From: Rhododendron vialii
Lineage: Eukaryota > Streptophyta > Magnoliopsida > Ericales > Ericaceae
Reading direction: 5' to 3'
Assembly: GCF_030253575.1 (NCBI RefSeq)
Contig: NC_080557.1
Coordinates: 40,221,001-40,285,000, forward strand
DNA: 64,000 nt
The first letter of the stretch is position 1. Every line of letters starts with the position of its first letter. Made by a program: the position numbers and the translations under genes. This document shows, piece by piece, positions 1 through 64,000 of this stretch. A model generated the notes under the pieces. That model ran no database searches. It was not told the origin of the DNA and saw only the letters and a program-made list of their open reading frames with translations.

Positions 1-1502
1 CTATCGCAAGGCCCAGGAAGTGAGAAATTGCGGGAACTTCTTTGTTGGCACCGTGAAGAGCAGAGGAAGCGCAAAGCTATTGAAGCTTGCAGTGAGACAA
101 AGGCTAAGATGGATTTACTTGAAGATGCATTATCAAATATAGTGGGGCTAAATGAGCTCAAGTTACAACTTCGGAAATGGGCAAAGGGGATGCTTTTGGA
201 TGAGAGGCGACGGGCACTTGGGCTCAAAGTTGGCCCTAGGAAACCACCTCATATGGCCTTCCTTGGCAATCCTGGAACAGGTAACCCATGGTCAAGGATG
301 TATGTGGATTGTGGTCATATTATATCAAGCCATGTACTATAAAATACAGATGGTTGTTCATATGAATATCTTTAGCTTTACCTCATTGTTTCCATAGTTG
401 GTGGGCTAAACCATTGTTTCCATTCCTACTCATTCCTTTAGTCCTCCCTTATTTATATATATTTCATACTCCGTGGGCAATTTGAGTTGTCATCTTCCTT
501 TATCTGGTACTTTTAACCACAAGGCATGACGTAGAATTATGCAACAGGTAAAACTATGGTAGCTCGAATCCTTGGAAGATTACTCTTTATGGTGGGAATT
601 TTACCAACCGACAAGGTAACAGAAGTACAGAGAACTGATTTGGTAGGGGAGTTTGTTGGCCATACAGGACCAAAGACTAGGAGAAAGGTAGCCCTTTTGT
701 GCTTCTCAAACTGTACTCATCATTTTTACGTAGCAAAAGAAGTATGTACTATATTTTGAGGCTATGACTGAATTTCAGCATATCATGGTCAATCAGCAAA
801 CCCATCAAAACGACTTGTAAATACAAAATTCTCACCGACACATGATTCTGGCAGAGGCTTCTTCATGAAATTTTTAAAGAATATTGCATCTAACATTACT
901 GCTCAATTACCGATACCCATTATACTTAATCTCTTCTAACAAATTTTTCCACCAACGGTCTACAGATAAAAGAAGCAGAGGGAGGAATTTTGTTTGTCGA
1001 TGAAGCCTATCGATTAATTCCTATGCAAAAATCTGATGATAAGGACTATGGGCTGGAAGCCTTAGAAGAGATCATGTCGGTCATGGACGGTGGAAAAGTT
1101 GTAGTGATATTTGCTGGCTATAGTGAACCGATGAAGCGGGTAATTACTTCTAATGAAGGCTTCTGCAGGAGGGTAACAAAGTTTTTCCATTTTGACGACT
1201 TTAGTTCAATAGATCTAGCCAATATTCTTCATTTAAAGATAAACAACCAAGCCGAAGATAGCTTGTTGTATGGATTTAAGTTGCTTCCTTCATGTACGGT
1301 TGATGTTGTTGCGACACTGATTGAGGCAGAAACTAGTGAAAAACAGCGGAAGGAGATGAATGGAGGTATTGTGGATCCAATGCTGGTTAATGCTAGGGAG
1401 AATTTGGACTTGAGACTCAATTTTGATTGTGTGGATACTGATGAACTACTCACCATCACCCTAGAGGATTTAGAAGCTGGTATCCGGTTACTATCACGAT
1501 GA
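1..1502 (+). CDS. AAA+ ATPase of the CbxX/CfqX family, C-terminal three exons
   Basis: Partial gene, open at the left edge of the window. Exons 1-280, 548-687 and 966-1502 join in frame with GT-AG introns and end in TGA. The first intron splits the Walker A motif GNPGTGKT between its last Gly codon bases. Exon 3 has Walker B with the second acidic residue (GGILFVDEAYRL), then a sensor-like VVVIFAGY and the NEGFCRRV segment typical of this family, followed by the small helical lid. Red-type Rubisco activase CbbX belongs to this superfamily. In plants the usual member is a protein with N-terminal ankyrin repeats and this AAA domain (Arabidopsis At3g24530 type), so ankyrin repeats probably lie left of the window. 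The short charged segment before the AAA domain (residues rich in Arg, Lys, Glu) fits a linker. Substrate unknown. It is convergent with the eL37 gene downstream. Confidence 0.9.
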
Positions 1503-2349
1503 AATCCTTACTCGGTTGATAGAGACCCAAAATAAAAAGAGAACTAAGTGAAACAAACGGTGGAATGGGATGATTGTTGATCTGCAATGGGTAAGATTAT
1601 ACTATTGTACTCTTTTTCCTTTTTTAGTAGGTAGGTTATATTCTTTGATGCCAAGTTGTTTCATGGGGCTTCATATTCGTTTTTCCTTTTAAGTCTTGGA
1701 TTTATTGTTTTTGGCAGTAGTTTTCCCTGGTATGATGGGTCTAGTATGCTGTAGATGAAATCAATTCTTTACACTTATTACATTATTTTCATGTACAATA
1801 GAGTTGCATAATGAGCAAAATTACCACAATATTTTTCGTCCGATTGTTTTGGTTTTTCCCTTGCAGCGGTCTCTTTTATTTAAGTATCTCAGGAGAGTAT
1901 TGAGTATTGTGTCTTTCATTTACGTGACAGGATTAAAGCATTTGTTTTTCACTCCTATTTGTTTGGCACAAATTCACAAATTGAGGACTACACGTGAATC
2001 TCACATGCAATTGCATATGAGCAATACTACAAACACACAGCGTCCGGAGTTGTGTTCCTACACTTTTTGATTACAAATGGAGCAAGGGTTGCTTTTGCTT
2101 CCAAACCGAAAGGCCAGAATCCAGTTATCCTTTACATTCCATCTTCAAGATACACAACAAAGATTATGTGCAGAAAAGAGATCATACACTTTACAATATA
2201 CGGCACCTAGTAAACATGCGACATAGATGATAGATCCATATACAGTGTTTTACATATCTACAGAGCAACACGTCATATATAACTCATACCCAGATCAAGA
2301 AAGCATAATTAGGCATTGAAATGCTCATCTTCGTGCAAGTTAAGCCTGC
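1503..2349. other. 3' flank and intergenic DNA between convergent genes
   Basis: AT-rich sequence holding the likely 3' untranslated regions of the AAA ATPase gene (plus strand) and the eL37 gene (minus strand). I see no further coding potential and no clear repeat. Confidence 0.5.
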
Positions 2350-3418
2350 TTATGAAGACGTGACCGCACCTTTCTTCCTTGGAGCTACCTGTGTTCCTGA
2401 ACAACAACCGCATGAAGAATCAGACTCGATTCAATAAAATCAGTACTTATTACAGTTCCAGATATGATCTGAGGAGTGTACTGTAGTCTGTATAACCTAT
2501 TAGCGACCTGCACAAACTAATGGTTTTCGTAAGTCTTGACTGAAAACTGTTACAGTATAATTATGATTTCAATAGGATAGTTTACTTATATGAAATGCAA
2601 AGATTATATGGAACTCCAGGGTTTATATGAGAGAATTAAGGACATTACTACAAGATTCCTAGTTCATAGTCCTTTTCATAGTGAAGATGCTCCATTTTGC
2701 ATTCTCCTTTTTGTACTTCAGTATAACGAAAACTGGATATTCCAACACAGATCCGGACGCGATATGTTTTGTGTCAAACTGTTTTGAAGACATCTATATC
2801 AATGGCATTGCTCAACATATTACACCAACCTTCCCGAAAGTTGCTCTTGAACCTGACGAAAACATGGCGGAGATACCTCATTCTACCAGTATCCATAGTC
2901 TTCCTTCGAATCGCCATCTCTCTCCAATTGTCTAATTACACCAAGTTCGTCAACAGGCAAACCAAATTATAATTGTGTACAATAAGTAGAAATCAAGCAC
3001 ACCACATGAAAAATAAACACAAATTTTCAGACGAGAGAGAGAGAGAGAACATTTCCTGAGACAGGGAGAGGGAAAGCCACAGGAGACGCAATGGCTCTTC
3101 TGGAGGTGGAAGCTGCGGCAACTGCACCGAACGCAGAGCGTGTGAGTTTTGTTCCTCCTCTTCCCAAAGCTCATTGTTCCCTTACCCTGTTTCAATTCGT
3201 CGACATAGAGACACAAATTATCAATCAAGCAATCGAAATCGTTATGCATGCATTCACATGAACGTATCAAAGCAATCATTTCGACGGGTTTAATCTCACC
3301 AAAAACAACTAACAATGCTGACTTTCATCCGGAAAAAAAAGAAAAGAAAAAACATTTATATGGTTATCTCTGCTATCGAATTTGAATTGCAGGTAAATTG
3401 AGGGTACGATATTACCAT
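2350..3418 (-). CDS. RPL37: 60S ribosomal protein eL37 (RPL37), divergent copy
   Basis: Four coding exons on the minus strand: 3418-3416 (ATG alone), 3186-3051, 2931-2830 and 2396-2350, all with GT-AG introns, giving 95 residues, the normal plant eL37 length. The small zinc-binding protein sits in the large ribosomal subunit on 25S/5.8S rRNA. The start [17 protein letters not shown], the zinc ligands Cys19, Cys22, Cys34 and Cys37, YNW and GTGRMRYLR-like segments and the C-terminal APRKKGA tail identify it. The isolated ATG exon followed by gtaata fits a TATA box about 155 bp upstream. Oddities: several near-invariant positions differ (SCR for GRR after Cys22, [10 protein letters not shown] for the usual CAYPAARVRK, MDTGRM for TTGTGRM, VFVRF for VPRRF). 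The frame and splice sites are intact, so it may be a specialised paralog or a recently relaxed copy. Confidence 0.88.
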
Positions 3419-3570
3419 TTTCAGCTCTCTTTCTCTAAAAACAGTGTGGGAAACTTTGGAAAACTTAGCAGCGGCGGCGGCAGCCTAGAATGGTGGTGAG
3501 TCGGCGGTTTTCAACTAGTATATTCGGGAAAGGGCGTTCTAAGATACGTGGCGCAGTTTAGCATGTAGAA

Positions 3571-3590
3571 TAGCTTTATATATAGAAAGC
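3571..3590 (-). promoter_or_regulatory. TATA box of the eL37 gene
   Basis: Minus strand reads CTATATATAAAGC, about 155 bp upstream of the eL37 ATG at 3418. The intervening sequence (GC-rich, CCGCCGCCGCTGC) makes a plausible 5' untranslated leader. No other TATA-like motif lies closer. Confidence 0.55.
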
Positions 3591-3641
3591 ACCCAACAAA
3601 CGGACAATAGAGTGCGGATCAAAAAAAAAAGGGACAATAGA

Positions 3642-3723
3642 GTCGCTTTGGCCGAGTGGTTAAAGCGTGTGCCTACTAAGTACATGGGGTCTCCCCGAGA
3701 GAGTTCTAATCTCTTAGGCGACG
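3642..3723 (+). tRNA. tRNA-Ser-like gene with anticodon ACT (probable degenerate tRNA-Ser GCT)
   Basis: 82 bases fold as a class II tRNA: acceptor stem GTCGCTT/AGGCGAC with discriminator G, D arm GGCCGAGTGGTTAAAGC, five-pair anticodon stem TGTGC/GTACA with loop CTACTAA, long variable arm built on GGGGTCTCCCC, and a T arm GAGAG/CTCTT. The body is nearly that of plant tRNA-Ser(GCT), but the anticodon reads ACT instead of GCT and the T loop has TTCTAAT where TTCGAAT is normal. A TTTT run follows at 3729, fitting Pol III termination. The T-loop change hits the B box promoter, so a decayed gene is the most likely reading. Confidence 0.75.
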
Positions 3724-5370
3724 TCGTCTTTTCTTTTGTTTAATTTTGAGGGGTTCACTGATTTTGGCGGCTTCTATTTACCACCCATTATTTACTATAT
3801 ATAACCCATTAAAATTTTATACTGGATACGACATGAAATTTTGTACAGAATGGGAATGATATGGCTCAATGAAAACTTATCTCATAAAAAATTACGTATG
3901 GATGTTTATCAATTCGTATAACAAGGGTTTGTTTGCCAATGGTAGCACCGAGCACGTGCTTATTGCTTCACCGGTGTATGGCATAAACCATATAGTGTTT
4001 TTTTGCTACTAATGTCAATGCACGTAGCCGCGTGCTTATAGTTTCAGATGTTCAGGTAACGATTGATTGATATTGTTTGATTGGATTTGCATTTGGAAGA
4101 TAGGAATTTTCGGTTAGATGTCGGCCCAATAATAAAATCATAACAAGAGCAACAAAATGAGAAAAAACACCCATTTAGGAGTATCATTTTACTCAAACAG
4201 AGACAAACAAAGTTGTAGAAATCATAAGCAAAGAACTCCTAATGACCAGTAGTCCTTATACTTGCTACGTCATCAGAAATATAATGGCTTGGCTTCATAA
4301 ATATAGAAATAACCCCCTCCCTTCAGTAGTTCTTTCTTGCATTAGCTCTTCTCCCAAGTCCTAAGCACCAAATCCCAAAAAGCTCCTAAATTCTTCCTCA
4401 CCTTTGCTCCTAACAACTACTCCTGATCTCAGCTAGATCCGCCTTGCTTCAGCACTGCAGTAATAAAATTATGAAAAATTCTAAAATCAGCCCACAATAG
4501 TAAATGTGCAAATGTCCATTTTTGGCGTTTCTATTCACCAGACTACGGACAGAACCGGAATTTTACTTTAGCAGTAGCGAAATGTATACTAAAAATATGA
4601 AAAGATGCATTATAATATTAATAGTCATCAGCTCCAGAAAAAATTAAAATAACATCACAAAAACTATAGTAAATGATGTTTGTCATTTGCACATGGAGTA
4701 CAAAAAATGACTAAGTTTGATTTTGGGCTTCTATAATTCCACTCTCAAATTTATAATGTCACTCTTCAAATCCCTATATGGATTTTCCAAATTGATAACC
4801 GCGCTCCCTTTTCCATCATCGATGTTTCCGGATTACATCATTAGATTCTCATTCTCATTCTATGCTTTCAGATTTTTTTTTTTCCTGTCATTTCACAGTA
4901 CTAGCAAATTACCGGTGCCTAAGGACACTTTTTCAAATTAACAAATTTCACTAAACACCTTTCCAGGTAGCTAGTTGAACAAACCGTGTCAGGGGACCAA
5001 ACTTGTTGACGAAAATAGTTATGCCTGAAGATATTTCACAACAAGAACTGTCCACTTGTGTAATTGGTGTCTAAATTCGTATTCGACAACTAACCAAACC
5101 AATGCCCGGGCGAAACAACTTTCGAACCACAACAAATCTTTATCATTGCACTAGTCAAAACCCCACCGTTACTGGTTTCAGAAAAAACCTCCACATGAAA
5201 GATGCACTCAGAATCTCAAATTTTATCCCCTGAGATGATGATTGCAGTCAGGGACGGAAATAGAATTTCGTAAATGCGGGGGCCGAACTATAAACAAGAT
5301 TTTGAAATTTCAAGGTTCGGAAATCTAATAGTTTGTTCAGTCTAGGTTTTGAGGGAGATTTTTTGGGTAG
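3724..5370. other. Intergenic, no gene seen
   Basis: AT-rich DNA without a convincing coding frame. Around 4290-4430 a CATAAATATAGAAATA motif followed by a C/T-rich stretch resembles a promoter plus leader, but no matching coding exon follows. From about 5250 the sequence looks like worn transposon DNA. Confidence 0.4.
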
Positions 5371-5833
5371 TAAGAGCATCCGTATTGTAATAAGCAAATG
5401 CATGTGAATAAGCAAATTTAACAGCAATGCTCAAAAAATACCCCACATTGTAATAATCAAAGTTATAAGTCTTTTAGTAAATAACCAAATTTCACTCATT
5501 CCATAATCAAACTTAACAACTTTTACCAATAACCAAAACTCAATAACTAAACTCAACAATTAAACTTAAAACTCAATAACTCAAAAACACCCCATATTGG
5601 AATCGTCTCATCGAGATGAATAATTTGGTGTGGTCAGGTGCGTGATTAAAACTCGTTTGCGATTGGACAAATGTGCATTGTGTATTGTTAGGTTTTTTTT
5701 GGTTAGGGATACAAAAATAACCAATGTGGAGGTAGAGGTTGTTAAGTTTGATTATGAACTAAATGAATAATCAAATGCTGACGTGTCACATTTTGATTAT
5801 TGATTTTGATTAGCACCATTGCGGATGCTCTAA
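5371..5833. mobile_element. Tourist-like MITE (PIF/Harbinger type), TAA target duplication
   Basis: Element 5374-5830 (457 bp) starts GAGCATCCGTATTG and ends with the inverted form CATTGCGGATGCTC. Direct TAA repeats flank it at 5371-5373 and 5831-5833. The three-base TWA duplication and lack of coding capacity are those of Tourist-like MITEs. The interior is AT-rich with many CAAAA/TAATCAA motifs. Confidence 0.75.
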
Positions 5834-6059
5834 GTGGAGAGAGACCGTAGCACGGAGAGAGAAATTGGGTTTGAGAACCTAAAATGAACACATTTTTATA
5901 GAATTTAAATGCCTAAAATAACACTCAATACAAAATACAATATCTATGTGTTTTTAACAAACAAACAAAAAATAATTAATTTTAATTTTAATTATTGTTT
6001 TTAAAAAAAATCCGAAACAACGCGGGGCCGTAACCCCCATATGACCACCTATAGATCCG

Positions 6060-6840
6060 TCTCTGATTGCAGTGTCAACATGTGCCATAAGTCTAGATCG
6101 ACTTGGTGATGATGAATGGTTGCCCGTGCCTATTCGACGAGAGAGACCATATGCAATGAGGGATGTTGCGAGTACTGTAATCATTTCAATTTACGTATGT
6201 TTTTCCCTTTTTCCTTTGGCACTTCTTCTAACAGTATTTTGTTTCCAATTTGGAATGGAGCAATTCATTGGATGAGTCGACAATGCTTAAACTACGTACC
6301 TAACATCCTTGATGAAGGAGTATAAGACTCTGTATTTTGGAGATTGTGGTGGCAGTTTACTTCTTATTCAGTCTCAAAAAGGATTTGCCATGGGATTCAA
6401 CATCCTTGAGATGAAAAAAGACCGTACGTTGTCGTTGGATCGTGAAGTGCCGGGTCAATCTGGGATGCATATATAACTTCTGTGGTCCCCGAAGAATTCA
6501 GGCCATCATATCAGGTGTTGAGTTGTGTGAATGGAAACAAACGAAAAAGATTTCTCTCTCTCGTGTTTGCTAGCTATTACAGGAAAAGTTATTGCGTATG
6601 ATCTGAATCGGAAGACAGTGAAGGTGCTTGTTGAATTGCAGGGATCGAGTCTCTTACGAATATTATGGCCTGCTATTCACATCATAACACTAATTATCGA
6701 TTCATTGGAAGCTTATCCCCTCCTTGAGCGTCTTCTCTTACATGTTGGAGCAGCTAGCTGTGCCTTCATCGTGCCCAATTTCAATAATTATTCTGTTGCT
6801 TTCAATCAACTTAATTTGGAGGAGTGGTTTTAATTTAAAT
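6060..6840 (+). pseudogene. F-box-associated domain gene remnant
   Basis: Fragments resemble the C-terminal F-box-associated region of plant F-box proteins of the At5g07610 type: FGDCGGSLLLIQSQKGFAMG followed by FNILEMKKDR near 6350-6420, and NEKDFSLSCLLAITGKVI followed by AYDLNRKTVKVL near 6535-6630. The pieces lie in more than one frame with stops between them, and no N-terminal F-box is visible, so this is a broken or partial copy. It is called from remembered family patterns only; the upstream piece at 6060-6200 is less certain. Confidence 0.45.
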
Positions 6841-8185
6841 GCTTGAAGGAGTGATGAAAAAAGAAATGAACAATTAAAATATCCACACATATAAAATCCA
6901 TTGAAGATAGTTGCACCGATCCTTATGTGTTTCGTGCACTACAGCGTCGTGTGGTACACTAGTAGTATCTTTTTTCTGCTTGTGATTTTTTATTGGTTTT
7001 TTTTGCAGGTGCTAGCTAGAAAAACTTTATCCATGATTAATACATTTAGTTGCTTTTGCATTCCGTGTGGGAGTAGGCGGTTTTTTTTTTTAATTTGTTG
7101 CTTTTAGGTCCTAATCTCCATTCAATCTCTTCTTTTAGATTATTTCAAGGTTTTTTTTTTTAAACTTTCTTTGATGGTTAAAGAATAAGTATATATATCT
7201 GGTGGCCGGGTGGGTGAAACATAAATTATTTTTTTAGCATTTTGAATTTAAATGGCAGAAACCCCTATAACTCACTAAATTCCCTATCTGGTCCCTACCT
7301 TCTACAATCAGGTGATTCCTGTCTTCCTTAAAAATGAATTCCTGTGTAAGCTGGTGGGCAAACAAATTAAACCACATTCTCACCTGTCAATTGTACTTTG
7401 CCGCTACCCATTTTTGAAACAAAGACAGGGAGAAATCCATAAATTATTTACTATTTACAAAACATGCTCGAGGATGGGTTTTGAGGAAGCAAGTTTTTGG
7501 TTGATGAATAGAGAACGATAGATAAAGAAATTAGAAAAATAATTGGGAAGAAAATTTATTAGGATCCGTGCGCAGAGACTAGAGAAAGGGATTGAGTCTA
7601 GAGACTTCGAACACAGTCAGATATGACTTGAACATGATGTTCTCCCTAAAACGGAAGTTTTCGACCTACTATTGCTGTATTGCATGCTGCAAAGGACAAG
7701 CAATTATGTCCACCGATGAGACGGGGTACGAGGATAATTATTCGATGGTCTTAGTGCACTGCCACATATGTTGAAACATCATGGTGGTACTTCAGAAGCA
7801 CCCTTTTCTAGATATGGAGGTCTTAGTGCACTGCCACAAATGTTGAAACATCATGGGGTACTTCGGAACCACCCTTTTCTAGGTACGGAGGAGGGAAGCT
7901 CAACCCATGATTTGGGAGGTAGGTAGTTGGAAAATAGCTGCTAAATTATCGTGAGGAAAAGTCCTTCCAATTGAAATCAAACATGTTTTGGGGATTAGCA
8001 AGATGACAGATACGAGCTTTTTTGACAAAAACTTCAACCTTTTTTTCAAAAATTACCAAAAACAAAGACTTCTTCCAAGTAGAGGTTTTTATTTTTTCCA
8101 CGGTAAGAGGTGTTCGGCTAGCTTATCTGAACCTCAACTAATCCCTGCACCGATTTGGTCAAAGGCAGGCTTGTCCACGTCGGGA
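6841..8185. other. Intergenic with a tandem duplication
   Basis: AT-rich, with several T-runs. ORFs at 7312-7521 and 7592-7774 show no family pattern. The main structure is the 73-bp tandem duplication at 7747-7892. Confidence 0.4.
7747..7892. repeat. Two-copy tandem duplication, about 73 bp
   Basis: The segment from GGTCTTAGTGCACTGCCACA to the CTAGRTAYGGAG end occurs twice in direct order, starting near 7747 and near 7820, with only a few differences. The function is unknown. Confidence 0.75.
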
Positions 8186-8611
8186 TTGGAGTCAAATCCC
8201 GTCCAGTATGGGTTACCCTCCAGTCCCACCTAGTTCTGCCTTTTGTGGGCCTTTTCCGAGCTCACAACAATGATCGAAATCGTTCACTTTTTAGAGCTCA
8301 TTGAGAACGACTATGCCAAAAATCACGTTGATCGGATATCGTTTGATATCATTTAAAAATGCATTAATGTTGTCTAAAAAATGGTGTGAAATATAGGATT
8401 GCAACCCTTCAACATGTTTTTCCGAAACTTAATGCATTCTGAAATGATATTAAACGATATCCAATCAACGTGATTTTTGATGTGGTTAGTCTTAACGAGC
8501 TCTAAAAAGTAAACGATTTCTATCATTGTTGTGGGCCCGAAAAATGCCCACAAAAAGCCGAACTAGACGGGATTGGAGGGTAATCCATATTGGACGGGAT
8601 CGGGACTAGAG
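8186..8611. mobile_element. Fold-back MITE upstream of the OVATE gene
   Basis: Two long inverted arms of about 170 bp: ATCCCGTCCAGTATGGGTTA on the left against its inverse at about 8583-8602, continuing through shared internal motifs (CTAGTTC, TTTGTGGGC, AACGATTTC, GAGCTC, ATCACGTTGAT). The whole would fold into one hairpin. A truncated relative lies at about 36700-36830 and a scrap at 10029-10080, so it is a repeat family. It ends about 220 bp before the OVATE start codon. Confidence 0.7.
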
Positions 8612-8798
8612 AATTTACAATTTTTTTTTTTGCGGCATGCCCTAAGAATATAATTGTGATTAATTATGTGGAAAACAAACCCACCACCTTACCTACTGGA
8701 CCTCTTGCGGCCTCAAGTACCAACCTACCGGACCCCTTGCGTCCTCAAGTCCAGTTTCTTTATATTCATTTTCAAGTCCACCACCTTCACCTTCAAAC

Positions 8799-8826
8799 TC
8801 TCTCTCTCTCTCTCTCGCTCTCTCTC
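8799..8826. repeat. CT microsatellite in the OVATE gene leader
   Basis: A TCTCTC run with one CGCTC interruption directly before the ATG at 8829. CT runs are common in plant 5' leaders. Confidence 0.8.
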
Positions 8827-8828
8827 CA

Positions 8829-9599
8829 ATGGAGAACCATAACCGATTGAAAATGAGAATCTCTGGCCTCCTCCGATCATCGTCATGTGGGTCTTGTAAG
8901 TCCCAAGCCACCTCGGACGTCATCGCCCGACCCGAAACCCTCCCCCATACCCGCCACCAGTACCAACTGATCGACCTATTCTCTTCCAACCCCCACCCAT
9001 TGCCTTCCATTTTCAGACCCAAAACAGAGCTTTTTCCATCGCCCAAAGTACCCTTCCCGAGCCCTCTTCTCACCCCACAAAAAACAGATGGCCGAGAATG
9101 CCCCCCTGCTTCACCCATTTCGCCCCTCATCACATTTCCCAAAAGGAAAAAATCTAAAAAGAAGAGGAACAAATCGACCCAGTTGTTAAAAAGGGCTAAT
9201 TCTGACAATTACTATGACGATAGGGGAAATGATTTTGATGATGAGAATATGACTCTGTTCTCCTCTGTTTCTCTCTCATTCAATTCGTCGGATTCTTTCA
9301 GGAGAAACAGAGCCAATCGCGAGGTGAATGGGCTCGTAAGGAGGGAATGCGAGATGGGTTTGGCCCCATTACAGGGGAAAGTGAGAGCTAGCTTCGTGGT
9401 GAAGAAGCGATCGAGCAATCCGTACGATGATTTCAGGAATTCAATGGTGGAGATGATCGTGGAGAGGCAGATTATCGGAGCGAGAGACCTAGAGGATTTA
9501 CTGGAGACTTTTCTTTTGTTGAATTCGTATCATCATCACGGGGTAATCGTTCAGGTGTTCACGGAAATTTGGAATGCTCTGTTTTGTGAGTTGTCTTGA
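8829..9599 (+). CDS. OVATE family protein (transcriptional repressor)
   Basis: Intronless ORF of 256 residues. The last ~65 residues form the OVATE domain: YDDFRNSMVEMIVERQI, then a short spacer, then LEDLLETFLLLNSYHHHGVI and VQVFTEIWNALF, the region that binds TALE homeodomain and TRM proteins. The N-terminal two thirds are Ser/Pro-rich and disordered, with a basic run (KRKKSKKKRNKS, about residues 106-117) that can serve as nuclear signal. The start at 8829 follows a CT-rich leader; a second Met at residue 9 is possible. OVATE proteins repress growth genes and shape fruit and other organs. Single-exon structure and size fit the OFP11-18 side of the family, but I cannot assign an ortholog number. 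A fold-back MITE lies just upstream and could affect expression. Confidence 0.9.
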   Translation: MENHNRLKMRISGLLRSSSCGSCKSQATSDVIARPETLPHTRHQYQLIDLFSSNPHPLPSIFRPKTELFPSPKVPFPSPLLTPQKTDGRECPPASPISPLITFPKRKKSKKKRNKSTQLLKRANSDNYYDDRGNDFDDENMTLFSSVSLSFNSSDSFRRNRANREVNGLVRRECEMGLAPLQGKVRASFVVKKRSSNPYDDFRNSMVEMIVERQIIGARDLEDLLETFLLLNSYHHHGVIVQVFTEIWNALFCELS

Positions 9600-12500
9600 A
9601 ATGAAAACTAAAGAATGCAGTCTCTGTTTTCTTAGATTTGGCTGTGTTTTTTTTTGTTGAGAAAGATTATTGGAAAAGTAATCCTTTTCTACTCTTTGTT
9701 GATGGTTAGCATCAAGATTAGCTAGTAATTTGAAGTTGTGATGTAAAGTTTAATTGGGTTTATTTTGCCTTTGTTTATTACTGTACTACTTTGTGTGTGT
9801 GTTTTGGAGAGAGCAAAGGGGAGAGATTTGCAATGGAGGGAAGCTATCAATCTGGTTTTAGCTCACTTATCTTTTTAAAAAATAGTTTGTGAGATGTTCA
9901 ATTTGATAACGCTATATTTCCTGTCTTTTTCCTTCTTTTTCATTTTTTCCCTGCACCAAGAGGTTAGTGTAAAAGAAATTCAAAAACAACCACACCAGTT
10001 TTAAATATTGTCCATGTTCAATTTTGGGCCTTTGTGGGAAGAACCCACAATAATGATCAGAATCGTTTATTTTGTAAAACTCATCGAGTAGGTTGTTCCT
10101 GTAAAAAATTTAACTTGATCGAACGTTGGGCCAATAAATCAAATCACGAGAACACACCTAGATTTTTTTACGTGGTTTGGGAAATTTTGATTTTAAACCA
10201 AATTAACGGCAACCTCATCCACTATCAATAACTAGGTTCTCTCTCGTGCAAGGCACGAATATTATGCCCGTCGAAGATAACATTTTATGGTTTGGGGTGG
10301 TATTTTGTTGGTATTAACTGCAAACTTTAAACAAGAAGAAGAACAATTAACCTACACACTGATTGCACAGTGTCGTCGAGTAGTGGTTCATGCATTCAAC
10401 AAGATGGCTATATCTTCTCAAACTGAACCTGCGCTAGTAGTGCTGGTATGAACACATCAATTTTGCCTAATCTGTGCATAAATTAGCCATTTGGTTCTCC
10501 AATACGCCGGTATCTATTATCATTACAGCCTCACGGATAATTTCATTGGCCTGATGAGCAAGATCACTTCGCTCGTTGCGAGCTTGCACACATGCTGCAA
10601 TTCGAGGTTGGCACTATGAGAACTAAGCAACTGCTTCTCTAAAGAGAACAATTCTAAAACCTCTGCATTCGCAGCAAGAGATTGGGCATAAAATCGGTTT
10701 TGATGACCTGATTAAGGGATCAATATCATCTCTTTTACACAAGGGCAACCACCCATAGAAACATCCATTCTCTCTCCTCATTAGTCTCATCCTTTGAATT
10801 CAGTTTCTGAAGCACCCGACCACAATTTTAATTGTAAATTGAACAATGCTAGAAGCTCCAATGTCCCCAGTAATTTTGGGAGCTCACCCATACCATTAAG
10901 TATAGCCTTCTTTTGATGCAACAACATATAGGAGTAAGAAAAGAAATGTAATGGATGAAATTTGAGGAAGAAGGAAAAAAGTTGAAGAGGCATTCAATAT
11001 TTCTCGTAACAAATATTTTCGACGATGACACAACTATCAATAAAAGATAGACGAACAATGCGTTTCCAAATTACATGTTCCACACCAGGAAAATAAAATC
11101 TAGAATCACAAACCAAATTGTATTTCCAACTACAATGTAATCTGGAAAAAATGCAAAAGAAGAGAAAAGATACCTGACGAAAGGTAGTCAAGAATATAAG
11201 CGCCGAGAAGTTTTATCATCTAATCCGAAGCCAAGCAGCTGCAATAGATCGCCGAACTATAAAAGAAAAAAAGAACAACATTGAAATGAGTAAATCAATA
11301 GAATGGAAAAAGCAAAAGGCATAGAGAAATAGGACAAAAAGAATGCAAGAGAGGAAATCAATCGCCGATCAAAAAAAAAAGAGAGGACATCAATCTATAA
11401 AAAATAGACAATGCGTATCATTGCTACAAATTCTAGAAAACTCCAACCAACAAAAGAACCACCTACTAAAGTCAGCAAAAAGCCACACTAAATTATGTGG
11501 CAAAACGCCCACTTTTTAAGATCAAAACATCACAATTAAAGTTCTATAATAAACAACTTTACTTGCAAAGTTTATAGGAACCAAATTTTTTCAAGAGTGA
11601 AACGACGCAACTACCCTCAAATGCCAACACACAGCAATCTCCAATTGAGCGGCAAAGTTGTTCCAAATTGGGAAATGGCAGCCGAAAAACTGCTGCTTCT
11701 TATATAAGGGTAGGACAACAAAGAACATATTTAAAAAAAAAATTCAGACAATGGTTGACAATCACATTACCAAATATTTAATGAATTGCTCTTTCGTGAT
11801 TTACACCACTAACAAAAGGATCAAAGGCTTCTTCAGCTACGTATGTCAAGGTTGTTCGAGAATCGACAATGGTTCCTTTGTTACTTGACGTGGCAAAAAC
11901 TGATGAATCTATGCCTAATGTCTATCCATTGACGGAAATGATTTCCGGGTTCAAATTATAGTGTTGCATTTATCATTGGACTTGCTCAAAAGTAAGTCTC
12001 TTGTAACCAAACGAAGTCTCTTGGAACCCTAGGAACTCTTTTGAGCAAGTCCTAGATATCAAGGAACTCTTTTAGCCCTATTTGGTGATGTATACAATAT
12101 GCGAAGTTAATTTATGCAGCCTATTTTTTTGAAACAGCAGCTTCGAACAATGCAAAAGGCAATAGTCCTTTTTCTTTTTTTTACGTCTAGTTTTGGCTAA
12201 ACATGCTACTATAGTACTATGAATGTAATTTTTTATGGGTGGGCAAAACAACTTTTTAGAACAACTTACAAAATAATAAAATATGGAAAAAAGATTCAGT
12301 TATTGAGAAACTCAAGTTGTCTAAGGTAAGGACTGAATACATTCCCTTAGGCGCAACAATGACACAAAAGAACTGATCAACACATGAGATAATCACTTAA
12401 AGTTTCAAGCTACAATTTGCAATCCAATTCTGACTTCTTTACTATTAGAAGACCAGACTTGCTACCTTAAACCATCAGTTCACATTTGAAAAGGTTTATG

Positions 12501-15440
12501 GAACTATGTTTACATTTGAATGAACCATCGTCAAACTATAATGCATGTAGATGCAGTTGGAATTGAAAATTCTCATCCATACCTCCTGCTTCGTTGCAAT
12601 CTCCTTTGTCTCTCTCTAGCTCTATATCGAGTTTTGTTCTGCAGTAAAATAATCCTCCTCCCCTTGCTTTCCAATCCATAATGTTTGAATGTAGACTACC
12701 ATTTTTTTCCCTGACAGCAAAGATATTGGAATCATGGAATTTTGATTATCAGATTGAGTTTTTCATAGAAGTATGGCAGTACGGACCTAAAGGAATTAGA
12801 TCATCAGAGTGGGTTGGAAAGAATCCACAGCGAAAACGAAAGGTATACTTGACAGAGTAAGGTGAATATTATTCTGCTGTCAATTTGGAATTTAGAGAAT
12901 GCCAGATTTAAGCTGAATTTAAGATTGCAAGGAGCTGAAGATCTAGCCTTTAAGCTCCGGCATTCGACCTTCCAACAGGTCCCTTTTAGTCAAAAACTGC
13001 AATAGATGTACAGTCCTCATCCTAACCACAAAGCCAGACAAACATATAGTCCTGGTAAGCGGTCTCACGGTAAAGAACAGGAAAAATATGAACATTTCTA
13101 TTATTGGTCTCAGAAGCAACTGTTGCCATGTTCTAAATTGATATAGAAACTTTGTGGTATTTCAGTTACAACAAATATATGAACAGAAACAATGGAGATA
13201 CCAGACATATAATGGGAAAGACGAAATGTTCCATAGAAGAGATTCAAGAGATTAGGAAAAAAGTAGTCTTCACACTAAAATCAAATTCCTTTCTTACTTT
13301 CAGAAAGGACTCTTAACTGCGAATATACATGGGACGGGAAAAAGCTGGGCCAATAGCAAGGGCTGGAAACCATAATGTGGAGTTAAGATCACAGAAATCA
13401 CAGAAGGGTCCAAAGACCAAAACCCAATTCCTTTCATAGTTAAACAAGGGAAATTCATCATTACCCAAATCTTAGAAATTCTTAAATTTGGATATTGAAG
13501 GGATGGAAAAGAGTTGTTGCTAACAGAAGTTGTCAAGTCTACTTTCAAAGTCCACACTTGAACCAAACAATCAGTTTGTTACCTACTGAAGACCAAGTAA
13601 ATTCTAATGTCAAAAGCATGAATAGCACAATTCAAAAAAGCTATATCAAACTTCAATAACATATTTTCATTTCCAACAACAGTTTGATTAGGCGGCTTGT
13701 CATGGTGTTTCAGATCAGCTACTAAACCAAACCAACGAAATCCACTTTGATCTGACCGAAATAGGGCAAACCCCTGTGGGCATTTGAAGTTTTAAATCTA
13801 CAAAACCTATGAAACCACACTTTTTACAAATGCAAATATACGGAAGAGTAAGCGATTATACCTTCCGTCGCCAAGGAACAGGGCTCTGTCACTGCTTTTC
13901 AGTATCCTTGCACCCTATTGATCACTGTACAGTGAACATATCTTTCAGAGAAAAAGGAAGAAATAGACATGACAAAGATTAGCCCAACTAATGAGTAAAT
14001 CATTTTAAAAAAGACCCACTGGAAGCTGTATACTAATGTGTCCCCACAAAATGGGCTATTGGTGGCTTCACACTTCCTTAACAAACTGGTACATCGACAG
14101 AGATACAATCTAAAATCGACAATGCAGCACAAAAAATTCATCTTTGCAAGGAAAAACCCACCAGCAAGCACATTATAAGAATTCAAATTGAACCAAAACA
14201 TGCATACCAAGTAAAAATTTCGTAAAACCAGTCAAAAGTAAGCCTCTCCTACTTCAAATTCTGATAAAGAATTAGGGAATACATGCGTACGGTCAGCCAC
14301 ACCAAACAATGTATGGATCTTATAACGACAACTCATGAGTTCTTAATCAGCCTTGAAAAAGGAATGATACCGGCGAGAATGTATTAAAATTATAAGGGAT
14401 AATCAACAGTCAACACCATCAACCATTCCTACTAAGTAACCCAACAAAATGTGATTATGCAACAAAATGTTAACTTTTTAATCTGCCTAGTGATCTAATT
14501 GATTACCCACCAATGGATCTAATTGATTTTGCCTGGGCTAAATAGGAAGCATGTGCCGCTTTCCTAATCAAAAGATAGGAGAGCAACCTATTTCAACAAA
14601 TGAATTTGCAAACTTAGAGAACCCTATATTTCAGTAATGTCTATTCAACCGTTTCTGACTAATGCAGTCTCCCTCAGTTCAAAATCACATACACTGTATA
14701 ATAACAGATTATTCGTGCCACGTTCCTGGGAAAAAAAGAAGAAGATTACCCATGCCTAAAGGCACCTCCCAAAACATACAAAGCGAAACTAAGTGGATCA
14801 ATATCTGGCACTATATATAATATCCACCAAAATCAACCATCATCTCAAAATCTACTTTTCTCACTTGAAGATAGGTAGAATAAGTATCACATTCCAGTCT
14901 TTCAAATTTCCCAAAGCATTCAAAAGTCGAACATACCTTCCGAATGGCGCACCGGTTTCCCTTGCCAAAATCGGTAGCCAGCAAAATACCTTCCGAACAA
15001 TGCACCAGTTTTTCTTGCGAAAATCAGTAACAATATTACCTTTTACATTTGATGCTTCTTATTATTAATGGTAGGATAAGAGGAAAAACTAAAATTACTT
15101 CAAGCACGAAGAAAAAGAGCAAGACACAATAGAACACACCGCACACTGAACAAACCAGGGAAAATAGCAAACAAAAGAAACGCTGCAGAACCAACCACCA
15201 AACCCAAAACCCACACCCGGAAAACCTAACACAGCTTCGATGCACAACAAGGGAAATATTCAGAGAAACGTACCCACGACATTCATAACCATAAACAGTA
15301 ATCACAAACAGTCCGACACTCGCAAACAAGTACAACCGATAGCTCGGGGCTAAATAAAAGTAAACCCCCCAAAAATGCCGAATATTACCAAAAAAAACAA
15401 CCTACACAAGAGATTTAAGAGCATTCACCTCATATCGGAG
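9600..15440. other. Long gene-poor stretch
   Basis: No coding gene I can support. Near 10140-10260 a piece (CACGAGAACACACCTAG, ACGTGGTTTGGG) resembles a worn Copia-type LTR. Several minus-strand stretches end in CGGAAG followed by gtat (near 13862, 14933 and 14990) and could be exons of a minus-strand noncoding transcript starting near 15750. ORFs at 13300-13566, 13899-14210 and 15036-15335 (all minus) show no family pattern. Confidence 0.35.
14931..15050. repeat. Diverged tandem duplication, about 57 bp
   Basis: ATACCTTCCGAATGGCGCAC followed by CGGTTTCCCTTGCCAAAATC is repeated directly as ATACCTTCCGAACAATGCAC followed by CAGTTTTTCTTGCGAAAATC. On the minus strand both copies end CGGAAG followed by gtat, like a splice donor. 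Confidence 0.65.
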
Positions 15441-15775
15441 GACGACACAGCAACCACATGCACATAAGAAGGAGCAAAGGAGAGAGAAAACATCAGAAGA
15501 GAGCAAGTACCAACCCTTTTGTGGCACAGTGCCCATACCGGAGGAGCTGGTCATGGGTGATTCAGGGTGAAGGAGGAAAAGATGGAGCGGGCGTCATCAG
15601 GGGTGAGTTGGGGGGCGGCAGCGAGGAGATCGGGTTGTTGGCCGGTGTCGTGGTGCGACGCAGTGGCGATGGATCCGAGGGCCAGAGAGGGAGTGAACAG
15701 AGAGAGAAGAGAGAGGGAGGCGACTGAGTGGTGCTCTGAATGGATATGAACAGGACACGTCATATATAAGGAAAA
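15440..15775 (-). promoter_or_regulatory. Candidate minus-strand promoter and first exon
   Basis: Read on the minus strand, TTATATATGACG near 15765 resembles a TATA box. About 30 bp later begins a C/T-rich, GC-richer segment running to about 15530, unlike the AT-rich surroundings, which looks like a plant 5' leader or first exon. An open frame crosses it but starts upstream of the TATA motif and matches nothing I recognise. A short ATG frame (MTSSSGMGTVPQKG) opens near 15554. It could lead a noncoding RNA. Confidence 0.3.
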
Positions 15776-18416
15776 GGAAGCAAAATGACAGAACCACCCC
15801 TGGCGGCCTGGGCAATCCGTAAAATGGGCAAAATTAAAGGGCAAATCAGTCCCAAATCGAAATTACCTCCGAAAAACTCCTCCTTTATATATAGGAGGAG
15901 GATATATAGGAGGAGGATAAGTCCTAACGAACTACCTATCCACTTACATCAAACAAATTACGGTGGATATTAAACAAATATCCAATGGATTTACATTGTA
16001 CCCGATCAAACCGTGAATATCTCGCTTTCTTTGAGAAGATTCAAGCGCTATGCGACTAGTAAAAACATACCACCGATATAGTGGAACTCTCCTAGGACTT
16101 GTCTCCTCCAAGATACAATAGTCCGACTTAACGTTGTGTTGGCTCAAACCATCTTGAACAATTAGGTTAGAACCCAACTTTAATGAACCAAAAGAAAAAA
16201 TAGGGACCAAATTAATCTGAAAAGTGGTACACTAAACCAAAAGATTGACCAACTTTATTAACCATGTACTTAGTGCTAATCATTCAAGATGTTTAGGGTA
16301 ATTGCTCCACCCTCCAAGTATCATTTCCAAATTAATTGATGTTTTAAACCTTATGATTGGCAATGCATGATGCCTGCAGACGAAACTGCTAATCATGAAA
16401 AAATCTTTGTAGTCTGTCGCTTAATGTTGCATGGTGCATATGAAAAGAGATATAGAGACAAAATTAAACTCTTTCAGTTTATATATATTAATACTGTATT
16501 AGGAGGTTAGATACATCCATTGTTTTTTTTGTCCTTATAATTAACCAAACTACTTAAATTAACCATATGTTTACCTTCGCAGTATGTGCTGCCTTGGAGC
16601 CTCCTAGTAGATATGTTCCGTGTATGGATTTGGATAGTTTTAGTTCATTCTTGTATATTTTGACGAAATTTTTGTAGCCTTCAGGCTTTTGATATGAAAT
16701 GAGATTGTTGTTTGATAAAATAAATAAGACAAACTTTATTAGGAGGTTAGATGCATCCAAAGCAAGCTTTTGTTTGCATTATAGTGTCACGTACCTTTCC
16801 AGTTTTTTTTTTTAAATTTTAAAAAGTGGTTTTCATTTCAAGCCCGTGATAGAATTACATGCCACCTAGCTCTCAACAGTCGAGTCCACTTAGGTTCTAG
16901 AAGAAAATTTGAGTTTTGTTCGGATAAATATGTTCACCCAATAAAACTTTGTAAAAGTGAAAACGGAAGTAAAACGAAATGTGTTTGTATTAGCTTAAGT
17001 TCATAGATTGAGAGAATGAACCAAGACTTGATATTTTATGCATTATATATATTCTCTAGAGTCCTAGACTTATTGTCCCTTACATTGATGAGTTATGGTA
17101 GCGTTATACATTATACTCCTAAATGACAGTATTAATAAGATAGAGAGAGAGAACCGAGAGCTTAAATGCTTTCCAAAAGAATGGAAAGCATTTAAGATAT
17201 TTCAAACCGAGAGCTTAAGAGCGAGCAAATCCTAAGACTATCGCGCCACACGAGAAACATTATTGTGTCTTAGTGAAAGTGTATATATATATATATAATG
17301 TACTATATATATAATGTACTCTTGCAATAAATCTCAGGGTTTTCGAATCAGATTTGATGCCTATTGTTTGTACCATATTTCACCGCCTGTCGATCGACCG
17401 AAAGGTGGCGTTTATGGGAATGCTTCCTATTTTATTATTTCGTATTAATAATATAACTAGTTTTATTTGTTTGTATTTTAATAAAGTGCAGGACACTTGT
17501 CATCGTCCTACACACTTTGAAGTTGAAGAGAAGTTATTTGGACAAGTGGCATGCTCCTACACATTTTGGAGTTTGTGGGAAGTTATTTGGACACTTGGAA
17601 GATGATGAAGAGTAGTGAGAAGTTAGGAAGTTATTTCCTACACATTGTATTTTCTATAAATAGCCTCTTTTGGCTTCATTGTAAACTCCTTCAACAAATC
17701 AACTTTGTTATAAATTTTTGTCCACCAACCCATTCGGGTTATAACTAGGAGTAGGAGTAGAATTAACTTAATTTTCTTACTTTCGATGGGGATCCGTCCT
17801 TTTTGATTGTAAATCTACCTTGGAAAAATAACAAAGTCCATTTGTTATTTTTCTTCCACTTCACCCCACTTCACTAAACCATCAATCCACTCCGCCCAAT
17901 CGATGGGTCGATTCCGTTCTTGAAGATTGGCGGGTGACGGTTTTCTTTTACGAGTCAATTCATCACCACCAAAAAATTGCATTTGATTCATTCGCCATTT
18001 CTTTTCCGGTGAAGTCCTGAAATACGGCAAGGAACCTCAAATCCGTTTGTGGAGACAAGCCGCATTCGCCTTTATTTTTGTTGTTGGCTTTGTTTCCCGA
18101 AATCTCCGTCGATTTCGATCGAGGGAAAAATTGGTAAACACCTACTCGATCAGACGATAGCAACCTTCATTGAAGCTGTGTACTTGTATTTCCAAATTTT
18201 TATCGGTTGTATTTGAACAAGTAGATCATATATACTCTACATACTAAGCATATGTATTTTGTCTTAAAAACCATCCAACCCCCAATTCAAAATTTCTAGA
18301 TTTTTGATTTTTTTTTCATAAAAATAGAGAAAGGGAGAGGGGGGAGAGAAATACGTGGAAAGGAGAGAGAGAAACCTTGTGGGGGAGGATGTGAATATGC
18401 AGGGGAAAAATAATTA
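15776..18416. other. Gene-poor DNA with possible LTR-type remnant
   Basis: Contains a short tandem repeat of TATATAGGAGGAGGA at 15888-15918, direct copies of AGGAGGTTAGATRCATCCA 240 bp apart (16501 and 16741), an AT microsatellite near 17283-17320, and at about 17460-17760 a segment (CCTACACA motifs, TATAAATAGCCTC, TTCATTGTAAACTCC) that resembles a Copia-type LTR fossil. Minus ORFs at 17845-18163 match no family I recognise. Confidence 0.35.
17161..17196. repeat. Perfect 14-bp inverted repeat hairpin
   Basis: CTTAAATGCTTTCC at 17161-17174 and GGAAAGCATTTAAG at 17183-17196 are exact reverse complements with an 8-base loop. ACCGAGAGCTTAA occurs on both sides. Confidence 0.8.
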
Positions 18417-18657
18417 GGCCCCGTTTCGATTTCTTAAAAAATGAAATTCTAAAAAAATAAGATAATTTCAAGCTCAAAAATACGTGTTTACACAAATAAT
18501 TTTTTTATCAATATGAATTTTGTTTGATAAATCTCATTGAGATCTTTTAAACGGTGCAAAAAAAAATTGAAATATTATTTTTCATTTTCGTTATAAATGA
18601 GTTTAAAATTACATTCTTTTTAACAAAGAAGGTTTAGAAAGAAAGCGGAACGGGGCC
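18417..18657. mobile_element. Short TIR element, GGCCCCGTTT family
   Basis: Starts GGCCCCGTTTCGATTTC and ends GAAAGCGGAACGGGGCC, 241 bp, AT-rich interior with CAAGCTCAAAAATACGTGTT. TA bases flank both ends. A relative at 20489-20732 shares the ends and interior motifs, so both belong to one MITE family. Superfamily uncertain. Confidence 0.6.
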
Positions 18658-19073
18658 TAAGATCTCTGGAATACCGTCGACGTGACGCCTTCTTCACCAC
18701 ACATGTTTTTCAATATGTAGAACGTGAATAAATGCTAGCGTGCATTGAACACGGAACATAAAAAAAAAAATTGAATTATTTTTTTTATCAAATACTATTT
18801 TGTTGATCCCTTTAATATGCAAGGCCCAAAAAAACCAACCAATGTGATATTTTTTATCCCGTGCATCAAACGGTCACACACGTTAGTGAGATTGAAGCGA
18901 ATGGTATGCCAAAGTATTCCAATTATTTTTATCCATTCAACACTGGAACGAAGTTTTCAAGCAAGTTTGGAGATGTGAAAAGGTCGGCTAGACTATCAAT
19001 CCATTATTGAACACTTCCGTTGTGGTTGTAATTTGGTTTTCAACATTCATCTTTCTATTTCCCTCCTGTATGT

Positions 19074-19412
19074 ATAAAGAGGAGGACGACTATTCGCAGT
19101 CCCGTATTTTCTCCCTTAACCCACTACATTTCGGTAAATAGTTGTTGAAAATCATACATAATATTTCGGTAAATAGCTGTTGAAAATAAGATTATATTTC
19201 GGTAACTACATGTTGAAAATATGTTCAACCTTCGGTAAACAATTGCTGAACATACATTTTCGATAAATAGCTGTGGAAAAAAATATTATATTTTGGTAAT
19301 TATATGCTGAAAATGTAACTCAATTTCGGTAACTAACTGTCGAGTATAATTGGAAATTTTTAACGACCTAAGGGAGAAAATATGGCGTTGCGAATAGTTG
19401 CCCCATAAAGAG
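19074..19412. mobile_element. hAT-type MITE containing a minisatellite
   Basis: Direct 8-bp repeats ATAAAGAG at 19074-19081 and 19405-19412 flank an element of 323 bp. Its ends are imperfect inverted repeats sharing ACTATTCGCA and TATTTTCTCCCTTA. The middle (about 19125-19350) is a tandem array of roughly six to seven units on the theme TTTCGGTAAATAGCTGTTGA followed by AAAT, each about 30-40 bp. The eight-base duplication points to the hAT superfamily. Confidence 0.65.
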
Positions 19413-19511
19413 TGAGTTGGGTTTTGTTTCAGATTTGGTACGGCGATATTACCAAAACACCCTTCACGGTTTAGTACGGAAATTTTACCGTAGAGCCCCC
19501 GCTAAACTCTG

Positions 19512-19874
19512 TTAGAGCATCTCCAGTCCATCTCTATTTCTCCAAAATAGAGGATGGATGTGACACATTAAGGGGAGATTTTATAATTTATTCTCTTTTT
19601 TCTTCATTTTTTGTAATTTTTGGAAGAATTTTTGAGGGACCCACCGTCCTTTTTAGAGTTTGGTCCTCTAAAAGTAAATTTGGTCCTCTAAAAATGGAGG
19701 ATCAAAAGTAAATTTGGAGTACAAAATTCCTCCAAAACTCTAAAAAGGATGATGGGTCCCTCAAAGATTCTCCCAAAAAGTACAAAAAGTGAAGAAAAAA
19801 TAGAATAAATTACAAAATCTCCCCTCAATGTGTTACATCCATCCTCTATTTTGGATGGATTGGAGATGCTCTTA
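19512..19874. mobile_element. GAGCATCTCC fold-back MITE, first of a tandem pair
   Basis: Element 19515-19871 begins GAGCATCTCCAGTCCATC and ends with the inverse GATGGATTGGAGATGCTC. TTA flanks it on both sides (19512-19514 and 19872-19874). The two halves are near-complete inverted copies (TCCTCTAAAA, GGGACCCACC/GGTGGG-like arms), so a transcript would fold into one long hairpin. PIF/Harbinger (Tourist) type by its TTA duplication. Confidence 0.8.
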
Positions 19875-20388
19875 GAGCATCTCCAATGTACTCTCCATTC
19901 CTCTATTTCTCTATTTGAGAGGATCATTTTTGGAGGAAATATCATTCCAACCCATCCTCTATTTTCTCTTTCATTTAAGAGGATCAAGTTTGGTACTCCA
20001 AATATGGAGGATGGAGAAAAAAATGGAGGATGTCCTCCATTTCACTATTCACCCTCACCAAATCCCATTTTGTTCATCAAAATAGTTTTGATACACTAAT
20101 CCTTTATAAAATTGGTACCAATCAAAAGATATGTACAATATCTTCAAAATAAGACCCATATTGAGTATTTTTTTAATGAAGTTAGAAAAATAAAAATTTG
20201 AGTTTTGGAGGGAAAGTGGGGAAATTTGAGATTTGGGATGAATTTTTAAAGAAATAGAAGTAGAAATAGAGTATTGGGTTGGAGTTAGATTTCTTCCAAA
20301 ATCACTTTTGTAATAAAATATATTATTTTGATACTCTCAAATAAAGAAATGAAGACAAAAATAAAGTATTGGATTGGAGATGCTCTTA
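19872..20388. mobile_element. GAGCATCTCC MITE, second of a tandem pair
   Basis: Element 19875-20385 begins GAGCATCTCCAATGTACTC and ends GATTGGAGATGCTC, with TTA at 19872-19874 and 20386-20388. It shares the middle TTA with the preceding element, so the two sit directly head to tail. Terminal sequences match; the interior differs and holds AT-rich filler. Confidence 0.8.
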
Positions 20389-20488
20389 TTCCTCTTCGAT
20401 CCCCCCACTTTCTCTCCTCAGTCCGCGAGTGTTTTTCGGTTGTAACTCCCATTTTCTTCCCCAAATTCATAAAAAGTGAAGACCTCTC

Positions 20489-20732
20489 AGGCTCCGTTCC
20501 AGAACACCTTCTTAAAAAATAAATACTTATTTCACATTTTTAAACTCAAAAATAATATAAATAAAAAATTAATTTTCAATTTTTTTTCACTGTATAAAAG
20601 ATTTCAATGAGATCTATCAAACAAACAAGATCCATATTGATAGAAAAATTATTTACGTAAACACATGATTTTTGAGCTTGAAATTGCCTTCTTAAAAAAT
20701 AAGTACTTATTTCCGTTTTCGGAACGGGGCCT
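20489..20732. mobile_element. Short TIR element, GGCCCCGTT family, second copy
   Basis: Begins AGGCTCCGTTCC and ends GGAACGGGGCCT, 244 bp. Interior motifs TTCTTAAAAAATAAGTACTT and TTTTTGAGCTTGAAATT match the 18417-18657 element in inverted or direct order. Target duplication not evident. Confidence 0.6.
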
Positions 20733-21557
20733 CGTTCTCTAGCTATCGAGGATCCGGAAGAACCACGAAGAAACTCTTTGTTGTGAACAATAAATCCCGA
20801 TCTGTAGCGCACTGTAGCACGAAACACCACCGGGCCACAACTACACAACCGGGCACGACTCACACCGTCATGCAATCGCTCCCATTCTTCTGCGCATTTC
20901 TGGCTTGATTCTGCTTGCAAGACGCCCAGGTCAGTTCGCTTACTGCAGTCTGAGACTCCAATTTCATGATGGAAACTCCAATTCCCTTGTTTTTTGGCTT
21001 CTATTTATTTGCATGTACCATTTATATTCTTCAAAGAAGGAAAAATCTAGAGAAAAGGAAGTCTGCATTTCTATGTTGGCTACGTTTTGCTTCAATTGAC
21101 TTGTTCAGTTTGATGATGAAGACTCCAATTTCCTTCGCTTCAATAAATTAGGGGTTTGGCTCAGTTTTCGTTCCCATTTTTAGGTTAATTGAAAAAGAGC
21201 AGTCCAGCTAATGATGTTTCTATTACGTTTACGTACTTCGCTCTTTCTTTTGATATTTTCCAAAATTGTGTTCCATTGTAAGGAACTACATGAGGTTTCT
21301 ACATCTGATTTAGTAATATAGTGATGGGTACCAGGTGTTTGTTCTATTGCCTCAATGAGTATGCCAATATGTTGGAAGTATTGAAGTCAATATCATCAGG
21401 TAACATAGAAATTAGAGTACATGGCATTGGATTTCCCACAGCGAATTTAATGAAATTAGGAATTGAAAAGTTGTGGCCTCGAGTGATTACTTAAATCCAC
21501 TTCCATCTCTTTCATTTCTACATCAGTTGGGCAATGTGGTCAGCATGAGTGCAAGCA
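20733..21557 (+). other. Possible upstream leader exon, otherwise no gene
   Basis: The segment up to about 20930 is GC-richer than its surroundings and ends AAGACGCCCAG followed by gtcagt, like a 5' leader exon with splice donor. It could belong to a far-upstream start of the acyltransferase gene at 24353; a second leader-like exon may end at about 23810 (GTTCAAG followed by gtgagc). Not provable here. Confidence 0.25.
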
Positions 21558-22031
21558 GAATGGATCAATGTTCTGAATACGGAATACCGTACCGGTCAGG
21601 GTACCGGTTTTCTACTGGTACGGTACGTACCGGTATCGGTCAAATACAGGGTACGGTTTCGGATTGATCGCTATTAGTATTATTTTCCTACTTAAAAGAA
21701 TTTATAGTATAATATACACTTTTTTAAAATAAATAAAAAATAAAAAATCCGGTATTTGTCCGGTACCATCCGGTAATTGCCCGGTACCGTCCGGTAATTG
21801 CCCGGTACCATCCGGTATTTTCCCGGTACTGGCCGGTATTGTCCTGTACTTGAAGAAAAAAATAAATTTAAAAGTAGTCCGGTATTGGCCGGTACTGACC
21901 GGTATGTCCAGTACCGACCGGTACAGCCGGTACCGACCGGTATTTGAGCCGAAACGGAATTAGAGGTGTAGGGTATCGGATTCTGTCAAAAACAGTACGT
22001 ACCGGCCGGTATTGATAACATTGGAATGGAT
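21558..22031. mobile_element. hAT-type MITE made of CCGGTA repeats
   Basis: Perfect 8-bp direct repeats GAATGGAT at 21558-21565 and 22024-22031. Element 21566-22023 (458 bp) starts CAATGTTCTGAATACGG and ends CCGGTATTGATAACATTG, inverted ends with a few differences. The interior is packed with CCGGTA, GGTACC and TACCGG motifs in both orientations, so the element is self-complementary throughout. A worn relative lies at 58850-58938. Confidence 0.8.
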
Positions 22032-24352
22032 AGTGGCAAAATCTGCTTTCGGTTTGGCAAGAGAAACTAATGAATTGAAAAATAAGGCCATTAAATGGTT
22101 TATGCATTTAAATATAAAATAGTGAATTGTCTGCACGCGAGGAGCACAATTTAGGCCCATTAAATGAACTTAGGCAAAAGAATATATCTACAGGACATGA
22201 AGAGAATCAGAAATTGGAATATATCTGTGAACGTTATAGATCCTTAATTTTGTAAGCCCTTTTTTTTTTTTTCACTGGTAAACCTTCGCTGTGGACTCTC
22301 AATTTATTTGTCCAGCTCTAGAATGCTTTAATTGACTTTCTATTACTCACTCCGTTCCTTTTTAAGTGTTAGTTCTACGTGCCATTTTCAATGACCTATA
22401 TTCTCAATGTACATTGTGAGAAATATGCAATATGAATCTTGTTTGATAGATCTCAATTATTTCTATAAGTCAGTGAATTTAAAAACATAATACATAATAT
22501 ATATCGAGATATATAAGTCATTGAAAATGGCAAGCAGAACAGTAGTGGAAACTTTAAAAATGGACAGATGGAGTAGTTAATTCCCCAATCTTGTGTGTTC
22601 GTGCATGATAACGCAAAATAACTTTGACACCACTTTAAAGAATTCAATTTTTAACTTTCTGTGAGACATCGTCAACCACTAATTGCATGACACTTCTAAC
22701 AATGCCATAGGTGCCAAATGAATGCCTGGACCACTGCCTCTCTCATTATGCTAGAAAATTCCCCACAGAAGGATGTTGTGGGCCCCACCAAACTCTGTGC
22801 TAGAGGCGGTGGTTTATGCAATGGTTCATAACTTAGCGTTAGCATAAAAAAACCCTGTGTAACTGCTTGAATTAGGTGCTAAGAGCTGGTATTTGCTGAA
22901 ATTGAGATACGGATGCTGATATTACATGCTTGAATGCAAAAATCAAGAGTATAAATGCGGACATTGATATTTAAAGTTGGATTTTGTGTTATAAGTGGTG
23001 GAAATAATAAAATTAGGAACCTTAGCTTGACTATTGTGTTACCGTGGGCGAACAATCATCCAGCCTTTTGTTTTAATTAAGTGGTAGAAATTAGGGGTGG
23101 TTATGATTGTATCATGCCATAGCGTTTCTGTGTGTTGGTGCAAAATAGGGTCAGGCCATGGTTATGAATTCTGATATATGTTTTCTATGGCGAGTCTTTT
23201 TTTCCCAATCTTTCCTTTGTTTCTTTTGTTGTTTGTCCTTAAATCCTTTGCTTTACATATTTGATGAGTTTCCCATAAGAACTTTATTGTCTTTGTGTTC
23301 TGGGTTTATGTTTTCCAAAAAAAATTTCTGAATTTATTACATGTTGTGTGTCTTAGTCTGTTTTGAGGCAAAATGGATGACATGACTTTAGTGCAAAGTT
23401 GTCATTTTGCTCTCACATGTATGAGTGCGGGCACGTACAGGCAGTCAAACACATGCACTTAGCAACAACACTTCACTTGTGTTTTGGGTTCCTAAAACAC
23501 CAATAGCACTTCATGTGGTTGCTTTCATGTGTACTGAATCTTGAGTTATATTTGCAATAATACTTGGTTTAAATTAATACTTTCATCTAAATTTTGTGGA
23601 ATTGTTTGATTCCTCATACTTCCCTTCATATGACATTTGAAAAGTTTCATTGTTAATAGAGCAGCAAATTTGTTGGTACTCATCAGGGTGTGAGCTTAAT
23701 CAAATTGGGAGTTGAATGGTGATGGATGTGCCCTTGAAAAGTCAATTATGAAGTTTCGATACACCAGAATCGTGAAAGATGATGACAACGTAAATTGGAA
23801 AGTTCAAGGTGAGCTTTGCCATAATCACTATGTCTACTTTTGGTTCATCAAATCATTTTCCTATAATGTGTGAACTTAAACATTGCCTTAATTTTGGCTT
23901 AATCAATTTTGGGTACGATTAGAATAAGGCATAAGCCCGGGGTTGCTACGTATGATTAACTTTTTTTTTTCCTGCTCCACTCAAATTTGTCTTAGGTTGA
24001 TATACTGCTACTCAAAACATCGATCACTGATTGATGCTGAAAAACTCTCCCAGGTAGGCATGTCATAATGAGAGGAATTCTTATTTATTGTACCATTTTG
24101 GTGTCACTCTTGTAGTCAGTTGTGTAGGCAACATCTCATTCGTTTAAAGTTTGTTTGTCCCATTATTCTATGTAATACTAATTAAAAAGTTAGTTCAATT
24201 AATATTATCTGAGCAAACCCGAACAATTAATTACAGCAATGGTTCGAATAATTAATAGCAGCAGTGAACGATCCAGATCCAGATGTGGTCAGTCTGGTCC
24301 AGTAGTCCAAATTGACACCACTCCTGTCTGAGTGTCTGGTTCAGCTAACACC
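22032..24352. other. Upstream region of the acyltransferase gene
   Basis: No independent gene seen. Holds one Stowaway MITE (listed separately) and AT-rich DNA. A short open segment at about 23690-23811 (after CATCAG, before gtgagc) has splice-like borders and may be a leader exon of the gene starting at 24353. Confidence 0.35.
22344..22578. mobile_element. Stowaway-type MITE
   Basis: Begins TACTCACTCCGTTCC and ends inverted as GGACAGATGGAGTAG, with TA at both edges. Inner inverted parts include GCCATTTTCAATGAC against GTCATTGAAAATGGC. Termini CTCCNTCCGTYCC are the Tc1/mariner Stowaway signature. Exact right end uncertain by a few bases. Confidence 0.7.
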
Positions 24353-27300
24353 ATGGACAACAGCTCTTGGCAGCACAGAGAGCTCATATGCCTCATTCTC
24401 TATGCTCTTGTCTTCTATGTTATCGTAATTTGTCGCTCCCTCCACCTTTCCCATGGTACTCTCTCGTCTCTTTCCATAGTTAAAACAACTTAAACACTTG
24501 TGTGTGTGTGTGTGTGTATAGTGTATTTGTTCTCATTCTTCACTCCCTCTCTCTTTTCCGAGATTTGTACATGGATATGTGTGCTGTCTCTATTTGCTTC
24601 TTGATTTGATTCATTGTTTCTGTTACAGATCATTATGGAACCCTTTATGGTTTGCGTCCTGGTTGGATTGGGGGTTGGTATAATGTAAGTCCTTGTTATC
24701 TGTGTTTTTTTTTTCTTTCGAATTTGTTTCTTTTTGTTCAACGTTCTTACGGTCTTTGTGGATTATGGCCCCGCTATTTTGGTTTGTTGCTTATATTTGC
24801 TGGTGTCTTATGAGTTTATGACTGCTCGAAACCTAGTCGCCAGGAATAAAACAGTTATTTGGGAATATTTGATGTGTTAGTGGGAGACAAACTATGGATT
24901 AGACTGAAAGTTATTGAGTAATTTGCATTCCATGGACTACATTGGTCTTTGATTAAATAACAGACAACAACAGATATTGAATTGCAGGTTGTTTGAGTTC
25001 CAGTGGGTGTTTGAACTAGAACACGGTAGGAGTATATTCATGAGGTGGATGATCTGTCAGATGATTTCTCTGTTTCGGGGAGATGGGCAGTAGGCTTATT
25101 TGTTATTCCAAACCAAAATGCAAAACCCATAAAATAAATGGTGGGAATAAAAGAAGTTAGGAATCTTTACGACGTATACAGCAGTTTCAAATTCAATTAT
25201 GAAGGTATTGTTGACTTGCATCCGTATAAAACTTCAAAGTGGAGCCCTTAACTATATGTTTAAACTTCACTTCACACTACGTCCTTACATCTTGTGCCAT
25301 GGCTGCAAATTACGTGACGAGACGGTTATTCTTTCATGTGAAAATAGGTAAGTCTAAGTAGTAGCTTTTCTAAACTTCGATGAAGTTCTAAACTGGATTC
25401 TAGGATTGCTTGCTTTCTGGTTTGAGCTATTCTTATCTTAAATCTTAAGCTTACCTCGGCCGAATGCCGGTAAAAAGAGCGATGTTAAAGGTTACGAAGA
25501 GAAAACTCTTTTGACTGACTTATATCCGTTTATTATTATCATCTAGACTATGCGTTATAACGTTTTTTCCACTTCAAACCAAATGGAGTTGTGCTTTATT
25601 TAATGTATTGACTTTTTCCAGTGTTTTGATGTGAATAGAAGTGATGCCATGAAGTGGTTTGGAAGAACATTCTTTGGATTTGTCGCACCCATTTGTTGTT
25701 TGGATAACATTATGACACTCCTTGCTGCTTAGTTCCATTTTTTTATAACTCCGATGCAGTCTACGTAGTTGATTGGATTTATGTGTTTAGCAGTTTGAAA
25801 GCAACATTACCAAGCCTTTGGCTCTAATTAGCATAGTGCAAGAGATCATTTTAATCGCATCTCTGAAGCAAATGTAATGGCATTATGCTAAAGAGGTACA
25901 GTGTTTTTGGTAGAGGTTGACTCAAATATGGTTTGGATGTGGGCTATGAGGAGGTAGGAATGTGGAAGCAATCATGAAAAGATGGTCATTCTTGTGACGT
26001 ATGCCATTGACTTTGTGGTGGAGCTACTGCATGTGGTGGTCTTGGTGGCGGAGTCTGTGGACCCTTGGGTGCTAGCTTTAGTGAAGATGCTGGTGTTGGG
26101 TGCGGATACAAGGCCTTTATGGTGGTAGTTTGGGTGGTAGTTTAGGTGCTAGTTCTGGAATGCAATTCATGAGCAAATACACGTTTACTTCATTTCCATG
26201 TGGCATATACACACTAGATGTACAAATTCAGTGAATCAGTGATGCAGATAGATACAAAAAAAAATACAAAAAAAATCCACTATTTTATCAGAAACGTAAG
26301 AAAACCACTAGACAGCCTCTTCTATTACTTTAATAGATTGCATGCAACGGCAGGGGGGGGGTCCATACTTATTTTCAATCAAGTGGAGGGAGATCAATTT
26401 ATCTGCAAACTTATTGTCAGGCTGAGCCATGCAAGATTGGTTAATGCCAGACTCTTTTGGACTTCTTACATAGAAAACTATCTCGTTATTTTTACTCGTT
26501 GCAACAATTGATTTGCATTTCACTAAGTGTGAAGTATGCTCTTCACCACTTTGAAGCTCTGTTTGGTGGTTTCTTCACTACCCCTAATTACCAAATATAT
26601 CAGTTTATAGTCTATATTTTTTTTTTTTATGATGGTCGAAACAATACCTGTTCTTTGTAGTATTTTAATAAGCTTTTCTACTCATTATGATACCTGATTG
26701 CACTAGTATGAGTACATTATCCATGTGAGCATCAAACATACTTTTTTTGCCTAAAAAACCTTCCGTCTTATCTTCCCCCCCTTTGTTTTTGCTTTTACAG
26801 GATGTCTCCGATGCACAATGGAGAAATTTCCGTACAAATTTACCCATTCTTACGGTCGTTTTTGGTATTTTCACAATGGTGGCCAATATAATGAGGGCAT
26901 TCTATCATCTAGAAGCAAAGGGAATGTCAATTGTTTGGCTTTTGATATCTTTGGCTTATTTATTGTACTTGCACGGAGCTTGGTATATGCCCTATCCATA
27001 GTTGTACTAAATTTGTCATCATCCTTTCTTGATTCATTTGCTTCACTAAGTTTCTTTTTCTCTTTCTTCTTCCATGCAGCATCATCTTTGTCCTCTTTAT
27101 TGCTGTAGTTAATTTTCTCCTAGTAAAGGTGCGTATTTTGCTCATTTTGCATGCATTCTTGTTGTCATTGATTGTTTTGTTCACACCTGTTCCTTTGCAG
27201 CATTTCTTGGTTTCAAGTTATTTATGGGGAGCATGATATAGAACATCATGGCATGGCCATGTGCAACACAGGCATGGTAACATGCCTGAAAGTAGGAGTT

Positions 27301-30300
27301 CAGTTCTTTGACCCACAAAGTATGGTTAAAGATACTGGGGTAGGTCAAGGAGAGAAGAGTTAAAGACTAAGGAAAGACATGGTTGCCTTAAACTTTAGTT
27401 GAAGATATTACTTCCAATAGAGCCTATTGGAGGAATGTATTGGTTAAATTGAAGAGAAACAAAAGAGAGAAGAGGAAGAGTAAGAGTAAGAAAAAGAAAA
27501 GGGGAACGAAATATACAAATGGGCACTTTCTTATCAGTTTAGTCTGAGAAATTCAACAAGTACCCTTTTTCTATTGACAATAAGCTCTAGCACTTCACTT
27601 CAACTTGGTGTAGATATGTCTCTCATGCCCAAGCTGAAACCGCTATCCCATTTTCCTAGATGTAATGCCTCTCCACCCGAATATACTTGGTCCTGTCATA
27701 TTTAACAAGATTATGAGCAATGCCACATCACTCACATTACAAATTTGTGGACCGTCACAAATTTTTGCTATGATAGAATTGTGTTCTTTTATTCTTTGTG
27801 GCCATTTTTACTTTGAAGTTCCACTAATTTCATGATTTTCCCTATTTTTCGGCCAGTTGAGAGGCCATCGAATCGGGGGAGGGTGGAAGTGGTAAGACTA
27901 AAAAACTTGACCCGCCCAACGGTGGGATTGGGGGAGTTTAGCCATGTTGACTAGCCCCAGCTGAATAATTTCCGAATTTTCTATTGCAAGTCAATGTAAA
28001 GTGAATAGGTTGTATACTCGTTCAATTTCGGAAGTTGGAAGAAGTACTTATTACTCCTTTAGAAAGACTGTAGTCTCTTTAGATTAAAGCTTTTAGCATC
28101 CACATCTAATTGTTGTCGTATTTTACCAGATTTTTGTTTCTGCAGATATTTGGAAAGAAAAAGTACTTCCCATTTGTACTTTGGGGTTTCAACATATCTG
28201 TTCTTATATGTAACCGTGTTTTTGAGGGTTATCGGTTCTCCAGTATTGGGTGAGTATTGACTGGTTGCTTCAGTTCTTATAATATGTTGAGTAATAGTTT
28301 AGTGTGATACTTTGGGAAAACAATTGCCCTGTTCAGTTTCTCTATTTGGTCGTGATTATGTTTTCTTCTTGTGCCCAGGCAGCATTGGGCTTATTTGGAC
28401 AACTTCCGGGGTTCCTTTAGATGGCATATCTGCTTTAATTTTGGTATTTTCTTTGCCTCTTTCATTTTGTGGAATTTCAGTGGAATTGTGTTCATATGAT
28501 TCTCACCTTATGGACGTGAACTTCTTTCATCTTATGGTTTTGCTCATTCTTCTGCTATCATTTGTCATTAAGATGTTCAAATTAGTTAAATTTCTCACTT
28601 CACTCTGCCGGCACGTCGTGCTGGCATATATTGCCATGTAGAAGTGTTTCATTTTTCTCCAGAATAAAAGTACCCTCATAATGTCATTATTCTCATATTT
28701 GGAACACGTATTAGAAAAGGTTCCCACATCTTAATGACATGATGCTTCGTTGTTATTACTACTTCTCCTGTTAATGGGGTGCGGGAGGGCTAGATGGGTA
28801 CAGACCTCACCTTTGGCATTATTTTGACAGTTGCCATCGTGGAAATTTCCTTGGATATATCTTTCTGTAACCTTAATTAGTATCACTGCATGTTACGGAA
28901 TTCTTGTACTTGTGCTTAGCTATTAGATGTGGCGACTTTGCAAATAGTCTTTTGTTGGAATAACAAGGATGCAACAGTTTTGGTACTATTGAGAATTTTT
29001 GTGCATATTTTTGGGATAGCAAATACGTAGCTGGACAGACCATAGTTGCGATTTCCTTTTCCCCCCCTCCTTTTATGTATTCTCCCAAAGAATGGATTTG
29101 GAAATTAGTTCAATTGGATGAAACCTGATATTGTGGGATCATGTTTAAAGTGACCTTACATATTGTAGATATGAAATCTTTCTCGTGACTTCATAAAGAG
29201 TTTATTAGAATTTTCTTGATTGATCAAACTCGTAATGATCAAAGTCTCCCGAAAATTGTCGGGCCCCCCCATTTGTGGGACTTCCCTCATTTCAAAACAT
29301 CCAATGAACCATAAAAAATCGATTGACCTATTGAAAAAATGGGTAGGTAATTGGTTTAATCCTAGAAAGATACATCATAAAATATAGATGGGAAAAATCT
29401 TAGTTGCAGTCGCCTTTTAAACTCTGCAAGGCACTTCTCAGTCAGTAAATCTGTTACTCCGTAATTCTTTAGTTTTCAGTTGCCATTTTCCAGCAAATAG
29501 GCTGGTCATATCATATCTAATTAGCTCATAACATAATATTGCTTTTATATTAATCTCACTAATGATATCGTATCCGATTGCTTAAACCCATTTGTTTTAC
29601 TCAGATTTGTCTTCCTTTTGCAGAAGCAAAACTCATATTATCTTTTATGAATTCCATGTCTATGATCTTATTTTGGTTTATCTTGTTGACAGTTACTTTG
29701 CGCCAGATAAGCTTTGGGTATGATTATCATTGGGCATGTTGTAGTTCTCGGTTGGATCAAAAGGTATGTTAGGAGTTATATATAGGTTTTAGTATTAGTA
29801 TGTGAGGTATGGTCATTGTATTCTGTACTCTCCTCCATAAACATGTGCATTAGGGTTGAACACTTTTTTCTCATCTCTGTTAACAATACTTGTTTGTCTA
29901 AAGGTCTTTGTCGGTGTATCTTACCAAGTTGCTTGTTTCTGCCCAAACTTCAAAATAGCTTAATCTTGAGATTGTCTGGTAAACTGATTCAAAGAAATTG
30001 TGTTTCATAGTAGTTCGTGTATCAGTTACTTACTTTCTTTGGGTTTTCTTCAACTATCGTCATGATCAATTTCTTGTTGTTCGAACATTTGCAGTTGCAA
30101 TACATGTGTTAGACTTTATCTCACATCGCTCATCTAAACCACCCAAGCTTGGTTAATAAAATCTAGAGGCTACTCCACCTATTGCCAATCGGTTTTAGGT
30201 TGGAACCCTCCAAGAAATCTAACATGGTATCAGAGCTAGGTCTTGGGTGGCCTCACCTCTCGAGCAAAAGTCTTTGTCATCTAAAGTCTTTGTCACCGAG

Positions 30301-33300
30301 TCAAATCTCCTGGTTTCCTCAATTCGTACCTCCAAGTGCATCCGGACTGCACGTGAGGGGGAGTGTTAGACTTTATCCCACATCGCTCATCTAAGCCACC
30401 CAAGCTTGGTTAATAAAATCAATAGGCTACTCCACTTATTGCCAATTGGTTTTAGAGTGGAACCCTCCAAAAAATTTAACAAAATGAATTGATTGTCTCT
30501 AATTTGATTACTGCTCATAGAGTATCTTTATTTTGATGTTTTCACCTTTCTCCGATTGCAGAAGCACATTCAAAGTTGCCGTAAATGTTCATCAGGACAA
30601 AAATGCTTCCTGCTATTACAGGTTGTCTTTTAGGTTCTAGTATCACTGCAATTGCTAAATTGTAGTCTTGCTGTCATCTGGACTAATATCTTCTTTTGAA
30701 TGAACTATTTTCCTCAGGAGAGAAACCTCCAGAACAATAATTTCTCCTTGGCTGTATACCTATGTTATTTGATATATGCTCCCCTCTATATTGCTGGACC
30801 AGTTCTAAGCTTTAATGCATTTGCGTCACAGGTATTTTTTCTATATTTTTCTGTTTTTTGGTCTTTTATAGTAACAGTATAACACTCTTGTATTTTTTTG
30901 AAATTTCACCATGGTGTTTCTTTTATCCCTCTACATGCTTCCAAGTTCCAAGCGTTTGTGGCCACTTCTTTTTATAGTAGGGTCTGAACATTTACATTCG
31001 TGTTTCTTTTGTTCATGTTGCTGAAACATTTCTCAATTGCCTTGACTTTTAGTTTGAAATTTCTGAAGCTTCCATATTGGACCAATTATTTTCTCTATTG
31101 ATCTGTTTTTGCCCTTACTTATTGCTTTAGTGTATACCTTTCAGTACGTTGTAAATGATCTAATCATAGCGGTGTAATACACTCTTACTGCAGTTAGATA
31201 CCCCTCAGAAAAACTATTCACTCAGGGAAGTGGCTTGGTATGGGTTGCGCTGGGTTTTTAGTCTCTTACTAATGGAATTAATGACACATTTATTTTACTA
31301 CAATGCCTTTGCCATAAGGTGGGCCTGTTTTGAACTCCTTACACATTATCCTAAAAGTTTTCTTGTATTGAGTGTTGTTTTCTGACCAAATCATCTTGAT
31401 GCACCATCAGCGGCTTGTGGAAACAGTTATCTCCCATGGACGTTTTCATCATTGGATACGGGGTAAGGGTCGATTTGTAGGTTGTTATAATGCCAAATAG
31501 CTTTGTTTTACTACTCATGCTCTGGCATACTATTCACTAAGCTTTGTTTCATGCCGAAAATCTTGACTCTCTAAAGTACTGGAATGACATAGCCTTTGCA
31601 ATTACATCTATGTTTTTACAATGCAACAGGTTCTTAACTTCATGTGGCTCAAGTTTTCTCTAATCTGGCGCTACTTTCGCTTCTGGTCGCTTGTATGTAT
31701 TTCACTTTTATGCTTCCCCTTTCACTTGTTTCCTCTACTGCAACCATATTTAAGCTATCCAATAGGACCAAACCTGATCTAGCTCAGATCAATCTGATTT
31801 TGACAGAACAAGTTTAGCTATATTATGTTCGGAAGAAAGTCATTTATCAACTTAATCTGCAGATCAGTGGCATTGAGGTGCCTGAGAATATGCCAAAGTG
31901 TATAAATAATTGCTACAACTTAAATACTTTTTGGAAAAGTTGGCATGCTTCTTTCAACAAATGGCTTGTCAGGTGAAGCTTTCAGATTTTATCTTAAAAT
32001 TCTCTCACATTTATGGTTCTATCTGTCATATTGGTTGTGAATGACTATAATTTCAGGTACATGTACATTCCTCTTGGTGGTTCTCAAAGAAAGCTGCTCA
32101 ATGTATGGGTTATCTTCACATTTGTCGCCATATGGCATGATTTGGAATGGTACTCTTAGCTTTCATTATGCTTTCTGTTGTCTGCAAGTGTAGTTTTGTA
32201 TTTAAGGGACATACCATTTTAAATCGACTTGGCATGATTGCTTTGGCTTCAGGAAACTTCTTTCGTGGGCATGGTTAACATGCGTATTCTTTGTCCCAGA
32301 AATGATTGTGAAATCAGCAGCAACTTCTTTTCAGGTGATACTCTTCTTGTGTAGTCTATCTCCATGCTTTACAGTATGCTCTGAGTTAATGCCCCTCCAA
32401 TCCTGACACAGATCATAAAGCTATTGAATTTATGACTAATATGAATATGGAAGTCAATAGAATTTCAAAGAAATTTACGGGGCTATTTTGCTGAGTGCCT
32501 TAGATCGATCTTTCTCGCGCCCCCTGGGTATTCTCTATGTACACGCTTGTGTCGGTCGTACCCTTTTTGTTGATTTTAGAACATAACAGTAAATTTTGAT
32601 TAGCGATATGATCTGTTATGGTATGGAACTTTTATTTTGTCACTTTTCTGAGTCCTCTAGATAGGAATTCCTACTAGACAGTTGTTATTTTCATTTTTGA
32701 AAATCATCTAGAGTTTTTGTTACAGTTCGATATTTTAATCCATTTGGAATTTTTATAAACACTTCCATATTTTGCCCCTGCATGAGATCATCCTAAACAT
32801 AGTTTCAATCAGCTTTCAGTCAGGCTCCATTTCTCATCCTAAACACTTCTTAAATGGGCTGGTTGGGTTTGGCTTGTGCTCAGGTTGGATTTGCTTTGGT
32901 TAGCAACTCTTATTTTCTGGTAAAGCTTTTGTCAAGGCAATACAAAGCTTTATGCCTACATTAAATCTCACCGGGAAGGTTCAAAGAAATTTCTAAATCA
33001 ACCAACCTGATGAAGAAGCACTACTTTCTGAGTGTGGTTTTGAGTTGGTAGCATAATTACATGCTTGGGGCAGCAGTCCTTTACGTTTTCAGTCACTTCT
33101 TAACTTTCAGGATTCAGATTATCAGCTACTTAGGTGTGGGATTTGCTATTAGGTCTAGGTGATTCCTTGGGAAACAATGAAACAACAAACCCCAAATGTT
33201 AGTTCGATTAGGCTCTATTGGGCTCTTTCTCATGGCAAAGCGTCTGTCAGGGTCAAGATGATTTAGAGAATTTGCGCAACATGGAGTTTGGAAATCAAGT

Positions 33301-35219
33301 TTGAGGTCTCTTGGTGGTTGGGACTTGGGTGATTGAATTAATTGATATTCCCTGTGACTATTTAATGCTCTGTTAGCCTAGGAGTACATGGAATTGAAGT
33401 GCCTGAAATCATATGATCTTTCACTTAAATATACATTTATCTCCCACTCAGACCACTCATTAGTCAGACTTGGCTTGTAATTCTTTAGCCAAGGCATTTA
33501 AAGATTTCCTCTGCCTCTTGAATTCACTTTCTTAGATTGGAGCCCTCGTACTAAATTTTGAGAATTGATAACATGGTATGTGGACCAGTAGCTCCCAAAG
33601 AACTGCATTTTGTGTAGGAATTTTTGAGGGGTGGTTACTCCTTTCGCCGTGTATCATACACATCTGAAAAGGTTACTATGGGAAACGTCTACTATCTTTA
33701 TTTCCCTTAGAATTAGAGTTTGATTTGGAACTAGCCAGCCTGGTGGCTAATGAGTAGGCCAATTTTTTGGCTGCATTAGGGTAACCACATAAATCTTGTA
33801 AATCAGTCGACCACATATCATTTGCTGACCTACATATTATCAAGATAATATAGATTACGGTAACAACATGTTATCTGGTGGCCCACGCTTTGCTACATTA
33901 GGTAAACCATGCTGTTGGATGAAAAACTATGTTCTTTCTCTGCTTTCATCCAACATCAAAGTTTATCTAGTGTCTAAGTCTATCTGTTGTTGCACTTTTT
34001 GTTTTAAATGTTCATTCAGCTAGTACTCCTGTTTCTTTTTTGAACAAGTGTACTAATTAGTTTGGTCTCATGTCTGCTTTCAGGCCCCCAGTGCTTTTGG
34101 GGAGTTTGTTTTTCGTGAACTTAGTGCACTTGCTGGTGCTATCACAATAACTTGTCTCATGGTATGTCTACTTGCTCTTTTCGCTTCACTAATAACAGTT
34201 TGATGTTGGATGCTTACAATTCTGCTTGTAATGTCATGTCGTTAATAGATTGTGATAGTAGATTATTTTGTGGTTGTTTGGTTGGGCGTTGACATCTCAA
34301 GTTGATATGCGCCAATGCCCAGTATAAACTTGGTAAGTTAAAGTCAAGTGGTTTGTAATTGCAACTAAAGCTCATTGGATAAAGCTTTCAACTCGGAACT
34401 TGAGAAAAAAGTTTGTGGTGTGTTTGAGTTAATAGTCGTTCACTGCGGAAAATGATGCCTTGCAAATATTGCTTAAAAACACAGTAGCAGCTTGTTTCCC
34501 CCAACTAAGCGGGTTTTCAGGTTTTCAAATAGGACTTTGTAAGGGGTGGTGCCTTTGAGATGCGATTCCCAATATTCCGTCACTTCAAGCAAACCCAGAA
34601 GTTGAACTTTTCATTGCTGAAACATTAAATTAGGCAGCTATTCGATTGTGTAATATCTGTACTCTCACAGTTCATGCTTGTGTGATCACAACTGTGCGAA
34701 ACAACTATTCATGCATAGAATTAGAAATCCAAAATAATTTAAATTCCTCTAATGCTATGCACCGGAAATGATTCCTTACACGGCTCCCTAAGATCCTACA
34801 TTTATCCCTGATTTTGCTTTTTACGTGGTTAGCTTTGAGGAAGTTTAGACTAGAATAATCGTGGAGTAATTCTAAACTTTCATTTCTGCAGGTGGCTAAC
34901 CTTGTTGGTTATGTTATTGGACCGTCAGGCATGAACTGGTTGATTTCTCAATTCCTCCGAAAAGAAGGTTCATGCTCTTACCTATTGCCGTTATTTGATG
35001 AAACAAATATATTGGAGACTAACAGCTCTTTATGTTTTTTTTTTTAGGCCTACCTACTCTTGGAGGCATGTTTCTTACATTTTATGTTGGGACGAAGGTA
35101 GAAAGATAAATCTCATCTATTTCGCAGTTGCCTTGTGAGTTTTAGAAATTAACTCGAGGGGCTGGTTGATTTTGCAGCTTATGTTCCATATCCGTGACGC
35201 CAAGCAAAGGAAAGACTGA
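24353..35219 (+). CDS. GUP1: Membrane-bound O-acyltransferase, Gup1/HHAT family
   Basis: Nineteen exons join in frame to 524 residues, all with GT-AG borders: 24353-24455, 24629-24684, 26801-26982, 27080-27128, 28146-28249, 28379-28443, 29693-29763, 30562-30621, 30718-30831, 31194-31318, 31411-31462, 31630-31692, 31863-31972, 32057-32149, 32253-32334, 34084-34161, 34892-34967, 35048-35097, 35178-35219. The protein is a multi-pass membrane protein. Family marks: LRPGW near the N terminus, GQHWAYLDNFRGSFRW, SFGYDYHWA, the WHASFNKWLVRYMYIPLGG segment (His376, Asn380) and the active-site His412 in IWHDLEW. A soluble loop has CRKCSSGQKC. Yeast Gup1 acts on GPI-anchor lipids and animal HHAT palmitoylates Hedgehog; the plant substrate is unproven. 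The C-terminal FHIRDAKQRKD is basic and cytosolic in style. Introns contain a TRIM and a LINE remnant; intron 15 is 1.7 kb. Confidence 0.93.
24499..24520. repeat. TG microsatellite in intron 1 of the acyltransferase
   Basis: Uninterrupted TG run followed by TATAG. Confidence 0.85.
27290..27520 (+). mobile_element. LINE 3'-end remnant in intron 4
   Basis: Short pieces in two frames, RKDMVALNF and VEDITSNRAYWRNVLVK, resemble the conserved tail after the reverse transcriptase of plant L1-type LINEs. They are separated by a frame change and stops, so the copy is dead. Borders are approximate. Confidence 0.4.
30102..30486 (+). mobile_element. TRIM (terminal-repeat retrotransposon in miniature), fossil
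   Basis: Two direct terminal repeats of 118 bp, 30107-30224 and 30364-30481, each opening TGTTAGACTTTATC and closing with AACA. Directly after the first comes TGGTATCAGAGCTAGG, a primer-binding site for initiator Met tRNA; directly before the second is a purine tract GAGGGGGAG. Near-matching five-base flanks (ACATG and AAATG). The whole is 375 bp, noncoding, lying in intron 7 of the acyltransferase. Terminal repeats are about 93-95% alike by eye, so it is moderately old. Confidence 0.85.
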
Positions 35220-36963
35220 AGTTATAGGTGACAAGGTTTTTATTTATTGCCTAACAGTGCAGAAAAAAAAATACTACTTGCCAGGCCATTTGGAGTAGAA
35301 AAGCATGTTTGAAACATTTACATAGCAAATTTTGTTTGGTAACAAATGGTTGTTAGAATTTGCGTTTAACGTTGTGCACAAAATAGGGGTATGAACTGAA
35401 CTGAATTGAATAGTGCTAGAGTATTCGATTCAGTTTCGATGTTTGCCTTGGTTCCTTTTTCCATAATTTTTGCAGATCTCTAAATACTTCTCTAGTTAAT
35501 GATCTGGCAACTTGGTTTTTCACGGCATTGCACAACGTGCATTTGAAACCACGGGTTGTCCAATCCATTCATTGTACTTGTGTGCAGATTATGAATGAAA
35601 TTAAATTGGTCTGCTAGTTGCCACAAAAAAAAAAAAAAAAATCGAATTCATATAACCAACCCTATTGATTACGACTGACTTAAGGCTCTATTTAGTTTGG
35701 TTTGATTGTCGCAAAGTTTTAAATTATAAGATGATCTATTATCATATCCCATCATTTTGATGACAATTGATGTCCTTGAACTATTTTTATTTTTATCAGT
35801 TTTTCTTTTTTACTCAGGCATACAAAATGAAGAAATTGCTCATAAAATTAGGCCCGTAGGCTTACGAAGCCTGATTTTGACGTTCTTGTTTAAAGCTGGA
35901 TGATTCATCATATCCTTCAATCAAATTTCCATTTCATGACAGATTCCAAGTCAAAGATATTCTCTTTACCCCTGCTCAAATTGAATCCAAGATTTAGATA
36001 ATAAAATGGGAAAAAAGGGACGGTTGGAGGATGTCATTGATTGGTATATGGTGATAAGTTTAATTTCTTGCTTATTCGAAATTAGGCTGATAAATAACCT
36101 GAATCAATCCAGTAATATATTTGCTTGGTTTGAAAACACAATAATGAAACAAATTTTCACACTTAACTTTTTTATTGGGCGAATTGATTTCAAACGAGAT
36201 TTAGTCGATTATGTCACGAGTAAATTTAGAGAAATTTGATTTTTTTTTTTTTGGCTATCATAAACTGAACAAACTAGTAGCTTATTCGAGATTGATTTTT
36301 TCTTGATAACTCAGGTGTTTGGACCCTGTTTTCAATGTTTTCAAATGGGACCTACGATTTTCTTGTATGAATTTCGCCCATAAGTAGAGTTGGCTATGAG
36401 CTAAAGCTCGTGCGGCCACTTTTAAGTTTCCAAATTTTTTTGAAAGCTTATTACTTTGAAAGCTTATTACCCCCTACTTCAAATTATTACTTTCTTTTCT
36501 ATCTTCTTTCTCTGATCATTATTCTCATTTCTCTATTTATCTCTCTCAACTCATTACCCCTATCTCCAATTATTATCATAATTTCTGTCTACACTCATTA
36601 ACCAAAAATCAAACTCAAAAATTTTCAAAACACCTAGAAAGCCAACACAACAAGATATAATTGCCCAATTTAGAATTCACGAGGGCCCAAAACTAGCAGA
36701 GAGAGGAGGGGTTCGCCTCCAGTCCAGTCCCGTCCCTCTAGTATTCTACTTAGCTCGTGTTTTGTGGGCCTATTTTGGGCTCATGTCGATAATTGTAACT
36801 GTTCATCATGTAGATCTTGTCAGGACAAGCCACCATACTAAACAAGTCCATGGGATATGCATGGACACCTGATTGATACACATTTATTTGATAAAAAATG
36901 GTGTTGGGCACACTGGATATAAACCTGGAAGCAAGTTTATATATTCTGATCATATTAATATAC
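35220..36963. other. 3' flank of the acyltransferase and intergenic DNA
   Basis: Likely 3' untranslated region to about 35620, where an 18-base A-run follows AATGAAATTAAATTGG. After that AT-rich sequence with no gene. About 36700-36830 resembles one arm of the fold-back element at 8186-8611. Confidence 0.4.
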
Positions 36964-37756
36964 GGAAAATTTTAAAATATTCCCAGCTTTTACTCTAAAT
37001 TTTAATTAGACTCCCAATCTTTAAAAAAAAAAATCAATTTTACTCTCAACGTCATCTTCTGTTAATCAAAACGCCCCCTTTTCGTCCGAATGACTAACGG
37101 ATTTCATTAAAGGCTCCGTTAAATAGCATCCCAATTGAATTTTTATGATTCGAGCCGCTCAATGTGATCAGAATGTGATTTTAAGAGTATCCGCGTAAAA
37201 TTAGCAAAAAAATGACCGGGAAGGGCTTCATCTGAACAGTTCAATAAAAACCTACTCAAATGAAGCCCTTCCCGGTCATTTATTTTTTTGTTAATTTCTC
37301 ATAGTACCCTTAAAATCACATTCTAATCACATTGAGCGGCTTGGATCATCGAAATTCGATCAGAAAAGGGAATGTGCTGATTGAAGCAAAATCCGGATGT
37401 CTTGACTTGAACAAAATCAGGATTAGTCCGCCCCTCCTCTTTCTCGATCGAATTTCAATAATCTAAGTCGCTCAATGTGTTTAGAACGTGATTTTAAGGG
37501 TACTACACAAGAAATCAGAAAAAAAAAAAAAAGAAAAGTCCGGAAATGGCTTCATCGGAACAATTTTTTATTCGGATCATCAAAATTCGATTGGATGCTA
37601 TTTAAAGGAGCCTTTAACGAAATCTATTAGTCATTCGGACGGAAGAGGGCATTTTGATTAATGAAAGATAACGTTTGGAGTAAAATTGATTTTTTTAAAA
37701 GATTGGGAGTCTAATTAAAATTTAGAGCAAAGGTTGGGGGTGTTTTGAAAAGTTTC
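36964..37756. mobile_element. Large fold-back element with nested hairpins
   Basis: The outer arms are inverted copies: GCTTTTACTCTAAATTTTAA continuing to TTAGACTCCCAATCTTT on the left, its inverse at 37695-37740. Shared inner blocks (TGACTAACGGATTTCATTAA, GGCTCCGTTAAATAGCATCC) also occur inverted on the right. Within the left half lies a tight hairpin: AATGACCGGGAAGGGCTTCA at 37211-37230 against its exact inverse at 37261-37280. A third degenerate copy of that motif lies near 37540. Noncoding, ~793 bp; class uncertain. Confidence 0.75.
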
Positions 37757-37959
37757 CTAAACTATATCCGATGGACTTGATTTTTGTTGTGGTCGCTCAA
37801 ATTAACGAAATCTACGTTATACGGAGTAAACGGTTCCGATTAGTGACGCAGATCCGAAATGGGCTCACAGAACCCGAACTGAACAGTAGAGTGGAGCGAA
37901 GGGACTGGAATGGAGGCGAACACGAGAGGGGACCTACCATACGGATGAAAAAAATAAAT

Positions 37960-38088
37960 AAACCTTCCATCTCTCCCTCCCTCTCTCAGCCGATTCGAGC
38001 GTTGGGAACCCTAAAAATTCGTTCTTTCGGAGGTCAGAAAGACGAGCTTCGATTTTTAACAACTCTCACCGTTTCTGGGGTTTCAAAG
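37960..38088 (+). promoter_or_regulatory. Probable 5' leader exon of PAPS1
   Basis: A C/T-rich block (CTCTCCCTCCCTCTCTC) followed by AACCCTAAAAATTCG, a telo-box-like motif common near plant housekeeping starts, and a segment ending GGTTTCAAAG followed by gtaaga, a good splice donor. The acceptor before the ATG at 38903 is not certain; TTTGCTAG at 38839-38846 is one candidate. Confidence 0.5.
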
Positions 38089-38811
38089 GTAAGATTTTCC
38101 ATTGGTTTATTCTTTAGCAGGATCATCTTAGCCACTGATAGTAGACGATAACCTAGATTTTCTTTTGAAATTCCGTTCAGGCGTAAATAAGGTGAATTTT
38201 GATGGTCGGGCTGTCAATTAAGCTCCGGATTGATTTGTTCGGTTTGGTGATTCGAGGCCTTTCATGTCCATCCTTTCTCACTTCGGTTGAATCAGTGTGT
38301 ATATATAGCTGTATATATTTGTATGTTCTTTTGGGTAAAGAGTAACTTCTTCAAGCAAGCCATTTTGCATATCAATTTTCATGTATAAATATTAAATTTA
38401 ATTTTCAGTATCTGTAAGTTATTTCTATGGTCATTTGTACCATTTACTTGCTACACATTGTACCTGTATTTTGATAAAACAAGCAAAATCTTCTGATCAT
38501 GGTATTTTTCCTCAGAACAATCTAAGCTTCCTTTGCATGTCTATTTTTGACAAGGGAGGAGAGGTTTACATGTCTATTCTTTTTGTCTTCAAATCTCGCA
38601 AGCCGGTTTAATTACCTAATTAGCAGCATTCGAAATGTCTCGTGCTATATATTGGTTCAACTCTTCGGTGTATTTTGAACTTATAAAAGTCCTATTTTTT
38701 TTTAAACTTTAATGTCCAGGCCAGTTTATACACACCATGTCTAGTCTTTCAGGACTGATCCCACTATCCATTACTAGAAGTTGAGGCAAAGCCCAAAATA
38801 GTTTTGTAGTA

Positions 38812-38846
38812 AATTATCACGTGCATCGCACGTGCACCTTTGCTAG
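38812..38846 (+). mobile_element. Helitron-like 3' terminus
   Basis: A palindrome CACGTGCATCGCACGTG is followed about ten bases later by CTAG and then T, the arrangement of a Helitron 3' end (hairpin, CTRR, insertion before T). A 5' end starting TC is not certain; one candidate lies about 80 bp upstream. It falls 57 bp before the PAPS1 ATG and would supply the AG acceptor. Confidence 0.4.
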
Positions 38847-38902
38847 TAAAGTAAAAGAACAAAAGAAAAAAGAAAAAAGAAAAGGAGAAGGAGAAAGAAA
38901 TT

Positions 38903-45678
<6,776 letters not shown>

Positions 45679-46303
45679 TTGGACGTGTTTTGTATTTCTC
45701 ACGAACGTGATCTTCTGTTAAGATAATCTGTGTCCGTGTTCTCATATGTACTTCCAACAGAATGATAGGTTCTCCATTCACATTGTAAATACTGGGGGTG
45801 CATTGGGAACGTGGGACAGACTTTTGCTACAGAGAATCTTGATTGTTATTCTGAAGAATGTTTCTCGGTCTAGCGAGCCATAATCAACAGAGAATCTTGA
45901 CCGTTTTTCTGAAGAATGGTTCTCGGTCTAGCGAGCCATAATCATGTAACTGGAATTTCCTAGTCCCCTACATGAACACTGAAGATATATGGAAGGGAGC
46001 TGTTCACTGTTGTACTCTGCTTTTATGGTTCAGTAACTCTGATACACAGCAGTTGTATTAACAATAAGTTGAATAATGAATTGAATGAATTCAAACTACC
46101 ATTGCAGCTTTCAATTGTTTGCTTGGATATTAGAAACGGGTGAACCAGTTTCTCACATTGGGTGTCTCAGTATTCACATTAAAAAAATAAACTGCTTTCA
46201 ATTCATTTTCTTTGGACCCTAGATTACTCGAGAAAAAAAAGAAAATATAACGAGAACGAATACATAAACCAAATAGTATATTCTTTGATATTTATGTACA
46301 TCA
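45679..46303. other. 3' flank of PAPS1
   Basis: Probable 3' untranslated region and short intergenic DNA up to the Harbinger element. It contains a 59-bp tandem duplication. Confidence 0.5.
45829..45946. repeat. 59-bp tandem duplication in the PAPS1 3' flank
   Basis: ACAGAGAATCTTGA through TCTCGGTCTAGCGAGCCATA then ATCA is present twice, starting at 45829 and 45888, with about four differences. Confidence 0.85.
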
Positions 46304-46566
46304 GGGCCTGTTTGGAAGCAGAATTGTGAAGGGGGATTATGATATCCCCCCTCCTAATACGTGGGGCCACGTATATGGCGTGGTTTGGGAAGCTGAATAC
46401 CAGGGTGGATATCTTTACACAGTCCTTCGGTAATCCCTCCCAATACAGCCTGAGGGGGGCTTGGAGATAGCTAGGGTTTGAGCAAGCCATCTCGAATCCG
46501 CCCTAATCCCCCCATCATTCGGACCATCTTACCCCTTCTAATCCCCCTTACCCATCCCCACGCATC

Positions 46567-47050
46567 ATTTCTGCCGCACTCTTGTCGGTCTCTTCTTGTT
46601 CGAAAAGAGAAAAGGCCTCGAAGAGGTTTCTGGCGATTTGGTGCTTTTGGTCGATTTAGTTCGATTCACTCCAGGTATGAACAACATTCTTCGATTTGTT
46701 ACTGTTTTTGTGCATTTCTGTGTTCGATTTTGTGTTGATTTATCATTCCAGCAGTGTATTTGTTCGATTTGATCTGTGGGTTTTGTGGGTGTGGACTCCA
46801 GGTACCATTTCTCTGTCTCTACTCTTCTTGGTCTGTGGTTGTTGGAACGAGAAGAAAGGCTGGAAGAGTTTTGTGGCGATTTGGTGCTTTGGTCGATTTC
46901 AGTTGGATTCACTCAGGTATGAACAGGAGTCTTCTATTTTGAACTGGTTCTGTTGTTTTTTAGGTTCGATTTGGAGGCCATTTTTTATTCCGGCAGAGTT
47001 TGGGTTCGATTTGGTTTGTGGGTTATGTGGGTTTGAACTGTTCGAAGCTG
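46567..47050 (+). repeat. Two-copy leader duplication, about 242 bp, in the Harbinger element
   Basis: Both copies run from a TCTTCTTG start through TGGCGATTTGGTGCTTT, GGTCGATTT and GATTCACT to CAGGTATGAACA, then a second block TTCGATTTG with GTGGGTT. Copy starts are about 46580 and 46822. In each, CAG followed by gtatga looks like a splice donor (46674 and 46917), so this may be a duplicated 5' leader exon of the transposase gene. Confidence 0.65.
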
Positions 47051-48064
47051 TCCGATGTAGGATGGTCCGAAGCTATGGGCGTGATATTGTCTGTTCATAA
47101 ATTTGTTTTTACATTCGCTTGTTTATAGACATGTTAAAAAGTATTGAAAAGTTAAAAATGATATATACGGCTATAAATATGCCCAGATTGAAGTATTCGA
47201 TTTATGTATGTATCTTAAACGATTTACGTTGGACTCGCACAAGTCAAATGGCTCTGGATTGTATATGAACATTTATATATGTGGCCGACGGATTTTGTGG
47301 AATTACAATATATATTATGAAAGAGAAATTAGTAAATCCACCAACACTTTCTGACTATTCTTAAATATGACTGAAAAAAAGAATATGGCGAATTTGGGTA
47401 TTTCAAAGTCGTGGCTTCACATTATATTGATTCCTTCTTCTAGACAAAGGCAAGAAAGGAAAATAATAAATTATGATAGGTGTGTAGCTCCTTCGATGCA
47501 TGTTCTCCCACCACAAGGATATATAAAAATTATTGCTGTATATTTTTCTTATATGGAATGAATTGCACAACACTACATTAATATTATAAATACCCACCAA
47601 TCTCTTAATTGATTAAGTGTTCGTTTTGGTTTTGTGGTTTTGTGGGTTCTATGGACGAAAATCCATGGATTTGTTGTTGTGGATTGTTTTGTTGGTGAAT
47701 AATATGTCGTAACCCATAAAGTTGGGTTGGAGAACACAGTTTGATGATTTTTTTGTCATCTAAAATATGGCAAAAGAGGTCTGGTGTAGGATAATGGTAA
47801 ATAGGTACGATAAAACATATGATGAGTATGAAGTTTAAATTAAAACAAAGTAAGTAGATGAGTATGAGTTTGGAATTTGTATATGTGTATATATCCATTG
47901 AATTGTGTTCATTATTGGTGAATAATATGAAACCTTACCTAAAAACCCAAACCCTAATGATATGGATTTGATTTTTTATGAATAGTTAGGGTTCATCATT
48001 GTTAGTTAAGATTTAAAGATTAGGTTTTCATAAAAAACCCTAAATCTTGTAAGGTTTTTGTAGA
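47051..48064. other. Leader or intron of the transposase gene
   Basis: AT-rich, no coding frame of note. Probably the intron between the leader exon(s) and the transposase ATG at 48065. ORFs here have no family pattern. Confidence 0.4.
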
Positions 48065-49480
48065 ATGGCAAGATTAAATAGGAAACAAAAAAGGAAAAGA
48101 GAAGAGCAAGAGGGATTGATGGCATTACAGGCCTTTATGAACGCTGTCATTGGTGTTTTTCGTTTGTACTTGTTCATCACGTCCACGTTTCGCCCTCGTC
48201 GTCCGGAGTTGTCTCCGAATCCAGACTTTTACCAGACGCACGTAAACAACATCAATAGGCTTGTAAGGGGTAGTGACGCGGACTGCCATGAACAGTTGAG
48301 GGTGAATAGACAAACTTTTATGAGATTGTGTTGTTTAGTCCGAGGTGTTGGGTTAACCGACTCACGCAACGTATGTCTCGAGGAGAGGGTAGCAATATTC
48401 TTGTGGGTCCTCGGTCACCATACGAAGCAGAGGCGTACAAAATTTGAATTCTATAGGTCTACTGAGACAATAAGTAGGCATTTCAATGCTGTACTCCAAG
48501 CTGTCTTGCGCCTTCACCGAATGCTCCTAGAGACGCCCAACCTTGTACCTGCTAACTACGAAGACAATAGGTGGAATTGGTTTCAGGTATAGTCCTTTTG
48601 AATTGTTCATATGTCATCCATTGTCAAGCTTTCCTCTTTTACTTCCACATATTCACTTACGTTAATACTCTTGTCCACTTTTGTTAGAATTGTCTTGGGG
48701 CCTTGGATGGGACGTACGTGCCAGTAAATCCCCCGGCCGCGGATAGGCCACGATATAGGTCGAGGAAGGGTGATATTGCTACTAATGTCTTAGGTGTTTG
48801 TACCCGGGACCTTAAATTTGTCTATGTATTGTCTGGTTGGGAAGGATCGGCCACAGACTCTAGAATCCTTGGAAATGCCATGGAAAGACCCCACGGTCTT
48901 AGAGTTCCCCGTGGTATGTTTCATATCCTAAGTTGTAGTTTACTTTGACTCCATTAAAGTTATCCACCCATCAATGTGTTGTCTTCCATTCGTTACAGGA
49001 CAATATTACCTTGTTGATGCCGGCTACACCAATGGCAACGGTTTTTTAGCACCATACCGTGGACAGCGATATCACATTAACATTTGGAGGCAAGGTCACA
49101 TGCCAATAAGCAAAGAGGAGTTCTTCAACATGAAACACTCTGCCGCTAGGAATGTCATTGAGAGAAGCTTCGGGGTTCTCAAGATGCGGTTTGCAATTTT
49201 GAGATCTCCCTCGTATTACCCTATAAGGACTCAATGTCGTATCGTGTCAGCATGTTGTCTGCTTCATAACCTAATTAAGAGAGAGATGCCGAACGATCCC
49301 ATTGAACACGAGTACACTGCGTGGGAACAAGCACATGTGAACGATGTCCCTGTTGATGATAACATTGTTAACGTTGAGAGTTCCAATGAGTGGACTGCGG
49401 GGAGGGATGCTCTAGCGGCGGCCATGTATAACCATTGGTTAGCCAATGGTGGGGGACAAGTGGAGGGCATCCTTCCTTGA
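48065..49480 (+). CDS. Harbinger (DDE_Tnp_4) transposase
   Basis: Exons 48065-48586, 48688-48913 and 48999-49480 join to 409 residues with GT-AG introns and no internal stop. It cuts and joins the element's ends. The N-terminal half has a basic start ([10 protein letters not shown]) and a helical DNA-binding part ([42 protein letters not shown]). The RNase H-like core has GALDGTYV (Asp181), a conserved Asp231 in [16 protein letters not shown] (Asp256) and [11 protein letters not shown] (Glu304); Asp256 to Glu304 spacing of 47 residues matches the family. The conserved CLLHNLI follows. Start at 48065 gives the expected length; the gene is followed at 175 bp by its SANT partner on the same strand. 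Confidence 0.92.
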
Positions 49481-49655
49481 TTATATTTTCGTTTTGTGGT
49501 GTACAACATTGTAATTCTAATAATTCGAACTTGTTCGAAACTTATATTTGTGAACAACTTGTAACGTACTATTGAATTTGCCGGTATTTTTCATAACGTA
49601 ATGTTTAAGGTCGTACTATTACAATTGTTGGCCACTTTTAAATGCATTTGCAGCT

Positions 49656-50741
49656 ATGGCTACTAACGATGTGGAAGTAGTGGAAGTGGAAAGGCCTACA
49701 AAGCAAAAACGTAGGACTTGGAGGAAAAGGGAGGAGGATGCACTAATGAAGTGCATGCTCAATGAAGCAGCACAGAAGTGGAAGGCCGATAATGGCTTCA
49801 AAACGGGTTACTTCACCCATTTGGAGAAGGAGTTAGAGAAAGTGCTCCCGGGTTGCAACCTTAAGGCAAACCCCCACATTGACTCTAAGGTGAGGTATTG
49901 GAAATGCGTATGGGCTAGAATTGTAGACATTACAAACCTAAGTGGTTACGGGTGGGATGCGGTCAACAAACGCATCGACGTGGACCAAGTTGTATGGGAT
50001 GCGTATGAAAAGGTAAGTCCCCATCTTGAATTCCAATGCTTTAAATTGAATATTAAGGCATGAGAATTCGTAGTAAATTTTTAAATGGTTGTGTAGGCCT
50101 ATCCTAAAAAGGCCCAAGGCTTGTATGGGAAGTCTTTCCCGTACTTTGAAGATTGGCAAACCATATTTGGCAAGGATAGGGCTACGGGGGCAGCCGCCGA
50201 AGATTATGACGAAATGGCGCGGCCGGATATTCCCAATGAAAGTGTGGAGCCACACAACTCTACTGACTTTTACGATGCCCTATTCGATAACTACGATCAA
50301 CATCTCCCCAATACTCCTACAACTCCCGTAACTCCTACAACTCCCGTAACTCCCACACCTCATTCGTCACTCCCCACGTCCACTCCCCATGGGTCAATGC
50401 CGGCGGCCAATGCTGGAGTCCCAAACAAGAGAAAGAGGACAAGAATGGGTGATGCAGAGTTGTCCATCCATGCGAGCATGGACAATTTCTTCAAGTCAAG
50501 TAGTACCTATATGGAGAAGATGGCCAATTCGTTTGGCTATGACAAAGAGTTATCCGCCCGACGCACGATGGTGAAAGATGAGTTATCGAAGCTTGATATC
50601 ACCTTGACAGAGAAGTTCAAGCTAAGTGCAGTAATCGTGCAAGCGGAAGAGAGGGTGGATGACTTCTATGGGACTAAGCCCGAGGAGAGGCAAGCTTTTG
50701 TGGAGGCCATCCTTGCCGGTGAAGTGTATGGTCCCATCTAG
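49656..50741 (+). CDS. Myb/SANT-like DNA-binding protein, Harbinger ORF1 partner
   Basis: Exons 49656-50012 and 50097-50741 give 333 residues, uninterrupted. Residues about 20-120 are a Myb/SANT-like trihelix domain (RRTWRKREEDALMKCMLNEA, then KVRYWKCVWARIVDI and GYGWDAVNKRIDV), with the exon junction before AYPKKAQGLYGKSFPYFEDW, the typical place in this family. Then a Thr/Pro repeat region (TPTTPVTPTTPVTP), a nuclear signal KRKRTR, and a helical C-terminal part. In Harbinger elements this protein brings the transposase into the nucleus and to the ends; that role is inferred here from its place beside the transposase. Confidence 0.88.
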
Positions 50742-51080
50742 TGGCATTGAGGAATGAATGCCTTTTTGAAGTGGCTAAAGTACCATTATAAGCAAGAATG
50801 GTACTTTACCCACTTTTTTTGTAGTGGCATAATTAGGAAGCCTTTTGTTAATCCCTAATGAACATTTGCTGCCTTTTGTAATGTAATATGGTACATGTGG
50901 ATGCATAGTTTTTGCTAATATTTGGGAATGTATTATGAAGTATATATATGAACTAATGCACTTTGATCTTAAACTTGGCAATTTTGTACATTTGATGCAT
51001 ACATTTTGTTAATATTTGGGGATTGTAATATGAAGTTTGTTTGCATGACAGGTTGTTTGCAACTAAAGTGAGTCTTACTA

Positions 51081-51187
51081 GGGCAATGATGAAGCGATTA
51101 ATTCTTATTTAAGGTAGATACCGTGGCGGGGTAACGGTAGTTGCAGCCATTGAGTTCCCTAATGATGGAATTATATTGTCGGAGCCC
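51081..51187 (+). ncRNA. C/D-box-like RNA unit 1
   Basis: GGGC stem strand, C box AATGATGA at the start, internal GTGGCGGGGTAAC and GTTGCAGCCAT, and a weakened end CGGAGCCC where other units have CTGAGCCC. Diverged member. A 25-nt mini unit follows 6 bp later. Confidence 0.45.
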
Positions 51188-51193
51188 ATTGAA

Positions 51194-51218
51194 GGCTATG
51201 ATGAAATTTTTCTGAGCC
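51194..51218 (+). ncRNA. Mini C/D hairpin 1
   Basis: GGCT, C box ATGATGA, seven bases, D box CTGA, GCC. Stem plus facing C and D boxes would form a kink-turn with a small loop. Confidence 0.35.
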
Positions 51219-51351
51219 GCTGTCCACTTACTGGTAGCTTTGTGGAGCATGTGCAGAGTGTGTGTGTCTGTGTGATTAGGTGCAGTTCAACTGTCATAAA
51301 AATCCTACCTAAACTGATGATCCATGGCAATGATGAATCAATCCATTAATA

Positions 51352-51461
51352 GGGCAATGATGACAAAATACATTAGTTGTGATTAACGTAGAAACATTGG
51401 CGGGGTAACAAATGTTGCAGCCATGACTACCCTTGTGATAACAAATATATGATCTGAGCCC
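51352..51461 (+). ncRNA. C/D-box-like RNA unit 2
   Basis: GGGCA then ATGATGA (C box), middle TTGGCGGGGTAAC with GTTGCAGCCAT, and ATGAT CTGA GCCC at the end (D box plus stem strand). GGGC/GCCC pair at the ends. About 110 nt. Confidence 0.5.
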
Positions 51462-51679
51462 TGTCATAACTCCAATGCAGTGCATGAATCAATGCAGTTA
51501 AGTAAATGGCAATGAAGGAATTTTGAACTGTTGGTTTCTATAGTGCTTATTGTAATTGCATAGAACATGAGGTGTACGAAAATGTGATGGTTCTGTTCAG
51601 TAGCAGGTTCAGTTTTGGCCATATTGTTTCTGTTCTCAACTGTGGGAAGCAATTTTGTGCAGTTTTGGTACCCCTAATA

Positions 51680-51787
51680 GGGCAATGATGACAAAATTAG
51701 AATTTAAATTAATGTAGTGCCTTGGCGGGCCAACTTTTTGTTGCAGTCATGCATACCCTTGTGAATAAAAATACATGATCTGAGCCC
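51680..51787 (+). ncRNA. C/D-box-like RNA unit 3
   Basis: GGGCA ATGATGA ... CTGA GCCC, 108 nt. Between: CTTGGCGGGCCAAC, T-loop, GTTGCAGTCATGC, forming an internal hairpin GCCAAC/GTTGC. Near-duplicate of unit 5. Confidence 0.55.
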
Positions 51788-52072
51788 TACCAGTCCAGTT
51801 TTCAGCTTTGTCCAATGCTGTCTCCAAAATGCAGTGTCCTCGGCGTGTCCCCCATGTGTCCCCTATAAATAAATAATTATTATGAATTAAAATACCACGT
51901 AGCGTGTCGAATACGTATTTGGGCGTGTCCCCATGTCCAATACGTGTTTGGTGTCTATGTTCTGTTCAGTTTCTTTTGGTTTCTGCAGTGGTGTTTGTAA
52001 TGGCATAGAACTGGGTCATTTGGCCTATGATGATACTTCTATGTGCCTCTGAATCAATCCTGATAAGTAAAT

Positions 52073-52097
52073 GGCTATGACGAAATTTTGCTGAGCC
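52073..52097 (+). ncRNA. Mini C/D hairpin 2
   Basis: GGCT ATGACGA, seven bases, CTGA GCC, with outer T and A extending the stem. The C box has one change (GACGA for GATGA). Confidence 0.35.
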
Positions 52098-52414
52098 ACC
52101 TGTTACTGACTTCCCAAACGACGCCATATAGCCAGGCCCACGGACTAGAAGGGGGATATCACAATTGAATCTGGGCTGTTTTCTGTTTACAGCAGTTTGA
52201 TGTTCTGCAGTTTAATGTTCTGCACTTTCTGGTTTGTTGCTTGTTGTATATGGATTGTTATAGCTTAATTCTGCAGTTTTGAAGGCTGGACATTAGTACT
52301 GCTCTTTCCTGTTCATCAGAATGGCATGCAGTTTTGTAGTTTTTGGATACTGCAGTTTTGTTCTGTTCTGGTGCAGCTATTTCTTATGTTGTGGTTCTGC
52401 AGTATGGGAGGGGG

Positions 52415-52500
52415 TGTTGTGTGTGTGTGTGTGTGTGTGTGTGTAGCAGGTGCAATGTGTGTGTGTGTGTAGCATGTGCAGAGAGAGAGTGTGTGTGTGT
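52415..52500. repeat. TG microsatellites between RNA units
   Basis: Several TG runs separated by AGCAGGTGCAA and GCATGTGCAGAGAG. Similar TG runs recur at 52868-52940 and 53995-54050, at corresponding places of the segmental duplication. Confidence 0.8.
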
Positions 52501-52585
52501 CCAGTTTTCTGCTCTGTCCAGTTTTAAGCAAGCTGTATCTGTGTTGTCTTCCAGTTTGTTCTTCTATTGTAAGTGGTTCTTCATA

Positions 52586-52694
52586 GGGCAATGATGAAAA
52601 AATGACAATATAACTGAAGGTTGTGGCATGGCGGGGCAACTTTTGGTTGCAGCCATGCGTACCCTCTTGCGTTTCGTAATAATTTACTGAGCCC
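52586..52694 (+). ncRNA. C/D-box-like RNA unit 4
   Basis: GGGCA ATGATGA ... CTGA GCCC, 109 nt. The internal hairpin is the best formed: GGCATGGC-GGGGCAAC-TTTT-GGTTGC-AGCCATGC pairs across. A possible D' box (CTGA) follows the C box at about 40 nt. Near-duplicate of unit 6. Confidence 0.6.
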
Positions 52695-52775
52695 ATTACG
52701 ATTTCTGATCTGTCCACTTGACGAGTTGAAAGGTTTCTGCACTTCACATTATGTTCTGTTCTGGTTTAGTTTAGT

Positions 52776-52783
52776 TATGTTCT

Positions 52784-52817
<34 letters not shown>

Positions 52818-52824
52818 CGGTTCT
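52776..52824. repeat. GGTTCT hexamer repeat
   Basis: About seven tandem copies of GGTTCT, one reading GGTTCC. Confidence 0.85.
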
Positions 52825-53117
52825 GCTGTATTGTTAAGTTCAGGTTATGCAGTATGGGAGGGGATGTTGTGTGTGTGTGTAGCAGGTGCAATGTGTGTGT
52901 GTGTGTGTAGCAGGTGCAGGGGGATTGTGTGTGTGTGTAGCAGGTGCATTTATGTGTAGCAGGTGCATTTATGGTCTCTGTGTGTGGCAATGGCAATGGT
53001 TGAGTTTGGTCTCTGTCTGTGTGGGAGGTTCTGTTTTATAGCAGGTTATGTTTTGGCCATATTCTTTCTGTTCTCAACTGTGGGAAGCAATTTTGTGCAG
53101 TTTTGGTACCCCTAATA

Positions 53118-53225
53118 GGGCAATGATGACAAAATTAGAATGTAAATGAATGTAGTGCTTTGGCGGGGCAACTTTTTGTTGCAGCCATGCATACCCTTGT
53201 GAATAAAAATACATGATCTGAGCCC
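53118..53225 (+). ncRNA. C/D-box-like RNA unit 5
   Basis: GGGCA ATGATGA ... CTGA GCCC, 108 nt, with internal GGCGGGGCAAC, T5 loop, GTTGCAGCC hairpin. Differs from unit 3 at a few sites, two of which restore pairing in the internal hairpin. Confidence 0.6.
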
Positions 53226-53453
53226 TATCACCCCAGTTTTCAGCTGTGTCCAATGGTGTGTCCAAATTGCAGTGTCCTCAACGTGTCCCCTATAAAAGCA
53301 AATAATTATTATTGGATACGCCACATCGCATGTCCAATACGTATTTGGGCGTGTCCCCGCCGTGTCCCCGTGTCCAATACGTGTTTGCTGTGGTGTTTGG
53401 ACATGTTTCAATCACTTAACTGCACTTGCACAATTTCTTTAGCATCACTGGTG

Positions 53454-53477
53454 GGTATGATGACATTGTTCTGAGCC
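53454..53477 (+). ncRNA. Mini C/D hairpin 3
   Basis: GGT ATGATGA, seven bases, CTGA GCC; the stem includes a G-T wobble. Intact C and D boxes. Confidence 0.3.
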
Positions 53478-53697
53478 AAGGCCATGGTTTTATGTTAATT
53501 TCTGTTGGTGGTTATGATGAAAAGTTGTTTTGTGACCTGTTCCTTCCACTTTTCTGTGCAGTTGATTTCAATTCTGTGGGCAACTGTGTTGCTAGTTCAA
53601 TGGGCAGTTTGTGGGCTGTTTTTGCAGGTTACTTAGTCATGTAGGAGGGGGGATATCATAATCCCCCTTCACAATTCTGCTTCCAAACAGGCCCTAA

Positions 53698-54131
53698 AGG
53701 TTACAGTTTTGGCAAGGGTTTTGTTTCTGTTTGCTAGACTGTTTCTGTTTGCAGTTTTGGCATGAGGTTGTAAACTAAATGGCTATGATGAATAAGTTCT
53801 GAGCCAAATGACATAAGAGAAGGCTATGGTCTCATGCTTCCTGAGCCTACTACGATTTCTGATTTGTCCACTTGAGGAGTTGAATGGTTTCTACAGTTGA
53901 CATTATATATGTACTGGTGTAGTTCTGAAGTTTTGTTCTGTTTTGCTTCTGCAGTTTGGTTAAGTTCTGGTACTGCAGTTTGGAGGGGGTGTAGTGTGTG
54001 TTTGTGTCAGGTGCAATGTGTGCGGCAAAGAGTGTGTGTGTGTGTGTTCAATTTTCTGCTCTGTCCAGTTTTAAGCAAGCTGTATCTGCTGTGTCCAATT
54101 AGCTGTTCTATATTCTAAGTGGTTCTGAATA
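53698..54131. other. Inter-unit spacer right of the Harbinger end
   Basis: T/G-rich spacer (TTCTGTTTGCAG-like motifs) with a mini hairpin at 53781 and, near 53840-53885, the tail of a lost unit: CCTGAGCCTACTACGATTTC, matching the sequence that follows units 4 and 6. Confidence 0.45.
53781..53805 (+). ncRNA. Mini C/D hairpin 4
   Basis: GGCT ATGATGA, seven bases (ATAAGTT), CTGA GCC. Complete stem and both boxes. Lies outside the Harbinger terminus. Confidence 0.35.
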
Positions 54132-54238
54132 GGGCAATGATGAAAAATAACAATATAAATGAAGGTAGTGCCTTGGCGGGGCAACTTTGGTTGCAGCCAT
54201 GCGTACCCTCGTGTGTTTCGTACTAATTTTCTGAGCCC
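54132..54238 (+). ncRNA. C/D-box-like RNA unit 6
   Basis: GGGCA ATGATGA ... CTGA GCCC, 107 nt, with CCTTGGCGGGGCAAC and GTTGCAGCCATGCGTACC inside. It lies 440 bp beyond the Harbinger right end yet is a near copy of unit 4 inside it. Confidence 0.6.
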
Positions 54239-54291
54239 ACTACGATTTCTGATCTGTCCACTTCAGGAGCTGAATGTTCTGTTGAGGTTCT

Positions 54292-54984
54292 GATCTGGTC
54301 TATGAAGCATGGATACGGGATACGGATACGACACGATACGGAACATTGAACATTCTATGATTCTTTTAAAAATTTCATTTTAACCCCCGCCGTATCCTAA
54401 ACGTATCCTGCCGTATCCCCCACGTATCCCTCGCGTATCCGAAACGTATCCGAAATAAAAAATATTTAATTTAAATGCAGGATACTTATTTGCCGTATCC
54501 GATACGTATCGGGCCGTATCGGGCGCTGATAAGCACCCCATCGATGCCGAGGTCATTAACTCGGCGCTTGGCTGCCTGCCTCTGCCTTGGCTGTCTTGTT
54601 TTGCTCGGGCGAGTCTTGTTTTGCTCGGGCGAATCAGCTTCTGCCTTGGGCATCTCTGGTTCTGCTCAGGCGAAACAACTTCTGCTCGGGCGAAACAACT
54701 TCTGCTCGGGCGAAACAACTTCTGCTCGGGCTGTTTCCACCTTGACATGCCTTAGGCCTCAAAGATTCCTTTATTTGGCGATTTATCTACAAAACATAAC
54801 CAAAGCACTATACGAGCAAACACGTTAATAATAACTAAAAAGTAATTAAATTTGACTAAAACTAGATACTAGCGCACCCTACATTACATTCTCGGGTGCT
54901 TATCAGACGTGTATCCGTATCCCTCGCGTATCCGATACTCGTACGTGACTAGTTTTGGAGTATCCGTGCTTCATAGGATCTGGT
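54292..54984. mobile_element. hAT MITE made of GTATCC repeats, split by a solo LTR
   Basis: Perfect 8-bp direct repeats GATCTGGT at 54292-54299 and 54977-54984. Element 54300-54976 starts CTATGAAGCATGGATACGG and ends inverted as GTATCCGTGCTTCATAG. The interior is dense in GTATCC/GGATAC motifs of both orientations. It is interrupted at 54527-54905 by a solo LTR. The eight-base duplication marks the hAT superfamily; its design parallels the CCGGTA element at 21558. Confidence 0.85.
54527..54905. mobile_element. Solo LTR of a retrotransposon (fossil), nested in the hAT MITE
   Basis: 379 bp bounded by TGATAAGCACCC and GGGTGCTTATCA, TG...CA ends as in LTRs. No internal coding region remains, so it is a solo LTR, probably of a Ty3/Gypsy element. 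Flanking five-base repeats GGCGC and GACGT are alike but not identical, suggesting moderate age. Inside is a short tandem repeat of CTTCTGCTCGGGCGAAACAA at about 54655-54735. Confidence 0.7.
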
Positions 54985-55274
54985 TCTCCAGTTCTGTTTC
55001 TGTATGGTGTGTCTGGGTACTGTATTCTGTAGTTGAGTTTCTGTTCAGTTTCTGTTTTGGTATTTGAGACTGTTATTTTTGGTATGTCAGCTGTTTTTGA
55101 GACTGATTTTGAGACTGCTGGTGTGTGAATGTGGGGCCTGTGTATTGTCATGCTTTGGCATAGGTAATGCTGGCCAGTATGGAGTGTGGGATGTTGTGTT
55201 TAAGTGTTGAGCATGCCAATCCAGTTTTCAGGTTTCTGTTCTGCATTGTTTTCGTGGGCTGGTTTTTAACATAT

Positions 55275-55299
55275 GGCTATGACGAAACTTTTCTGAGCC
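55275..55299 (+). ncRNA. Mini C/D hairpin 5
   Basis: GGCT ATGACGA, seven bases, CTGA GCC, with TGG/CCA extending the stem. The C box is the GACGA variant seen in mini hairpin 2. Confidence 0.35.
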
Positions 55300-55565
55300 A
55301 CCTATTCACAGTGAAACATCTAAACGAGCCTTTGACTGCTGGCTGTTTCTACAGTTTTTTGTGGTTGTTTGCTGTGTCCAAACTCTTGCTGCTGCAGCAT
55401 GTGGCTGCCTGTGTTCCAGTTGTGGTTCCTGCAGTAGCATTTTTGGGACACTGTAGTTTTTGGACAGTGCATGAAAACCTGCAGTTTGTGAACTCAAACA
55501 ATGTATTTTTCAATACCAGATGCTGTTTTTAGGCTGTTTTGTTGTCAATTTGTAACTTATATGTT

Positions 55566-55709
55566 GGCCATGATGATATAAAACGAGACAATTTGAGGTG
55601 AGTCACTTATCTTGGCGGGACAAGTTATGAGGGCCAACAGTTCAATCACCGTTCGGCAACATAATTTGTAGCCAAGTAGTGCACAATGCCGGTCGAATAT
55701 ATCTGAGCC
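55566..55709 (+). ncRNA. C/D-box-like RNA unit 7, diverged
   Basis: GGCC ATGATGA ... CTGA GCC, about 144 nt. Keeps CTTGGCGGGACAAG and a GTAGCCA segment but is longer inside than the other units. It is the last unit before the RNase H1-type ORF. Confidence 0.4.
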
Positions 55710-55784
55710 ATATTTATTTGTAAGCATACTCTACATATTGTTTGACAATAAATATAGTTATTGTTGTATCCAACTAGATTTGCA

Positions 55785-56144
55785 ATGAGAAGTCAAGACA
55801 AAGATAAGTTTTGGGTGGTTTTCATTGGTCGTAAACCGGGTATATATACAAGTTGGACGACCGCGGAACTACAAGTCAATGGATACGCGGGAAACTTGAA
55901 GAAAAGGTACAACACATTAGATGAAGCGGAAGAAGCATTGTTAGCATTTCATGAGGAAAGATACCGGCTAATTCAAGACATGGAGTTGGCCCGAACCAAA
56001 CATCAATCAAACGACGGTGCTTCGACATCCACAAGTGCTTTGGAAGTTCAATACCAACCTAGTCTAACAACATACTTTGTTGTAATTTTTTTGTTAGGTT
56101 TCGTAAGTTGTATTTTATTGGCACATCTGTTCAATTCGGAGTAA
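55785..56144 (+). CDS. Small protein with RNase H1 N-terminal (viroplasmin-like) domain and C-terminal membrane segment
   Basis: ORF of 119 residues from the ATG at 55785. Residues about 7-55 (KFWVVFIGRKPGIYTSW, then ELQVNGYAGNLKKRYNTLDE and AEEALLAF) are the hybrid-binding domain found at the N terminus of eukaryotic RNase H1 and in caulimovirus P6; it binds RNA:DNA hybrids or dsRNA. No RNase H catalytic domain follows. After a Ser/Thr-rich linker comes a hydrophobic stretch TYFVVIFLLGFVSCILLAHL, a likely tail anchor. It lies between the last C/D-like unit and a minus-strand SANT ORF. An intron before the ATG is possible (TAG at 55776-55778). It looks intact; whether it is expressed, and whether the hydrophobic tail is real coding sequence, is unknown. 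Confidence 0.65.
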   Translation: MRSQDKDKFWVVFIGRKPGIYTSWTTAELQVNGYAGNLKKRYNTLDEAEEALLAFHEERYRLIQDMELARTKHQSNDGASTSTSALEVQYQPSLTTYFVVIFLLGFVSCILLAHLFNSE

Positions 56145-56480
56145 AGTTGTAAGTTTTATTTCAAGAATTTGGACGAATTAGGTTGGGAACACTGTATAAG
56201 TTGTAAAAATTTCGTAAGTTGTATGTTTTATTTCATCAATCACGTTGGCATATTGTTTTTTGGATATTTTGTTCTCATAACTAACGTATGAAAGATATAA
56301 ATTATTTGATGGTTCAAAATTTCACTGCAAAACAATAGTACAATACAGAGCCCCAACAGAAGTACACCCTCTCACATCCATACATAAAACAAATTAGGAA
56401 GCCCATTGATTTATTCGTCAACACATTTATTATCATAACTTCAATTTATTCTTCCAATGGCCGCCTTAAACTTCGAACTT
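56145..56480. other. Short AT-rich gap between opposing ORFs
   Basis: Likely 3' untranslated DNA of the RNase H1-type ORF (plus) and of the SANT ORF (minus). Nothing else seen. Confidence 0.4.
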
Positions 56481-56652
56481 CTAGTTCTCCTCGGAAACAA
56501 AGCAATAGGCCCATCGATTAAAATGGGGAAATTGCCTGTCTCGTAAATGTCTCAGATGTCGTTGATCCTACATATAAAAGTTAGGAAAACATTAACAAAA
56601 TTTACAGACCAATACTTTATACAAAATTGAAAAAACATTGAAAAGTACTTAC

Positions 56653-56964
56653 TTGGACAAATTCATTCCAAATTTCATTTGCCACCACTAGCTTGTTTTC
56701 ATTTGGATTCCACCCGAACCCAGGACGCCTAAGCATAGCGTCTAGTATACGATAATCACTCTTCCATTTCTTGATCCTTCCTTCAATATGAATTTCGTTT
56801 ATACCTGCTTGAGGGAAAGAAACTCGCATCTCATTTTTAAGAACTCCCAAGTAGGAAGGGCGAAACCCTCCGTTGTCGGTTCGCCAAACCCCCTGATCTA
56901 CAAGGCTCGTAAGGTTTGTTAACAATGCATCCTCCTCCTCCTCGCTCCAAGCCCGGCGTGCCAT
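56653..56964 (-). CDS. Myb/SANT-like domain ORF, first exon, of a second Harbinger-type element
   Basis: Minus-strand exon of 104 codons from ATG at 56964 to CAA at 56653, followed by gtaagt, a consensus donor. It encodes a Myb/SANT-like domain (RRAWSEEEEDALLTNLTSLV, then IEGRIKKWKSDYRILDAML and GFGWNPNENKLVV, ending NEIWNEFVQ). The next exon probably starts after ATGTAG at about 56567 and would read DQRHLRHLRDRQFPHFNRW, a poor match to the usual KGxRxKxFPxYDDW, before a stop near 56490. So the second half looks decayed or truncated. It is only a distant relative of the SANT protein at 49656, so it comes from another element family. Confidence 0.65.
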
Positions 56965-57720
56965 TGAAATGATGAAGAAAATAAATTTACGAAATTAGGA
57001 AATGAATATGAGATGTGAGATGAGATATGGAAAATGAGTGCTATTTATAGAAACTTTGATATAATTAATTTGTTGAACCTACTACTCACATGAATTCAAC
57101 TAACACCCACATGTTTCCAACCACCATCTACTCCCCATTCATTTTTATAAATTTTGGTTTTTTAAAAAATGCATAAAATTTCGGTTCTATTACACATTTT
57201 AAAAAAAAGAAAAAATTTCGTACTTTAAACATTATTAACTATTTTTATTCAACATTTTCAACAAATAACCAGTTCAAACATTTTAAAGAAAACTTATTTT
57301 ATTTTATCCAAATAATCGGTACGTATTTTAACATTTTAAAATTTCATCAAGTATAAAAATATTTCTCATAAATATAATAAAGCACTTAAAAACGAAATGT
57401 AAATATTTTATTTATTTTATATAATTCTTATTATATTAGTTAGGCACATTTTCACCAAAAAAATATGTTGGCCACATGCAAATTCACCTAACAAAATTGT
57501 TGCACACTTTTTCAACTACCAAACAATGTATTTTTGCAACAAAAAAAATAAACAGAATTTTTATTTGCAAAAAACGATTTTTATCAAATTAAAACTGACT
57601 TTTTATTTTATAATATTATTAAATTATTAAATTTTTTAGTAAAAATATATATTATGGATTAAAGTTTGAAAGATTAATTATATTTGTAATTATACATATA
57701 ACGTAATACATAATTAAGTA
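56965..57720. other. Very AT-rich upstream DNA
   Basis: Upstream of the minus-strand SANT ORF. A/T runs, no coding frame, no clear motif. Confidence 0.4.
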
Positions 57721-57986
57721 TGAGACTGCACAAGGGTAAAAAAGTCATTTGACAGCTTTTTACATTATCCACCCTTCCTAATACCCCTTTTTATCCTACA
57801 TCCAAACCACGTACTATTTTATCCCCCCTTTCTAATACTCCATCCAAACCAATCACTATTTAATCCCCCCTCCATAAATATCACATCAATGCGGGCCATC
57901 CCTTATTAACCAATACCCCCTACTATCTAATCCCCCCTTCTTATATAATACCTCCAAACCTAATACCGCATCCAATCGAGCCCTTA
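57721..57986. mobile_element. Right terminus of a Harbinger-like element
   Basis: Ends ...GCATCCAATCGAGCCC at 57983 followed by TTA. Read inverted, GGGCTCGATTGGATGCGG resembles the GGGCCTGTTTGGAAGCAG terminus at 46304. The subterminal 250 bp repeat AATCCCCCCTTCTAATACYC and CATCCAAACCA several times, as subterminal transposase-binding regions do. I see no matching left end with the same sequence; either it is lost or this end pairs with a distant one. Confidence 0.5.
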
Positions 57987-58279
57987 GAGTATATCAGTGT
58001 GTCTTTTCTATTAGTTCATGGTTTCAGAACCCAAACATCTCGTTCGAAGTTTTCTTTATCAAAATTTCACCTTCTGAAAACTGGAGATTGCGGGAAATAA
58101 ACTTGAGTTTGCCTTGCATTGTGGCCCTTCATGTAAAAACCCTACTCCTATCTATTTAGGCGAAGTCTGTGTGCATTGATTTACATGCACGGATTTTGAT
58201 ATAGACGAGTTAAGGTAATCAGAAATGTCACACACACAGCAAAAGTGCACAGATTTTGTGTGGGGCCCACTACGGATCC
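57987..58279. other. Intergenic, no gene seen
   Basis: AT-rich DNA; from about 58210 a CACACACAGCAAAAGTGCAC segment may be the outer part of the hairpin element that follows. Confidence 0.35.
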
Positions 58280-58584
58280 CACACAAATAATCCAAGCCGT
58301 TCATTAAATGTAAAACATTTTTTCAAGGGCCTCCGCAAAAAATCAGCTCAATCCAACACCTATAAGTGCTTGATTCAATCATCTAACTTTTCATTATCTT
58401 GAAATTCGAATGAAAAGTTAAATGATTGAATCGAGCACCTATGAGTATCGGATTGAGCTGATTTTGATAATGAAAAGTTAGATGATTGAATCGAGCACTT
58501 ATAGGTGTTGGATTGAGCTGATTTTTTGCGGAGGCCCTTGAAAAAATGTTTTACATTTAATGAACGGCTCGGATTATTTGTGTG
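58280..58584. mobile_element. Hairpin element with a third arm copy
   Basis: Left arm from CACACAAATAATCCAAGCCG (58280) and right arm ending CGGATTATTTGTGTG (58584) are near-exact inverses over ~110 bp, including TCAAGGGCCTCCGC and CAACACCTATAAGTGCTTGA. Between them sits a third, partial copy of the right arm (about 58410-58465). Transcripts from either strand would make a long, nearly perfect stem. Confidence 0.75.
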
Positions 58585-59701
58585 AAAAACTTTCACCACA
58601 CAAATCAATTTTTCAAATTGCCTTCGATCACGGCCTATTTTCCTGAGCGTGCGAGGCCTCTCCTTGGGTCCTCATTTACAAGTCCACTAGTGTGCAAAGT
58701 CATTTAAGATGGAAATTTTTTTTGTAACTAGACAATGTAGGATAAGATGCAAACATATAAATATTTTATGATGAATTGCATAATATGAGAGATTTTTTTG
58801 AATTATGATTATATATAATTATTATATATATTGTAGTTGCAGTAAATCTGAAACGGTACCCAATATCTGACCGATACTGGTATGTACCGTACCAGTAGAA
58901 AAATCGGGACCCTGGCCGGTACAATATTTAGAACATTGGTCACTACTCACTAAACAGTTGTCACAGTTAGGGTTGGCAATGGGGCGGGTAGGGGGTGGAT
59001 ACCACTATCCCCGTCCCCGATCCCCGAATCCAAATCCATCCCCATCCCCTCCCCGATCCCCACCGGGGAATTATTTTTACCCTCCATCCCCTCCCCAAAC
59101 GGGGAAAGGAGATCCCCGTGGGGAATCGGGGATCCAACTAGAACCACGCAAAACTGGTATTCTTAATCCGGTATCCCTCCTGCAGCAAGATGCCAAGAAC
59201 AAACAACACACGCAAAGCTCTTTAAAGCTTCGTTTCTTAGTCTCTCAACACGACGCTATTTCATGAGTTTCCAAACAAATGAGGAGAGATGAAAATTGGT
59301 TTAGTAAAGTGCAAACAATCCTACCAGGTATTCGGAAAAGTTAAATTAATGAAAAATGATAATACCAACACTATTTTTGTTTGTGCCAAAACTCTAGTGC
59401 ATAAAAGTCTTGTACCTTACACATAGTACAAATGCAACCATTTTTAGTACTTAGCTTGAGCAGCCAAGGAATACTATATATGGATAAGTTACGTGTCCGG
59501 ATCAACTTACGTTCATCTCGATTAATTCTACGGGCTCAATTCCACTGCCTACTTGTGGGAAGCCCAATTGAGGTTGGAGCAAAGCTCCATATGTATGAAT
59601 TGAACCCAAATGAGTTAATAACACTTGAAGTTTCAAATCTGAAACTTTAGTAATAAGCAAACCTCTAAATTTTAGGCATTGACCACAAGGTACAACCTTT
59701 G
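58585..59701. other. Intergenic with a worn hAT MITE and a GGGGAT-rich patch
   Basis: 58850-58938 (GAAACGGTACCC ... TATTTAGAACATTG) is the end of an element like that at 21558. At 58980-59130 CCCCRTCCCC/GGGGAAT motifs of both orientations form a self-complementary patch, probably another repeat-built MITE. No gene seen. Confidence 0.4.
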
Positions 59702-59929
59702 GAGAAATTTTTCAGTGTCGGGTGGGTATCACGTCACCTGGCTAACGTGGTGCCCGAGCGGGCACATCCGAGCCGTCAAAAAGTGTATTGGACGGCCCAA
59801 ATTGAAACACTCTCTCTCATTTCTCTCTCTCCAAATCCAAACCATCCAAAACTGAAATGAACGGTCTGAATGCACCAAACGAACACCACGTGGTACCCGC
59901 TTGACACTGAAAAATTTCTCATAACCCTT
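59693..59929. mobile_element. Mutator-type MITE
   Basis: Element 59702-59920 (219 bp) with ~33-bp inverted ends GAGAAATTTTTCAGTGTC, then GGGTGGGTATCACGT, matched on the right by ACGTGGTACCCGC and GACACTGAAAAATTTCTC. Flanking nine-base segments CAACCTTTG and TAACCCTTG agree at seven sites, suggesting the 9-bp duplication of Mutator-like elements. Noncoding; a CTCTCTCTC run lies inside. Confidence 0.7.
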
Positions 59930-60060
59930 GCGTTAGAAACTTTTAGAGCACCCAATACATTATACTGGGCGTACTCTTTCACTGCTACGGGAAAGGGTGA
60001 ACTTCTTACAATTCAGTATTTTAGGTACTACAAAGCCCAAATTTTGAGCAGTGATGCCAA

Positions 60061-60359
60061 TTAGAGCATCTTCAATCCATCTTTAAAAGTCCATAATAGA
60101 TAATGGATGTAACATATTGAAGGAAAATTTTATAATTTATTCTCACTTTTTGCACTTTATGAGAGAATCTAAGAGGGACTCATCGTACTTGTTAGAGATT
60201 TTGTCTCCAAAATAGGAATATGGTCTTCTCCAAATACGATTGGTCCCTCTTAGATTCTCTAATAAAGTGCAAAAAGTGAGAATAAATTACAAAATCTCAC
60301 TTCAATATGTCACATCCATTCTCTATTTTAGGCTTTTAGAGATGGGTTGGAGATACTTA
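60061..60359. mobile_element. GAGCATC fold-back MITE, TTA duplication
   Basis: Element 60064-60356 starts GAGCATCTTCAATCCATC and ends with the inverse, partly decayed (GGGTTGGAGATAC). TTA on both sides. Internal arms (TTTTATAATTTATTCTCAC, GCACTTTATGAGAGAATC) also appear inverted. Same family as the pair at 19512-20388. Confidence 0.75.
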
Positions 60360-60939
60360 GGACCCTTGAAAATTGTGGTCTAAAGTTCGACTCTCATTTG
60401 TTGTCTACCAATTTATGTGTTTAGTCAGTTCATGTTGTACTTTATCTCAACTTTAATTGTTCCCTCTCCGCCTCCCTAGTGGATGGAAAAATTGGTTCTC
60501 CAAAATACTAGGCACATTGAACTGATTATCGAGTTATCAAAAGTTATATAGGTATTGTCCTTCAAGTTGCACGGACCCAAGGATTGGGTGGGACAAACGA
60601 GTAACGGCAGTTGTCAAATCCCATCGTTTCTTAGCGAGGAGTCTATTTAAAGGGATTGGGTGATTCTGCCGCGCTCCAAACACGGCAGGTGGTGCCGTGA
60701 CACCAACAGTGTCGTTTTTATCATCTGATGATGGGGTCTAAAAATGCAGCCCTCTTGTTCCGTGTTTGGCTTAGCCCTTTCTTGGCATTCAAAGTTCCTT
60801 GCACACGCTCGAAGTTATTAGAGTCATATAACACCAAACATGTAAACCATATATACCTAAACATACCATAGAGATGTTATTTATATGATCCAAAACCGTT
60901 CATTAAAACCTAGCCTAGACTAAATGGCGTATTAAGCAA
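60360..60939. other. Intergenic, 3' flank of the CPN60 copy
   Basis: No gene or clear repeat seen. Confidence 0.4.
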
Positions 60940-61441
60940 CTACTTTTGGACTTTAGCCCGATTTTCTGCAGGAACAATCCCTTCCTCTATGGCTGCAAAA
61001 GTTGCATTCTTTGCATCCTCAACACGCAGCTTACGGTCTTCAAGTTCAGTCTCTGTCACAGCACCCACTTTAATGACAGCAACTCCCCCTGATAATTTGG
61101 CAATTCTCTCAGCGAGTTTCTCCGAGTCATACAAAGAATCTGTCTCCGACAACTCCTTTTTAATCTGTGCAATCCTAGCCTGTATCTCATCTTTTGATGC
61201 AGAATCCCCAATTATGGTAGTGAAGTCCTTTGAGATGGTCACTTTTCGTGCCAAACCAAGCTGCTCAACCGTGGTGTTCTCAATAAGCAAACCCAGGTCA
61301 GAAGCTTGGAACTCAGCTCCTGAGGATGAAGAGGTAATTTATTACATCATCACATCACAAGAACGAGAAAAATGACCACTAATTTCTACCAACTAAGTTG
61401 ACCATTGCAATAGAAATGAATCACATATCTGTAAAGTAGCA

Positions 61442-61482
<41 letters not shown>

Positions 61483-61483
61483 T
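61442..61483. repeat. TA/CA compound microsatellite in a CPN60 intron
   Basis: About 9 TA followed by about 11 CA units, uninterrupted. Confidence 0.95.
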
Positions 61484-62397
61484 TTTTCAAAATTTGAGGG
61501 GGAACTCATGGTGTATGCACTCGAAAACAGTGACAAAAGTACAAAACAAGTACTAACAAAAACAGTCGTATAGATTTTGTATACCTGTCACAATAGCAAT
61601 ATCTTGAAGAAGTGCCTTCCTCCTCTCGCCAAAATCTGGTGCTTTGATGGCAGCGACATTCAGGATGCCTCTCAGCTTGTTCATGACAAGAGTGGCAAGA
61701 GCCTCACCAGTGATATCTTCGGCAATGATAAGCAAAGGGGCCCGCAATTGAGTTGTCTTCTCCAGCAAGGGGATTATATCCTTTATTGATGAGATCTTCT
61801 GATCTGTAACCAGTACTCTTGCATTCTCGAATTCAACAATCAACTTCTCAGGATTGGTTACAAATTGCGGGGAGATGTAACCCCTGTCGATCTGTAAACC
61901 AAGTGAAAGCAAATATGAATTGAGTCAAGTAAGCAGGCATCAGGACCAATGGATAATGAAAAGAGTAAGAAAACCTGAAGAATATGAAGGGGCCAAAAAG
62001 AAGAAAAACAGGTTTAAGACCAGTAAATCATGCTCCAAAAAAAATACAGACCTCCATCCCTTCTTCCGCATCAACAGTTGTCTCAAAAGAGGAGGATGAC
62101 TCTATAGACAGAACACCATCAGGTCCAACCTTGTCAATTGCATCAGCAATCATGGTCCCGATAATCTCATCATTTCCAGCAGATATAGACGCAATGGCTG
62201 AAAGGTGATGTAAAACCTTATAAATAGGATAACAAGATACATAGTGAAGAAAATTATTAATCATGCTAAGCACAATACCTTTAATGTCCTCGCAGCCTTT
62301 GACAGGCCTAGCTCTCTTCTCCAACTCAACAATCAACCCCTGATATTTCATGAGTCCAATGAATAAAAGGAACATCAATTACCATAATACTGCACAA

Positions 62398-62577
62398 TTA
62401 AGATTAAGACTATATTGTGAGACTACAAGATATAAGATAAAATTAAACAGTTCTCAAAATCCAAAGCTATACAAAGCCATGCATGACTTAAGATTAAGAC
62501 TATATTGTGAGACTACAAGATATAAGATAAAATTAAACAGTTCTAAAAATCCAAAGCCATCTGCTGCCTTTCATTAA
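62398..62577. repeat. 90-bp tandem duplication in the CPN60 copy
   Basis: TTAAGATTAAGACTATATTG through AAACAGTTCT and AAAATCCAAAGC occurs twice, 90 bp apart, almost unchanged, so the duplication is recent. It lies in the long intron after the exon with the bad donor. Confidence 0.9.
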
Positions 62578-62678
62578 TACTTTTTTAATGTATTGTCCAG
62601 TTTGGAAAGTCAAAGAAAACGCATGTAGCTTTCCAAAGCTACCTCCCATGATAGTTATTAAAAGTATATATGCTAAAG

Positions 62679-62687
62679 TGTGTGTGT

Positions 62688-62718
<31 letters not shown>

Positions 62719-62719
62719 G
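62679..62719. repeat. TG microsatellite followed by a run of 18 G
   Basis: TG dinucleotides to 62701, then 18 uninterrupted G. Such runs are prone to assembly and sequencing length errors and could fold as a G-quadruplex. Confidence 0.9.
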
Positions 62720-63266
62720 AGACAATTACGGAAATGATGCCCTTGAATTTGGATTCTTACATATTAACAGTTGAAATTCCCATAAAGGACGAAGAAAATG
62801 GGTTGAAGGGGCTATTTATTGAAAATCTTATTGAAGCAGGTGAAATTGGGTGGGAGGGGCTATTTAGATGTTGGCTTTTAATTGTCATTTAAATTTTGCC
62901 CTGAACAGTTTCATCAATCCCTTTCTTTATTGAAACTGGATTAGCACCAGAGGTTACATTTAGTAAGCCCAATTTAATAATTTCACGAGCAAGAACTGAT
63001 GCAGTTGTAGTCCCATCACCAGCGGAATCGTTGGTCTTGCTTGCAACCTTACCATGCAAAACATGTCAAATACAGAAAACAGGAAAAGGGATGTAAAAGT
63101 AAAGTAAGGGCAAGTGATATTTCAGGAGAATGACAACGACAAACCTCCCTAATTAGAGCAGCACCAGCATTTTCCATCGCATCAGGTAGCTCAATGGCTC
63201 TAGCAATGGTCACCCCATCGTTAACTACTTTTGGGGTCCCAAATTCATCCAAGACTACATTCCTCC

Positions 63267-64000
63267 CTTCAAGAAGCAAAAGAAAATATTTAATCCATCA
63301 AGTTCTCCTCAATGTCCTCAGATTGATGTCACTAAAGCATCTTCACAAAGTTAATGCAGTAGCAGCTACGTGCGACTTGTATAAATAAGATCATGATGCT
63401 TGATACTAAATAAACATTCAAATGAGACCAAAAGATAACACTGTTCTGTAAAGTTGACCATTTAGACTACCATCTGATGAATAAAGAAGATGCAACACAA
63501 TGCCCAAAAGAGTGGAGAAAAGGTAAGAGAGGGAGAATAAGAGGAAAGGAGGCGCGGAGGAAGAGCCAGAAGGGCCCTTCGCCGAGAGGTCTCAAGAGAG
63601 CACCCACGATGAAAACATCCAATCCAATACATCATTTAATTTTTGCGGTTTCAAACCCCCCATGGTTGCAACAGTTAGAGGCTCTTTGGATTGTGAGAAA
63701 GGGAAATTAAAGAAAAGAAAAGAAAAGGCCATGGTTTTTCATCACAACTGAAATGATTTGGTAGAAACAAAATGGACCAATGAAGGTTCATCCTTTTGGT
63801 TTATCTCTGTCTTTTCTACAGTTTCATGTCTCTGTTAGTCATGCAAATAAGTGGAAGGGTTATCATTTCTTTTCTCATTCTTTCTCACCATCCAAAATAC
63901 AGCTAAATCTGATGCGAGAGCCTATTAAGATGGTCAAAGAGGACTAAAAAGTGGGTCCAACCTTTTCATCAAATTAGTATCAATTCAAGCAGGAACTAAT
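63267..64000. other. Upstream of the CPN60 copy, no further exon seen
   Basis: I looked on the minus strand for the exon encoding LADAVGVTLGPR that should precede the first exon and found none up to the window edge. A plus-strand ORF at 63477-63710 is Lys/Arg-rich low-complexity sequence without a family pattern. Confidence 0.4.

Follow-up and report, generated by a model that had tools for sequence, protein, structure and literature searches.

Plant snoRNA clusters usually combine different snoRNAs. The polycistronic C/D clusters of plants share with the locus described here a box C, a box D, a short closing stem, kink-turn geometry, and units lying on the same strand, as well as a C′-like box, which is recognizable here in four of seven long units. 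The locus differs from these clusters in consisting of one repeated family, with unit starts spaced 271 to 1434 nt apart, that resides in a DNA transposon; in its internal GGCGGG hairpin and minimal short units; and in having no USE motif in the element (46.0–58.2 kb) and no telo-box within the array. The carriage of snoRNAs by retroposons is already in print, non-LTR elements of retroposon-like type from C. elegans and platypus being cited as examples in PMC2572040. As described there, a mobile element likewise carries the snoRNA sequence (snoRNA-like in the present case), but those elements are retroposons, whereas the present one is a cut-and-paste DNA transposon in which tandem duplication acted locally. 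In phages and bacteria, TIGR arrays likewise place box C/D-like units within a mobile genome; in PMC12045711, which gives kink-turns as a snoRNA feature, these arrays lie beside a gene for a Nop-domain protein and use boxes CCA and UG. The Nop domain that marks the Tas protein of TIGR-Tas systems is matched by none of six stretches of ORF in the present element, lying from 48053 to 56964 (Pfam, E ≤ 0.01). Among the matches listed from the open-access literature, none describes a DNA transposon of the cut-and-paste type that harbors a repeated family of C/D-type RNAs. If RNAs are made from this array, structured non-coding RNA would become part of the makeup of DNA transposons, which would then supply plants with new orphan snoRNAs.

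Seven long units (107–146 nt) make up the array together with six or more short ones (25–28 nt), all on a single strand between 51.08 and 55.71 kb of the 64-kb window, the whole stretch of DNA analyzed. With limits set at the closing stem (GGGC...GCCC in U1–U6, TGGC...GCCA in U7), the long units occupy 51081–51187 (U1), 51352–51461 (U2), 51680–51787 (U3), 52586–52694 (U4), 53118–53225 (U5), 54132–54238 (U6), and 55565–55710 (U7) of the plus strand, and each of the seven plus-strand units of the original prediction is present at its claimed position. At this one locus and on this one strand they follow a shared plan of stem, box C, spacer, GGCGGG hairpin, C′-like box (where present), spacer, box D, and stem. 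The GGGC start, CTGA end, and inner hairpin that had been ascribed to most of the units need correction at box D of U1, in the hairpin of U3, and in the stem and hairpin of U7. Six of the seven carry exact copies of both box C (RUGAUGA), close to the 5′ end, and box D (CUGA), close to the 3′ end; U1 has a box C (51086–51092) and a C′-like ATGATGG (51162–51168), with the variant CGGA instead of CTGA at box D (51180–51183). U2 carries a C′-like GTGATAA at 51435–51441 and its box D at 51454–51457. The inner hairpin of U3 contains one C-C mismatch and a G-U pair, and U7, which departs from the other long units in its different stem and longer, extended hairpin, keeps the UGGCGGG core seen in the others. 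The C′-like boxes of U1, U2, U3, and U5 match 6, 6, 5, and 5 of 7 bases, respectively, and lie 11–12 nt 5′ of box D; the corresponding matches in U4, U6, and U7 are poor (3, 4, and 4 of 7). The summed C′ score over five units is equalled by 213 of 5,000 shuffles, and D′ boxes were judged by eye only. The window contains 11 exact copies of the motif GGCWATGAYGA, each of them on the plus strand and within 51,082–55,285; with up to one mismatch there are 23, against 3.5 expected. All nine exact copies of TCTGAGCC are on the plus strand and inside the array; with up to one mismatch there are 36 matches versus 31.4 expected, so the loose form of this motif alone is not enriched.

The array observation is confirmed and extends beyond the seven units first reported, the short units (GGC.AUGAYGA...CUGAGCC) that are interspersed among the long ones having been no part of it. 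All are on the plus strand. S1 (51194–51218) is closed by GGC...GCC, with an unpaired A and G at the fourth stem position; S2 (52072–52098) and S7 (55274–55300) have TGGC...GCCA stems and a box C with GACGA; S3 (53452–53478) has one mismatch in its TGGG...GCCA stem; S5 (53780–53806) has a TGGC...GCCA stem; and S6 (53821–53848), closed by AGGC...GCCT, has a degraded box C. Because its 3′ flank is common to U4 and U6, S6 is probably a former long unit whose middle was lost. A strict box C/D kink-turn descriptor, requiring a 3-bp stem, returns 12 matches in the window, U7 among them, all on the plus strand and all within the 4.6-kb array, two of which use the box D of a neighboring unit; the minus strand of the window returns 0. 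Over 300 shuffles of the array region the mean is 0.023 and the largest count 1, and this comparison (12 versus 0.02) rules out chance or low complexity as the origin of the units. Raising the stem to 4 bp leaves nine matches, five GGGC/GCCC and four TGGC/GCCA.

Each of the seven long units has a 4-bp closing stem with kink-turn geometry. When long and short units are taken together, leaving out four degenerate short-unit candidates near 51326, 51506, 52023, and 53510, the fourth position of the stem forms a G-C, U-A, or A-U pair in 12 of 13, a result equalled in 17 of 100,000 permutations (171 of 100,000 for the 10 less redundant units). The closing-stem covariation score is reached by 1 of 500 shuffles; it concerns a single pair in related copies, with partners slid by +2 scoring 0.139 versus 0.212 in register. 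Covariation inside U1–U6 is not above that of shuffles, 233 of 500 of which reach the score, and the signal at one closing-stem pair emerges when U7 and the short units join U1–U6.

At gathering score, Rfam families have 0 matches in the whole window; none of the curated families is recognized at this threshold, which a new family would not have to reach. At E ≤ 10, all 16 matches over the array are C/D snoRNAs on the plus strand, each below gathering, as compared with 2 of 7 in the stretch 30000–35100 and 0 of 4 in 46300–50900. The top match is that of U5 to SNORD89 (RF00578), full length at 29.9 bits (gathering 41); U5 also matches snoR31/Z110/Z27 (RF00353) over its full length at 25.0 bits (gathering 45), and its likeness to both families lies mainly in the boxes and stem. 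A covariance model built without U7 recovers U7 at 35.2 bits (E 4e-5). With filters off, U7, S7, S2, and S1 score 16.3, 14.6, 11.9, and 10.3 bits, and the lowest of the short-unit scores amount to background because the minus strands of four units reach 10.7–13.9 bits. Folding z values of the seven long units range from +0.26 to −2.75 on the plus strand and are lower on the minus strand in five of seven; with folding energies this close to those of shuffles, a strong thermodynamic fold is unsupported.

The history of the long units can be read from two pairs, U3/U5 (51680/53118) and U4/U6 (52586/54132), offset by ~1.4–1.5 kb. Both pairs arose by one tandem duplication, and the seven long units would represent about five lineages. 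U3 and U5 differ at 5 of 111 positions in the unit, 3 of 74 in the upstream flank, and 10 of 67 in the downstream flank; the U4/U6 figures are 9 of 110 for the unit and 8 of 76 and 4 of 35 for the flanks. Unit divergence is about equal to flank divergence in these recent pairs. Alignments of U1 with U3 and of U2 with U5 stop within 1–6 nt of the unit limits on both sides. Across U1–U6, invariant columns are concentrated at the stem and box C, the hairpin core, and box D and its stem, with an invariant run of 14 at the stem/box C (7 of 20,000 column permutations); the box C score and hairpin-core columns were picked after the alignment had been viewed. Spacers are variable.

Divergence of recent copies at roughly the flank rate would suit decaying relics without a role in the element, whether of a snoRNA cluster of the host or of snoRNA pseudogenes, that a Harbinger captured. 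Plant DNA transposons are able to capture and shuffle host coding DNA as Pack-TYPE elements, Harbinger-PIF being among the groups examined in PMC8903248. Boxes or stems are, moreover, damaged in U1, U3, and several short units. Such a capture nevertheless appears unlikely, given that no Rfam snoRNA family is matched at gathering score, that the long units constitute a single family, unlike the usual mixed plant clusters, and that the boxes and hairpin core of U1–U6 are invariant, save box D of U1 and the hairpin of U3, while their spacers differ.

Assignment of the surrounding element to PIF/Harbinger rests on the presence of both a DDE transposase and a Myb-like ORF (Pfam, stop-free splice models). 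The transposase (48065–49480, plus strand; exons 48065–48586, 48688–48913, and 48999–49480) encodes 409 aa with no internal stop in a model picked by eye from 11 stop-free splice models, and its stretch 48932–49477 matches DDE_Tnp_4 (2.7e-15). The Myb/SANT-like protein (49656–50741, plus; Myb_DNA-bind_3, 6.4e-8) has two exons and 326 or 333 aa, depending on which of two stop-free splice models is used. The array lies beside these open genes and 5′ of a small plus-strand ORF (55785–56144) with an RNase H1 N-terminal domain (Cauli_VI, 1.2e-13; PDB 1qhk, 3.5e-6) and a hydrophobic C-terminal stretch. The first exon of a second Myb/SANT-like gene is found at 56617–56964 on the minus strand (Myb_DNA-bind_3, 7.4e-10). 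Together with the transposase and Myb gene, copies of the element terminus among the units support the predicted Harbinger setting. The candidate left terminus (46304–46356, plus), which begins GGGCCTGTTTGGA and has the 5′ flank TCA, recurs inverted inside the array at 53642–53695 on the minus strand, where 54 of 54 positions are complementary to 46303–46356 and the GGGCCC end is followed by TAA. A degraded inverted left end lies at 52096–52165 (minus), with 46347–46392 and 52110–52155 being 80% complementary within a 73-column alignment. The candidate right terminus, reading GGGCTCGATTGGATGC inward (57968–57983, minus; 3′ flank TTA), agrees with the left end at 10 of its 13 first bases and was located with a pattern that permitted its three differences. 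Aligned in full, the outer ends score 15, versus a shuffle mean of 11.5 and maximum of 19.5, and the positions 46,304 and 57,983 are weakly supported candidates for the element ends enclosing the array.

Harbinger Myb proteins are DNA binders, GGGC begins both unit ends and element ends, and the element's own terminus has been copied inside the array. These points would suit repeats that act as DNA, either as binding sites for transposase or Myb protein or as tiny MITEs with GGGC ends like Harbinger termini. We regard this as highly improbable: the units are all on one strand and, given the outer ends, sit mid-element rather than near the termini; their inner sequence differs from the terminus; the seven long units, compared by eye, have no matching 3-bp flanks; and the G-U pairs and the asymmetry of box C and box D would fit RNA better. 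SECIS, hammerhead, and MITE readings were considered by eye only. In viral_contigs, peptide patterns pick out 11 stretches for the transposase stretch 48932–49477 and 15 for the RNase H1-domain ORF, with 0 confirmed as relatives of either. The composite unit pattern has 0 matches each in viral_contigs and genome_contigs, which indicates only that the pattern is rare, since these collections are viral and prokaryotic.

The proposed C/D-like anatomy is sustained by the strict descriptor, the sub-threshold, C/D-only Rfam matches, the one-pair stem covariation, and the C′-like boxes. With slightly better than an even chance, in our estimation, the units are orphan box C/D snoRNA-like RNA genes that reside in a PIF/Harbinger DNA transposon and rose in number there through tandem duplication, with some perhaps cut down by internal deletion to a minimal kink-turn hairpin. 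A plus-strand transcript would traverse the array, and the kink-turn (4-bp stem, 3-nt bulge, tandem G-A pairs, U-U, G-C) would be bound by Snu13/15.5K; ends would be protected and flanks trimmed as in plant polycistronic snoRNAs, and the RNA would persist as a nuclear RNP. It may have a target of its own or may merely stabilize or retain the element transcript. Alternatively, the kink-turns might work in cis within the element's long transcript, affecting its stability or retention or controlling the RNase H1-domain ORF, and never be released as small RNAs. The units share a strand with the transposase and first Myb gene, the 25–28-nt short units leave hardly any guide space, and a gap of ~75 nt separates the end of U7 (55710) from the start of the RNase H1-domain ORF (55785). 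The long units, however, resemble free C/D RNAs in ends and size, and two distant unit pairs can be aligned over the unit only; we consider an exclusively cis role quite unlikely. Also conceivable, if very doubtful, is that a Harbinger lineage co-opted the box C/D fold, with an element-encoded kink-turn RNA, perhaps together with the RNase H1-type hybrid-binding protein encoded next to it, forming an RNP that stabilizes, localizes, or guides its machinery.

For the snoRNA-like genes favored here, potential guides were sought in the 16 nt 5′ of box D, which show no Watson-Crick run >10 nt against the plus strand of the window. Two stretches of eukaryotic rRNA, sought in viral_contigs for comparison with the guides, have 0 matches there. 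The 16-nt complementarities of these guides on the minus strand are each guide pairing with its own locus.

The array occupying positions 51,081-55,710 is made up of seven long units of 107-146 nt (U1-U7, at 51081-51187, 51352-51461, 51680-51787, 52586-52694, 53118-53225, 54132-54238, and 55565-55710), all on the plus strand as the original prediction had it, together with at least six additional short units of 25-28 nt on the same strand (S1-S3 at 51194-51218, 52072-52098, and 53452-53478; S5-S7 at 53780-53806, 53821-53848, and 55274-55300). A reading of these units as orphan C/D-like RNAs is modestly favored by their sequence features. A strict descriptor, in which a stem and one base precede RUGAYGA and, after at most 150 nt, CUGA and the complementary stem follow, matches the 64 kb 12 times with a 3-bp stem and nine times with a 4-bp stem, in every case inside the array, with no match on the minus strand of the 64 kb. 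Two of the 12 join box C to the box D of a neighbor (51082-51218 and 51326-51460, the latter spanning U2), the first because box D of U1 reads CGGA, and the matches are therefore not 12 separate units. Across 300 shuffles of 50,901-55,800, the mean number of matches was 0.023 (3-bp) or 0.013 (4-bp) and the largest was 1. The plus strand at 52001-54000 shows strong strand asymmetry, with a GC skew of 0.233, an AT skew of -0.296, and abundant GT runs.

Alignments and listings of pairs and spacers place a UAGGGC stem at the 5′ end of the long units, followed by a three-base bulge and box C. An A+T-rich interval that includes the lower arm of a hairpin separates box C from GGCGGG by 31-37 nt; UGGCGGG is unchanged in all seven long units, and the opposite strand of the hairpin reads A-GCC (A-GUC in U3). 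The 3′ part consists of a spacer, box D, and GCCC, with a C′-like box in the spacer of U1, U2, U3, and U5. Under the pairing rules for kink-turns, this arrangement fits a box C/D kink-turn. Box definitions are those in PMC11028025. The short units retain the kink-turn and a few loop bases. The 3′ flank of S6 (repeat family D8) is shared with U4 and U6, suggesting that the short units are long units minus the middle.

The limits of homology were traced in all 21 pairs of units, each unit taken with 150 nt of flank. The U1-U3 and U2-U5 alignments stop within 1-6 nt of both unit edges; those of U2-U4 and U2-U6 stop that close on the 3′ side. Other pairs extend into T- and GT-rich flanks or, where U7 is one partner, cover only part of the unit; U1-U2 and U2-U3 are uninformative, their overlapping windows aligning the same bases.

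The compensatory stem changes expected of a structured RNA were seen at the fourth closing-stem pair but not within U1-U6, where covariation does not rise above shuffles (233/500). Across 13 units this pair is G-C in six, U-A in five, A-U in one, and unpaired in one. Kinship of the copies inflates both the permutation test (12/13 reached in 17 of 100,000 trials; 9/10 in 171 of 100,000 for 10 less redundant units) and the covariation score (0.212 over 12 distinct rows, equalled by one of 500 shuffles); the safe statement is that at least two double changes occurred at one stem pair. Sliding the partners by 1-3 columns gave scores of 0.000-0.139. Invariant columns (50/115) group at the boxes and hairpin core, and a run of 14 was reached in seven of 20,000 column permutations, a frequency that ignores relatedness. 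In the two recent pairs, U3/U5 and U4/U6, which arose by tandem duplication, two of 14 substitutions fall in 44 core columns of the authors' own choice (proportional expectation 5.4), both in the U3 hairpin. Whole units of these pairs diverge about as much as their flanks, and the folding energies of the units are not outstanding.

Covariance searches gave partial backing to the proposed C/D snoRNA affinity. No Rfam model reached its gathering score anywhere in the window, but at E≤10 all 16 matches in 50900-56000 were C/D snoRNAs on the plus strand, led by U5 against SNORD89 (29.9 bits, E 0.0072); two comparison stretches yielded seven and four matches, of which two and none were C/D. A model of U1-U6, run on the whole window, recovers its six members and two others, U7 at 35.2 bits (E 4e-5) and S5 at 18.4 bits (E 0.18). 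With filters off over 12.2 kb, U7 scored 16.3 bits, S7 14.6, S2 11.9, and S1 10.3; on the minus strand, four of the long units scored 10.7-13.9. The model thus lends moderate support to U7, and S1 and S2 do not exceed background; the boxes and stems of S1 and S2 are visible directly in the sequence.

As orphan C/D-like RNAs, the units would be transcribed on the plus strand, bound by Snu13, and protected and trimmed like plant snoRNA clusters. Such clusters are driven by a shared Pol II promoter in which telo-box and site II motifs abound (PMC4660826). Within 46.0-58.2 kb, telo-boxes occur at 46472, 47949, 48035, and 58137 and the USE motif is absent; those at 47949 and 48035 (AAACCCTA) lie immediately upstream of the transposase start codon, and the site II motif closest to these two is at 49911. 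Seven site II-like hexamers occur in the array, three of them made by unit ends. Any transcript of the array would most simply arise by read-through out of the genes of the element. The units might instead be captured relics, which is conceivable though unlikely, or cis-acting kink-turns, which is rather unlikely; that they are repeats at the DNA level appears very improbable. No report of a DNA transposon, Harbinger or otherwise, that carries C/D-like RNAs appeared among the matches listed from the open-access literature.

The left end of the element, at 46,304 (GGGCCTGTTTGGA), recurs twice in inverted orientation, exactly over 54 nt at 53642-53695 and in degraded form at ~52096-52165, which would fit more than one round of duplication or rebuilding on the right side of the element. 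The single further match of the left-end pattern, which tolerated three differences, is at 57,983 and shares 10 of 13 bases when read inward; it is a candidate outer right end only, because the full-end alignment score of 15 lies within the shuffle range (300 shuffles, mean 11.5, maximum 19.5). The 3-base flanks are TCA and TTA at the outer ends and TAA after the inner copy. With the outer ends, an 11.7-kb element encloses the whole array; with the inner end, the element encloses only U1-U5 and S1, S2, and S3. Under either choice, the array contains Harbinger terminal sequence between its units. Past the candidate right end, 58280-58584 is a MITE-like inverted repeat (119-nt arms, 98% complementary, 67 nt apart), and inspection by eye showed a nested insertion at 54300-54975, between U6 and S7, whose ends are inverted (TATGAAGCATGGATACG...CGTATCCGTGCTTCATA).

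The genes present suggest that the window is part of a plant chromosome. The Harbinger region lies between a poly(A) polymerase gene on the left (Pfam PAP_central, 1.5e-50; PAP_RNA-bind marginally below cut-off) and a chaperonin-like stretch on the right (Pfam Cpn60_TCP1, under cut-off). The transposase (48065-49480) is modeled stop-free in three exons and 409 aa, one of 11 stop-free splice models and picked by eye, with DDE_Tnp_4 matching its last part (Pfam, 2.7e-15). Downstream of it is a Myb/SANT-like gene (49656-50741); a second lies past the array on the opposite strand. A small ORF 3′ of the array (55785-56144) encodes the N-terminal domain of RNase H1 (Cauli_VI, 1.2e-13; PDB 1qhk, 3.5e-6) and a hydrophobic C-terminal stretch, and is possibly an extra gene of the candidate element. 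The first Myb gene is followed, directly past its stop codon, by a hairpin at 50769-50815 (19-nt arms, 95% complementary; loop of 9 nt) that could signal a 3′ end or give rise to small RNAs.
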